Assembly: GCA_021816585.1 (NCBI GenBank)
Contig: JAKAXL010000025.1
Span: 1 to 38,512 of the forward strand
Length of the DNA: 38,512 bases
Origin: Pseudomonadota bacterium
GTDB taxonomy: Bacteria > Pseudomonadota > Gammaproteobacteria > Burkholderiales > Burkholderiaceae_C
Direction: 5' to 3'
Positions 1-38,512 of this stretch are shown here, piece by piece. Below the pieces are notes generated by a model that saw only the letters and a list, made by a program, of their open reading frames with translations, made no database searches and was not told the origin of the DNA. How positions within the stretch are numbered: the stretch's first letter is position 1; every line of letters begins with the position of its first letter. The position numbers were made by a program, and so were the translations under genes.

Positions 1-7
1 TCCGATC

Positions 8-814
8 TTACTGCTCGTGCAGCTTTTCCACGTAGGCGGAGTGCTGGGTGATACCGAACTGGGTCTCGAGCTTCAGCACCTCCCCGGTCTTCGCCCAGTC
101 GAGAGACATCTCGTTCATGAAGGCGTGGAAGTCCTTGTCGCCCAGGCGCGTGGCCATTCCCCAGGGCTTCGCATCCAGCGTCTCCAGCGGCATGCCGTAG
201 CCGCTCCATTCCTTGTCGAGCAACTTGCCCTGGATGAAGGTGTTGTCGAAGATGAAGCCGATGCAGCGGCCCTGCTTGAGCGCAGTCAGGGCCTCCGCGG
301 TGCCCGTGAACGCGACGATGTGCACGCCGTATTTCTGCTCGGAGTCCTTGTTGTAGTAGGTCCCCTGGATGCCGCAGACGGCCTGCCCCTTGAGGTCCGA
401 CCACTGGTGCGCCTTCACCTTGTCGGACAGCAGCACGTTGTACCCGGAGGCGTAGTAGTACGGCTCGACGAACCACACCTCCTTGGCGCGCTCGGGCGTC
501 ACGTTCATCGTGGCGATCAGCAGGTCGATCTTGCCCTGTTCCAGGAACTGCATGCGGTTGGAGGCGTTCACCGGGACGTATTCGACCTTGACCCCGAGCT
601 TCCTGGCGGCCTGGGCAGCCAGCGACGGCTCGATGCCGACGATGCTCCCGTCCGGTGCGCGGAACCCGAAGGGCGGGTAATCGGCCTTCACGCCGACGAT
701 CAAGGTACCGCGGTGCTTGATGGTGTCGAGCTCGTTGGCTCGCGCGGCCTGGGCGAGGCCGGCGCCGAGCACCAGGCCGAGGGTCAGGCTTTGGATCAGC
801 GATGAGACTTTCAC
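8..814 (-). CDS. Amino-acid ABC transporter periplasmic substrate-binding protein
   Basis: Family 3 solute-binding protein (268 aa) that would capture a polar amino acid in the periplasm and deliver it to an ABC permease. The N-terminus is a signal peptide: a hydrophobic stretch ending in an AQAARA-type cleavage site, followed by the family motif around GTLIVGVKADYPPFGF. Near the middle, DLLIATMNVTPERA matches the ligand-domain signature DxxxxxxxxTxxR. The GTG at 814 is chosen over the ATG at 838 because a GGAGG lies six bases before it and it places the signal peptide at the very N-terminus. The permease and ATPase genes are not in the window. Family call is firm; the exact amino acid is unknown. 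Confidence 0.88.
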   Translation of the reverse strand: MKVSSLIQSLTLGLVLGAGLAQAARANELDTIKHRGTLIVGVKADYPPFGFRAPDGSIVGIEPSLAAQAARKLGVKVEYVPVNASNRMQFLEQGKIDLLIATMNVTPERAKEVWFVEPYYYASGYNVLLSDKVKAHQWSDLKGQAVCGIQGTYYNKDSEQKYGVHIVAFTGTAEALTALKQGRCIGFIFDNTFIQGKLLDKEWSGYGMPLETLDAKPWGMATRLGDKDFHAFMNEMSLDWAKTGEVLKLETQFGITQHSAYVEKLHEQ

Positions 815-1102
815 TTCACGCCTCCATTTCAAGGGCATCGTTCAAGGACATCGGAGGGCCAAGGGCAGGCAAGGTCCCGCCTTACCGTTGGTCGCGTATT
901 GAAACGAGTGGATTCTCCCCCGAACATCTTGTCAATAGGCCCGGGCCCCGGAGAAACCATGCAGGTCAACTTCCCGGGCGGCAACCGCTCGGCGAGGCGC
1001 GCATCGCCGCCCTGAACGACAATCGGAGCGAAACCATGCGCCCGGCACGCCGCACGGGCTGCGCCGACGCGAAGGCCCTCGCGCCACCCGACCCACGAAT
1101 CC

Positions 1103-1753
1103 ATGACCACACAACCGCCTATCGAGGACGGGGACACCGCCTCGGAGGTCCATTTCTACGATCCGGCCGGCCCCCACGGGCTGGCCCACGACCCCTTCAA
1201 GGCCATCGTCGCGCCCAGGGTGATCGGCTGGATGTCGACGCGCTCGGCCGAAGGCAGGCTCAATCTCGCCCCCTACAGCTTCTTCGGCGCCTTCGCGGCG
1301 AAGCCGCCGGTGATCGGCTTCAGCAGCGAGGGCCGCAAGGACACGCTGCGCAACATCGAGCAGACCGGGGAGTTCGTCTGGAACCTGTGCTCGGCCGAAC
1401 TCGCCGCGCAGATGAACCAGAGCTCGGCCGCGGTCCCTCCCGAAGTCGACGAGTTCGAGCTCGCCGGCCTCACGCCGGTGGCCGGGCGCAACGTGTCGGT
1501 GCCGCATGTCGGCGAGGCCCCTGCCGCGCTGGAATGCCGGCTGCTGCAGGTGGTGCGCCTGCACGACCTCGACGGCCGCCCGATGGACAACTGGCTGACC
1601 CTGGGCCAGGTGGTGGGAGTGCACATCCGCAAGGCCTTTCTCAGGCAGGGCCTGTTCGACACCCATGCCGCGCAACCCATCCTGCGCGCCGGCTACCAGG
1701 GGGACTACGCGCGCATCGGCGACATGTTCCAGATGCTTCGCCCGCGCGGCTGA
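1103..1753 (+). CDS. Flavin reductase-like (FMN-binding split barrel) protein
   Basis: 216-residue cytoplasmic protein of the flavin reductase-like/flavoredoxin family, which bind FMN in a split beta-barrel. Visible family features are the N-terminal PRVIGWMSTRSAEGRLNLAP strand-turn-strand and SFFGAF, then PPVIGFSSEGRKDTLRNI and ETGEF-like TGEFVWNL, which line the flavin site. The C-terminal part, with a GQVVGVHI strand, completes the barrel. The real substrate cannot be deduced; members range from flavin reductases to proteins of unknown role. It is divergent from the binding-protein gene to its left, with about 290 bases between them, and not obviously in an operon. Confidence 0.85.
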   Translation: MTTQPPIEDGDTASEVHFYDPAGPHGLAHDPFKAIVAPRVIGWMSTRSAEGRLNLAPYSFFGAFAAKPPVIGFSSEGRKDTLRNIEQTGEFVWNLCSAELAAQMNQSSAAVPPEVDEFELAGLTPVAGRNVSVPHVGEAPAALECRLLQVVRLHDLDGRPMDNWLTLGQVVGVHIRKAFLRQGLFDTHAAQPILRAGYQGDYARIGDMFQMLRPRG

Positions 1754-1792
1754 TGCGCCTCGGGGCGTGGCGGCATCGACGCCAGGGGTCCA

Positions 1793-1836
1793 TTGACAGC
1801 CGGCCTTCATGTTGTCAAACTTGACAACATGAAGGC
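1793..1836 (+). promoter_or_regulatory. Promoter and 16-bp-arm palindromic operator over the tumE start codon
   Basis: A perfect -35 hexamer TTGACA sits at 1793-1798. A perfect inverted repeat follows: arms 1803-1818 and 1821-1836 are 16 bp each with a 2-base spacer; the centre reads TTGTCAA-AC-TTGACAA. A weak -10 would fall at about 1816-1821, so the operator covers the -10, the start site and the ATG at 1829. No Shine-Dalgarno is visible, so the mRNA may be leaderless. Inferred to be the autoregulatory site bound by the downstream HTH antitoxin. Confidence 0.7.
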
Positions 1837-2116
1837 TTCGCTGGTGCTGCGCTTTCGAGACATCATGGCGGACGGTGGGCTGATCGAGATGGTCGTCTGG
1901 CGCCTCGCGCAGGAGCTCCCACCCAGCCGCCACTGCTTCAAATATCGCCTGGTCTACGTTGTCGACGGCGAACGCATCATCGGGTTTGACAATGAACGAG
2001 GCAAGGGCGACCACAAGCATGTGGGCGTGCGCGAGTCGCGTTATCGATTCGTCGACGTGGATCGTTTGATCGACGATTTCCAGGCGGAGGTGGAACGATG
2101 GAAAAGCGCACATTGA
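1829..2116 (+). CDS. tumE: TumE-family (DUF6516) toxin
   Basis: 95-residue protein with the diagnostic motif of the TumE/DUF6516 toxins, GFDNERGKGDHKH, preceded by LIEMVVWRL and followed by YRFVDVDRLIDDF. Known members are toxins of two-gene modules partnered by a helix-turn-helix antitoxin, and exactly such a gene overlaps this one by 19 bases. The ATG at 1829 is preferred over an in-frame TTG at 1793 because the TTG is itself the -35 box and the family starts close to the KA-LLRFRD strand. It lies next to the outermost tRNA-Pro att copy, so it is probably the remains of the first element of the array or its landing site. Confidence 0.82.
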   Translation: MKASLVLRFRDIMADGGLIEMVVWRLAQELPPSRHCFKYRLVYVVDGERIIGFDNERGKGDHKHVGVRESRYRFVDVDRLIDDFQAEVERWKSAH

Positions 2117-2457
2117 CCGTCACGATCGAACGCGATGGGTGGGCGGCGCTGCGCGATGCTGCCCGGCGCGGATTCACGGCGTCGCGGTACGGCGGGGAGC
2201 GCCTGAACTTCGAGACGCCCGAGCTGTTCTTCGGGCGCCTGACCGAGCGGCGCTGGGCGATCGTCAGCGCGCTGCTGGGGCAGGGTGAAGTCGGCCTGCG
2301 CGAACTCGCACGCCGCCTGGGCCGCGATGTCCGACGCGTTCACGAGGACGTCACGACCTTGACCGATCTCGGCCTGATCGAGCGCACGGAGCGCGGCGGC
2401 GTCGTCTGCCCCTACGACGACATTCATGTGGATATGCACATCAGGCATGCGTCCTGA
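2098..2457 (+). CDS. tumA: Winged-HTH antitoxin of the TumE module
   Basis: 119-residue DNA-binding protein. Residues about 55-105 form a MarR-like winged helix (VSALLGQGEVGLRELARRLG, then VHEDVTTLTDLGLIERT), ending in a basic/His-rich tail. It belongs to the HTH proteins that pair with TumE toxins, with the usual toxin-first order; the ATG overlaps the toxin stop by 19 bases, implying coupled translation. Expected role: neutralise TumE and repress through the palindrome at 1803-1836. Its 3' end runs straight into a tRNA-type terminator and att copy, and a truncated duplicate of its last codons is found at 3320-3427. Confidence 0.78.
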   Translation: MEKRTLTVTIERDGWAALRDAARRGFTASRYGGERLNFETPELFFGRLTERRWAIVSALLGQGEVGLRELARRLGRDVRRVHEDVTTLTDLGLIERTERGGVVCPYDDIHVDMHIRHAS

Positions 2458-2470
2458 CCGGAAATAAAGA

Positions 2471-2496
2471 GGGCCCGGTCCGCGGGGACCGAGCCC
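2471..2496 (-). terminator. Displaced tRNA-Pro terminator, copy A
   Basis: Stem GGGCCCGGTCC / GGACCGAGCCC (arms 2471-2481 and 2486-2496). Read on the minus strand it is followed by a T-rich run (TCTTTATT). It has the same arrangement as the terminator that follows the intact tRNA-Pro at 24548-24574, so it is probably a displaced tRNA terminator. Confidence 0.65.
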
Positions 2497-2507
2497 TTCT
2501 CTTGAAT

Positions 2508-2626
2508 TCCTGGTCGGGGTGAGAGGATTCGAAGCTCCGGCCTCCACGTCCCGAATCCATGTGTCACAGGACGCATTTGCCGGCCCGGCGCCGCGCTCGT
2601 GAATTTCTGGGACAGATCCGGGGACA
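2508..2626 (-). repeat. att copy A: tRNA-Pro 3' end plus arm with GGGACA repeats
   Basis: Positions 2508-2555 match the 3' part of the tRNA-Pro gene (24605-24652) with two mismatches and stop in the anticodon loop. The next 70 bases (2556-2626) match the flanks of the other att copies: TCCATG, AGGACGCATTTG, GAATTTCTGGGACA, with GGGACA at 2609 and 2621. This is the outermost left junction of the integration array. Confidence 0.82.
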
Positions 2627-2741
2627 CTTCGACCTTCCGGTTCGACGCCGACGATTCACGCGCAGGCTGACGGGGCATAGCGTTGCCATCGAGACGCATC
2701 GGTGCCAGGGTCGCTACACTCATTTTGGTTCTCCCCTCTGC

Positions 2742-2984
2742 ATGAAGCCCGCCATCTCCACCGTGCGCAAGATAAGCACCGGCACCCCGGTCGATGCCGC
2801 GCGGGTCGCACCCGTCGAGGTGCTTCACGACGTGCGTTCGCAGACTGTCGAAGTTGGAGTGGCGCGCGCCGGCGCGGTGCGACAGGCTGAGCAGTGGCTC
2901 CAGGACAATCAGGTCGCGCTCGAGAGTTCGAATGCCCACGTAGAGCGTCACGGTCTGCCATTGACACGCTACCGCAGTTTCTGA
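2742..2984 (+). CDS. ccdA: CcdA-type antitoxin
   Basis: 80-residue protein whose C-terminal half (about residues 48-80) matches CcdA: RQAEQWLQDNQ, then HVERHGLPLTRYRSF, the segment that wraps around CcdB. The N-terminal half, normally a ribbon-helix-helix DNA-binding fold, is recognisable but divergent (VDAARVAPVEVLHDVRSQTV). It ends four bases before the ccdB start, the usual antitoxin-toxin order. It should neutralise CcdB and repress its own promoter. The N-terminal divergence could mean weak repression, and a compensated frameshift there cannot be excluded. Confidence 0.72.
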   Translation: MKPAISTVRKISTGTPVDAARVAPVEVLHDVRSQTVEVGVARAGAVRQAEQWLQDNQVALESSNAHVERHGLPLTRYRSF

Positions 2985-2988
2985 ACCG

Positions 2989-3288
2989 GTGGCGCGCTTC
3001 GATGTCCATGCGAATCCAGCCGGGGCTGGCTTCGTGGTCGACGTCCAGGCCAATCTGTTGAGCGGCTTGAATACGCGTGTCGTGGTGCCGCTGCTCCTTC
3101 GCGGTGACGCGCCTTCGCCAGCCCAACGCCTCAACCCTTGCTTTGCCGTCCTGGGGCACGACTGCACCTTTCTGCCCCAGTTCATGGCTGCCGTCCCTCG
3201 CAGCGAGCTCAAGGACCCGGTCGCCACGCTCGCGCCGGCCGCCAGCACCATCCTCGACGCGATCGACTTTCTGCACCAGGGCTGGTGA
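2989..3288 (+). CDS. ccdB: CcdB-type DNA gyrase toxin
   Basis: 99 residues, the normal CcdB length. Features of the family are FVVDVQANLL near residues 15-24, VVPLL (33-37), the central VLGHDCTFLPQFMAAVP and the C-terminal DAIDFLHQGW, equivalent to the NAINLMFWGI end of F-plasmid CcdB that contacts GyrA. It begins with GTG. Together with ccdA it forms an addiction module that is the only intact cargo between att copies A and B. The toxin appears complete. Confidence 0.85.
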   Translation: MARFDVHANPAGAGFVVDVQANLLSGLNTRVVVPLLLRGDAPSPAQRLNPCFAVLGHDCTFLPQFMAAVPRSELKDPVATLAPAASTILDAIDFLHQGW

Positions 3289-3319
3289 TGTCCGCGCACA
3301 TGCGCTCGGGAGCGCAACG

Positions 3320-3427
3320 ATGGCAAAGCGCACGTTGACTGTCACGATCGAGAGCACGGACCGCGGCGGCGTCGTCTGCCCCTACGACGACATTCATGTG
3401 GATATGCACATCAGGCATGCGTCCTGA
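3320..3427 (+). pseudogene. Deleted remnant of the tumA antitoxin gene
   Basis: A 35-codon ORF joins a near-copy of the first codons of the antitoxin at 2098 (MAKRTLTVTIE) directly to its last 22 or so codons (RGGVVCPYDDIHVDMHIRH). The roughly 85 codons between, including the winged helix, are gone. The DNA after it, terminator and tRNA piece included, is also a copy of 2400-2560. It is a scar of an element related to the one at 1.8-2.5 kb. Confidence 0.8.
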
Positions 3428-3440
3428 CCGGAAATAAAGA

Positions 3441-3466
3441 GGGCCCGGTCCGCGAAGACCGAGCCC
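3441..3466 (-). terminator. Displaced tRNA-Pro terminator, copy B
   Basis: Near-identical to the copy at 2471-2496: stem arms of 10-11 bp with loop CGCGAA and, on the minus strand, a TCTTTATT tail. It would also terminate leftward transcription coming from the hicAB side. Confidence 0.6.
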
Positions 3467-3477
3467 TTCTCTTGAAT

Positions 3478-3596
3478 TCCTGGTCGGGGCGAGAGGATTC
3501 GAAGCTCCGGCCTCCACGTTCCGAATCCATGAGCCGCAGGACGCTTTCACTGGCCCGATGAGAGCTTCGCGAATTGCCGGGACAAATTCGGGGACG
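3478..3596 (-). repeat. att copy B: tRNA-Pro 3' end plus arm
   Basis: 3478-3525 matches the tRNA-Pro 3' end with four mismatches. The following arm keeps the shared pattern TCCATG, CAGGACGCTTT, TGGCCCGATG, GAATTGCCGGGACA, with GGGACA at 3579 and GGGACG at 3591. It separates the ccdAB element from the hicAB / MNT-HEPN element. Confidence 0.8.
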
Positions 3597-3687
3597 ATCT
3601 GGCGCGTCGCTCTGCGTGCGTCCCATGGTCGTCCGGCACCTCGCGCCCGGCCTCGAGCCAACGGGCGAGTGCTCGGCTCCCCGATGG

Positions 3688-4011
3688 TCAAGCCGCGAGC
3701 TTCGCGCTGGCCAGGCGGTTCAGGCTGACACCTTGCTCGGCCGCTTGCATGGCCAGCGCGCGGTGCACGGCGGGGGGAATCCTGACCCGGAACTCGCCGC
3801 TGTAGTGCTTCTCGGCCAGGGGCACGGGAACTTCCTCTCCCGCAGCGCGCATGTCTTCCACGGCCTGCGCGACCAGACGTCGAACCCCCTTCAAGGCGGC
3901 GTCGGGGCTCGAGGCCAGCCAGGACAGCGAGGGAAACTCCGCGCACAGACCAACATGCTCGCCATCCTCCGGCGACCAAGTGACGCGATAGGTGTAATGA
4001 TCAGCGTTCAT
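3688..4011 (-). CDS. hicB: HicB-family antitoxin
   Basis: 107-residue antitoxin. The N-terminal part is the HicB partial RNase-H-like fold (YTYRVTWSPEDGEHVGLCAE, then FPSLSWLASSPDAALKGVR). The C-terminal part (FRVRIPPAVHRALAMQAAEQ, then GVSLNRLASAKLA) is a ribbon-helix-helix DNA-binding domain. It starts inside the end of the upstream hicA (11-base overlap), the HicAB order, so the two are co-translated. Expected to bind and silence HicA and repress the promoter upstream of hicA. Confidence 0.9.
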   Translation of the reverse strand: MNADHYTYRVTWSPEDGEHVGLCAEFPSLSWLASSPDAALKGVRRLVAQAVEDMRAAGEEVPVPLAEKHYSGEFRVRIPPAVHRALAMQAAEQGVSLNRLASAKLAA

Positions 4012-4264
4012 GTTGCATGCCCTCCAGCTTGTCCATCGCAAGAAGCATCTGACGCACTTGGTACACCTTGGCTTTGCCCTTGTCCGATTGAATGTTGATT
4101 CGCGGATCCCCTGCCCACGGCGTCTTGAACACGGCGTGGCTGGTGCCCTTCTGGCGCGGCTCCCCGAACCGCTCCGCGCACACCCGGTAGAGGTCGGCGA
4201 ACCGGACATTGGCCGGCTCGCGCCGCATCTGTTCCAGAATTTTCCGGGCGTCACCCATGGGCAT
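4001..4264 (-). CDS. hicA: HicA-type mRNA interferase toxin
   Basis: 87-residue HicA-like toxin with the double-stranded-RNA-binding-like fold. The catalytic histidine is in GTSHAVFKTPW (about residues 40-50), followed by the strand RINIQSDKGKAK and the helix YQVRQMLLAM. It is somewhat longer than the shortest HicA proteins because of an N-terminal helix (ARKILEQMRR). A second ATG lies two codons in. Free toxin would cleave mRNA; HicB encoded immediately downstream neutralises it. Both genes read leftward. Confidence 0.85.
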   Translation of the reverse strand: MPMGDARKILEQMRREPANVRFADLYRVCAERFGEPRQKGTSHAVFKTPWAGDPRINIQSDKGKAKVYQVRQMLLAMDKLEGMQHER

Positions 4265-4418
4265 GGCATGGTATCACTAATGGCACCACTGTCAGGCGCT
4301 GCGGGCGATCCGCGGCGTTGCCCAAGCAGGCCAGGCGTCCAGCCTGGCCTTGGCTTGGGCGCTGCTGCTCATCCCGCAGCGCCTGCGCGCGGCCCCCTGG
4401 GGTATTTCAACAGCCTGA

Positions 4419-4829
4419 CTAAAGCAACTCCTGCGCCCAGCGAGCGAATTCTTCGAGCGCCGCGAGCAACCGGCCGGCTTCATCGCGCGTGGCCTGACGG
4501 GTGCCGTACTGCACCTCGTCCTTGAAGCTCAGGATGCGACGGTAGCGGCGCTCGTGGCCATCGGGCAGCAGATTGCCCAGCACGTCGCGCAGGAGCCGGG
4601 GTGCCTGTGCATGGTCCTGCTGGTTGACGACCTGCGCTCGCTTGGCTGTGAGGCTGTCGCCAAATGCGATGGCCGACAACACCATCTGGCTGATGACAGG
4701 ATTGCAGTTCTGGTCCTGCTGTGCAAGCAGATGTGCCTGCTGGGCGGCTTCGAGGTACGCCTGCGCCACGCGCAACCGGCCCTGCCAATACAGCACGTCG
4801 ACCTTCTTGCGCGGGCTTTTGCCTGTCAT
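4419..4829 (-). CDS. HEPN-like toxin partner of the nucleotidyltransferase
   Basis: 136-residue mostly helical protein. Its ATG overlaps the stop of the upstream nucleotidyltransferase gene as ATGA, a tightly coupled pair. Size, helix content (AYLEAAQQAHLLAQQ, SQMVLSAIAFGDSLTAK) and position match HEPN proteins of MNT/HEPN modules. The C-terminal FKDEVQYGTRQATRDEAG corresponds to the region where HEPN RNases carry an RX4-6H motif; a clean motif is not seen, so it may be a variant or non-nucleolytic HEPN. In characterised systems the nucleotidyltransferase AMPylates and blocks the HEPN protein. Homology is inferred from layout and general sequence character. Confidence 0.62.
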   Translation of the reverse strand: MTGKSPRKKVDVLYWQGRLRVAQAYLEAAQQAHLLAQQDQNCNPVISQMVLSAIAFGDSLTAKRAQVVNQQDHAQAPRLLRDVLGNLLPDGHERRYRRILSFKDEVQYGTRQATRDEAGRLLAALEEFARWAQELL

Positions 4830-5482
4830 GCTGGCTTCGCCGTCTTGGCGCACCGAGCTGCTTCCCTTGCGGGTGAGACTCCCTTGAGCACTTTCGCGTC
4901 CCGGCTCAGCTCCGACCACCAGCGGTCGCTGGGTGAGAGTTTGGCCAATTCCGAGGGCGTGAGAACCACCGGGGAGATGTGCACCCCGAGTCGGTCACCC
5001 AGCCCCTGCACGGCGTCGCGCACCTGGCGACTTGCGTCCAGTCTGTCCTCATCAAGCACGAGCGCGACGTCCATATCGCTGCGCGGCTCATCCGTGGCAC
5101 GCGCGGCGCTCCCGTACAGCCATGCCGAGCGGACGTGCTTTTCAGCGGCCAGCCCGTCGTGCAACTCGTCTTGCAACTGCCGCCAGTGCTGTCGCTCCGC
5201 TTCGAAAAGCTGCGCCAGTGCTGAGATCAGCGGCTGGTCCAGTGCTGGTGCGAAGAGCCTGCTGCTCGCCGGACCCAGCACCTTGACGGCGCGCTGTGCA
5301 ACCAGCGCATCGAGCGTGTTGCGCACTCCCCGCGCCGTCATGGCGCAGTCTGCAGCCAACTGCGCTGCGCTTTGAGCGCCGCCGTGGCTGAGCAGCGCGC
5401 GCAGCACACGGACGTGCCCGCCGCTGGCCAGCAAGTGGGTCAGCGGAAAACGCAGGAAGCTTTGAACCGACGAAGGCTGCAT
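4826..5482 (-). CDS. HTH-nucleotidyltransferase (MNT) antitoxin
   Basis: 218-residue two-domain protein. Residues about 1-85 form a winged helix (SGGHVRVLRALL, SAAQLAADCAMTARGVRNTL). The second domain is a minimal nucleotidyltransferase with WLYGSAARATDEPRSDMDV, the GSxxRG-x-DxD type active site. The ATG at 5482 is chosen because the DNA above it is AT-rich with operator-like repeats. By analogy with MNT/HEPN systems it modifies the HEPN protein encoded immediately after it; the fused HTH suggests it also represses the pair. It shares the leftward orientation of hicAB. Confidence 0.8.
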   Translation of the reverse strand: MQPSSVQSFLRFPLTHLLASGGHVRVLRALLSHGGAQSAAQLAADCAMTARGVRNTLDALVAQRAVKVLGPASSRLFAPALDQPLISALAQLFEAERQHWRQLQDELHDGLAAEKHVRSAWLYGSAARATDEPRSDMDVALVLDEDRLDASRQVRDAVQGLGDRLGVHISPVVLTPSELAKLSPSDRWWSELSRDAKVLKGVSPAREAARCAKTAKPA

Positions 5483-5503
5483 GATGCACAGGATAGAGTG
5501 TCG

Positions 5504-5550
5504 CTTATGGGAAATCAAGTTCCTTATGGGGAAATACATTTCCCTTAAAG
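5504..5550 (-). promoter_or_regulatory. AT-rich operator/promoter region of the MNT-HEPN pair
   Basis: An AT-rich patch in otherwise GC-rich DNA. It holds a direct repeat CTTATGGGAAAT / CTTATGGGGAAAT (5504 and 5523, about two helical turns apart) and a perfect 7-bp-arm inverted repeat GGGAAAT-AC-ATTTCCC at 5529-5544. It lies just upstream of the ATG at 5482. Inferred to be the promoter and autoregulatory site. Confidence 0.5.
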
Positions 5551-5574
5551 GAAGCTTCGGTGCGTAGCCGCCCA

Positions 5575-5696
5575 TCCTGGCGCACAAGAAGTGGCTGCCG
5601 CGTCGACGGGCCTCTACGTCCCGAAACGATGTGTCAAAGGACGCATTTGTTGGCCTTGCGATGCGCTCGTGAATTTTTGGGACAGCTTTGGGGACA
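5575..5696 (-). repeat. att copy C, degraded tRNA-Pro 3' end plus intact arm
   Basis: Only the two ends of the tRNA piece survive: TCCTGG at 5575-5580 and the 17 bases 5609-5625 ending CCCGAA. The middle is replaced by unrelated sequence and the terminator is missing. The arm is well kept (ACGATGTGTCAAAGGACG, CGTGAATTTTTGGGACA) with GGGACA at 5679 and 5691, 12 bases apart as in copy A. Confidence 0.72.
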
Positions 5697-5809
5697 ATCC
5701 CACCTCCCGGATCTGCGGGGACCCTTCGCGCGCAGGGCGGCCAACCCGGAACATCCCACTTGCCAACCATAGCACTCGGTGCTACCTTTTAAGGGTCGAG
5801 GAGACGGGC

Positions 5810-6217
5810 ATGGCGGTTTACAAGCCCCGGTGGTTCGACCGCTGGGCATGCAAAGAAGGATTGGCCACGTCCAGTCTTTGCGCCGCGGTGCACGAAATGG
5901 CGTGCGGCTTGGTTGATGCAGACCTCGGCGGTGGGCTGATCAAGAAGCGGATCGGGCGGCCCGGGCAAGGGAAGAGTGGCGGCTATCGCACGCTGGTCGC
6001 CACCAACAAGGGCAGCCGCTGGGTGTTCGTGTTCGGCTTCCCAAAGAACGAGCGCAGCAACATCGACAAGGACGAAACCGAGGCCTTGAAGAAGTTGGCA
6101 GCGTACCTGTTGTCACTCACGCCGCAGGCGCTCGGTAAAGCGCAGAGTGCCGGTGAACTGATTGAGGTGGAATGCGATGCGGAAGACCAAGTCTCCGATC
6201 CTTGCCGCCGTGCATGA
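5810..6217 (+). CDS. higB: RelE/HigB-like toxin
   Basis: 135-residue toxin of the RelE superfamily in the subgroup of long proteins beginning YKPRWFDRWA. The core is GGYRTLVATNKGSRWVFVFG followed by PKNERSNIDKDETEALKKLA, the basic patch and C-terminal helix typical of that subgroup. A GAGGAG precedes the ATG at 5810. It should be a ribosome-dependent mRNA endonuclease. The gene overlaps the antitoxin ORF by about 41 bases. Toxin-first order is the HigBA arrangement. It is the only cargo between att copies C and D. Confidence 0.84.
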   Translation: MAVYKPRWFDRWACKEGLATSSLCAAVHEMACGLVDADLGGGLIKKRIGRPGQGKSGGYRTLVATNKGSRWVFVFGFPKNERSNIDKDETEALKKLAAYLLSLTPQALGKAQSAGELIEVECDAEDQVSDPCRRA

Positions 6218-6491
6218 CACGGCCAAGGGTCTGCACAAGGCGGGCGTGATGGATCAAGTCACGCTGCGTGAATTCGACCAGCTCTGTCTGCCGCCGGTCG
6301 AGCCGTTGCAGCCCGAGCAGATCAAACAGATCCGAGAGACAACGCGGGTCAGTCAGGCCGTCTTTGCCCGTCTGCTGAACACCAGTCTCTCGACGGTGCA
6401 GAAGTGGGAAATCGGCCAGAAGAAACCCACGGGCACCGCCCTCAAACTGCTGCACCTGGTGCGCAAACGCGGAATCGAAGTGGTCGCCTGA
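6177..6491 (+). CDS. higA: HigA-like XRE-family antitoxin
   Basis: 104-residue protein with a C-terminal XRE/Cro-type helix-turn-helix (IKQIRETTRVSQAVFARLL, then STVQKWEIGQKKPTGTALKL). The N-terminal part (VTLREFDQLCLPPVEPLQPE) is the usual NadS/HigA linker. The ATG at 6177 has GAGGTGG six bases upstream; a TTG at 6162 is a possible earlier start. It lies within the toxin reading frame end, so the two are translationally coupled. Expected to bind the toxin and repress the operon. Confidence 0.86.
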   Translation: MRKTKSPILAAVHDTAKGLHKAGVMDQVTLREFDQLCLPPVEPLQPEQIKQIRETTRVSQAVFARLLNTSLSTVQKWEIGQKKPTGTALKLLHLVRKRGIEVVA

Positions 6492-6579
6492 CGACAGCTC
6501 GGGCGCGGCAAGGGAGCCCTTGCGACCATGCTCCGGGTCACGATCCGGGGGGCCGTCGATGGTGAGGAAGCAACAAAAA

Positions 6580-6606
6580 GGGCCCGATCCGCGAAGACCG
6601 AGCCCT
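6580..6606 (-). terminator. Displaced tRNA-Pro terminator, copy D
   Basis: Hairpin GGGCCCGATC / GACCGAGCCC around loop CGCGAA, preceded on the + strand by CAACAAAAA, which is a T tract on the minus strand. Together with the tRNA piece at 6617 it is the end of the previous integrated element. Confidence 0.65.
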
Positions 6607-6616
6607 TTTCCTGCAT

Positions 6617-6735
6617 TCCTGGTCGGGGTGAGAGGATTCGAACCTCCGGCCTCTACGTCCCGAATCCATGCGCCTATGGACGTTTTTACTTGGCCCAGTG
6701 CACTATCTAGAATTTCTGGGACATTTTTCGGGACA
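6617..6735 (-). repeat. attL of the newest element (copy D)
   Basis: 6617-6664 is a perfect 48-base match to 24605-24652 in the intact tRNA-Pro gene and ends in the anticodon loop, where sequences diverge. The arm that follows (TCCATG, TATGGACGTTTTTACTTGG, AGAATTTCTGGGACA) carries GGGACA at 6718 and 6730. The recombinase gene starts six bases after the second repeat. Confidence 0.9.
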
Positions 6736-6740
6736 ACGCG

Positions 6741-7817
6741 ATGGGCGTGTACAAGCGGGAGAACGGCTCCTGGCAGGTCAAGGTGCGCAAGGCCGGGATC
6801 AACCTGAGCAAGATCTTCGCCAGCAAGGCCGAGGCCGACGACTACGAGCGGCAGATCCTCTACGAGATCAGCCGCAAGGCCTACCGCGACCGCCGCGAGG
6901 CCGAGCGCATGACGCTCGGCGCCCTGCTGCGCCGGTACAAGGAGGAAGTCACGCCCACCAAGCGCAGCGCAGGCATCGAATCGGTCAAGCTCGACGTCAT
7001 CCTGCGTGACAAGCATCTCCCGCTGGTGCGCATGTCCGAGCTGACGGGCAAGGACATCGCCGAGTGGCGCGACCGCCGCCTGGAGCATGTCACCGGCGCC
7101 ACGGTCAACCGCGAAATCGACGTGCTGTCGACGGCGATCAACCATGCACGACGCGAATGGGGGGTCAACATCCCCGAGAACCCCGTGCACATGGTCAAGC
7201 GCCCCAAGAAGGCCAACCAGAGAGCCCGCCGCGTAGCCAACGAGGAAGAGCGCTACTTGATCGCGGCACTGACTCCCACCCAACGGCGGGAAGACGGAAC
7301 CTTTGAGAAATCGGCGCGAAACCCGTGGCTTCGCCCATTGGTGCTGCTGGCGATCGAAACCGCCATGCGGCGTGGAGAGTTGCTGGCGCTGGACTGGGAG
7401 CATGTCGACCTGAAGAACAGGACGGCCCACCTGCCGACCACCAAGAACGGCGACGCTCGCACGGTGCCCCTCTCAACGCGCGCCGTGCAAATTCTCAGGG
7501 CCTTACCGGGCGACCACCACACCAACGGGCCTGTGTTCCCAACCACGGCCAACGCCCTGCGCAAGGGATTCACCCGCGCGCTGGCACGCGCGCGGGAGGC
7601 CTACCTGCAGGACTGCGCCCAAGCCGGCACAGCGCCCCGTACGAAGTTCCTGGTGGACGTTCACTTCCACGACACGCGCCACGAAGCTGCGACGCGACTG
7701 TCGAAGAAGCTGAGCAACGTGCTCGAGTTGTCGGCCGTCACGGGGCACAAGGATCTACGGATGCTCCAGCGCTACTACCACCCGGACGCCGCTGAACTCG
7801 CCAAGAAGCTGGGATAG
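6741..7817 (+). CDS. Tyrosine recombinase / integrase
   Basis: 358-residue site-specific recombinase. Order: N-terminal Arm-binding beta domain (MGVYKRENGSWQVKVRKAG), core-binding helices (about 60-155), catalytic domain (165-358). The active site is complete: Arg210 in AMRRGELLALDW, Lys235 in TKNGDARTVPL, His310 and Arg313 in HFHDTRHEA, His336 in TGHKDLRML and the nucleophile Tyr345 in QRYYHP. It lies next to attL, so it is the enzyme expected to recombine the tRNA-Pro 48-bp cores. The GGGACA repeats just upstream are candidate Arm sites and could let it autoregulate. Confidence 0.95.
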   Translation: MGVYKRENGSWQVKVRKAGINLSKIFASKAEADDYERQILYEISRKAYRDRREAERMTLGALLRRYKEEVTPTKRSAGIESVKLDVILRDKHLPLVRMSELTGKDIAEWRDRRLEHVTGATVNREIDVLSTAINHARREWGVNIPENPVHMVKRPKKANQRARRVANEEERYLIAALTPTQRREDGTFEKSARNPWLRPLVLLAIETAMRRGELLALDWEHVDLKNRTAHLPTTKNGDARTVPLSTRAVQILRALPGDHHTNGPVFPTTANALRKGFTRALARAREAYLQDCAQAGTAPRTKFLVDVHFHDTRHEAATRLSKKLSNVLELSAVTGHKDLRMLQRYYHPDAAELAKKLG

Positions 7818-7902
7818 TGATGCGCCGTGCCCTTTGACGTCGGCGGCAAGCGCCCGACATCTCCTGCGAGGAACCTCCGGCGGGCGACACAATGGCCGCA
7901 GA

Positions 7903-7953
7903 TCGGCCGAAGCGGGCGTTGAGCTCATACCGCGCCGGCGGCAGCAATGGTGC
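7903..7953 (-). repeat. Left copy of an inverted repeat flanking the fluoride cluster
   Basis: This 51-base segment, read on the minus strand, matches 21025-21075 on the + strand with only about six differences (shared core CAACGCCCGCTTCGGCCGA). The pair brackets the whole riboswitch-operon-MutS cluster. The rest of 7818-8005 has no gene that can be supported. Confidence 0.7.
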
Positions 7954-8005
7954 GCGCACCGGCATCTTGAACGCGGACATCCAGTACTAGCGAACAGACT
8001 GGCAA

Positions 8006-8034
8006 TTGACGGCGCCGTCCGAGGTCGCTTAAAG
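8006..8034 (+). promoter_or_regulatory. Predicted promoter of the Hyf-like operon
   Basis: TTGACG at 8006-8011 and TTAAAG at 8029-8034, 17 bases apart. The start site would fall near 8041, a few bases before the riboswitch aptamer. Confidence 0.5.
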
Positions 8035-8049
8035 TGACAAACAACGTAT

Positions 8050-8109
8050 GGCGATGGAGTTCGCCACAACCGCCCGGCGGCCACGCTGCCGGTGCTGATG
8101 ACTCCTACC
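8050..8109 (+). ncRNA. Fluoride (crcB-type) riboswitch upstream of the Hyf-like operon
   Basis: Matches the fluoride aptamer closely. P1 is GGCGA/TCGCC (8050-8054, 8061-8065) around TGGAGT. The A-rich joint ACAACCGCC follows, then P2 (CCGGC/GCCGG). The conserved 3' strand is GCTGATGACTCCTACC (8094-8109). The pseudoknot GGAGT (8056-8060) with ACTCC (8101-8105) is perfect. The same ACTCC can pair instead with GGAGT at 8147-8151, which contains the Shine-Dalgarno of the first gene, suggesting translational ON-control by fluoride. A small hairpin, TGCCGC-AACTC-GCGGCA, lies at 8113-8129. This also shows that the long upstream extension of the hyfC reading frame is not protein-coding. Confidence 0.92.
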
Positions 8110-8153
8110 CGATGCCGCAACTCGCGGCAGGCCTCGTGGCTTTGGGGGAGTCG

Positions 8154-9098
8154 ATGTACGACCATCTCGTCGTCCAGCAGATCGCGCAGGTCCTGACCGT
8201 TGCGCTGTTCGCGCCGTTGTTGCACGGTGTAATCGCGACGCTCGAAGAACGCGTGCAGCGCGGCAGCGGGCCGTCGATCTGGCAGCCGTACCGGGACCTG
8301 TACAAGCTCGCCGGCAAGGAAATTGTCGTTCCGTCGACCGCGTCGTGGGTGTTCTGGGCGGCGCCGATTGTCGCCTGCACGGCAATGCTGACGGTGCCGA
8401 TGCTGATCCCGGTGCTGACCGACTACCCGCTGCCGCTGTCGGACATGGGCGACATCCTCGGCGGTGGCCTGATCCTGACCCTGGGCGGATTCGGCATCCT
8501 GCTCGCCGGCCTCGACAGCGGCCACCCCTACGGCGGTCTCGGCTCGAGCCGAGAGGCGATGCTGGCGATCCTCGCCGAGCCGACGCTGATCATGGTTTTC
8601 GTCGGCATCACGCTGCTGGCTCAGGCCATGCTGCCGTTCGTCGTCAACCATCTGCTGGTCGCGCAACCCGCCGTCTTCTGGAGCCCGGCGCATCTGTTCC
8701 TGGTCGCCGCGTTCTTCATCCTGCTGACGGTAGAGACCGAACGACTGCCGATCCACTCGTCGATCCACTACGAGATCTACATGATCGGGGAGGCGCGAAT
8801 TCTTGAGTACTCGGGGCCGCTGCTGGCGCTGCTGAAGTGGTCATCGTGGATGAAGCAGGCGATCCTCTACACCATTTTCCTCAACGTGCTGACGCTGCCC
8901 TGGGGCTTGTCGCACCAGGGCACTGCACTGGGCATTGCCGCGGCCCTGGTCGCACTGCTGGGCAAGTGGTTGGCGCTGGCACTGGTCATGGTGTTCGTCG
9001 ACACCGCGCAGTCGAGACTGCGCTTCTACCGCTACCAGGAGCCGCTGGCGCTTTCGTTCCTGATGGCCGTGCTCGCAGTGATAGCGCGGCAGATCTAA
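8154..9098 (+). CDS. hyfC: HyfC/NuoH-like membrane subunit
   Basis: 314-residue integral membrane protein of the NuoH/HycD/HyfC family, which joins the peripheral redox arm to the ion-pumping arm. Family motifs: GPSIWQPYRDLYKLAGKE after the first helix, LDSGHPYGGLGSSREAM in the middle, the charged loop VETERLPIHSS and YSGPLLALLKWSSWMKQ. The length equals E. coli HyfC. The ATG at 8154 with GGGGGAG just before it is chosen; the longer frame runs through the riboswitch. First gene of a six-gene operon with short gaps. Confidence 0.88.
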   Translation: MYDHLVVQQIAQVLTVALFAPLLHGVIATLEERVQRGSGPSIWQPYRDLYKLAGKEIVVPSTASWVFWAAPIVACTAMLTVPMLIPVLTDYPLPLSDMGDILGGGLILTLGGFGILLAGLDSGHPYGGLGSSREAMLAILAEPTLIMVFVGITLLAQAMLPFVVNHLLVAQPAVFWSPAHLFLVAAFFILLTVETERLPIHSSIHYEIYMIGEARILEYSGPLLALLKWSSWMKQAILYTIFLNVLTLPWGLSHQGTALGIAAALVALLGKWLALALVMVFVDTAQSRLRFYRYQEPLALSFLMAVLAVIARQI

Positions 9099-9111
9099 GC
9101 GCACGCGCACA

Positions 9112-9792
9112 ATGCTGCTCTTCCACCTCGATCCAGTCGCCCAAGCGCTGTTCAGCCTTCTGGCGATCGTCGCGCTTATCCTTTCGTTCGTGATGCTCGG
9201 CTCGCACTGGATGCGAAACCACATCGCCGCGTTCGCCGCCGAGTCGTGGGTGATCGCCGCGCTTTCAGCCGCGATCGGCGTGTACGGGCATTACCCCGAA
9301 TTGCTGTTCATCGCGGCGCTGACCGCGCTGTTTCGCGGCACCTTGCTGCCGTATCTGCTGCTGCGCATCGTGCAGGATCTCAAGCAGAACCGCGAGTTCA
9401 CGCCGCTTCTGCAGCCCTCGAGCAGCATGGTGATCGGCGCCGCGCTGGTCGTATTTTCCTACGCCGTGGCGCACCGACTGAGCGTGCGCATGCAACTGGC
9501 CGACAACATCGCGGTGCTGGCGCTGACGACGATGTTTGCGCTCAAGCTGATCGGTTTCCTGATGCTGGTGCTGCGCGCCGAGGCCGTCAGTTCGATCCTC
9601 GGCCTGCTGGTGATCGAGAACGGCATCTTCCTCGGTTCGCAGATTCTGGTTCCGGGTATGCCCTTGCTGCTTGAGATGGTGATCCTGTTCGACCTGCTGA
9701 TCATTGTTTCGACCTTCGGCATGCTGATCCGCTACCTGCATCGCGAAGTCGGCACGACGAGCAGTCGCGCGCTCACGCGCCTGGTGGGGTGA
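9112..9792 (+). CDS. hyfE: HyfE-like membrane subunit (NuoK-related)
   Basis: 226 residues, predominantly hydrophobic, matching HyfE of hydrogenase-4-type complexes, whose C-terminal part corresponds to NuoK of complex I. Recognisable segments: SWVIAALSAAIGVYGHYPEL, FRGTLLPYLLLRIVQDLKQN, LLVIENGIFLGSQILVPGMP, and MVILFDLLIIVSTFGMLIR near the C-terminus. The glutamate in LVIENGIF is at the position used for proton transfer in NuoK. It starts 13 bases after hyfC and precedes hyfF by four bases. Confidence 0.85.
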   Translation: MLLFHLDPVAQALFSLLAIVALILSFVMLGSHWMRNHIAAFAAESWVIAALSAAIGVYGHYPELLFIAALTALFRGTLLPYLLLRIVQDLKQNREFTPLLQPSSSMVIGAALVVFSYAVAHRLSVRMQLADNIAVLALTTMFALKLIGFLMLVLRAEAVSSILGLLVIENGIFLGSQILVPGMPLLLEMVILFDLLIIVSTFGMLIRYLHREVGTTSSRALTRLVG

Positions 9793-9796
9793 CGCG

Positions 9797-11254
9797 ATGG
9801 CCTGGGACCTGCTCTATGCACTGTTCGCGGTCACGTCGGCGGCGTCCGCCGCATGCTGGCTTTCACGCCACGCACGCGTGGCCGAGGCGATCAACCTGGC
9901 CACCGCAGCGATCGACTTCTTCTTGGCGCTGGCGCTGCTCGCGATCACGCCGACCGCGGGCATCACCGCCCTGCAAGGCTATCTGCTGCTCGACGGTTTC
10001 GGCGTCTGGGTGCTGTTCTGCGTGGCCGTCGTCTACCTGCTGGCGTCGGTCTACGCGGTCGGCTACATGCGCTGGATGCACGGCGCGCAAGCCCGCCTGC
10101 ACCGCTTCTACGCCTTGTTCTCAGCGTTCGCCTTGACGATGTTCGCCGCTCCGGTGCAGAACAACCCTGGCCTGTACTGGATCGCGATTGATTTCACAAC
10201 CATCGTCAGTGCCTTCCTGGTCGGCTTCCAGCGGGCGCCGGAGAGCATCGAGGCGGCGTGGAAATACATCGTGATCGTCTCGGCCGGGCTGGGCCTGGCG
10301 CTGCTCGGCACGGTGCTGTTCTATTGGGCCGGAACCTTCATCGTCGGCCCGGTGTACGAGATGACATGGGCCGGGTTTGCGTCGATCACACCCGGCGCCG
10401 AGCCTGTGCTGCTGCTGCTAGCCTTCCTGCTGGTGCTGGTCGGCTATGGCACCAAGGTCGGCCTGGCGCCGATGCACACCTGGCTGCCCGACGCTCACAG
10501 CGAAGGACCGGCGCCAGTCTCGGCGATGCTGTCGGGCGCGCTGCTCAACTGCGCGATGCTCGGCGTCGAGCGCTACCTGGTCGTGCTGCGCGGCACGTCG
10601 ATTGCCGGAACCGCGCACACCGCGCTGGTCGTGCTCGGCGCGTTCTCGTTGCTCGTGGCCGCGCTGTTCATCACTCGGCAAACGGTGATCAAGCGACTGG
10701 CCGCGTATTCGAGCGTCGAGCACATGGGGGTGATCGCGCTGGGCCTGGGCTTCGGCGGCTCGCTGGGAACCATAGGCGCTCTCTACCATATGCTGAACCA
10801 CGCGCTCGCCAAGTCGCTGGTGTTCTTCGGCGCCGGCAACGCGATGCACGCTTTCGAAAGCCGCGATATCGACCGCATCCGCCGTGTGTTGCGCTTCTTC
10901 CCGCGCTCGGGCGCGATCTGGCTGGCCGGCGCGGTGGCGATCACCGGCGCCCCGCCGTTCGGCCTGTTCCTGTCCGAACTGACGATTCTGCGCGCTGGCA
11001 TGGCCAGCGCCAACGTGTGGGCGGTGTGGCTGATGGGCTTGCTGCTGATCGTGATCTTCGTCGGCTTCCTGGCGAAGTTCCGCGCGATGTACTTCGGTGC
11101 CCGGCCCGAGCACGCGCCGCACTTGCGCCTGGGCGCAGCGCACGTGCTGCCGATGGCCGTCGCGCTGGCAGCCACGCTGGCTCTGGGCCTGTGGTGGCTG
11201 CCGGCGGTCTGGCAACACCTGGCCGCGATCGCGGCACAACTCGGAGCCGCCTGA
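9797..11254 (+). CDS. hyfF: HyfF-like antiporter-type membrane subunit
   Basis: 485-residue polytopic protein of the NuoN/MrpD antiporter family. Proton-path residues are present: Lys220 in GYGTKVGLAPMHTWLPDAHS and Lys339 in MLNHALAKSLVFFG. The usual early glutamate is replaced by Asp132 in AIDFTTIVSAF. AITGAPPFGLFLSELTIL near residue 385 is also typical. It is shorter than E. coli HyfF but appears complete. Its retained charged residues suggest that ion translocation survives although the hydrogenase site is lost. Confidence 0.88.
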   Translation: MAWDLLYALFAVTSAASAACWLSRHARVAEAINLATAAIDFFLALALLAITPTAGITALQGYLLLDGFGVWVLFCVAVVYLLASVYAVGYMRWMHGAQARLHRFYALFSAFALTMFAAPVQNNPGLYWIAIDFTTIVSAFLVGFQRAPESIEAAWKYIVIVSAGLGLALLGTVLFYWAGTFIVGPVYEMTWAGFASITPGAEPVLLLLAFLLVLVGYGTKVGLAPMHTWLPDAHSEGPAPVSAMLSGALLNCAMLGVERYLVVLRGTSIAGTAHTALVVLGAFSLLVAALFITRQTVIKRLAAYSSVEHMGVIALGLGFGGSLGTIGALYHMLNHALAKSLVFFGAGNAMHAFESRDIDRIRRVLRFFPRSGAIWLAGAVAITGAPPFGLFLSELTILRAGMASANVWAVWLMGLLLIVIFVGFLAKFRAMYFGARPEHAPHLRLGAAHVLPMAVALAATLALGLWWLPAVWQHLAAIAAQLGAA

Positions 11255-11255
11255 C

Positions 11256-12776
11256 ATGCGCCACGCCCTGCTGCGCGAACTGGACTGCGCCGAGCTGCCC
11301 GCTGCCGCGGCAGCGCTGGGTGCGGCGGCCGGCGAGCAACCTGGAGCGCACGGCCGTATGCAGTTCGCTTACGCGCTGTGCGCGGCCGACGCACCTCCAC
11401 AGGTGCGCTACGTGGTCAGCCAGGGCCCGGGGCAACCGTATCTGATGTGGCGCACACGTCCGCGCGACGGCGTGCTGCCGAGCTTGGCCGCCACGCTGCC
11501 GCTGTTGGGCTGGTACGAGCGGGAGATCACCGACCTGTATGGGCTGCGCTTCGAGGGGCACCCCGAGCCGTACCCGCTGGTCCTGCACGAGGGCATCGCA
11601 CCGTCGGCGCCGCCGCTGCAAGCGGATCAGGGTCGATCGACGACGCCGCAGCTCGGGCGCTCCGCGCCGCCTGCCGTACCCAGGATGATCGGAGCGGATA
11701 TCCAGCGCCTGCCCTTCGGCCCGGTTCGCGCCGACATCGTCGAATCGGCGCAGTTCCTGTTCTTCTACATTGGCGAAGGCATCCTGCACTATCACCCGCG
11801 GCTCTTTTACAAGCACCGCGGCATGGAAGCACGCTTCGAGGGCGTTGACGAGCGCACCGGCAGCGTGTTGGCCGAGCGTGTCAGCGGCGTCGATTCGGTG
11901 GCGCACGCGCTGGCCTATGCGCAGGCGGTGGAAGCGGCGCTGGGCTGGCGCGCGCCGGCTCGCGCGCGCCATCTGCGAGTGATCCTGGCCGAGCTCGAGC
12001 GTCTTTACAACCATCTGCACTACCTAGGCCAGCTGGCGAAGACGACCACGCTGAAAGTCGGCGAAGCGCAGGGGCTGTGGCTCGAGGAACAGGTCAAGCA
12101 AGTCAACGCGCGCCTCACCGGCAGCCGCCTGCTGCGCGGCATCATCGCGCCCGGAGGACTGCGTCGGGACCTCGACGTCGGCCAGCTCGACGCCTGGCTC
12201 GACGCCTTCGCGCGCGACATCGACGTCTACCTGCGCCTCCTCGAGGACACGCGCAGCCACCTCGACCGCCTGATGAGCACGGGCGTGCTGCCGTGTCAGG
12301 TCGCGTTGGACCAGGGCGCCACCGGCCCGATCGAGCGGGCCAGCGGGCTCGATCGCGACCTGCGCCGCGACCATCCGTATGCGAGCTACGCGCAACTGCG
12401 CATTGCCGTTGCGGTGCAATCGGCGGGCGATGCCCACGCGCGCAGCATGGTGCGCATGGAGGAGATCCGCGAGGCGCTCGCGCTGCTGCGGCAGGCGCTT
12501 GCACGCATCAGACCCGGAGCGGTAGCGCGCCGCGAGGCAGTCGAGGACGCCGACGCCGACGGCGAGGGTCTGGGTTGGGTCGAAGCCACGCGCGGCGGCC
12601 TGCTTTACGCCGTGCACTTCGACGCCGCGCGCCGCAAGCTGGCGCGCGTGAAGATCAAGGAGCCGTCGTTCTCGAACTGGCGAGTGTTTCCGTTCACGGT
12701 TCAGGACAGCAACATGATGGACTACGCGATCAACGAAGCGAGCTTCGGCCTGTCGATCGCCGGTGCGGATCGCTGA
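11256..12776 (+). CDS. hyfG: HyfG/HycE-like large subunit lacking the NiFe cysteines
   Basis: 506 residues. The N-terminal 30-kDa complex-I-like domain (LGWYEREITDLYGLRFEGHP, about 84-104) is fused to the 49-kDa/hydrogenase large-subunit domain. The catalytic motifs are altered. The N-terminal CxxC motif RVCGICxxAH reads R208-V-S-G-V-D-S-V-A-H217, so Ser210 and Asp213 replace the cysteines. The C-terminal DPCxxCxxR motif aligns with SFGLSIAGADR, where Ser500 and Gly503 replace them. The protein ends at that Arg, the point where HycE-type precursors are cleaved, so no maturation tail exists. No NiFe centre can form; it is an Ehr-type large subunit. Its ATG follows the hyfF stop by one base. 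Confidence 0.9.
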   Translation: MRHALLRELDCAELPAAAAALGAAAGEQPGAHGRMQFAYALCAADAPPQVRYVVSQGPGQPYLMWRTRPRDGVLPSLAATLPLLGWYEREITDLYGLRFEGHPEPYPLVLHEGIAPSAPPLQADQGRSTTPQLGRSAPPAVPRMIGADIQRLPFGPVRADIVESAQFLFFYIGEGILHYHPRLFYKHRGMEARFEGVDERTGSVLAERVSGVDSVAHALAYAQAVEAALGWRAPARARHLRVILAELERLYNHLHYLGQLAKTTTLKVGEAQGLWLEEQVKQVNARLTGSRLLRGIIAPGGLRRDLDVGQLDAWLDAFARDIDVYLRLLEDTRSHLDRLMSTGVLPCQVALDQGATGPIERASGLDRDLRRDHPYASYAQLRIAVAVQSAGDAHARSMVRMEEIREALALLRQALARIRPGAVARREAVEDADADGEGLGWVEATRGGLLYAVHFDAARRKLARVKIKEPSFSNWRVFPFTVQDSNMMDYAINEASFGLSIAGADR

Positions 12777-12789
12777 ACGAGGAGCTGCG

Positions 12790-13608
12790 ATGCCATTATG
12801 GACATGGTTCGGCTTGCGCGAAGGCCTTGGCACGACGCCGTGGCCGCAGCGCCCGGGTCCCGACGGCCAGGACGGCGTGCTCGGCCTGCCGCGCGTCGAT
12901 GCGTCGCGCTGCGCCGGCGCACCGTGCACCGACTGCGCCGCGGCGTGCCCGGCCGGCGCGATCACCGTCGAGCACGATTCGCCAAGCCTGGATTACGCGC
13001 GCTGCGTCGGCTGCCAGCTGTGCACCGAGGTCTGCCCGCAAGGCGCCTTCAGCGTCAGTCGCGACTGGGCCTTCGGGGTGCGCGGGCGCGCCGACCTGCT
13101 CAGGGCCGGCCACCCGCAGCTGGCAGCGGCGCGCGACGGCGACGAGGCCGGCGCGGCGGCGCTGGCCGTAGAATTCAACGCCTTCGGCCACAGCCTGCAT
13201 ATCCGCCATGTCGACACCGGATCGTGCAACGGCTGCGAAAGCGAACTGCAGGCGCTGCTCAATCCCTTCTACAACCTGCACCGGCTCGGCATCTTCTTCA
13301 CGCCTTCGCCGCGCTTCGCCGACCTGCTGCTGGTAACGGGGCCGGTGACCGAGGCCATGCGCGAGCCGCTGCTGCGCACCTGGGAAGCGATGCCTCAGCC
13401 GCGCTGGGTCATGGCACTGGGCACCTGCGCCACCGGCGGCGGCACCAGCGGCGGCGGCTACGCCTGCCACCGTGGGCTGGAAGGTGTGTTGCCGGTCGAC
13501 CTGTGGCTGCCGGGCTGCCCCCCCAACCCGGCGGCCATCATCGAAGCGCTGCTGGTGCTGCTGCGTCGGCGCGAGCCGCGGGTGCGCGGAGGCGAACATG
13601 CCCGCTGA
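12790..13608 (+). CDS. hyfI: Ferredoxin-domain fused to HyfI/HycG-like small subunit
   Basis: 272-residue iron-sulfur protein. Residues 41-82 hold two 4Fe-4S motifs: C41-x4-C46-x2-C49-x3-C53 and C72-x2-C75-x2-C78-x3-C82-P. From about 128 it is a NuoB/HycG domain with all four ligands of the proximal cluster: C146-N-G-C149, C213 in ALGTC and C243 in LPGCPPNP. The ferredoxin part corresponds to a separate protein (HycF/HyfH) in E. coli, so this is a fusion. The ATG at 12790 has GAGGAG upstream. The electron wire is intact although the partner has no NiFe site. Confidence 0.9.
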   Translation: MPLWTWFGLREGLGTTPWPQRPGPDGQDGVLGLPRVDASRCAGAPCTDCAAACPAGAITVEHDSPSLDYARCVGCQLCTEVCPQGAFSVSRDWAFGVRGRADLLRAGHPQLAAARDGDEAGAAALAVEFNAFGHSLHIRHVDTGSCNGCESELQALLNPFYNLHRLGIFFTPSPRFADLLLVTGPVTEAMREPLLRTWEAMPQPRWVMALGTCATGGGTSGGGYACHRGLEGVLPVDLWLPGCPPNPAAIIEALLVLLRRREPRVRGGEHAR

Positions 13609-15613
13609 AATCCCCGTCGTCGGGCCCGTGCTGGCGGCGTTCGCGCTGGCCGCACTGGCCTGGCTCGCAGCGCTGGTCGTCGACCTCGTGCGCAGCTCAG
13701 CGTTGCCGCGTGCCATGCTCGCGCTGGGTTGTGCGAGTGCTGCGCTGGGCGCCTTGTGGGCGCTCCCGGCAGGCAGTGCGCTGATCACCCTGCTGCAGTT
13801 CGGCGGCTGGCCGGTGCAATGGCACGCCGATGCCGCGGCGCTGTGGTTGATGCTCCCGGCATTGCTGCCGGCGCTGTTCGCCTGCCTGCTCGGCGGCGCG
13901 GCAGGCGCGCGCGGCTGGGCGGCCGGTGCCGCGATGTCGCTGCTCGGCGCGCTGGGTGTGTTCACGCTGTACGACGGCGCCAGTCTGCTCATCGCCTGGG
14001 AGCTGATGGGCTTGGGCGGCGCCGTCATGCTGCTGGCCGAACACCGCAACACCCAGGCCGGGCACGACAACCTGTTCATGCTCGCGATGCTCGAAGTCGG
14101 CAGCGTCGCGCTGCTGCTGGCCGTGGCCACGTTCGGCGGCGACCTCGGCTTTGCCAGCTACGCGCGGCAATGGGGCACGCTGGCCCCGGCGGCGGCGTTT
14201 GGCGTGGGCCTGCTGTGGCTGCTCGGTTTCGGCGCCAAACTTGGTTTGCTGCCGTTCTACGAGTGGTATCCGGGCGCCTACGGCAGCGGCAGCGGCGCCA
14301 GCGGCGCGCTGATGTCGGGCGTGGTGATGAACGCCGCCTATTTCGCGCTGGGACGCGCGTTGCTGCGCTGGATGGGCACGCCGCCGTGGCTGGGCGGGTT
14401 CGGCGTCGTCGTGCTCGCCGGCGGCGTGCTTAGCGCGATGCTGGCGATCCTGTACGCGTTCCAACAAAACGACTGGCGGCGACTGCTGGCTTTCTCCTCG
14501 GCCGAAAACGCCGCCGTCGCGGTGACCGCACTGGGCGCTGCGTTGGTGTTCCGCGCCGGTGGTCACGACGCACTGGCCGCACTCGCGTGGATCGTTGGCA
14601 TGCTGCACCTGATGGGGCACAGCCTGGCCAAGGGTGCGCTGTTTCTCGCCGCGGACGCGGCCGCCGCGCTGCAGGGTAACCATCAACTGCGGCAGAGCGC
14701 GATCCTGCGCCAGGCGCCGCTGACCGTCGGCGTCGGCGCGGTACTCGCCGCGATGAGCCTGGCGGCGATGCCGCCGACTGCGGGGTTTGTCAGCGAGTGG
14801 TACCTGTTCCAGACGCTGTTCCACGACTTCGCGTTGGCCGGGGACGGCTCGCGCATCGCGCTGGCGCTGGCCGGCGCCGGACTGGCGCTGACCGCCGCGG
14901 CGGCGCTGGCGACCATGGTCAAACTGGTGGGCGTCGGCCTGCTCGGTCAGAACGAACCGCACGCGGCGCAGCACCGCCGGCACCAAGGGCGGATCGGCGG
15001 CGTGTTGCGCGCCGCCGTGCTGATCACCGGGCTGGCGGTGCCGGCATTCGCGGTCGGCCTGATCGCCTGGCTGCCGTCGATGGGCGCCGCGTCATGGCTG
15101 CAGCCCGACGCGCCGGCGCACATGGTGAACGGCTGGCTGTTGGTGCCGCTGTCGGCCGGCTTCGCGTTCATCTCGCCGGCCAAATTGTTGATCGCGGCAC
15201 CGCTGCTTGCGCTGTTGCCGATCGCGCTGCTGTGGGCCAGACGTCGCTATCCGGTGCGGCGCGCGCCGATCTGGTGTGGGGGCGAGGACTATGCGGCGCA
15301 TGCCGGAGCGACCACCGCGCTGGCATTTTCCAACGCGCTGCGCGTCTTCTACAGCTTCGTCTACCGACCGACCAACGCGGTGTCGCGCCAGTTCGAAGGT
15401 CCACGCTACTTTCTCAAGGAGCTGCAGTTCGACTACGACCAGGCTCCCGTTTTCGGTCGCCTGCTGTTCGAGCCCGTGGTACGCGCCGTGCGCTGGTTCA
15501 GCGAGCGCCTTCGCTTCCTGCAAAACGGTCTGATGAACGCATATCTGGCTTACATCGGTTTGCTGCTGCTGATCATTCTCGCGCTGGCCCTCGTCTGGAC
15601 CCCACCTGCGTGA
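13598..15613 (+). CDS. hyfB: HyfB-like antiporter-type membrane subunit
   Basis: 671 residues, the size of E. coli HyfB, and the last gene of the complex (in E. coli hyf it is near the front). Antiporter-family residues are kept: Glu135 in LIAWELMGLGG, Lys214 in FGAKLGLLPFYEW, and a later lysine in HLMGHSLAKGALF. SLAAMPPTAGFVSEWYLFQ is the expected gating-loop helix. The C-terminal region (IWCGGEDYAAHAGATTALAF, FSERLRFLQNGLMNAYLAYI) is typical of HyfB. The ATG overlaps the hyfI stop by 11 bases with GGAGG ahead of it. hyfA, hyfD and the hyfJ/R accessory genes are absent. Confidence 0.9.
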   Translation: MPAEIPVVGPVLAAFALAALAWLAALVVDLVRSSALPRAMLALGCASAALGALWALPAGSALITLLQFGGWPVQWHADAAALWLMLPALLPALFACLLGGAAGARGWAAGAAMSLLGALGVFTLYDGASLLIAWELMGLGGAVMLLAEHRNTQAGHDNLFMLAMLEVGSVALLLAVATFGGDLGFASYARQWGTLAPAAAFGVGLLWLLGFGAKLGLLPFYEWYPGAYGSGSGASGALMSGVVMNAAYFALGRALLRWMGTPPWLGGFGVVVLAGGVLSAMLAILYAFQQNDWRRLLAFSSAENAAVAVTALGAALVFRAGGHDALAALAWIVGMLHLMGHSLAKGALFLAADAAAALQGNHQLRQSAILRQAPLTVGVGAVLAAMSLAAMPPTAGFVSEWYLFQTLFHDFALAGDGSRIALALAGAGLALTAAAALATMVKLVGVGLLGQNEPHAAQHRRHQGRIGGVLRAAVLITGLAVPAFAVGLIAWLPSMGAASWLQPDAPAHMVNGWLLVPLSAGFAFISPAKLLIAAPLLALLPIALLWARRRYPVRRAPIWCGGEDYAAHAGATTALAFSNALRVFYSFVYRPTNAVSRQFEGPRYFLKELQFDYDQAPVFGRLLFEPVVRAVRWFSERLRFLQNGLMNAYLAYIGLLLLIILALALVWTPPA

Positions 15614-15729
15614 AGACGCCATGAAACAACCGGGAGGCACGCCAATGCCCTGACGTCATCGATTCCACGGTGAAGCTTTGGGCTGCACCGCGCAGTACAG
15701 CCCACCTTTCTGCGTCCACGACCTCGATC

Positions 15730-16113
15730 ATGACCTTCGTCTACATCGCCCTTTTTGCCATCGTCGGCGCCTTTGCGCGCTATGGCCAGACCCTCGCCGT
15801 GCAGGGTTTCCTCGGCCGTGACTTCCCGTTCGCAACGCTTTCCATCAACATCCTTGGCTCGTTCCTGATGGGCTTCCTGTTCTTCGAAACCCTCGAGCGC
15901 ATCGAACTCAATCCGGCGCTGCGCACCGGCTTGCTGACCGGCGGGCTCGGCGCCTACACGACGTTCTCGACCTTCTCGCTCGAAACCCTGAACCTGATGG
16001 AGAACGCGCAGTGGATCAAGGCCGCCCTTTACGTGGGTGCATCGGTGGTGCTTTCGATCGCTGCGGCGATCTTCGGCGCCTACCTTTCACGCAACCTCGG
16101 AGTCCAGCGATGA
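15730..16113 (+). CDS. crcB: CrcB/FluC fluoride channel
   Basis: 127-residue four-helix membrane protein of the Fluc family, dual-topology fluoride-specific channels. Motifs: GAFARYGQTL near the start, INILGSFLMGFLFF (the conserved Asn lines the pore), GGLGAYTTFSTFSLETL (the Phe-box and central Na+ region) and a final helix. It sits 116 bases after hyfB in the same direction, and its stop overlaps the next ATG. Together with the fluoride riboswitch at the head of the operon it makes fluoride detoxification the likely purpose of the cluster. No separate riboswitch was found in the gap before it. Confidence 0.93.
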   Translation: MTFVYIALFAIVGAFARYGQTLAVQGFLGRDFPFATLSINILGSFLMGFLFFETLERIELNPALRTGLLTGGLGAYTTFSTFSLETLNLMENAQWIKAALYVGASVVLSIAAAIFGAYLSRNLGVQR

Positions 16114-16424
16114 AATCCGTCACCATGGCTCGCATCTACATCAAGGAAGGCGACAAGGTCCAGGGCCACAACTTGATGCAGGAAATCTTCCACCTGCTGC
16201 ACAGCGACCAGAAGGTCCACGGCGTCACCGTGTTCCGCGGCATAGCCGGCTTCGGCAGCCACGGTGAGGTCCACGCCGACGACCTGCTGCGCCTCACCGT
16301 CCACCTGCCATTGGTCATCGAGTTCTACGACGACCCGGAAGTCGTCGCCGCGGTTTTGCCGCGCATCCAGCAGATGGTTCCGGGCGGCCACATTGTGTCG
16401 TGGTCGGCCCAGTGCGGCGCCTGA
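16110..16424 (+). CDS. DUF190 family protein
   Basis: 104-residue protein of the DUF190 family, which has a PII-like fold: ARIYIKEGDKVQGHNLMQEI, GVTVFRGIAGFGSHGEVHAD, LPLVIEFYDDPEVVAAVLP. Members are often encoded next to crcB; their biochemical role is unknown. The ATGA overlap with crcB indicates co-translation and suggests an accessory or sensing partner of the channel. Cytoplasmic, with no signal or membrane segment. Confidence 0.88.
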   Translation: MKSVTMARIYIKEGDKVQGHNLMQEIFHLLHSDQKVHGVTVFRGIAGFGSHGEVHADDLLRLTVHLPLVIEFYDDPEVVAAVLPRIQQMVPGGHIVSWSAQCGA

Positions 16425-16449
16425 GTTTGGCTCGTCGAGGAGACTGCGC

Positions 16450-17064
16450 ATGCATATCGTTCTGACGCGACACGGAGAAGTCGAGGGCATCGACCCGCCG
16501 CGCTTTCGCGGTCGCATGGAACTCGAGCTGACTGAAGCCGGTCGCCGCCAGGCCCAGTCCCTGGGCACAGCCGTGGCGCGCCAGTTCAAGCCCGACGCCG
16601 TGCTGACCAGCCCGATGAAACGCTGCCGCGACACCGGGGCCGCGATCGGGCATGCCTGCGGCGTCACCCCCGTCGTCCTGCCAGGGATCGACGATTTCGA
16701 TTACGGTCAATGACAGTGGATGAGCCACGCGCAGGCCCAGGCCGAGCACCTACGCGCCTACGAGCTGTGGAAGCGATCCCCGCAGTGGATGCGCTTCCCC
16801 GGAGGCGAATCCCTGCAGGACGTCGCGCTGCGCACGACCGATGCGCTGCGCAGCCTGTGGTCGCAGCATCACGACGGCACCGTGGTGCTGGTCGCGCACG
16901 ACAGCGTCAACCGGGTCGTGCTGCTCCACGCGCTGGATCTGCCGCTGTCGGCCTACTGGCGCATCGAGCAGGAGCCGTGCTGCATCAACGAGTTGTTCGT
17001 CGATGTCGACGGCACCGTCAAGCTGTTGCGCCTGAACGATGCGTCGCATCTGCAGCCAAGGTAA
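16450..17064 (+). pseudogene. Histidine phosphatase (phosphoglycerate-mutase superfamily), interrupted by in-frame TGA
   Basis: The reading frame encodes a full histidine phosphatase: RHG motif in HIVLTRHGEVEG, the RCRDTG region, then VLVAHDSVNRVVLLHAL with the second catalytic His. A TGA at 16711-16713 splits it in the same frame. The surrounding residues, DFDYGQ-stop-QW, align with the family motif D-Y/F-G-x-W, so a TGG to TGA change at the conserved Trp explains the stop. An internal ATG at 16720 could restart the second half, but that half lacks the RHG histidine. Neighbours are crcB-DUF190 upstream, in the same direction. It might be a true mutation or a sequencing error. Confidence 0.8.
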
Positions 17065-17069
17065 ACCGC

Positions 17070-17095
17070 GCGGCAGGCGAAGCATGCCCTGCCGC
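17070..17095. terminator. Possible bidirectional hairpin between convergent genes
   Basis: 8-bp stem GCGGCAGG / CCTGCCGC with a 10-base loop, placed between the end of the phosphatase gene and the end of the MutS-like gene. It has no T tract, so termination activity is uncertain. Confidence 0.35.
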
Positions 17096-17157
17096 CTGCC
17101 GGCGCGGTCGCGGCAGCGCGAGCCGGACCGCCCGCGTGCGATGGTCACGCGCTGCGC

Positions 17158-18729
17158 TCAACGATCCGTGCCATCGCGGGCAAGGGGCGGCGCGTCACCA
17201 CCGAACAACTCGGCATAGACATCAGCGCTAAAACTCGTATCCAATGCGGCACCGACTTCGAGCCTGTAGCTGCGAACCCCTCGCTCGGCACGTGGCGCGC
17301 GCAGGAACAGCGCATCGCCGCGCCGCGCAGACGCCAAGCGCCGCGCCGCGTCGAACAGGTGCGTGACCATGTACACCGCGATGTCGCGTTCGCGAAACGC
17401 TTCGACGACATCGAGCAGGAGTTGTGAACCCTCGCGCTCGTTGGTCGACGCGAACGATTCGTTGGACAGCCACAGCGCGCCGGGGCCGATCCAGTCGGCG
17501 ATCGCGCTGATGCGCACCAGTTCCTCGTCGAGCTTGCCGCCGCGCATCGCGGCGTCCTCCTCGCGCTTGTGGTGGGTGTAGATTCCGCATCGCATGCCAC
17601 CGGCGTAATTGCGCGCGGCGACGAACATGCCGGCCTGGAACATCAATTGCGCCAGTCCGAGCGCACGCAGCAAAGTCGACTTGCCGCCCTGGTTCGTTCC
17701 GGTGACCACGATCAGCAGCGCCGCTGCGGCATTGACGTCGTTGTCCGCCGGCGCTCGCCCCAGCGTCAGCGCCAGCGTCGGGTCACGCAGCGCGCTGGTG
17801 CGCAACTGCAGCGCGTCATCGCCGATCTCCGGCATGCAAGTCGCCACGTCGAGCGCAGCCAGGCGCTCGTGCAGGCGCACGCAGCCGAGTAGAAAGGCAA
17901 GTTCGCCGCGCAAGGTGTCGAGAAAGGCAAAGACATGCTCGGTGGCCTGGGCCAGCGCGTTGGCCACCTCGTTGATCGCGCGGTCGCCGATCTCGGACAG
18001 AGCCCGCGCGCCAGCCTCGTCTCGAGGATGAAGACGGAACGCGAACTGCGGAGCCGCCTTGCCCAGCAACCTGGCCCACCAGTTCACACGCTCGCCGCCA
18101 CCGACGTAAAGCACCTGCGTGCCAATGTGGTTTCCAGCACCGAGCGATGCGCCGAACAGCATGCCGTCGCGAAAGCCCAGCGCGGCGAGCTCCGAACGGG
18201 CCTCGGCCATCCACGGCTCGTCGAGTTCGGTACGCAGCTGCGCGAACAGGTCGCGGAACGCAACCGACGCGAAGGAGGATTCGAGCGCCAGCGCATGCTT
18301 GCGCAGGCGCTGCAAATACACCAGCAACGCCTGCAGCATGTCGATGGCACTGTGCAAGGTCCAGCCCGGGTGCTGCGCGAGCAGATCGAGACTGACGATG
18401 TGCTGTTTGCGGCTTTCGATCGACTCGATCACCAAGTCGTACAACTCGCGTACTTCGGCAGGGTGCGCGAGTGCATCGCGCAGTGCGGCCTGGCGGTGCA
18501 GGACCCGCGCCGCATCGCCTGTGCCGCTGGCCGCAGCAAGCACCGCCTGTGCCACCTTGCGCACATAGTCGTCGCCAGCGGCCATCGCCTCGACCAGCTT
18601 GTCGACTTCGAGATCCCGTGCCACGTCCGGCCACTGCGGCGGGGATAGGACAGACGCCGGGGGGAGCGGCGTTTGCCCGCCCGCTCCGGGAGACGAGGCG
18701 GAAGGGGGGTCGAGCAGATTCGGCGTCAT
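17158..18729 (-). CDS. MutS-like ATPase 1
   Basis: 523 residues with a MutS core/lever region (about 40-330) and a C-terminal MutS ATPase domain, but without the mismatch-binding domain I of true MutS. Walker A is GTNQGGKS (344-351). Walker B reads ALWLSNESFASTNEREG, with Asn423-Glu424 where MutS has Asp-Glu. The N-terminal 30 residues are proline-rich and low complexity. Its ATG overlaps the stop of the MutS-like gene upstream (ATGA), so the two are co-expressed and may form a heterodimer. It converges on the crcB operon. Surveys of fluoride riboswitches, as I recall, list MutS-like genes among regulated targets. Confidence 0.85.
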   Translation of the reverse strand: MTPNLLDPPSASSPGAGGQTPLPPASVLSPPQWPDVARDLEVDKLVEAMAAGDDYVRKVAQAVLAAASGTGDAARVLHRQAALRDALAHPAEVRELYDLVIESIESRKQHIVSLDLLAQHPGWTLHSAIDMLQALLVYLQRLRKHALALESSFASVAFRDLFAQLRTELDEPWMAEARSELAALGFRDGMLFGASLGAGNHIGTQVLYVGGGERVNWWARLLGKAAPQFAFRLHPRDEAGARALSEIGDRAINEVANALAQATEHVFAFLDTLRGELAFLLGCVRLHERLAALDVATCMPEIGDDALQLRTSALRDPTLALTLGRAPADNDVNAAAALLIVVTGTNQGGKSTLLRALGLAQLMFQAGMFVAARNYAGGMRCGIYTHHKREEDAAMRGGKLDEELVRISAIADWIGPGALWLSNESFASTNEREGSQLLLDVVEAFRERDIAVYMVTHLFDAARRLASARRGDALFLRAPRAERGVRSYRLEVGAALDTSFSADVYAELFGGDAPPLARDGTDR

Positions 18730-20357
18730 CGGGTGATCCTTTGCAGCAGCGCCTCGCGCGTGACCCGGTACTTCTGCGCCAGTGCGCGCGCGTAGGCCTT
18801 ACCGTCGGCGCGGCGCCGGACGACTTTGAACGTGCGCACGGTCGGATCTGCCGCGTCGACCTGCGCGACCAGGCTGACCGTGCCGGCATCGAAGCGCGCA
18901 AGCTCGTCGAGGAACGTGACGAAAATGCAGCGGCAGCCGACATCGCGCAACCTGCCCATCATGCGCTGGCCAAGCCAGACGGCGTCGTCGAGCGACGTCG
19001 ACGAGAACACCTCGTTCATCACAACCACGCTGCGTGCCGTCGCCGCCTCGATGATCGCGCGCATGCGCACCAGGTCGTCCAGCAGCTTGCCGCGCTGGTT
19101 GTCGATGTTCTCGGCGCGTTCGAAGTGCGTCAGAATGCGCTCGGGAAACACCACACGCGCGCTGCGCGCAGCAACGGGAAGTCCCAGCGCCGCGATGTAG
19201 TGCAACTGACCGAAGGTGCGCGCCAGTGTCGTCTTGCCACCGTGGTTGGGTCCCGTGACGACGAGCATGCGTTCGGCACCGCGCAGAGCGAAGTCGTTGC
19301 AGACCACCTTGCTCGGTGTCTTCGCGGCCTGTGCGGCCAGCGCCAGGTCGGCCGCTTCGACTACCTCGACGTCACCTTCGTCGGCAAGCTCGGGCAGGCA
19401 GCTTTCGACGCCGGCTGCGCGCATGCGACGCAGGAAATCCCACCAACCCAAATAGAACACCAGTTCGCCATCCAGGTTCAGCCAGCGCGCATCGGCAAAG
19501 CGCGCGTGCTCTCGCGTGAATTGCTCGAGCCGGGCGAATAGCTTCGGATGCAGCAGCGCGACCCGATCGATGATTTGCGCTTCGATGTGATTCATGTCCG
19601 CTGGCGCTTCGAGCTTTGCTCGATGGTCGCGAACTTCCCCCTGGCGAAAGCGTTCGAAAGTCCTGGCCACCAGCGCGCTGAAGTCCTCGGCTTGTGGGTC
19701 GCGCAGCAACGTGACCCGATCGCCTTCGATGCGCACGGCGTAGCACACGCGGTCGAGTTCTTCGCGCAGTGCTGTGGCCTCAGTGACGAGGCAGGCATGC
19801 GCCGCACCGCCCAGCTCAGCCTGCAGTGCGGCGAGCAGGCGCTGCAGGAGCGGCGCGCGCGGCGCGGCGGCGGCCAACGTGGTGGCGAGCTGGCGCAGCG
19901 CTTCACCGTAGATGCGCGCCGCGTCGACGAACCAACCCTGTGCCTCGATGGCGCTCGCCGTGCGCTCTGCACGGAGCAGGTGCTCGCGCATCGACGCCAT
20001 CGCCAGCTGGAAGCTACGCATGGCCTGAGCCAGCTCGTCGCGCCCTAGGTCGGCCGCAACTTGCTGACGCCGCCGCGCGACCCGCGCATCGGACGGGGCG
20101 CTGACGAACGCCTGTTTCAGCCAGGCGAAGACCTCCCCGCGCCATCGCGCGTCGACCTCCTCGTACCCGTAGCTGTAGGCCTTCGGCTTGCGCGGCTCCA
20201 CACCACCATAGGCGGCATCGAAGATCGCGTCGAGGAACAAGTCGCGAATGAAGTCGTCCTGGTACGTGGGTGGTGCACTTTCGTCGTGCGCGGAGTCGGA
20301 GAGCAGGCTGACGGACGCATCGATGGGCTGGAGTGACCGCGCACTGTCTTCTTGCAT
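18726..20357 (-). CDS. MutS-like ATPase 2
   Basis: 543 residues, first gene of the leftward pair. The N-terminal 350 residues are helical MutS core/clamp-like sequence with no mismatch-recognition domain. The ATPase has Walker A GPNHGGKT (369-376), an HFE motif in ILTHFERAENIDNQRGKL and Walker B VVVMNEVFSSTSLDD, again Asn-Glu rather than Asp-Glu. The ATG at 20357 is preferred over the GTG at 20366 because AGGTGAG sits five bases ahead of it. A fluoride riboswitch lies about 340 bases upstream on the same strand. Confidence 0.84.
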   Translation of the reverse strand: MQEDSARSLQPIDASVSLLSDSAHDESAPPTYQDDFIRDLFLDAIFDAAYGGVEPRKPKAYSYGYEEVDARWRGEVFAWLKQAFVSAPSDARVARRRQQVAADLGRDELAQAMRSFQLAMASMREHLLRAERTASAIEAQGWFVDAARIYGEALRQLATTLAAAAPRAPLLQRLLAALQAELGGAAHACLVTEATALREELDRVCYAVRIEGDRVTLLRDPQAEDFSALVARTFERFRQGEVRDHRAKLEAPADMNHIEAQIIDRVALLHPKLFARLEQFTREHARFADARWLNLDGELVFYLGWWDFLRRMRAAGVESCLPELADEGDVEVVEAADLALAAQAAKTPSKVVCNDFALRGAERMLVVTGPNHGGKTTLARTFGQLHYIAALGLPVAARSARVVFPERILTHFERAENIDNQRGKLLDDLVRMRAIIEAATARSVVVMNEVFSSTSLDDAVWLGQRMMGRLRDVGCRCIFVTFLDELARFDAGTVSLVAQVDAADPTVRTFKVVRRRADGKAYARALAQKYRVTREALLQRITR

Positions 20358-20696
20358 GTTGCTCACCTGCTGGAACAGGGGAACACGACTGGGTCCCCAA
20401 TCCCGGGCACGAGCCGCTGACGACGGTTGCGCTTCGGCATACGCCCGCTGCGCGACAACGTGTCGAGGCTTCGTCCCGCGCCGATCGCGACGGCAGGGTC
20501 AAACGTGCAGGCATCCACGAACGCTCCACCGCGCGAATATTCGCCCGTGCTTCCGCCTTCAATGCGGCCGCTCGATCGCCTGGTTGGATGGGTTGGTGGG
20601 CGAAGAAATGAGCGCCCTGATTCGATGCGCAGCAATGGCACCTCCCGTAAACGGATAGCCTGCTCGACCTGCCCTGCATCTATGCAAGGCATCCGG
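20358..20696 (-). other. Long 5' leader between fluoride riboswitch and MutS-like genes
   Basis: About 340 bases with no recognisable gene. Right after the aptamer is a hairpin CCTTGCAT-AG-ATGCAGGG (one G-T pair, 20672-20689). A 109-codon minus-strand ORF (20363-20692) spans the interval and ends just before the MutS start, but it resembles no family I know and could be chance in GC-rich DNA. The leader may be an expression platform or decayed DNA. Confidence 0.4.
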
Positions 20697-20747
20697 GTAG
20701 ACGTCGTCAGCCGGGAGGCGGTTGGTTCAGGAGGACGTCATCTCCCC
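20697..20747 (-). ncRNA. Second fluoride riboswitch, upstream of the MutS-like pair
   Basis: On the minus strand the aptamer reads GGAG-ATGACGTC-CTCC (P1 and loop, 20745-20730), then TGAACCAACCGCC, a short P2 GCC-TCCC-GGC and the conserved 3' strand GGCTGACGACGTCTAC ending at 20697. The loop GACGTC pairs with the GACGTC of the 3' strand, the fluoride-aptamer pseudoknot. CTGACG replaces the commoner CTGATG. P1 layout is the GGAG-N8-CTCC form. Together with the aptamer at 8050 it means both transcription units of the cluster sense fluoride. Confidence 0.85.
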
Positions 20748-20753
20748 ACTTCG

Positions 20754-20782
20754 ATTACATCACAACTGTTCGTACTGGAGCA
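20754..20782 (-). promoter_or_regulatory. Predicted promoter for the MutS-like transcript
   Basis: On the minus strand an extended -10, TGATGTAAT (hexamer 20759-20754), would start RNA near 20747, exactly at the 5' end of the aptamer. The -35 at 20782-20777 (TGCTCC) is poor. Confidence 0.45.
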
Positions 20783-20786
20783 CGGG

Positions 20787-20921
20787 GGCATTCGGGTGGA
20801 CAAGGAGCGCGTGCGCACGCTCATGAGCCCGCACGGCGTTCGCGCCCGAGGCAGGCGCAAGTTCAAGGCCACCACCGACAGCGACTACAAGCTGCCAGTT
20901 GTGCTGAACCTGCTAGACCAG
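20787..20921 (+). pseudogene. IS3-family transposase fragment
   Basis: About 45 codons reading GIRVDKERVRTLMSPHGVRA, then RGRRKFKATTDSDYKLPVV, then NLLDQ. This is the segment of IS3-family OrfB just before the DDE catalytic core (usually RVARLMREHGIRGRxRRKFKATTDS). Nothing of the catalytic domain follows. It is a remnant of an insertion sequence next to the right inverted-repeat copy. Confidence 0.75.
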
Positions 20922-21024
20922 ACAACGCTTCGCACGCTGTGTTGCCGTCTAAGGTCCACATGACCAGTTGGCCCGCGCAGGATGCGCTCGCTCAGGGCGC
21001 CGGCGATTTCGGCGGCCGCTGCCT

Positions 21025-21075
21025 GCACCATTGCGGTCGCCAGCGCGGGATGAGCCCAACGCCCGCTTCGGCCGA
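21025..21075 (+). repeat. Right copy of inverted repeat flanking the fluoride cluster
   Basis: Near-identical, inverted copy of 7903-7953 (shared CAACGCCCGCTTCGGCCGA). It lies just beyond the IS3 fragment. It suggests that 7.9-21.1 kb moved or was inverted as a unit. Confidence 0.7.
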
Positions 21076-21774
21076 GTTGCAGGCTTCGTCGTGCGGGAGG
21101 GCTATACGAGCTGCCCGCGCGGCACGCCATCGCTTTGTGCATGCACGGTCGTAGGCGAAGCGCCGGCAGGCGCTGAGTTCGGGGGAGCCGCGAAGCGGGG
21201 GTGCGGGCGTCCAGCCCGTGCCCGCCGGAGCGCGGCAGCGCGCAGGCCTGGGGGGGGCCGCCGGGGGGCCGGACACTGGCGGCGGGAGCGGCAGCGACCA
21301 TAGACAGGGTAGGCCCCACGAGTGGGGGGCGAAGCCCCGCCCTCCGCGGGGGCGCGCGGGCAAAAGGCTTCGCGATGCCGCAAGGCACCCGTCCAGGGCA
21401 AGCTCGGGCGGGCCGCAGGCACGTCCGAGCGCAGTCGGCGAAGCCTTTTGCCCGCGCGCCAGCGCGGAGGGCCGCAAGCTGCATCTGCAGCGCGCAGCGA
21501 GCCGCAAGGCGAGCGAAGGCAAGGCAGGGATCCGAATGGCGGGCGTCCAGCCCGCCAAGCGCCTCGTTCGCCCCTAGGCGACGAGCGCCGCAGGCGCGAG
21601 AGGGGTGCGGTCGGATCCGTGCCGCGCAGGGTCGCGCAGCGGCCCGAAGTGCCCTGGCGCCACTGGATTGGCGCGAGCCATACCACTGGGTTGGCCTCTG
21701 GGCTTCGAACCCAGGCTGGCGATCCAGCGGCGCCAATTCCACGCGGCTGAATTTTCGGCAGCCTAGAAGCCCTC
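21076..21774. repeat. Gene-free, repeat-rich GC block
   Basis: No gene can be supported in this 700-base stretch. It contains a perfect 22-bp-arm inverted repeat, GCGCGCGGGCAAAAGGCTTC-GC at 21352-21373 and its complement at 21438-21459, with homology continuing outwards another 10 or so bases. A long hairpin follows at 21655-21735 whose outer arms share TGGCGCC and CTGGAT. The block has the look of dispersed intergenic repeats. Confidence 0.65.
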
Positions 21775-21789
21775 ATGGAGGACATCACC

Positions 21790-22665
21790 ATGAGCAACCT
21801 ACCGAGCGAGCACCACCGCCTGAACACGCACGCCCGCCACATCCAGAAGGGCCTGACCGCGCTGCTGTGGACCGCCCGCTTTCGCTGGACGGCAACGCTG
21901 ATCATCGACAGCCTGCTCGGCGGCAACGGGCTGGTGCGCAAGCTGATCCAGCAGGGGCTGCTCGTGGAGCATCCCATCTCGAACCCCTTCGCCCCCGTGC
22001 GGTACTACACGACCTTGAGCAAGCAAGGCCTCGACCTGCTCCACCGCCACTGGCCGGCCATCCGCAGCGGGAAGCACGGCGACGTTGCCATGGCTCTGGC
22101 TTCTGGCTGGGAACTTCCCTTGCGCCCGGAACATCGGATTCGGGAAGCTCGATTCGAGCACGACCTTCACGTCCAACTCGCGCTGCTCCGTTCCTTTCAT
22201 GTTCCAAGCCAGCCGACGTCCCTGCTCCTGGCAGACGACCTCGAACGCACAACACTGGACAGACGCCCGTCCAAGATTCCCGACATCGTTATCGAGTTCC
22301 GGCCCGCTGACGCAGAGCCAGAAGCCCCCACGCTCACGCTCTGGGGAGAGGTGGAGTACTCTCGGAAGAAGCAGCGCGAGATCGACCTGTTCTGCGCGTA
22401 CTACCGCGGGGCGCTTGCGGGCGTCTCGGCGCGTCCGTTCGACCGACTGATCGTGCTCTGCCATGATTCCGTGCTGGCGCAATGGCAACGGCATTTCAGC
22501 CGCACGGTCGTGCCCAAGTGGCACTTTCGCAGGGCGACGCGCGACTGGGTCCGGCTGGACGCGAAGGATTGGCACCAATTCCCGGCCATGTCTTCCGAGG
22601 AGGTCGACCGTATCATCCAGCCGCTGACGCCCACAGTCGAGAGCGACCTGGACGCGCAGGCGTAG
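21790..22665 (+). CDS. Replication-relaxation-like winged-HTH protein
   Basis: 291 residues. N-terminal winged helix (about 10-85: ALLWTARFRWTATLIIDSLL, LVRKLIQQGLL, YYTTLSKQGLDLL). The C-terminal half has IPDIVIEF then LTLWGEVEYSRKKQREIDLF, resembling the degenerate PD-(D/E)xK-like part of replication-relaxation (Replic_Relax) proteins found on plasmids and integrative elements. The ATG at 21790 has GGAGG eight bases upstream; an ATG at 21775 is in frame but lacks that. Probable role in mobilisation, replication or regulation of the element; the assignment rests on architecture and is moderate. Confidence 0.6.
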   Translation: MSNLPSEHHRLNTHARHIQKGLTALLWTARFRWTATLIIDSLLGGNGLVRKLIQQGLLVEHPISNPFAPVRYYTTLSKQGLDLLHRHWPAIRSGKHGDVAMALASGWELPLRPEHRIREARFEHDLHVQLALLRSFHVPSQPTSLLLADDLERTTLDRRPSKIPDIVIEFRPADAEPEAPTLTLWGEVEYSRKKQREIDLFCAYYRGALAGVSARPFDRLIVLCHDSVLAQWQRHFSRTVVPKWHFRRATRDWVRLDAKDWHQFPAMSSEEVDRIIQPLTPTVESDLDAQA

Positions 22666-22706
22666 ACGCGATCAGGCGCTTGCGGCATCAGGACAACGCC
22701 CAGCCT

Positions 22707-22787
22707 AGCTCCCGCGTCACGGCGTCAAGGGAAGGCTTGCGCCCGGGCCTGCGGCCCGCCCTTGACCCCGTGCCCGCTGCGGGAGCT
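22707..22787. repeat. Nested four-stem hairpin after the replication-relaxation-like gene
   Basis: Four pairs of complementary blocks nest around one centre: AGCTCCCGC (22707) with GCGGGAGCT (22779), CACGG (22718) with CCGTG (22768), GTCAAGGG (22724) with CCCTTGAC (22759), and CGGGCC-TGC-GGCCCG (22744-22758). No T tract follows. The rest of 22666-23035 holds no gene I can support. Confidence 0.75.
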
Positions 22788-23035
22788 GCTGGAGCGCCGC
22801 CCCGACGCCGCAAGCACCTCCCCGCCGGCAGCCACGCCCGGCTTGAAGGCTGATCCCGTGCAGGCCGCCCCATCCCCCCGCCCTTCCCCGCTGGGGAAGG
22901 GAGCGCCCCTCGGCCGCAAGCTTTCCGCAAGGCCGCGCCTACGGTCCACTCCGGCACGATCGGACACCTCGGAACTGCCAGGCGTGGCGCAGAAAGAAGG
23001 GACAACGACCAGGGACCGGCTACCCCGTCCACGGC

Positions 23036-23326
23036 TCACCCGGCTCGGTACTTGGCGGGTCGCCCCCTCCTGCGTGGGGCACGAGGCGGATGCTGGTCGA
23101 TGATGATCGAATCCCCGCCCGACTTGCCATTCAGGATGTCGGCAATCCAGGCGTCGAAGTCTTTGCGGGCCACCAGGCGATGCGCGCCAACGCGCACGGT
23201 TCGCAAGGGCGGCAGGCCACGGACCTCGATGGTTTCGCGCAGGCCCTTGAAGTTGTTGCGCAGGGTCTTGGTGGTCAGGCGCACGGCGACGGCCACTTCG
23301 TCGAGGGACAGGAACAGCGGGTGCAT
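23036..23326 (-). CDS. Small HTH DNA-binding protein (excisionase/AlpA-like)
   Basis: 96 residues. LFLSLDEVAVAVRLTTKTLR is a MerR/excisionase-type helix-turn-helix, followed by a wing (LPPLRTVRVGAHRLVARKDFDAWI) and a basic tail (PRRRGRPAKYRAG). Proteins of this build act as recombination directionality factors or small regulators in integrated elements. The start at 23326 (MHPLFL) is preferred to 23356. It reads against the genes on both sides. It could be the excisionase partner of the recombinase at 6741, but that is inference from type and location. Confidence 0.65.
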   Translation of the reverse strand: MHPLFLSLDEVAVAVRLTTKTLRNNFKGLRETIEVRGLPPLRTVRVGAHRLVARKDFDAWIADILNGKSGGDSIIIDQHPPRAPRRRGRPAKYRAG

Positions 23327-23470
23327 CACAACTCCAGAATGGGGGTTGTGACGCACAGCTCGCGCTGGAAAACAAAATCCCGAGGCCCACCTGCACGCGC
23401 GGATTCGCTGCCGCGTGACGCTGCTTCACCTCGGGTCACCCGGCTACGATCCAGACATCCTTCTAGCTCC

Positions 23471-24403
23471 ATGAAGCCGCGCCAACAGCCGGCGCCCCGA
23501 ATCATGATGCTGCTGCTGAACGAAGCCATCGCGCTTGCGCTGTACCTCGCGCCAACCGGCGCCATCCTGGGGATGGTCAAGGTCGCGCGTCGACGCTACC
23601 AGCGCAGGGATCGGCGCAATCCGCTCAAGCGCGAACTGCTACGGGCTCCCGGCCACTCGGTCGCACTGCAACTCGAGGATCACCGCTCCGACCTCATCGC
23701 GCTGATGAGCGCTACCGCTCCGATGCCCTTGTTCCTCTACACGGTCTATCGGACCCCAGCGGGCTGGGCGCCGGGCGCGGTGCTTGGATTGATCTTCCTG
23801 CTGGGTGGCACCGTCGTCCTGGCCTGGCGCGTCAGCGTGTTGGTGCGCGAGACCCGGAAGCTCCAGCTTGGTCTTGATGCCGAGATGGCCATGGGGCAGG
23901 AACTCAACACCTTGATGCGCGAAGGCTTCTGGGTGTTCCACGACGTGCAGGCCGACGGCCCCTTCAACGTCGACCATGTCATCGTCGGCCCGCAGGGCCT
24001 GTTCGCGGTGGAGACCAAGGGCCGCCCGAAGGGTGTGCGGGGCAGCGACGATGGATACCGCGTCGTGCTGCGCGACGAGGTGCTGGAATTCCCCGGGTGG
24101 CGCGAGCGCAAGCCGCTCGAACAGGCCCGTCGGAATGCGAAGTGGCTCGGCGATTGGCTCAGCTCGGCCATCGGCGAGCGCGTGGAGGCCCAGCCCGTGC
24201 TCGCGCTGCCGGGGTGGTTCATCGAGCGGACCACCAACTGCGACGTCGGCACCATCAACGGCACCGGGCTCGCGGGGTACTTCACGAAGCGCCGTGCGAC
24301 GCCCCTGAGCGTCAAGCAGGTAGAGCAGATCCGCCACCAACTCGACGCGCGATGCCGCGACGTGAAGGCCTTGGCCTATGCCGAGGCGAAGGGCCGCAAG
24401 TGA
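23471..24403 (+). CDS. NERD-domain membrane protein
   Basis: 310 residues. Two hydrophobic regions come first (about 12-36 and 80-120), then a NERD nuclease-related domain: MGQELNTLMREGFWVFHDV, FNVDHVIVGPQGLFAVETKG, then VQAQPVLALPGW-like VEAQPVLALPGWF. The ETK triad and the conserved Asp of the VDHVI strand are present, so the restriction-endonuclease-like core could be active. NERD proteins often occur in mobile and defence-type loci; the function is unproven. It is the last gene before the right att site. Confidence 0.85.
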   Translation: MKPRQQPAPRIMMLLLNEAIALALYLAPTGAILGMVKVARRRYQRRDRRNPLKRELLRAPGHSVALQLEDHRSDLIALMSATAPMPLFLYTVYRTPAGWAPGAVLGLIFLLGGTVVLAWRVSVLVRETRKLQLGLDAEMAMGQELNTLMREGFWVFHDVQADGPFNVDHVIVGPQGLFAVETKGRPKGVRGSDDGYRVVLRDEVLEFPGWRERKPLEQARRNAKWLGDWLSSAIGERVEAQPVLALPGWFIERTTNCDVGTINGTGLAGYFTKRRATPLSVKQVEQIRHQLDARCRDVKALAYAEAKGRK

Positions 24404-24472
24404 CCGCGAATGTGGGCGCGAAGGTGACCGCGAATGCCACCACGAATGGCGCGCTGGACCCGGGACGCGGCC

Positions 24473-24523
24473 GGGACAGTCACAGCGGGATAGCGCGGGA
24501 ATTCCCGGGACAATTCCGGGACA
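24473..24523 (+). repeat. Right-end arm with GGGACA repeats
   Basis: GGGACA occurs at 24473, 24507 and 24518; the last two, in AATTCCCGGGACAATTCCGGGACA, mirror the GAATT...GGGACA...GGGACA arms beside att copies A-D. Just upstream, GTGACCGCGAATG is repeated directly (24400 and 24424). Likely recombinase Arm sites. Confidence 0.55.
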
Positions 24524-24547
24524 GGCGGTGGGCGAAAAGCAACAAAA

Positions 24548-24574
24548 ATGGCCCGGTCCGAAGAACCGAGCCAT
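24548..24574 (-). terminator. Rho-independent terminator of tRNA-Pro
   Basis: On the minus strand: ATGGCTCGGTTC, loop, GACCGGGCCAT, then TTTTTG. It lies 34 bases after the tRNA 3' end. Related hairpins follow att copies A, B and D. Confidence 0.8.
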
Positions 24575-24607
24575 CTCTGCAAGTCCTTGATTGATAAGGA
24601 AGAATCC

Positions 24608-24684
24608 TGGTCGGGGTGAGAGGATTCGAACCTCCGGCCTCTACGTCCCGAACGTAGCGCTCTACCAGGCTAAGCTACACCCCG
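24608..24684 (-). tRNA. tRNA-Pro (CGG anticodon)
   Basis: 77 nt with CCA encoded. Acceptor stem CGGGGTG / CACCCCG, discriminator A; D loop AGCCTGGTAGAGC; anticodon stem CTACG / CGTAG around loop TTCGGGA, anticodon CGG; T arm GGAGG-TTCGAAT-CCTCT. It is the attachment gene of the integration array: the 48 bases from the 3' CCA side into the anticodon loop (24605-24652) are duplicated perfectly at 6617. A possible promoter TACACT lies at 24810-24805. Confidence 0.95.
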
Positions 24685-24848
24685 AATTTGTCTAGGCACA
24701 CAGACCTACACATTTGCCTATCTCGACCTGACCCGCGGCACCGGCGTCGCCGCCGGACCACCCGCCGGACACGCCCGCATACACATCTCCTAGGCAAGCC
24801 TGCTAGTGTAGCAAAGACGATTTCGCCACACCAGTCCCGCGATGCAGC

Positions 24849-25829
24849 TCAGGCGTTGCGCTGCAGGCTGTAGTCGCACAACTCGATCAAGGCACGGCGG
24901 TAGGCCCCCGCCGGCATGGCCTCGGCGAGGCCGCGTGCCTGCTGCAGCTGGCCATGCGCCTGCGCGTAGACCTCGTCCAGCGCCGCGCAGTCGGCCACGA
25001 TCTCGAGGATCCGCGGCAGCTGCTCGGTGTTGCCGTCGCGGATGGCCTGCACGATCAGCTCGCGCTGCGCGGCGTCGCCGCGCTGCATCGCGACGATCAG
25101 CGGCAGCGTCGGCTTGCCCTCGCGCAGGTCGTCGCCGATGTTCTTGCCCATCTGGCCGGCATCCCCGTTGTAGTCCAGCGCGTCGTCGATCAGCTGGAAG
25201 GCCATGCCGACCGCGCGCCCGTAGCCGGCGGCGCGCTGCTCGGCATCCGCGTCGCAGCCTGCCAGCACCGCGCCGATGCGCGCCGCGGCCTCGAACAGCG
25301 TGGCCGTCTTGTCGTGGATCACCCGCATGTACTGCTCGACGGTGAGCTCGGGGTCGTGCATGTTCATCAGCTGCAGCACCTCGCCCTCGGCGATGACGTT
25401 GGTGGCGTCGGCGAGGATGCGCAGGATGCGCAGGTTGCCCGCGGCCACCATCATCTGGAACGAGCGCGAGTACAGGAAATCCCCCGACAGCACGCTGGCC
25501 GCGTTGCCGTAGGCGGCGTTGCTGGTCTGGCGTCCGCGCCGCAGTTCCGACTCGTCGACCACGTCGTCGTGCAGCAGGGTCGCGGTGTGGATCATCTCGA
25601 CCACCGCGGCCAGGTCGTGCAGGTGTTCGCCGCCGTAGCCGTGGGCGCGGGCCACCAGCAGCAGCAACGCCGGACGCAGACGCTTGCCGCCGGCGCCGAC
25701 GATGTAGCTGCCGATGGCGCTGATCAGCGGAACCTCGGACGACAGCGCGCGCCGGATCGAGCTATCGACCAGCTGCATGTCCTTGGAGATGGGATCGAGG
25801 ATGGACTGGATCGAGGCGGTGGAGGTCAC
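24849..25829 (-). CDS. ispB: Octaprenyl diphosphate synthase
   Basis: 326-residue trans-prenyl diphosphate synthase that makes the side chain of ubiquinone from FPP and IPP. Both aspartate-rich motifs are present: LLHDDVVDE in the first half and QLIDDALDYNGD in the second; GGKRLRPALLL binds IPP. No ATG fits; the GTG at 25829 gives a normal N-terminus (TSTASIQSILDPISKDMQLV), although no clear Shine-Dalgarno is seen. Divergent from rplU. Its 3' end faces the tRNA-Pro gene, a common betaproteobacterial arrangement. Confidence 0.93.
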   Translation of the reverse strand: MTSTASIQSILDPISKDMQLVDSSIRRALSSEVPLISAIGSYIVGAGGKRLRPALLLLVARAHGYGGEHLHDLAAVVEMIHTATLLHDDVVDESELRRGRQTSNAAYGNAASVLSGDFLYSRSFQMMVAAGNLRILRILADATNVIAEGEVLQLMNMHDPELTVEQYMRVIHDKTATLFEAAARIGAVLAGCDADAEQRAAGYGRAVGMAFQLIDDALDYNGDAGQMGKNIGDDLREGKPTLPLIVAMQRGDAAQRELIVQAIRDGNTEQLPRILEIVADCAALDEVYAQAHGQLQQARGLAEAMPAGAYRRALIELCDYSLQRNA

Positions 25830-25942
25830 GAACGGCGGCGGGTTGACGATACAAAGGGACGCAAAAGGCCTCGGAATTCTAATGAGCCGCGGGACGGCAG
25901 GCTCCCCTGGCCGGCGGCGCCTGCGCGACCCGGCCACACCCT

Positions 25943-26006
25943 CTTCAGGGCGCGGAAAGCTTCTGGTATGATGACTGGTTCGTCGCACGGAGATTTTTTG
26001 CCGTGC
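25943..26006 (+). promoter_or_regulatory. Promoter and leader hairpin of rplU
   Basis: Extended -10 TGGTATGAT (hexamer 25967-25972) with a weak -35 near 25943 (CTTCAG). The start site would be near 25979, followed by a stem GCACGG / CCGTGC (25985-26006) with a T-rich loop in the 5' leader. The leader is over 100 bases long, which may allow ribosomal-protein feedback; that is a guess. Confidence 0.5.
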
Positions 26007-26092
26007 TTGCGGACTTGATGGGGTGTTTTGCGAACCGGTTGCGACCGGGGAGCGAGCCGGATCGCAAGTCTGCACTTTTCAGGAGTAGTCCT

Positions 26093-26404
26093 ATGTATGC
26101 GGTCATAAAAACCGGCGGCAAGCAGTACAAGGTCGCTGCCGGCGACAAGATCAAGGTAGAACAGATTGCCGCAGACGTTGGCCAGGATATCGTGCTCGAC
26201 CAGGTGCTCGCCGTGTTCGACGGCGCCGACACCCGGCTCGGGGCCCCGCTGCTGGCGGGCGCTGCGGTGAAGGCCAAGGTTCTGGCGCACGGGCGTGGCG
26301 AGAAGATCCGCATCTTCAAGATGCGTCGTCGCAAGCATTACCAGAAGCACCAGGGCCACCGGCAGAACTTCACCGAACTGCAGATCGAAAGCATCGCTGC
26401 TTGA
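26093..26404 (+). CDS. rplU: 50S ribosomal protein L21
   Basis: 103 residues, full length. [20 protein letters not shown] and the basic end [20 protein letters not shown] are L21 signatures; it binds 23S rRNA in the large subunit. AGGAG lies eight bases before the ATG. First gene of rplU-rpmA-obgE-proB. Confidence 0.97.
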
Positions 26405-26416
26405 GGAGCGAACGAC

Positions 26417-27842
<1,426 letters not shown>

Positions 27843-27852
27843 AGGCACCTCG

Positions 27853-28977
27853 GTGATCGCGCTGGCGCGCCGCCTCGTGGTGAAGGTCGGCTCCAGCCTC
27901 GTCACCGACGAAGGCCGCGGCATCGATCATGCCGCGGTGGCGCGTTGGGTGCAGCAGATCGCCGGACTGCACGCACTCGGCAAGGAGGTCATCCTCGTGT
28001 CCAGCGGCGCCATCGCCGAGGGCGTGAAGCGACTCGGCTTCAGCCGCCGTCCCAGCGAGGTACCGCTGTTGCAGGCGGCCGCCGCGGTGGGCCAGATGGG
28101 ACTGGCGCAGGCCTACGAGACCGCCTTCAGCGCACGCGGCAGGAACTGCGCGCAGATCCTGCTGACCCACGCCGACCTCGCCAACCGCAGGCGCTACCTG
28201 AACGCGCGCAGCGCGCTGCTGACCCTGCTGGCGCACCATGTGGTGCCGGTGATCAACGAGAACGACACGGTCGTCACCGACGAGATCAAGGTCGGCGACA
28301 ACGACACCCTCGGTGCGCTGGTCACCAACCTGGTGGAGGCCGACGCGCTGATCATCCTCACCGACCAGAGCGGCCTGTACTCCGCCGACCCGCGCAAGGA
28401 CCCGCAAGCCACGCTGATCCGCGACGCCCGTGCCGACGACCCCGCGCTGGCCGCGATGGCCGGCGGCGCCGGCAGCGCGATCGGCAAGGGCGGCATGCTG
28501 ACCAAGGTGCTGGCGGCGCGGCGCGCCGCGCAAAGCGGCGCGCACACCGTGATCGCCAGCGGGCGCGAACCCGACGTGCTGCTGCGCCTGGCCGCCGGTG
28601 AGTCCATCGGCAGCTGCCTGCACGCCGGCAGCGGCAAGCTCGCCGCGCGCAAGCAGTGGATGACCGACCACCTGCAGGTGGCCGGCCGCGTCAGCGTCGA
28701 CGACGGCGCCGCCCGGCGCCTGCGCGAGGGAGGCGCCAGCCTGCTGCCGGTGGGCGTCACCGAGGTGGCGGGCGAGTTCGAGCGTGGCGACGTGATCGCG
28801 GTGGTCGACCAGCAGGGGCGCGAGGTGGCGCGAGGGCTGAGCAACTACGCCGCCGCCGAGGCGCGCCTGATCCGCCGCGCGCCGACCTCGCAGATCGAGT
28901 CGATCCTGGGCTTCATGGAGCAGCCCGAGCTGATCCATCGCGACAACATGGTGCTGATGCAGGCCCAGCAGGCCTGA
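27853..28977 (+). CDS. proB: Glutamate 5-kinase
   Basis: 374 residues. Phosphorylates glutamate in the first step of proline synthesis. Amino-acid kinase domain: [61 protein letters not shown]-terminal PUA domain from about residue 285 ([20 protein letters not shown]). The GTG at 27853 with GAAGG seven bases upstream gives the family length; an ATG at 27820, inside the end of obgE, is the alternative and would add 11 residues. Its last codons and stop are the start of a tandem 84-bp repeat. Confidence 0.94.
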
Positions 28978-29213
28978 CGCCGGGCCGCCCCAAGACAGGC
29001 CTGCGCCCCCTTGGGGGGCAGCGAACGCAGTGAGCGGGGGCTCACCACCCAGCAGGCCTGACGCCGGGCCGCCCCAAGACAGGCCTGCGCCCCCTTGGGG
29101 GGCAGCGAACGCAGTGAGCGGGGGCTCACCACCCAGCAGGCCTGACGCCGGGCCGCCCCAAGACAGGCCTGCGCCCCCTTGGGGGGCAGCGAACGCAGTG
29201 AGCGGGGGCTCTC
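28966..29213. repeat. Three tandem 84-bp repeats after proB
   Basis: Copies start at 28966, 29050 and 29134 and appear identical. Each begins with the final codons of proB (CAGCAGGCCTGA), and each contains the palindrome CCCCAAG / CTTGGGG around AGGCCT, followed by GCGAACGCAGTGAGCGGGGG. Only the first copy is the real gene end. The palindrome may terminate proB on one side and the CNP1-like gene on the other. Confidence 0.92.
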
Positions 29214-29214
29214 T

Positions 29215-29772
29215 TCAAGGCCCGACGAATCCCTGGTGGACTCCCTGGCGCAGGCGCTCGACCAGCTTCGTCGCGTCGCCGGAAGCGAAATCCGCGGAGC
29301 ACCAGTAGTTGCGGTCCAGCACGCCGTGCACGTCGAAGCTCGACTGCACGTTCACCGGCAGCCAGTCGGCATCGGTGTTGGACTCCCAGCGCCGCGCGCC
29401 GGCACGCCAGGTGGCGTAGACGTGCCACGTGTCGTTGGCGCAGTTCAGGCCTTCGTAGCTGACGTTGCGAAAACCCGAGCGGCTCACCGCGATCAGCGTG
29501 TAGCGCACCAGCGAGTCGCCGACGCGGCGCACGCTGGACGGATCGACCATGAAATGCAGTTGCGGGCTTCCCGGCAGCGGCACCGTCAGCAGGCCCGCGT
29601 CACCCTGCGGCACCGTGGCCGGAAAGTGCACGACGGCTCCGGGCTCCTCCTTCGGCGCCTGCTGCGCGAGTCCCTCGACGCCCGGTGCCGGCGTCTGCGC
29701 CAGCGCCGGCTGCAGCAAGACCGCGGCGACGCAGGCCGCCAGCAGCGCACGCAGGCCGCGCGCCACCGTCAT
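29215..29772 (-). CDS. CNP1-like family exported protein
   Basis: 185 residues with a signal peptide ([20 protein letters not shown]) and the CNP1-like domain of unknown function: [53 protein letters not shown] and [14 protein letters not shown]. Two cysteines could form a disulfide in the periplasm. The ATGA overlap with rppH upstream shows co-transcription, a frequent betaproteobacterial pair. Confidence 0.85.
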
Positions 29773-30335
29773 TCGCCGGTCGCCTCGACGGCCTGCAGTT
29801 CCAGCGGCGGCTGCTGGCGCTGGTGCCGCACATGCGCGCGCAGATAGCGCGTGCGCGGCTCCTGGCGCGGCAGCAGATGCTGCAGTTCGCTCAGCGCCTG
29901 CTGGTACACGCCGCGCTTGAATTCGATCACGCTTTCCAGCGAGACCCAGTAGTCGTTCCATCGCCATGCGTCGAATTCGGGGTGGTCGGTGGCGCGCAGG
30001 CACACGTCGCTGTCGCGCCCGGTCAGGCGCAGCAGGAACCAGATCTGCTTTTGCCCCTTGTACACGCCGCGGTGATCGCGGCGCAGGTACTGCTCCGGGA
30101 CCTCGTAGCGCAACCAGTTGCGCGTACGACCCAGAACATGGACGTGACACGGACGAAGCCCCACTTCCTCGAACAATTCGCGGTACATCGCCTGCTCGGG
30201 ATTCTCACCGGCGTGGATTCCGCCTTGCGGGAACTGCCAGGAATGACCGCTGATCCGCTTGCCCCAGAACACCTGGTTCCGGGGATTGAGCAGAATGATG
30301 CCGACGTTGGGACGATAACCCTCTCGATCCAACAT
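29769..30335 (-). CDS. rppH: RNA pyrophosphohydrolase
   Basis: 188-residue Nudix enzyme that removes pyrophosphate from mRNA 5' ends to trigger decay. Starts [17 protein letters not shown], typical of RppH. The Nudix box is [20 protein letters not shown] ending VGL, with all metal-binding Glu residues. [12 protein letters not shown] and [10 protein letters not shown] are further family segments. A perfect -10 TATAAT (minus strand, 30375-30370) lies 35 bases upstream of the start. Confidence 0.95.
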
Positions 30336-30369
30336 GGCCAGTGCCCCCGTTCTTTTAGAATGTGTACAG

Positions 30370-30398
30370 ATTATAGGCACCGCGTCGCATGCGCGACA
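30370..30398 (-). promoter_or_regulatory. Predicted promoter of rppH
   Basis: TATAAT on the minus strand at 30375-30370; the -35 (TGTCGC, 30398-30393) is weak. It lies in the divergent region between rppH and proS. A TAGAAT at 30356-30361 could serve the other direction. Confidence 0.45.
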
Positions 30399-30483
30399 CG
30401 TCCGCGGGCCTGCACCATGGCCGCCGCAAGGCTTGCCCGCAGGGCGGGCCACGGCCCGGAACCCTTCGATCAACGCCCTTTAC

Positions 30484-32205
<1,722 letters not shown>

Positions 32206-32218
32206 CACGGCGGCGGCG

Positions 32219-32890
32219 ATGGCGCGCGCGCAAGGCCGAAGCCGCCTGGCCGCGCTGGCGCTGGCGGGCGCACTGCTCGCGCCGCAACTCGCACATGCCG
32301 GAGCGCAGCGCGAGGAACAGCTGTCCGACGCGGTGCGCCTGGCGCTGGCCGCACAGATCGCCGACGAGGCCACGACCACGCCGCACTTCCGCTCGCCGCG
32401 CCAGCTGGTCGATTACCTGCTGTGGCTGGCCACCGAGTCGGCGCGCCTGCGCGCGCGAATTCCCGACGTCACGGCGCGCCGCGCGCTGCTTCGCACCGTC
32501 TGGTACGAGGCGACGCGCGCGGGACTTCAGCCCTCGCTGGTGCTGGGCCTGATCCAGGTCGAGAGCGGCTTCGACAAGTACGCGATCTCGTCGGCCGGCG
32601 CACTCGGCCTGATGCAGGTGATGCCTTTCTGGACCCGCCAGATCGGCAACGGCGACAAGCTGGCGCTGTTTCGCATGCGGGTGAACCTTCGCTACGGTTG
32701 CGTGATCCTGCGCCACTACCTCGACGAGGAAGACGGCAACCTGTACTACGCGCTGGGGCGCTACAACGGCTCGCGCGGGCGTGCGGCCTACCCGCAGGCA
32801 GTGCTGGCCGCGCAGCGCCGCTGGGTGGTGCGCAGACCCTCGCTGACCGAGGCGATGGGTCCCGGCACGCGCCCCGCCGCCCCGCACTGA
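32219..32890 (+). CDS. Lytic transglycosylase (SLT domain)
   Basis: 223 residues. Signal peptide (LAALALAGALLAPQLAHAGA), then an SLT goose-lysozyme-like domain: LVLGLIQVESGFDKYAISSA with the catalytic Glu, GALGLMQVMPFWTRQIG, LRYGCVILRHYLDEE and YALGRYNGSRGRAAYP. It cleaves peptidoglycan glycan strands in the periplasm. It starts 13 bases after proS and is probably co-transcribed with it. Confidence 0.93.
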   Translation: MARAQGRSRLAALALAGALLAPQLAHAGAQREEQLSDAVRLALAAQIADEATTTPHFRSPRQLVDYLLWLATESARLRARIPDVTARRALLRTVWYEATRAGLQPSLVLGLIQVESGFDKYAISSAGALGLMQVMPFWTRQIGNGDKLALFRMRVNLRYGCVILRHYLDEEDGNLYYALGRYNGSRGRAAYPQAVLAAQRRWVVRRPSLTEAMGPGTRPAAPH

Positions 32891-32940
32891 AAACGCGCAG
32901 CGCCGCCGGCCGCCGGCCATGCGGCCATGCGGCCAAGCGC

Positions 32941-34296
32941 TCAGCGCCGCAGCATGCCGGCGCCTCCCATGCGCTGCATCATCTTGAACATTTTCGCGCC
33001 CTTCATCTTCTTCATCATGTCGCGCATCTGCTCGAACTGCGCGAGCAGCCGGTTGACCTCCTGCACCGCCACGCCGGAGCCGGCCGCGATGCGGCGCTTG
33101 CGCGAAGCCTTGATCAGATCGGGCTTGCGGCGTTCGGTCGGGGTCATCGAGCAGATGATGCCCTGCATGCGGCGCACGTCGCGCGCCGCCTTGTCCATGT
33201 CGGCCTGACCGGCGCGCGCCTGCATCTCGGCCGGCAGCTTGTCGAGCATGCCCTGCAGCCCGCCCATCTTGTTCATCTGCTGGAGCTGCATCAGGAAATC
33301 GTCGAGGTCGAACTGCTCGCCGGACTTGACCTTGCGGGCCAGTTTCTCCGCCGCCTGCAGGTCCACGCTGCGCTGCGCCTGCTCCACCAGCGCCAGCACG
33401 TCGCCCATGCCGAGGATGCGGTCGGCCATGCGCTGCGGATCGAAGGCCTCCAGGCCGTCGATCTTCTCCGACACGCCGGCGAACTTGATCGGCGCTCCGG
33501 TGACGTGGTGCACCGACAGCGCGGCGCCGCCGCGGGCGTCGCCGTCGAGCTTGGTCAGCACGATTCCGGTCAGCGGCAGCGCATCGTGGAAGGCGCGCGC
33601 GGTGGCCAGCGCATCCTGGCCCTGCATCGCATCGACCACGAACAGGGTCTCCACCGGGTTCAGCGCCTCGTGCAGCTCGCGGATCTCGCGCATCATCTGC
33701 TCGTCGACGGCCAGGCGCCCGGCGGTGTCCACCAGCAGCACGTCGTAGTGGTGCGCACGCGCGTGCGCCAGTGCCCGCGCCGCGATGTCCAGCGGCTTTT
33801 CCTGCGGCGACGATTCCAGGAAGTCGGCCTGCGCCTGCTCGGTGACCGTGCGCAGCTGCTCGATCGCCGCCGGCCGGTACACGTCGGCCGACACCGTCAG
33901 CACCTTCTTCTTCTGGCGTTCGACCAGCCACTTGGCCAGCTTGGCCGTGGTGGTCGTCTTGCCGGCCCCCTGCAGGCCGGCCATCAGCACCACCGCCGGC
34001 GGCTGCACCGCCAGGTTCAGGCCGGCGGTACCGCTGCCCATCAGCGCCGCCAGTTCCTTGTGCACGACCCCGACCAGCGCCTGCCCGGGGCTGAGCGAGC
34101 CCACCACCTCCTGGCCCAGCGCGCGTTCCTTCACATGCTGCGTGAACTCGCGCACCACCGGCAGCGCGACGTCCGCCTCGAGCAGCGCCAGCCGCACCTC
34201 GCGCAACATGTCGGCGACATTCGATTCGGTGATGCGCGCCTGTCCGCGCACGGTCTTCACGACCTGCGACAGACGTTGGGTGAGATTGTTCAGCAT
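32941..34296 (-). CDS. ffh: Signal recognition particle GTPase Ffh
   Basis: 451 residues. N domain (MLNNLTQRLSQVVKTVRG), G domain (GLQGAGKTTTTAKLAKWL, DTAGRLAVDEQMMREI, TKLDGDARGGAALS), methionine-rich M domain (FDLDDFLMQLQQMNKMGGL, MKKMKGAKMFKMMQRMGG) that binds 4.5S RNA and signal sequences. The ATG at 34296 is the standard start. Divergent from the ccsA-like gene. Confidence 0.97.
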   Translation of the reverse strand: MLNNLTQRLSQVVKTVRGQARITESNVADMLREVRLALLEADVALPVVREFTQHVKERALGQEVVGSLSPGQALVGVVHKELAALMGSGTAGLNLAVQPPAVVLMAGLQGAGKTTTTAKLAKWLVERQKKKVLTVSADVYRPAAIEQLRTVTEQAQADFLESSPQEKPLDIAARALAHARAHHYDVLLVDTAGRLAVDEQMMREIRELHEALNPVETLFVVDAMQGQDALATARAFHDALPLTGIVLTKLDGDARGGAALSVHHVTGAPIKFAGVSEKIDGLEAFDPQRMADRILGMGDVLALVEQAQRSVDLQAAEKLARKVKSGEQFDLDDFLMQLQQMNKMGGLQGMLDKLPAEMQARAGQADMDKAARDVRRMQGIICSMTPTERRKPDLIKASRKRRIAAGSGVAVQEVNRLLAQFEQMRDMMKKMKGAKMFKMMQRMGGAGMLRR

Positions 34297-34363
34297 GGAG
34301 GGAACGGGCAATGCGATCCGCAGGGGCGGACCGCTCGGTTAAACTGCGGGGCAAACGCCGGGC

Positions 34364-34412
34364 CGTCCCAGGCTTCCCTGGCCCCTCGGGGGGCGTGGCG
34401 GGCCGAGCCCGG
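34364..34412. repeat. Diverged copy of the post-proB repeat
   Basis: CGCCGGGCCGTCCCAGGC, then TGGCCCCTCGGGGGGCGTGG, in the ffh/ccsA gap matches the layout of the 84-bp repeat at 28973-29040 (CGCCGGGCCGCCCCAAGAC, CCCCCTTGGGGGGCAGCG). It is a member of the same dispersed GC-palindrome family. Confidence 0.55.
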
Positions 34413-34432
34413 CCCTGGGGGGCCCTCGATAC

Positions 34433-35254
34433 ATGTGGATTCTAGTCAACGGCCTGGCGTTCGCACTGTACCTGCTCGCGGCTTTCATCGGCCGGCCGCA
34501 GGTTGCGCAGGCGCGCGTCACGCCGCTTTCCCCGAGCCGGCGCCAACTGGCCACGCTGGCCATGTTGCTGGCCTGGATCGCGCACGCCGGCACCTTCGCG
34601 CTGGTGCTGGAGGGCCGGCACGAGGCCGATTTCGGCTTCGCGCCGGCCTTGTCCCTGACCTTCTGGCTGGTCGCCGCGGTGTACTGGGTGGAAAGCCTGT
34701 ATTACCCGCTGCAGGGCCTGCGTTCGTGGATCTGCCTGCTGGCGGCGATCTCGCTGGCGCTGACCTGGTTCTTCCCGCCGTTCCGCGTCGCGATGCCGGG
34801 GGCCGGCATCGCCTTCTCGCTGCACTGGGCGCTGGGAATCGCCGCCTATGGCCTGTTCGGCGCCGCGGTGCTGCACGGGGTCATGCTGTGGTCGGCCGAA
34901 CGCGCGCTGCACCAGCGCCGCCCCGGCCTGGCCGGGCTGGGCCCGGCCTTGCCGCTGCTGACCCTGGAAAAGCTGACCTTCCGCCTCGCCGCACTGGGTT
35001 TCGTGATGCTCAGCGCAGCGCTGGTGTTCGCGGTGCTGTTCAGCGCACGGCTGTTCGGCAAGCCCTTCGAGTTCAATCACCAGACCGTGTTCGGCGTGGC
35101 CTCGTGGCTGCTGTTCGCGGTGCTGCTGCTGGGTCGCAAGGTCCTGGGCTGGCGCGGACGCCGTGCGCTGCGCTGGCTGTTCTCCGGCTCGGCGCTGCTG
35201 CTGCTGAGCTACGTGGGCTCGCGTTTCGTGCTCCAGGTGATCCTGCACCGATGA
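34433..35254 (+). CDS. CcsA/YpjD-type inner-membrane protein
   Basis: 273 residues with about eight membrane helices, of the cytochrome c assembly (CcsA/CcmC-like) family. WIAHAGTFAL, SLHWALGIAAYGLFGAAVLHG and FNHQTVFGVASWLLFAVLLL carry the conserved histidines at helix ends. In this context (next to ffh and pilSR) the orthologue is usually called YpjD; its role in haem handling or cation transport is unsettled. Its stop overlaps the next ATG. Confidence 0.87.
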   Translation: MWILVNGLAFALYLLAAFIGRPQVAQARVTPLSPSRRQLATLAMLLAWIAHAGTFALVLEGRHEADFGFAPALSLTFWLVAAVYWVESLYYPLQGLRSWICLLAAISLALTWFFPPFRVAMPGAGIAFSLHWALGIAAYGLFGAAVLHGVMLWSAERALHQRRPGLAGLGPALPLLTLEKLTFRLAALGFVMLSAALVFAVLFSARLFGKPFEFNHQTVFGVASWLLFAVLLLGRKVLGWRGRRALRWLFSGSALLLLSYVGSRFVLQVILHR

Positions 35255-35481
35255 AATACCTGCTGATCTTCATCGTCGTGATCGTCGCGCTGATGCTGCA
35301 CAAGAAGAACCGCGCGGCAAGCGACCAGTTGTCGCGGCAACGCCGCGACGGGCAGCGCCTGAGCCCGCCGGAGCCGATGCACGCCTGCACCCATTGCGGC
35401 GTGAACGTGCCGGCCAGCCGCTGCGTGTGGGATGCGCAGCATCGCCCCTACTGTTGCGCCGAACATGCCCGCAAGGGCTGA
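35251..35481 (+). CDS. PP0621-family small membrane-anchored zinc-ribbon-like protein
   Basis: 76 residues: one N-terminal membrane helix (MKYLLIFIVVIVALMLHKKN) and a C-terminal cysteine-rich piece, CTHCGVNVPASRC then YCCAEH, likely to bind zinc. Family PP0621, function unknown, conserved next to pilS in betaproteobacteria. It overlaps the genes on both sides (4 and 17 bases). Confidence 0.88.
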   Translation: MKYLLIFIVVIVALMLHKKNRAASDQLSRQRRDGQRLSPPEPMHACTHCGVNVPASRCVWDAQHRPYCCAEHARKG

Positions 35482-37174
35482 GCGCGCGGCGGCCGAAGCC
35501 GGCGGGGCCGACAGCGGCTTCGCCTTCGAGGACCTGCCGCATGCACGCGCCGCCCGGTCGCTGGCGCAGCGCCTGATCTCCGGCACCACGCCGTCGCGCG
35601 AGCGCGTGCGCTCGTTTCGCGTGCTCGGCGCGGCGCGCCTGGTCATGGGCAGCATCCTGCTGGGCTGGTTCGTGCTGAACCTGCTCAGCGGGGGCGGCCA
35701 CGGCGGCGCCGGAATCGCGATGGCCGCGCTGTACGTGGTGGTCGTGCTGGGGCAATGGATGATCAGCCTGCGCACGACGCGCGGCTTCGCCTGGCAGGTG
35801 CTGTCGGCGGTGCTGGCGGATCTGTTCGCGTTCACGGTGCTGCAGTGGATCGCCGGCCGCAGCGCGCAGGAGCTGCTGCTGAGCTACACGCTGCCCGTGC
35901 TGGCCGCCGGGGTCTGGGGCACGCTGCGCTTCACGCTGGCCACCGCGGCGCTGGTCAGCCTGCTGCTGCTGGCGCAGGCGCTGGCCGGGCTCAGCGGCTG
36001 GCATGCCGGCGGTGAGCTCCAGCTGCTCGCCTCGGGTTTCGTCGGAGTCGCGTACTTCGCGATGGGCATCCTGGCGTGGCAGCTGTCACAGCGCCTGGTG
36101 CGCCAGGAACAGCGCGCGCGCAGCAGCGAACTGCGCGCCAGCCGCCAGCTGGCGATCAACCGCCATGTGCTGCTCGAGCATCCGGACGGGGTGCTGGTGC
36201 TCGACGGGCGCATGCGCGTGGAGGCGGCCAACCCGGCGGCTACCAACCTGCTGGGCATGCCGGGCACGCCCGACGAACTCGCGCCGGGCGCCTGGGACCT
36301 GAGCAACCCGGCGCTGGCGGTGCTGGGCGACGCCGTGCGCCGGCTCGCCGGGGCGGGTACACGCCCCGGATCGCCGCTGCAGTTCGAGAGCATCGACGGC
36401 GTGCGGCTGCAGGCGCGGGTGCAGCCGCTGCGCCACCTGCCGGGAGGCCCGGCCTACGTGGTGTTCGTGCAGGACATGCGCGACATCGGCAACCAGATCC
36501 AGCAGGACAAGCTGGCCGCGCTGGGGCGCCTGGTGGCCGCGCTGGCGCACGAGATCCGCAACCCGCTGGGCGCCATCGCGCACGCCAACGAGCTGGCCGC
36601 CGAGCACGGACTCAGCGAGACCCAGCGCCTGCGCATGTCGGAATTGATCTCGCAGAACGTCGACCGCCTCAACCGCATCGTCGAGGACGTGCTGGATCTC
36701 GGGCGCGCCGGCGCGCGCTCTCCCGTGACCCTGCAGCCGATGCGTCTGCTGCGCGAGGTGGTGGCGGAGTTCGACGCCGCGATCCCCGGGCGCATCGTGC
36801 TCGACGCCGAGGATGCGCAGGCCACGCTGGAGTTCGATCCCCAGCAATTGCGCCGCGTGGTCGTCAATCTGCTCGGCAATGCGCAACGCTTCGCCAGCCG
36901 CGAACCCGCCGCCATCCGCGTCACGCTGCGCGGCACGCCGCGGGTGCGCGAGCTGGCCGTGGCCAACGACGGCCCGGTGGTCGCGCCGACGCTGCGCACG
37001 CAGATCTTCGAGCCCTTTTTCACCACCGACAGCCGCGGCACCGGGCTGGGGCTCTATATTTGCCAGGAATTGTGTTCCCGCTACGGCGCGCGACTGTTCT
37101 ACCGCGTCGTGCAGCGCGGGCAGGCGCAGGGCGAATTCGTGATCGGCGTGGTGTCCGCGCCGCAGGACGCCTGA
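35465..37174 (+). CDS. pilS: Sensor histidine kinase PilS
   Basis: 569 residues. Six or so membrane helices in the first 215 residues, a PAS-like region (about 230-340), then the kinase core: phospho-acceptor His362 in ALAHEIRNPLGAIAHANELA, N box VVNLLGNAQRFASRE, G boxes FFTTDSRGTGLGLYICQ. PilS controls type IV pilin transcription together with PilR. The ATG at 35465 lies inside the previous gene; pilR follows 40 bases after the stop. Confidence 0.92.
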   Translation: MPARAERAAAEAGGADSGFAFEDLPHARAARSLAQRLISGTTPSRERVRSFRVLGAARLVMGSILLGWFVLNLLSGGGHGGAGIAMAALYVVVVLGQWMISLRTTRGFAWQVLSAVLADLFAFTVLQWIAGRSAQELLLSYTLPVLAAGVWGTLRFTLATAALVSLLLLAQALAGLSGWHAGGELQLLASGFVGVAYFAMGILAWQLSQRLVRQEQRARSSELRASRQLAINRHVLLEHPDGVLVLDGRMRVEAANPAATNLLGMPGTPDELAPGAWDLSNPALAVLGDAVRRLAGAGTRPGSPLQFESIDGVRLQARVQPLRHLPGGPAYVVFVQDMRDIGNQIQQDKLAALGRLVAALAHEIRNPLGAIAHANELAAEHGLSETQRLRMSELISQNVDRLNRIVEDVLDLGRAGARSPVTLQPMRLLREVVAEFDAAIPGRIVLDAEDAQATLEFDPQQLRRVVVNLLGNAQRFASREPAAIRVTLRGTPRVRELAVANDGPVVAPTLRTQIFEPFFTTDSRGTGLGLYICQELCSRYGARLFYRVVQRGQAQGEFVIGVVSAPQDA

Positions 37175-37214
37175 GCGCACCCGCCGCCGGCAGCGCGACC
37201 CCGAGGCCCTTGCG

Positions 37215-38512
37215 ATGACCGACCCCGCCGCCCCGATCCGCATGCTCGTCGTCGACGACGAGCCCGACTTGCGCGAACTGTACGTGCTGACCCTGCTGCG
37301 CGAGGGCTGGCAGGCCGACGAGGCGGGCAGCGTGACGCAGGCGCTGGAGCTGCTGGCACGCCAGGAGTACGAGGTGGCGATCGTCGACATGCGCCTGCCG
37401 GACGGCGAGGGCCTGGACATCCTGGGCTGGGCGCAGGCGCAACGCCGCGGCGAGCGCATCATCGTCGCCACCGCCTACGGCAGCGCGGCCAGCGCGGTGC
37501 AGGCGCTCAAGCTCGGCGCCTTCGACTACCTGACCAAGCCGGTCGAGCTGACGCAGCTGCGCCAGGTGGTGCGCTCCGCGCTGGGCCACCGCCAGCCCGG
37601 CGCCGCGCCGCTGGAGACCGGCGCGCTGCGCGCGCTGGTCGGCGAATCGGCTCCGATGCAGGCCGTCAAGCAGACGCTGCGGCGTTGCGCGCGCGGCATG
37701 GCGCCGGTGCTGGTGCAGGGCGAATCGGGAACCGGCAAGGAGCTTGCGGCACGCGCGCTGCATGAACTCAGCAACCGCGCGGCGGGACCCTTCGTCGCCG
37801 TCAACTGCAGCGCCATCCCGGAGCATCTGCTGGAGGCGGAGTTCTTCGGCTACCGCAAGGGCGCGTTCACCGGGGCGAGCAGCGCGCACGAGGGCTTCTT
37901 CGCGGCGGCCGCGGGCGGCACGCTGTTCCTCGACGAACTGGGCGAACTGCCGCTGTCGATGCAGGCCAAGCTGCTGCGCGCGGTCCAGGAACGCAAGATC
38001 CGCGCGATCGGCGAGACCGCCGAGACCCCGGTGGACGTGCGCCTGGTCAGCGCGACCCACCGCGACCTGCAGCGCTGCGTGTCCGACGGCAGTTTCCGCC
38101 AGGACCTGTACTACCGGCTCAATGTGATCACGCTGACCATGCCGCCGCTGCGCGATCGCCTCGACGACCTGCCGCTGCTGGTCGAGGCCTTGCTGGGGCG
38201 CATCCGCCGCGACCAGGAGCGTCCGGGGCTGCGCGTGGACGACCAGGCCATGCAGCGGCTGCGCGGCCTGGGCTTCCCGGGCAATGTGCGCGAGCTGGAG
38301 AACCTGCTGCACCGCGCGGCGGCGATGGCCTCCGGCGACCTGCTGGGGGCGGGCGACCTGGAGTTCGCGCCGGAGCCGGCGCCCAAGCCGGTCGCCGGCG
38401 CGTCGGGCGCCGACGCCGCGGCGGCGGCGCCCGACGCGCCACGGGCGGCCGCGGCGGCGCCGCCGCCCTCCGTCGGCGACGACGACGTGGCGCGCCTTGC
38501 CGCCTACCTCGA
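37215..38512 (+). CDS. pilR: Sigma-54 response regulator PilR, cut by the window end
   Basis: Open to the window edge; 432 codons seen. Receiver domain with phospho-acceptor Asp58 ([13 protein letters not shown]), acidic pair in VVDDEPDL and Lys in YLTKPVEL. The AAA+ domain has Walker A GESGTGKE, the sigma-54 contact loop GAFTGA and Walker [14 protein letters not shown], plus the NVRELEN segment. After it an alanine/proline-rich linker leads to the missing Fis-type DNA-binding end. Activates sigma-54 promoters such as pilA when phosphorylated by PilS. Confidence 0.93.

Follow-up and report, generated by a model that had tools for sequence, protein, structure and literature searches.

A probable fluoride-resistance island with two inward-facing fluoride riboswitches and a nickel-less, hydrogenase-related complex

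Baker 2012 reportedly named mutS and 'formate hydrogen lyase' among the targets of fluoride riboswitches. Why a fluoride-sensing RNA should govern such genes is the question raised by the window, the whole 38,512-nucleotide stretch of Pseudomonadota DNA analysed here, in which relatives of both lie between two riboswitches. The first-pass annotation had listed such genes as separate targets, and that list is in print: the available parts of Weinberg 2010 (PMC2864571) give mutS, K+/Cl- transport, and formate hydrogen lyase as targets of the crcB motif, and those of a 2024 review (PMC11139923) include formate hydrogen lyase. The features of the window are given by coordinates and strand.

6617-6664, plus: att-like copy of the 3' half of tRNA-Pro at the distal element end, a 48-nt exact repeat of 24605-24652
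6741-7817, plus: tyrosine integrase (PF00589, E 6e-25)
8041-8114, plus: aptamer of riboswitch 1 (RF01734, 51.9 bits, E 9.9e-12, Rfam/Infernal)
8100-8153, plus: likely expression platform, GACUCC against a Shine-Dalgarno-like GGAGUC just 5' of the hyfC start
8154-9098, plus: HyfC/NuoH-like membrane subunit (PF00146, E 1e-31 on ORF 8034-9098; start chosen manually)
9112-9792, plus: HyfE-like membrane subunit (NF008556, E 1e-16, below the curated cut-off)
9797-11254, plus: HyfF-like antiporter-type subunit (PF00361, E 2e-48; ion-path residues kept)
11256-12776, plus: HyfG-like subunit (NuoC+NuoD) without nickel motifs (PF00346, PF00329; start chosen manually)
12790-13608, plus: HyfH-HyfI fusion, 8Fe ferredoxin and NuoB-like (12 cluster cysteines; start chosen manually)
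13598-15613, plus: HyfB-like antiporter-type subunit (PF00361, E 2e-23; NF005086, E 5e-79, below the curated cut-off; start at 13598 chosen manually)
15670-16113, plus: CrcB/Fluc fluoride channel (PF02537, E 1e-26)
16011-16424, plus: DUF190 protein ORF (PF02641, E 7e-27; true start probably inside)
16450-17052, plus: histidine phosphatase, PGM-like (PF00300 on the first part of the frame)
17161-18729, minus: MutSb, MutS-like ATPase (PF00488, E 6e-10)
18729-20366, minus: MutSa, MutS-like ATPase (PF00488, E 1e-15)
20691-20754, minus: aptamer of riboswitch 2 (RF01734, 42.2 bits, E 1.5e-08, Rfam/Infernal)
24605-24652, minus: att-like 3' half of an intact tRNA-Pro (tRNA gene 24608-24684, anticodon cgg)

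The Infernal search with the Rfam model that the first-pass annotation had proposed was run, and both sites score above the RF01734 gathering score of 34. The P1, pseudoknot, and conserved 3' end that it had described are present in the alignments, where pairing is possible between loop GGAGU and 3' strand GACUCC at site 1 and between loop GACGUC and 3' strand GACGUC at site 2. The aptamers do face inward, site 1 on the plus and site 2 on the minus strand. On this sequence evidence both riboswitches are confirmed as real. The same genome has a third RF01734 site (C82:35705-35777), upstream of ORFs named crcB and DUF190 from a reading of their translations.

The block is flanked by the exact 48-nt tRNA-Pro repeats, approximately 18 kb apart, and has an integrase, so that an integrase and an att direct repeat at a tRNA 3' end are both present and the integrated element proposed earlier is borne out. 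Of 28 genus genomes, the window's own among them, 26 match the flank over 800 nt and 2 only over a short length. The HyfG type occurs sporadically, in 5 of the 28, and the element appears to be absent from relatives with the same flank. Unit 1 (8154-17052, plus), from the hyfC-like gene to the phosphatase, has six complex-I-like genes with CrcB, DUF190, and the phosphatase, and unit 2 (20366-17161, minus), the MutS-like pair, converges on it. The earlier description of two converging units therefore stands for the genes identified, in a window that also has many overlapping ORFs on both strands. The phosphatase frame is interrupted by one in-frame stop at ~16711, and tblastn matches it, in one frame, to a 205-aa relative in locus L091. 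ORF 16710-17231, which overlaps it in another frame, was rejected as a gene, as was a 109-aa ORF after riboswitch 2 that has no Pfam family and starts inside the aptamer. A fluoride-related block under two inward-facing switches on an integrated element is supported, and we infer from the sequence that it would act as one fluoride-stress regulon.

The convergent arrangement is not general among relatives: of 29 placements of MutSa against HyfG, a count that includes repeated contigs, 4 are convergent, 21 same-strand, and 4 upstream and opposite. Nor are tRNA-linked islands a general rule: a search of 57 related loci gave tRNA genes in only 2, and one of these is a doubtful call inside hyfG.

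The linkage of aptamer and operon was followed in the best 80 of at least 472 HyfG-like relatives of all kinds, picked by protein similarity alone. In this best 80, a same-strand aptamer is upstream in 61 of the 61 with at least 4.5 kb upstream (60 distinct), 3.1-4.4 kb from hyfG, and in 9 of the 19 shorter loci. The 20 controls, all without nickel motifs and each with at least 6.1 kb upstream, have none (0/20) by our own aptamer model. The Rfam model itself is positive in 7 of 7 hand-picked loci, drawn from the 80 and not used in building our model, and in 0 of 7 controls. Among whole genomes with HyfG-like matches, 28 of 80 have an aptamer somewhere. An aptamer lies within 6 kb of HyfG in five of them, four of the five close relatives and G405, and no other HyfG match is linked to one among the matches listed; the contig of the fifth close relative begins inside hyfG. 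Again among the best 80 of at least 472, CrcB is a neighbour in 43 and DUF190 in 52; in the controls CrcB, DUF190, MutS, and enolase are each found in 0 of 20, and a CLC-F-like and a phosphatase-like match in 1 of 20 each.

The observation that riboswitch targets sit together recurs elsewhere. The proposed search of other genomes for the same gene set found the MutS pair often beside the Hyf-like operon: among 29 related loci 20 kb or more in length, MutSa is present in 17 and MutSb in 16. An aptamer is within 1.2 kb upstream of MutSa in 17 of 28 cases, the other 11 including 5 at a locus end. In L091 the homologue of riboswitch 2 precedes a 451-aa ORF, read from its translation as 'cyclopropane-synthase-like', after which comes the MutS pair. 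A remnant of this gene between riboswitch 2 and MutSa was considered and rejected, tblastn finding no trace of it in the window.

The linkage extends over Proteobacteria and Acidobacteria, with a more remote case on a Mycobacterium plasmid, and the surroundings differ. Islands are also plasmid-borne, one Hyf-bearing plasmid being predicted to be conjugative, and one Burkholderia plasmid island has 11 fluoride riboswitches within 37 kb; such stacking (up to 11) was not met in the literature, in a search not aimed at stacking. Genera among the best 80 of at least 472 HyfG-like matches include Acidithiobacillus, Thiomonas, Acidicapsa, Paraburkholderia, Labrys, and Pollutimonas; Thiomonas bhubaneswarensis (L109) and Acidithiobacillus ferrianus (L163) are two non-pathogenic carriers of the operon. 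Going by genus name the first three are acid-loving; to our knowledge the last three are not known as acidophiles.

The leader of unit 1 suggests how the switch may work. Without fluoride, the aptamer 3' strand GACUCC would pair with the Shine-Dalgarno stretch of hyfC and keep it off; with fluoride bound, GACUCC would be held in the pseudoknot, freeing the hyfC start. The minimum-energy fold of 8041-8165 has a z of -3.6. The GACUCC pairing in the window leader is 8 bp, equally long in 5 of 100 shuffles. In leaders of relatives it averages 6.9 bp against 5.2 bp in shuffles, being longer than expected in 59 of 68, and in 25 of 68 no more than 5 of 100 shuffles reach its length; in the close leaders L109, L112, L113, L115, and L116 it is only 5 bp. 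Leader by leader the strand-switch signal is modest.

Among solved structures, the large subunit is matched best by subunit 5 of E. coli formate hydrogenlyase, a subunit in which the first nickel motif is visible. The two Cys-x2-Cys nickel motifs of group 4 [NiFe] hydrogenase and formate hydrogenlyase are found in 0 of 95 HyfG-like rows (90 distinct, the repeats being L091/L105, L093/L106, L094/L114, L095/L140, and L165/L167). Applied to 8 outgroup loci, the same patterns pick up both motifs in 5 and neither in the other 3, L189-L191. A C-terminal signature, [ST]NMMDYAINEASFGL, replaces the nickel motif and is near-invariant in the fluoride-type HyfG. In trees from chosen subsets (69 and 46 rows) this type stands apart from both [NiFe] hydrogenases and the other sampled nickel-less, Ehr-like complexes, with clade support of 100/99 (19 rows), or 100/97 when two remote riboswitch-linked rows are added, in the 46-row tree. 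The Rhodococcus WAY2 complex (L100), one of the 95 rows, has no aptamer, groups with the nickel-less controls, and was left out of the fluoride type. Judged from the sequences, the printed name 'formate hydrogenlyase' is wrong for the fluoride-switched clade because of the missing nickel motifs, and a working hydrogenase was rejected, the motifs being missing where outgroup loci show them.

No formate dehydrogenase was seen within the operon, the NADH module (NuoEFG) of complex I has no match among the operon ORFs scanned, and the quinone residues of complex I are not evident on reading the sequences. Each of the 12 cluster-cysteine columns of HyfHI is kept in 85-88 of 88. HyfF keeps E/D132, K220, K339, and E394 in 88-89 of 89, and HyfB keeps E135, K214, K345, and E400 in 81-82 of 82; these residues belong to proton-pumping antiporter subunits. 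The sequences point to a nickel-less, complex-I-like complex, presumably proton-pumping and reserved for fluoride stress.

The block is probably a resistance module induced by fluoride and carried on an integrative element, its complex presumably being neither hydrogenase nor formate hydrogenlyase but a nickel-less, Ehr-like, redox-driven proton pump. HF would diffuse into the cell and release H+ and F-, and F- would leave through CrcB, driven by the membrane potential. Protons and charge would therefore enter, and the cell would be acidified and uncoupled; a pump turned on by fluoride would restore pH and membrane potential. Fluoride lowers proton-motive force and pH according to the available parts of PMC11139923. 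The genes do not suffice to establish a working pump, because no donor or acceptor module is apparent in the operon and no quinone residues are evident.

The MutS-like pair is the weakest step, its members being most likely remodelling ATPases rather than mismatch repair proteins. MutSa and MutSb are paralogues (hhalign probability 100, 25% identity) with MutS domain V (MutS_V) and no other Pfam domain, matched below cut-off by NCBIfam MutS2 and KamC. Repair of fluoride-linked DNA damage, damage being suggested in the available parts of the 2010 paper (PMC2864571), would suit domain V; it is unlikely, however, given that the AF2 model of MutSa has helical lever/clamp and ATPase parts and predicts closest resemblance to MutS and the MutS2 core, that ~520-550 aa would be too short to accommodate mismatch-recognition and connector domains, and that the Walker-B Asp is Asn in all aligned members (21/21 MutSa, 21/21 MutSb). 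N423 and E424 are invariant in MutSb (21/21), the predicted model of which has a pLDDT of 75.

A true formate hydrogenlyase or hydrogenase 4, serving fermentation when fluoride blocks glycolysis, would account for the best named families being hydrogenase-4 subunits (below cut-offs), for the best solved match, and for the metabolic shift by which the 2024 review, in its available parts, explains the target (PMC11139923). HypD is found in 5 of 7 operon-bearing genomes, twice in the window's own, and its absence was dropped as proof of a non-hydrogenase; however, G568 (99% complete) has the operon and no HypD, the genes listed for L098, L101, and L103 include neither a formate dehydrogenase nor a maturation gene, and, with the nickel motifs missing as above, this function is extremely improbable. 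The complex might itself expel fluoride or HF, as a primary redox-driven fluoride pump, which the constant tie to fluoride riboswitches, the distinct C-terminal tail, and the frequent CrcB and DUF190 neighbours would favour. CrcB already exports F-, however, the kept residues are of the proton-pumping type, and no fluoride site can be named, leaving this a long shot. Equally doubtful is the more specific proposal that the former nickel site, closed by its [ST]NMMDYAINEASFGL tail, takes part in the expulsion; if true, it would be the first primary (redox-powered) fluoride pump, a complex-I/hydrogenase relative turned dedicated fluoride machine. The element ends and sporadic presence would also fit genes that merely co-travel on mobile elements, yet linkage over such distant taxa in different surroundings makes this very unlikely. 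A fluoride-induced, redox-driven proton pump appears to fit the complex better than a formate hydrogenlyase.

A puzzling 'formate hydrogen lyase' entry in a list of riboswitch targets becomes a testable idea, one that would give a riboswitch-defined function to one branch of the hydrogenase-related complexes. Uncoupling of the membrane by HF/F- cycling is a possible reason for HF-exposed bacteria to hold the complex. The dedicated clade, the misnaming, and the bundling of targets were not found in the literature searched; the separate parts are already known.

Ehr complexes have group-4-like subunits without Ni/Fe ligands and antiporter-type subunits (PMC6349859, available parts), and the same is seen here, with PF00361 in HyfB and HyfF and their residues kept. 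Unlike the nickel-less controls, the complex has a fluoride riboswitch and its own C-terminal tail; it forms its own clade (100/99, 46 rows) beside the sampled nickel-less proteins, which are not necessarily published Ehr, and no formate dehydrogenase partner is among the genes listed nearby. The MutS-like pair shares MutS domain V and a MutS2-core-like model with MutS2 and KamC-type ATPases, and differs in being a paralogue pair with Asn-Glu in Walker B. GI3 of Enterobacter cloacae FRM, in the available text of PMC5533749, is likewise a horizontally acquired island with a fluoride riboswitch and crcB, together with enolase, pyrophosphatase, and phosphoglycerate mutase, and its induction and knock-outs have been demonstrated; 'MutS', 'mismatch', and 'hydrogenase' have 0 matches in the main text available. 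One riboswitch is reported there, whereas the islands here have 2-11. The crcB-motif regulon, as far as the available accounts go, has the same aptamer class with mutS and 'formate hydrogen lyase' targets; here, in contrast, one island combines several targets, and a separate nickel-less clade has the switch in every testable case.

Both fluoride riboswitches (RF01734) that the first-pass annotation had proposed were identified when the window was searched with cmscan against all of Rfam, at 51.9 and 42.2 bits against a gathering score of 34. The identified genes between them fall into two converging units, as had also been claimed. Unit 1, on the + strand, encodes HyfC, HyfE, HyfF, HyfG, a fused HyfH-HyfI, HyfB, CrcB, DUF190 and a histidine phosphatase, in that order; the phosphatase frame is broken by one in-frame stop, which is either real or an assembly error. 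Unit 2, on the - strand, is a pair of MutS-like ATPases, MutSa and MutSb. A third aptamer in the same genome, on contig C82, is 5' of crcB and DUF190 ORFs. A 75-nt inverted repeat (7889-7963 and 21015-21089, 81% complementary) has one arm on the outer side of each riboswitch, so that the entire fluoride block lies between its arms. At 28964-29215 an 84-nt unit is present three times in tandem, two copies being identical.

Features of the window
2508-2555, att-like copy of tRNA-Pro, 96%, left of the element
3478-3525, att-like copy of tRNA-Pro, 92%, left of the element
5591-6217, RelE-type toxin gene, left of the element
6617-6664, exact 48-nt repeat of the 3' half of tRNA-Pro
6741-7817, tyrosine integrase gene, adjoining the 48-nt repeat
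8041-8114, + strand, fluoride aptamer 1
20754-20691, - strand, fluoride aptamer 2
23090-24403, NERD-domain (nuclease-related) protein gene, close to the element's tRNA end
24608-24684, tRNA-Pro (cgg)

The integrase and the exact tRNA-Pro repeat, together with sporadic presence in the genus, bear out the earlier description of an integrated element. The chromosomal flank has an 800-nt match in 26 of 28 genus genomes, its own included, and a brief match in the other two, whereas this type of HyfG is present in five of the 28 (E 1e-60). The fluoride module is therefore accessory and probably mobile. In each of the four other genomes with this HyfG an aptamer precedes hyfC, and in two (G767 and G790) the cluster is approximately 35 kb from the same tRNA-Pro on one contig. 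The contigs of G767 and G769 are those of related loci L110 and L107. The att-like copies at 2508 and 3478 suggest older, serial insertions at the same tRNA-Pro site.

HyfG searches covered the phylum (398 genomes) and the order (399 genomes). Among the matches listed, identity falls into two tiers, with five besides the window at 60-78% and many at 30-38%. With 12 aligned HyfG sequences as the query, the GTDB species genomes yielded at least 472 relatives of any kind, and the best 80 (55-78% identity) were searched with our own covariance model, built from 29 aptamers. Where at least 4.5 kb was available upstream of hyfG, a same-strand aptamer was present in 61 of 61 of these loci (60 distinct), 3.1-4.4 kb upstream and near the start of hyfC; with less upstream sequence it was found in 9 of 19. 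As controls, 20 loci of other nickel-less complexes were searched with the same model, one of them the second copy in the genome of the window; each has at least 6.1 kb upstream. None has an aptamer, and CrcB, DUF190, MutS and enolase matches were likewise absent; a CLC-F-like match occurred in one locus and a phosphatase-like match in one. Rfam confirmed the aptamer in 7/7 hand-picked loci outside the training set and in 0/7 controls. Among 80 genomes with HyfG-like matches, searched in full, 28 contain an aptamer anywhere, and in only five is one no more than 6 kb from a listed HyfG match, these being four close relatives and G405. Maximum-likelihood trees, drawn from chosen rows, place the riboswitch-bearing type in one clade (support 100, and 100/99 in a second tree). 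Two remote riboswitch-linked rows, from a Mycobacterium plasmid and G405, join it at 100/97 in the second tree, on long branches that make their placement less sure. In the first tree a Rhodococcus plasmid complex without an aptamer groups with the nickel-less controls.

The Hyf-like proteins match hydrogenase 4 families below the family cut-offs, and among solved structures the best match to the large subunit is subunit 5 of E. coli formate hydrogenlyase. Both nickel motifs are absent from the window's HyfG. Counting HyfG-like proteins no shorter than 380 aa in the window, L091-L103 and L104-L183, neither motif was found in any of 95 rows (90 distinct). The same patterns matched both motifs in five of eight outgroup loci and neither in L189-L191. 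The tail replacing the second motif is mostly [ST]NMMDYAINEASFGL, and the C-terminal ends of other nickel-less complexes are unlike it. Twelve cysteines of HyfH-HyfI are kept, each in 85-88 of 88 rows, the number that would be expected for three 4Fe-4S clusters. Acidic and lysine residues in HyfF and HyfB, kept in nearly all of 82-89 rows, are taken for antiporter half-channels. The electron and ion paths are thus still present, and the nickel site has been lost. The definition of energy-converting hydrogenase-related (Ehr) complexes in the available text of PMC6349859 fits this complex. The second, ordinary nickel-less HyfG of this genome (contig C96:24602-25894) has no aptamer nearby.

In the predicted fold of the unit 1 leader, GACUCC, the 3' strand of the aptamer, is base-paired to GGAGUC in the ribosome-binding region (z -3.6). 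As the aptamer pseudoknot uses the same GACUCC strand, the two are mutually exclusive. The same 8-bp pairing is at about the same place in L104, L105 and L110; L109, L112, L113, L115 and L116 have 5 bp. The mean length of the longest pairing in 68 leaders is 6.9 bp, versus 5.2 bp in shuffles. Among 71 hyfC leaders, nine, chiefly from Burkholderia kin, were flagged for a terminator-like hairpin with a U-run. The fold of the unit 2 leader is less informative (z -1.9).

The paralogues MutSa and MutSb lie immediately next to each other in 20 of 80 loci, and the AlphaFold model of MutSa (pLDDT 82) resembles MutS and the core of MutS2. The pair also occurs on plasmids of Klebsiella, Rhodococcus and Rubrobacter, where the sequence examined contains no Hyf. 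Two Rfam-grade aptamers are present in the Klebsiella sequence; the others have matches to our own model only, that in Rhodococcus being 5.5 kb from the pair, in front of crcB-like genes. On a Tsukamurella plasmid (L194) the pair adjoins shikimate-pathway genes, with no good aptamer close by; over the 18.6 kb searched, the strongest match is a cut-off one (E 0.03). The Walker-B Asp is replaced by Asn in 21 of 21 aligned members, MutSa and MutSb alike. As the Tsukamurella pair shares this, it is a family trait rather than proof of a role in fluoride response. The PDB contains a D693N mutant of E. coli MutS (3k0s), and we take D693 to be this magnesium-binding Walker-B residue. If so, it may be speculated that the pair is adapted to act where ATPases are poisoned by magnesium-fluoride complexes.

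Fluoride aptamers are clustered on several replicons: 11 in 37 kb of a Burkholderia cenocepacia plasmid predicted to be conjugative, nine in 33 kb of a B. multivorans plasmid and four in 31 kb of a Mycobacterium branderi plasmid. Ancylobacter dichloromethanicus (L157) has six in 21 kb. A census of 187 aptamers, which favours HyfC owing to how the loci were chosen, covered the window, 79 related loci and six plasmid loci. The first query gene within 700 nt was HyfC for 71, MutSa for 17, DUF190 and enolase for 12 each, CLC-F for 11, CrcB for 9, Ppa and dynamin-like for 3 each and others for 7, with none for 42. One M. branderi riboswitch (L101:9417-9477, - strand) is 5' of PE/PPE/WXG100 genes, an unexpected target. 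Those at L142:5837, L125:856, L125:2454 and L105:17107 precede ORFs that read as glutamine synthetase-, dihydroxy-acid dehydratase- and cyclopropane-fatty-acid-synthase-like.

By genus name, some of the HyfG matches (best 80 of at least 472) are from acid-loving genera and others from genera not known as such. According to the portion of PMC11139923 available, HF enters the cell, acidifies it and lowers the proton-motive force, on which fluoride export depends. If fluoride induced a redox-driven proton pump alongside CrcB, the lost proton-motive force would be made good.

Within a literature search that took in few subscription papers, nothing was found joining 'fluoride riboswitch' with 'MutS', or 'energy-converting hydrogenase-related' with 'fluoride'; fluoride riboswitches do appear together with 'formate hydrogen lyase', and with 'hydrogenase' in an E. 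coli transcriptome paper. Elements of the system are familiar: the accessible text of PMC2864571 has mutS and 'formate hydrogen lyase' among the targets of the aptamer, and that of PMC5533749 describes mobile fluoride islands.
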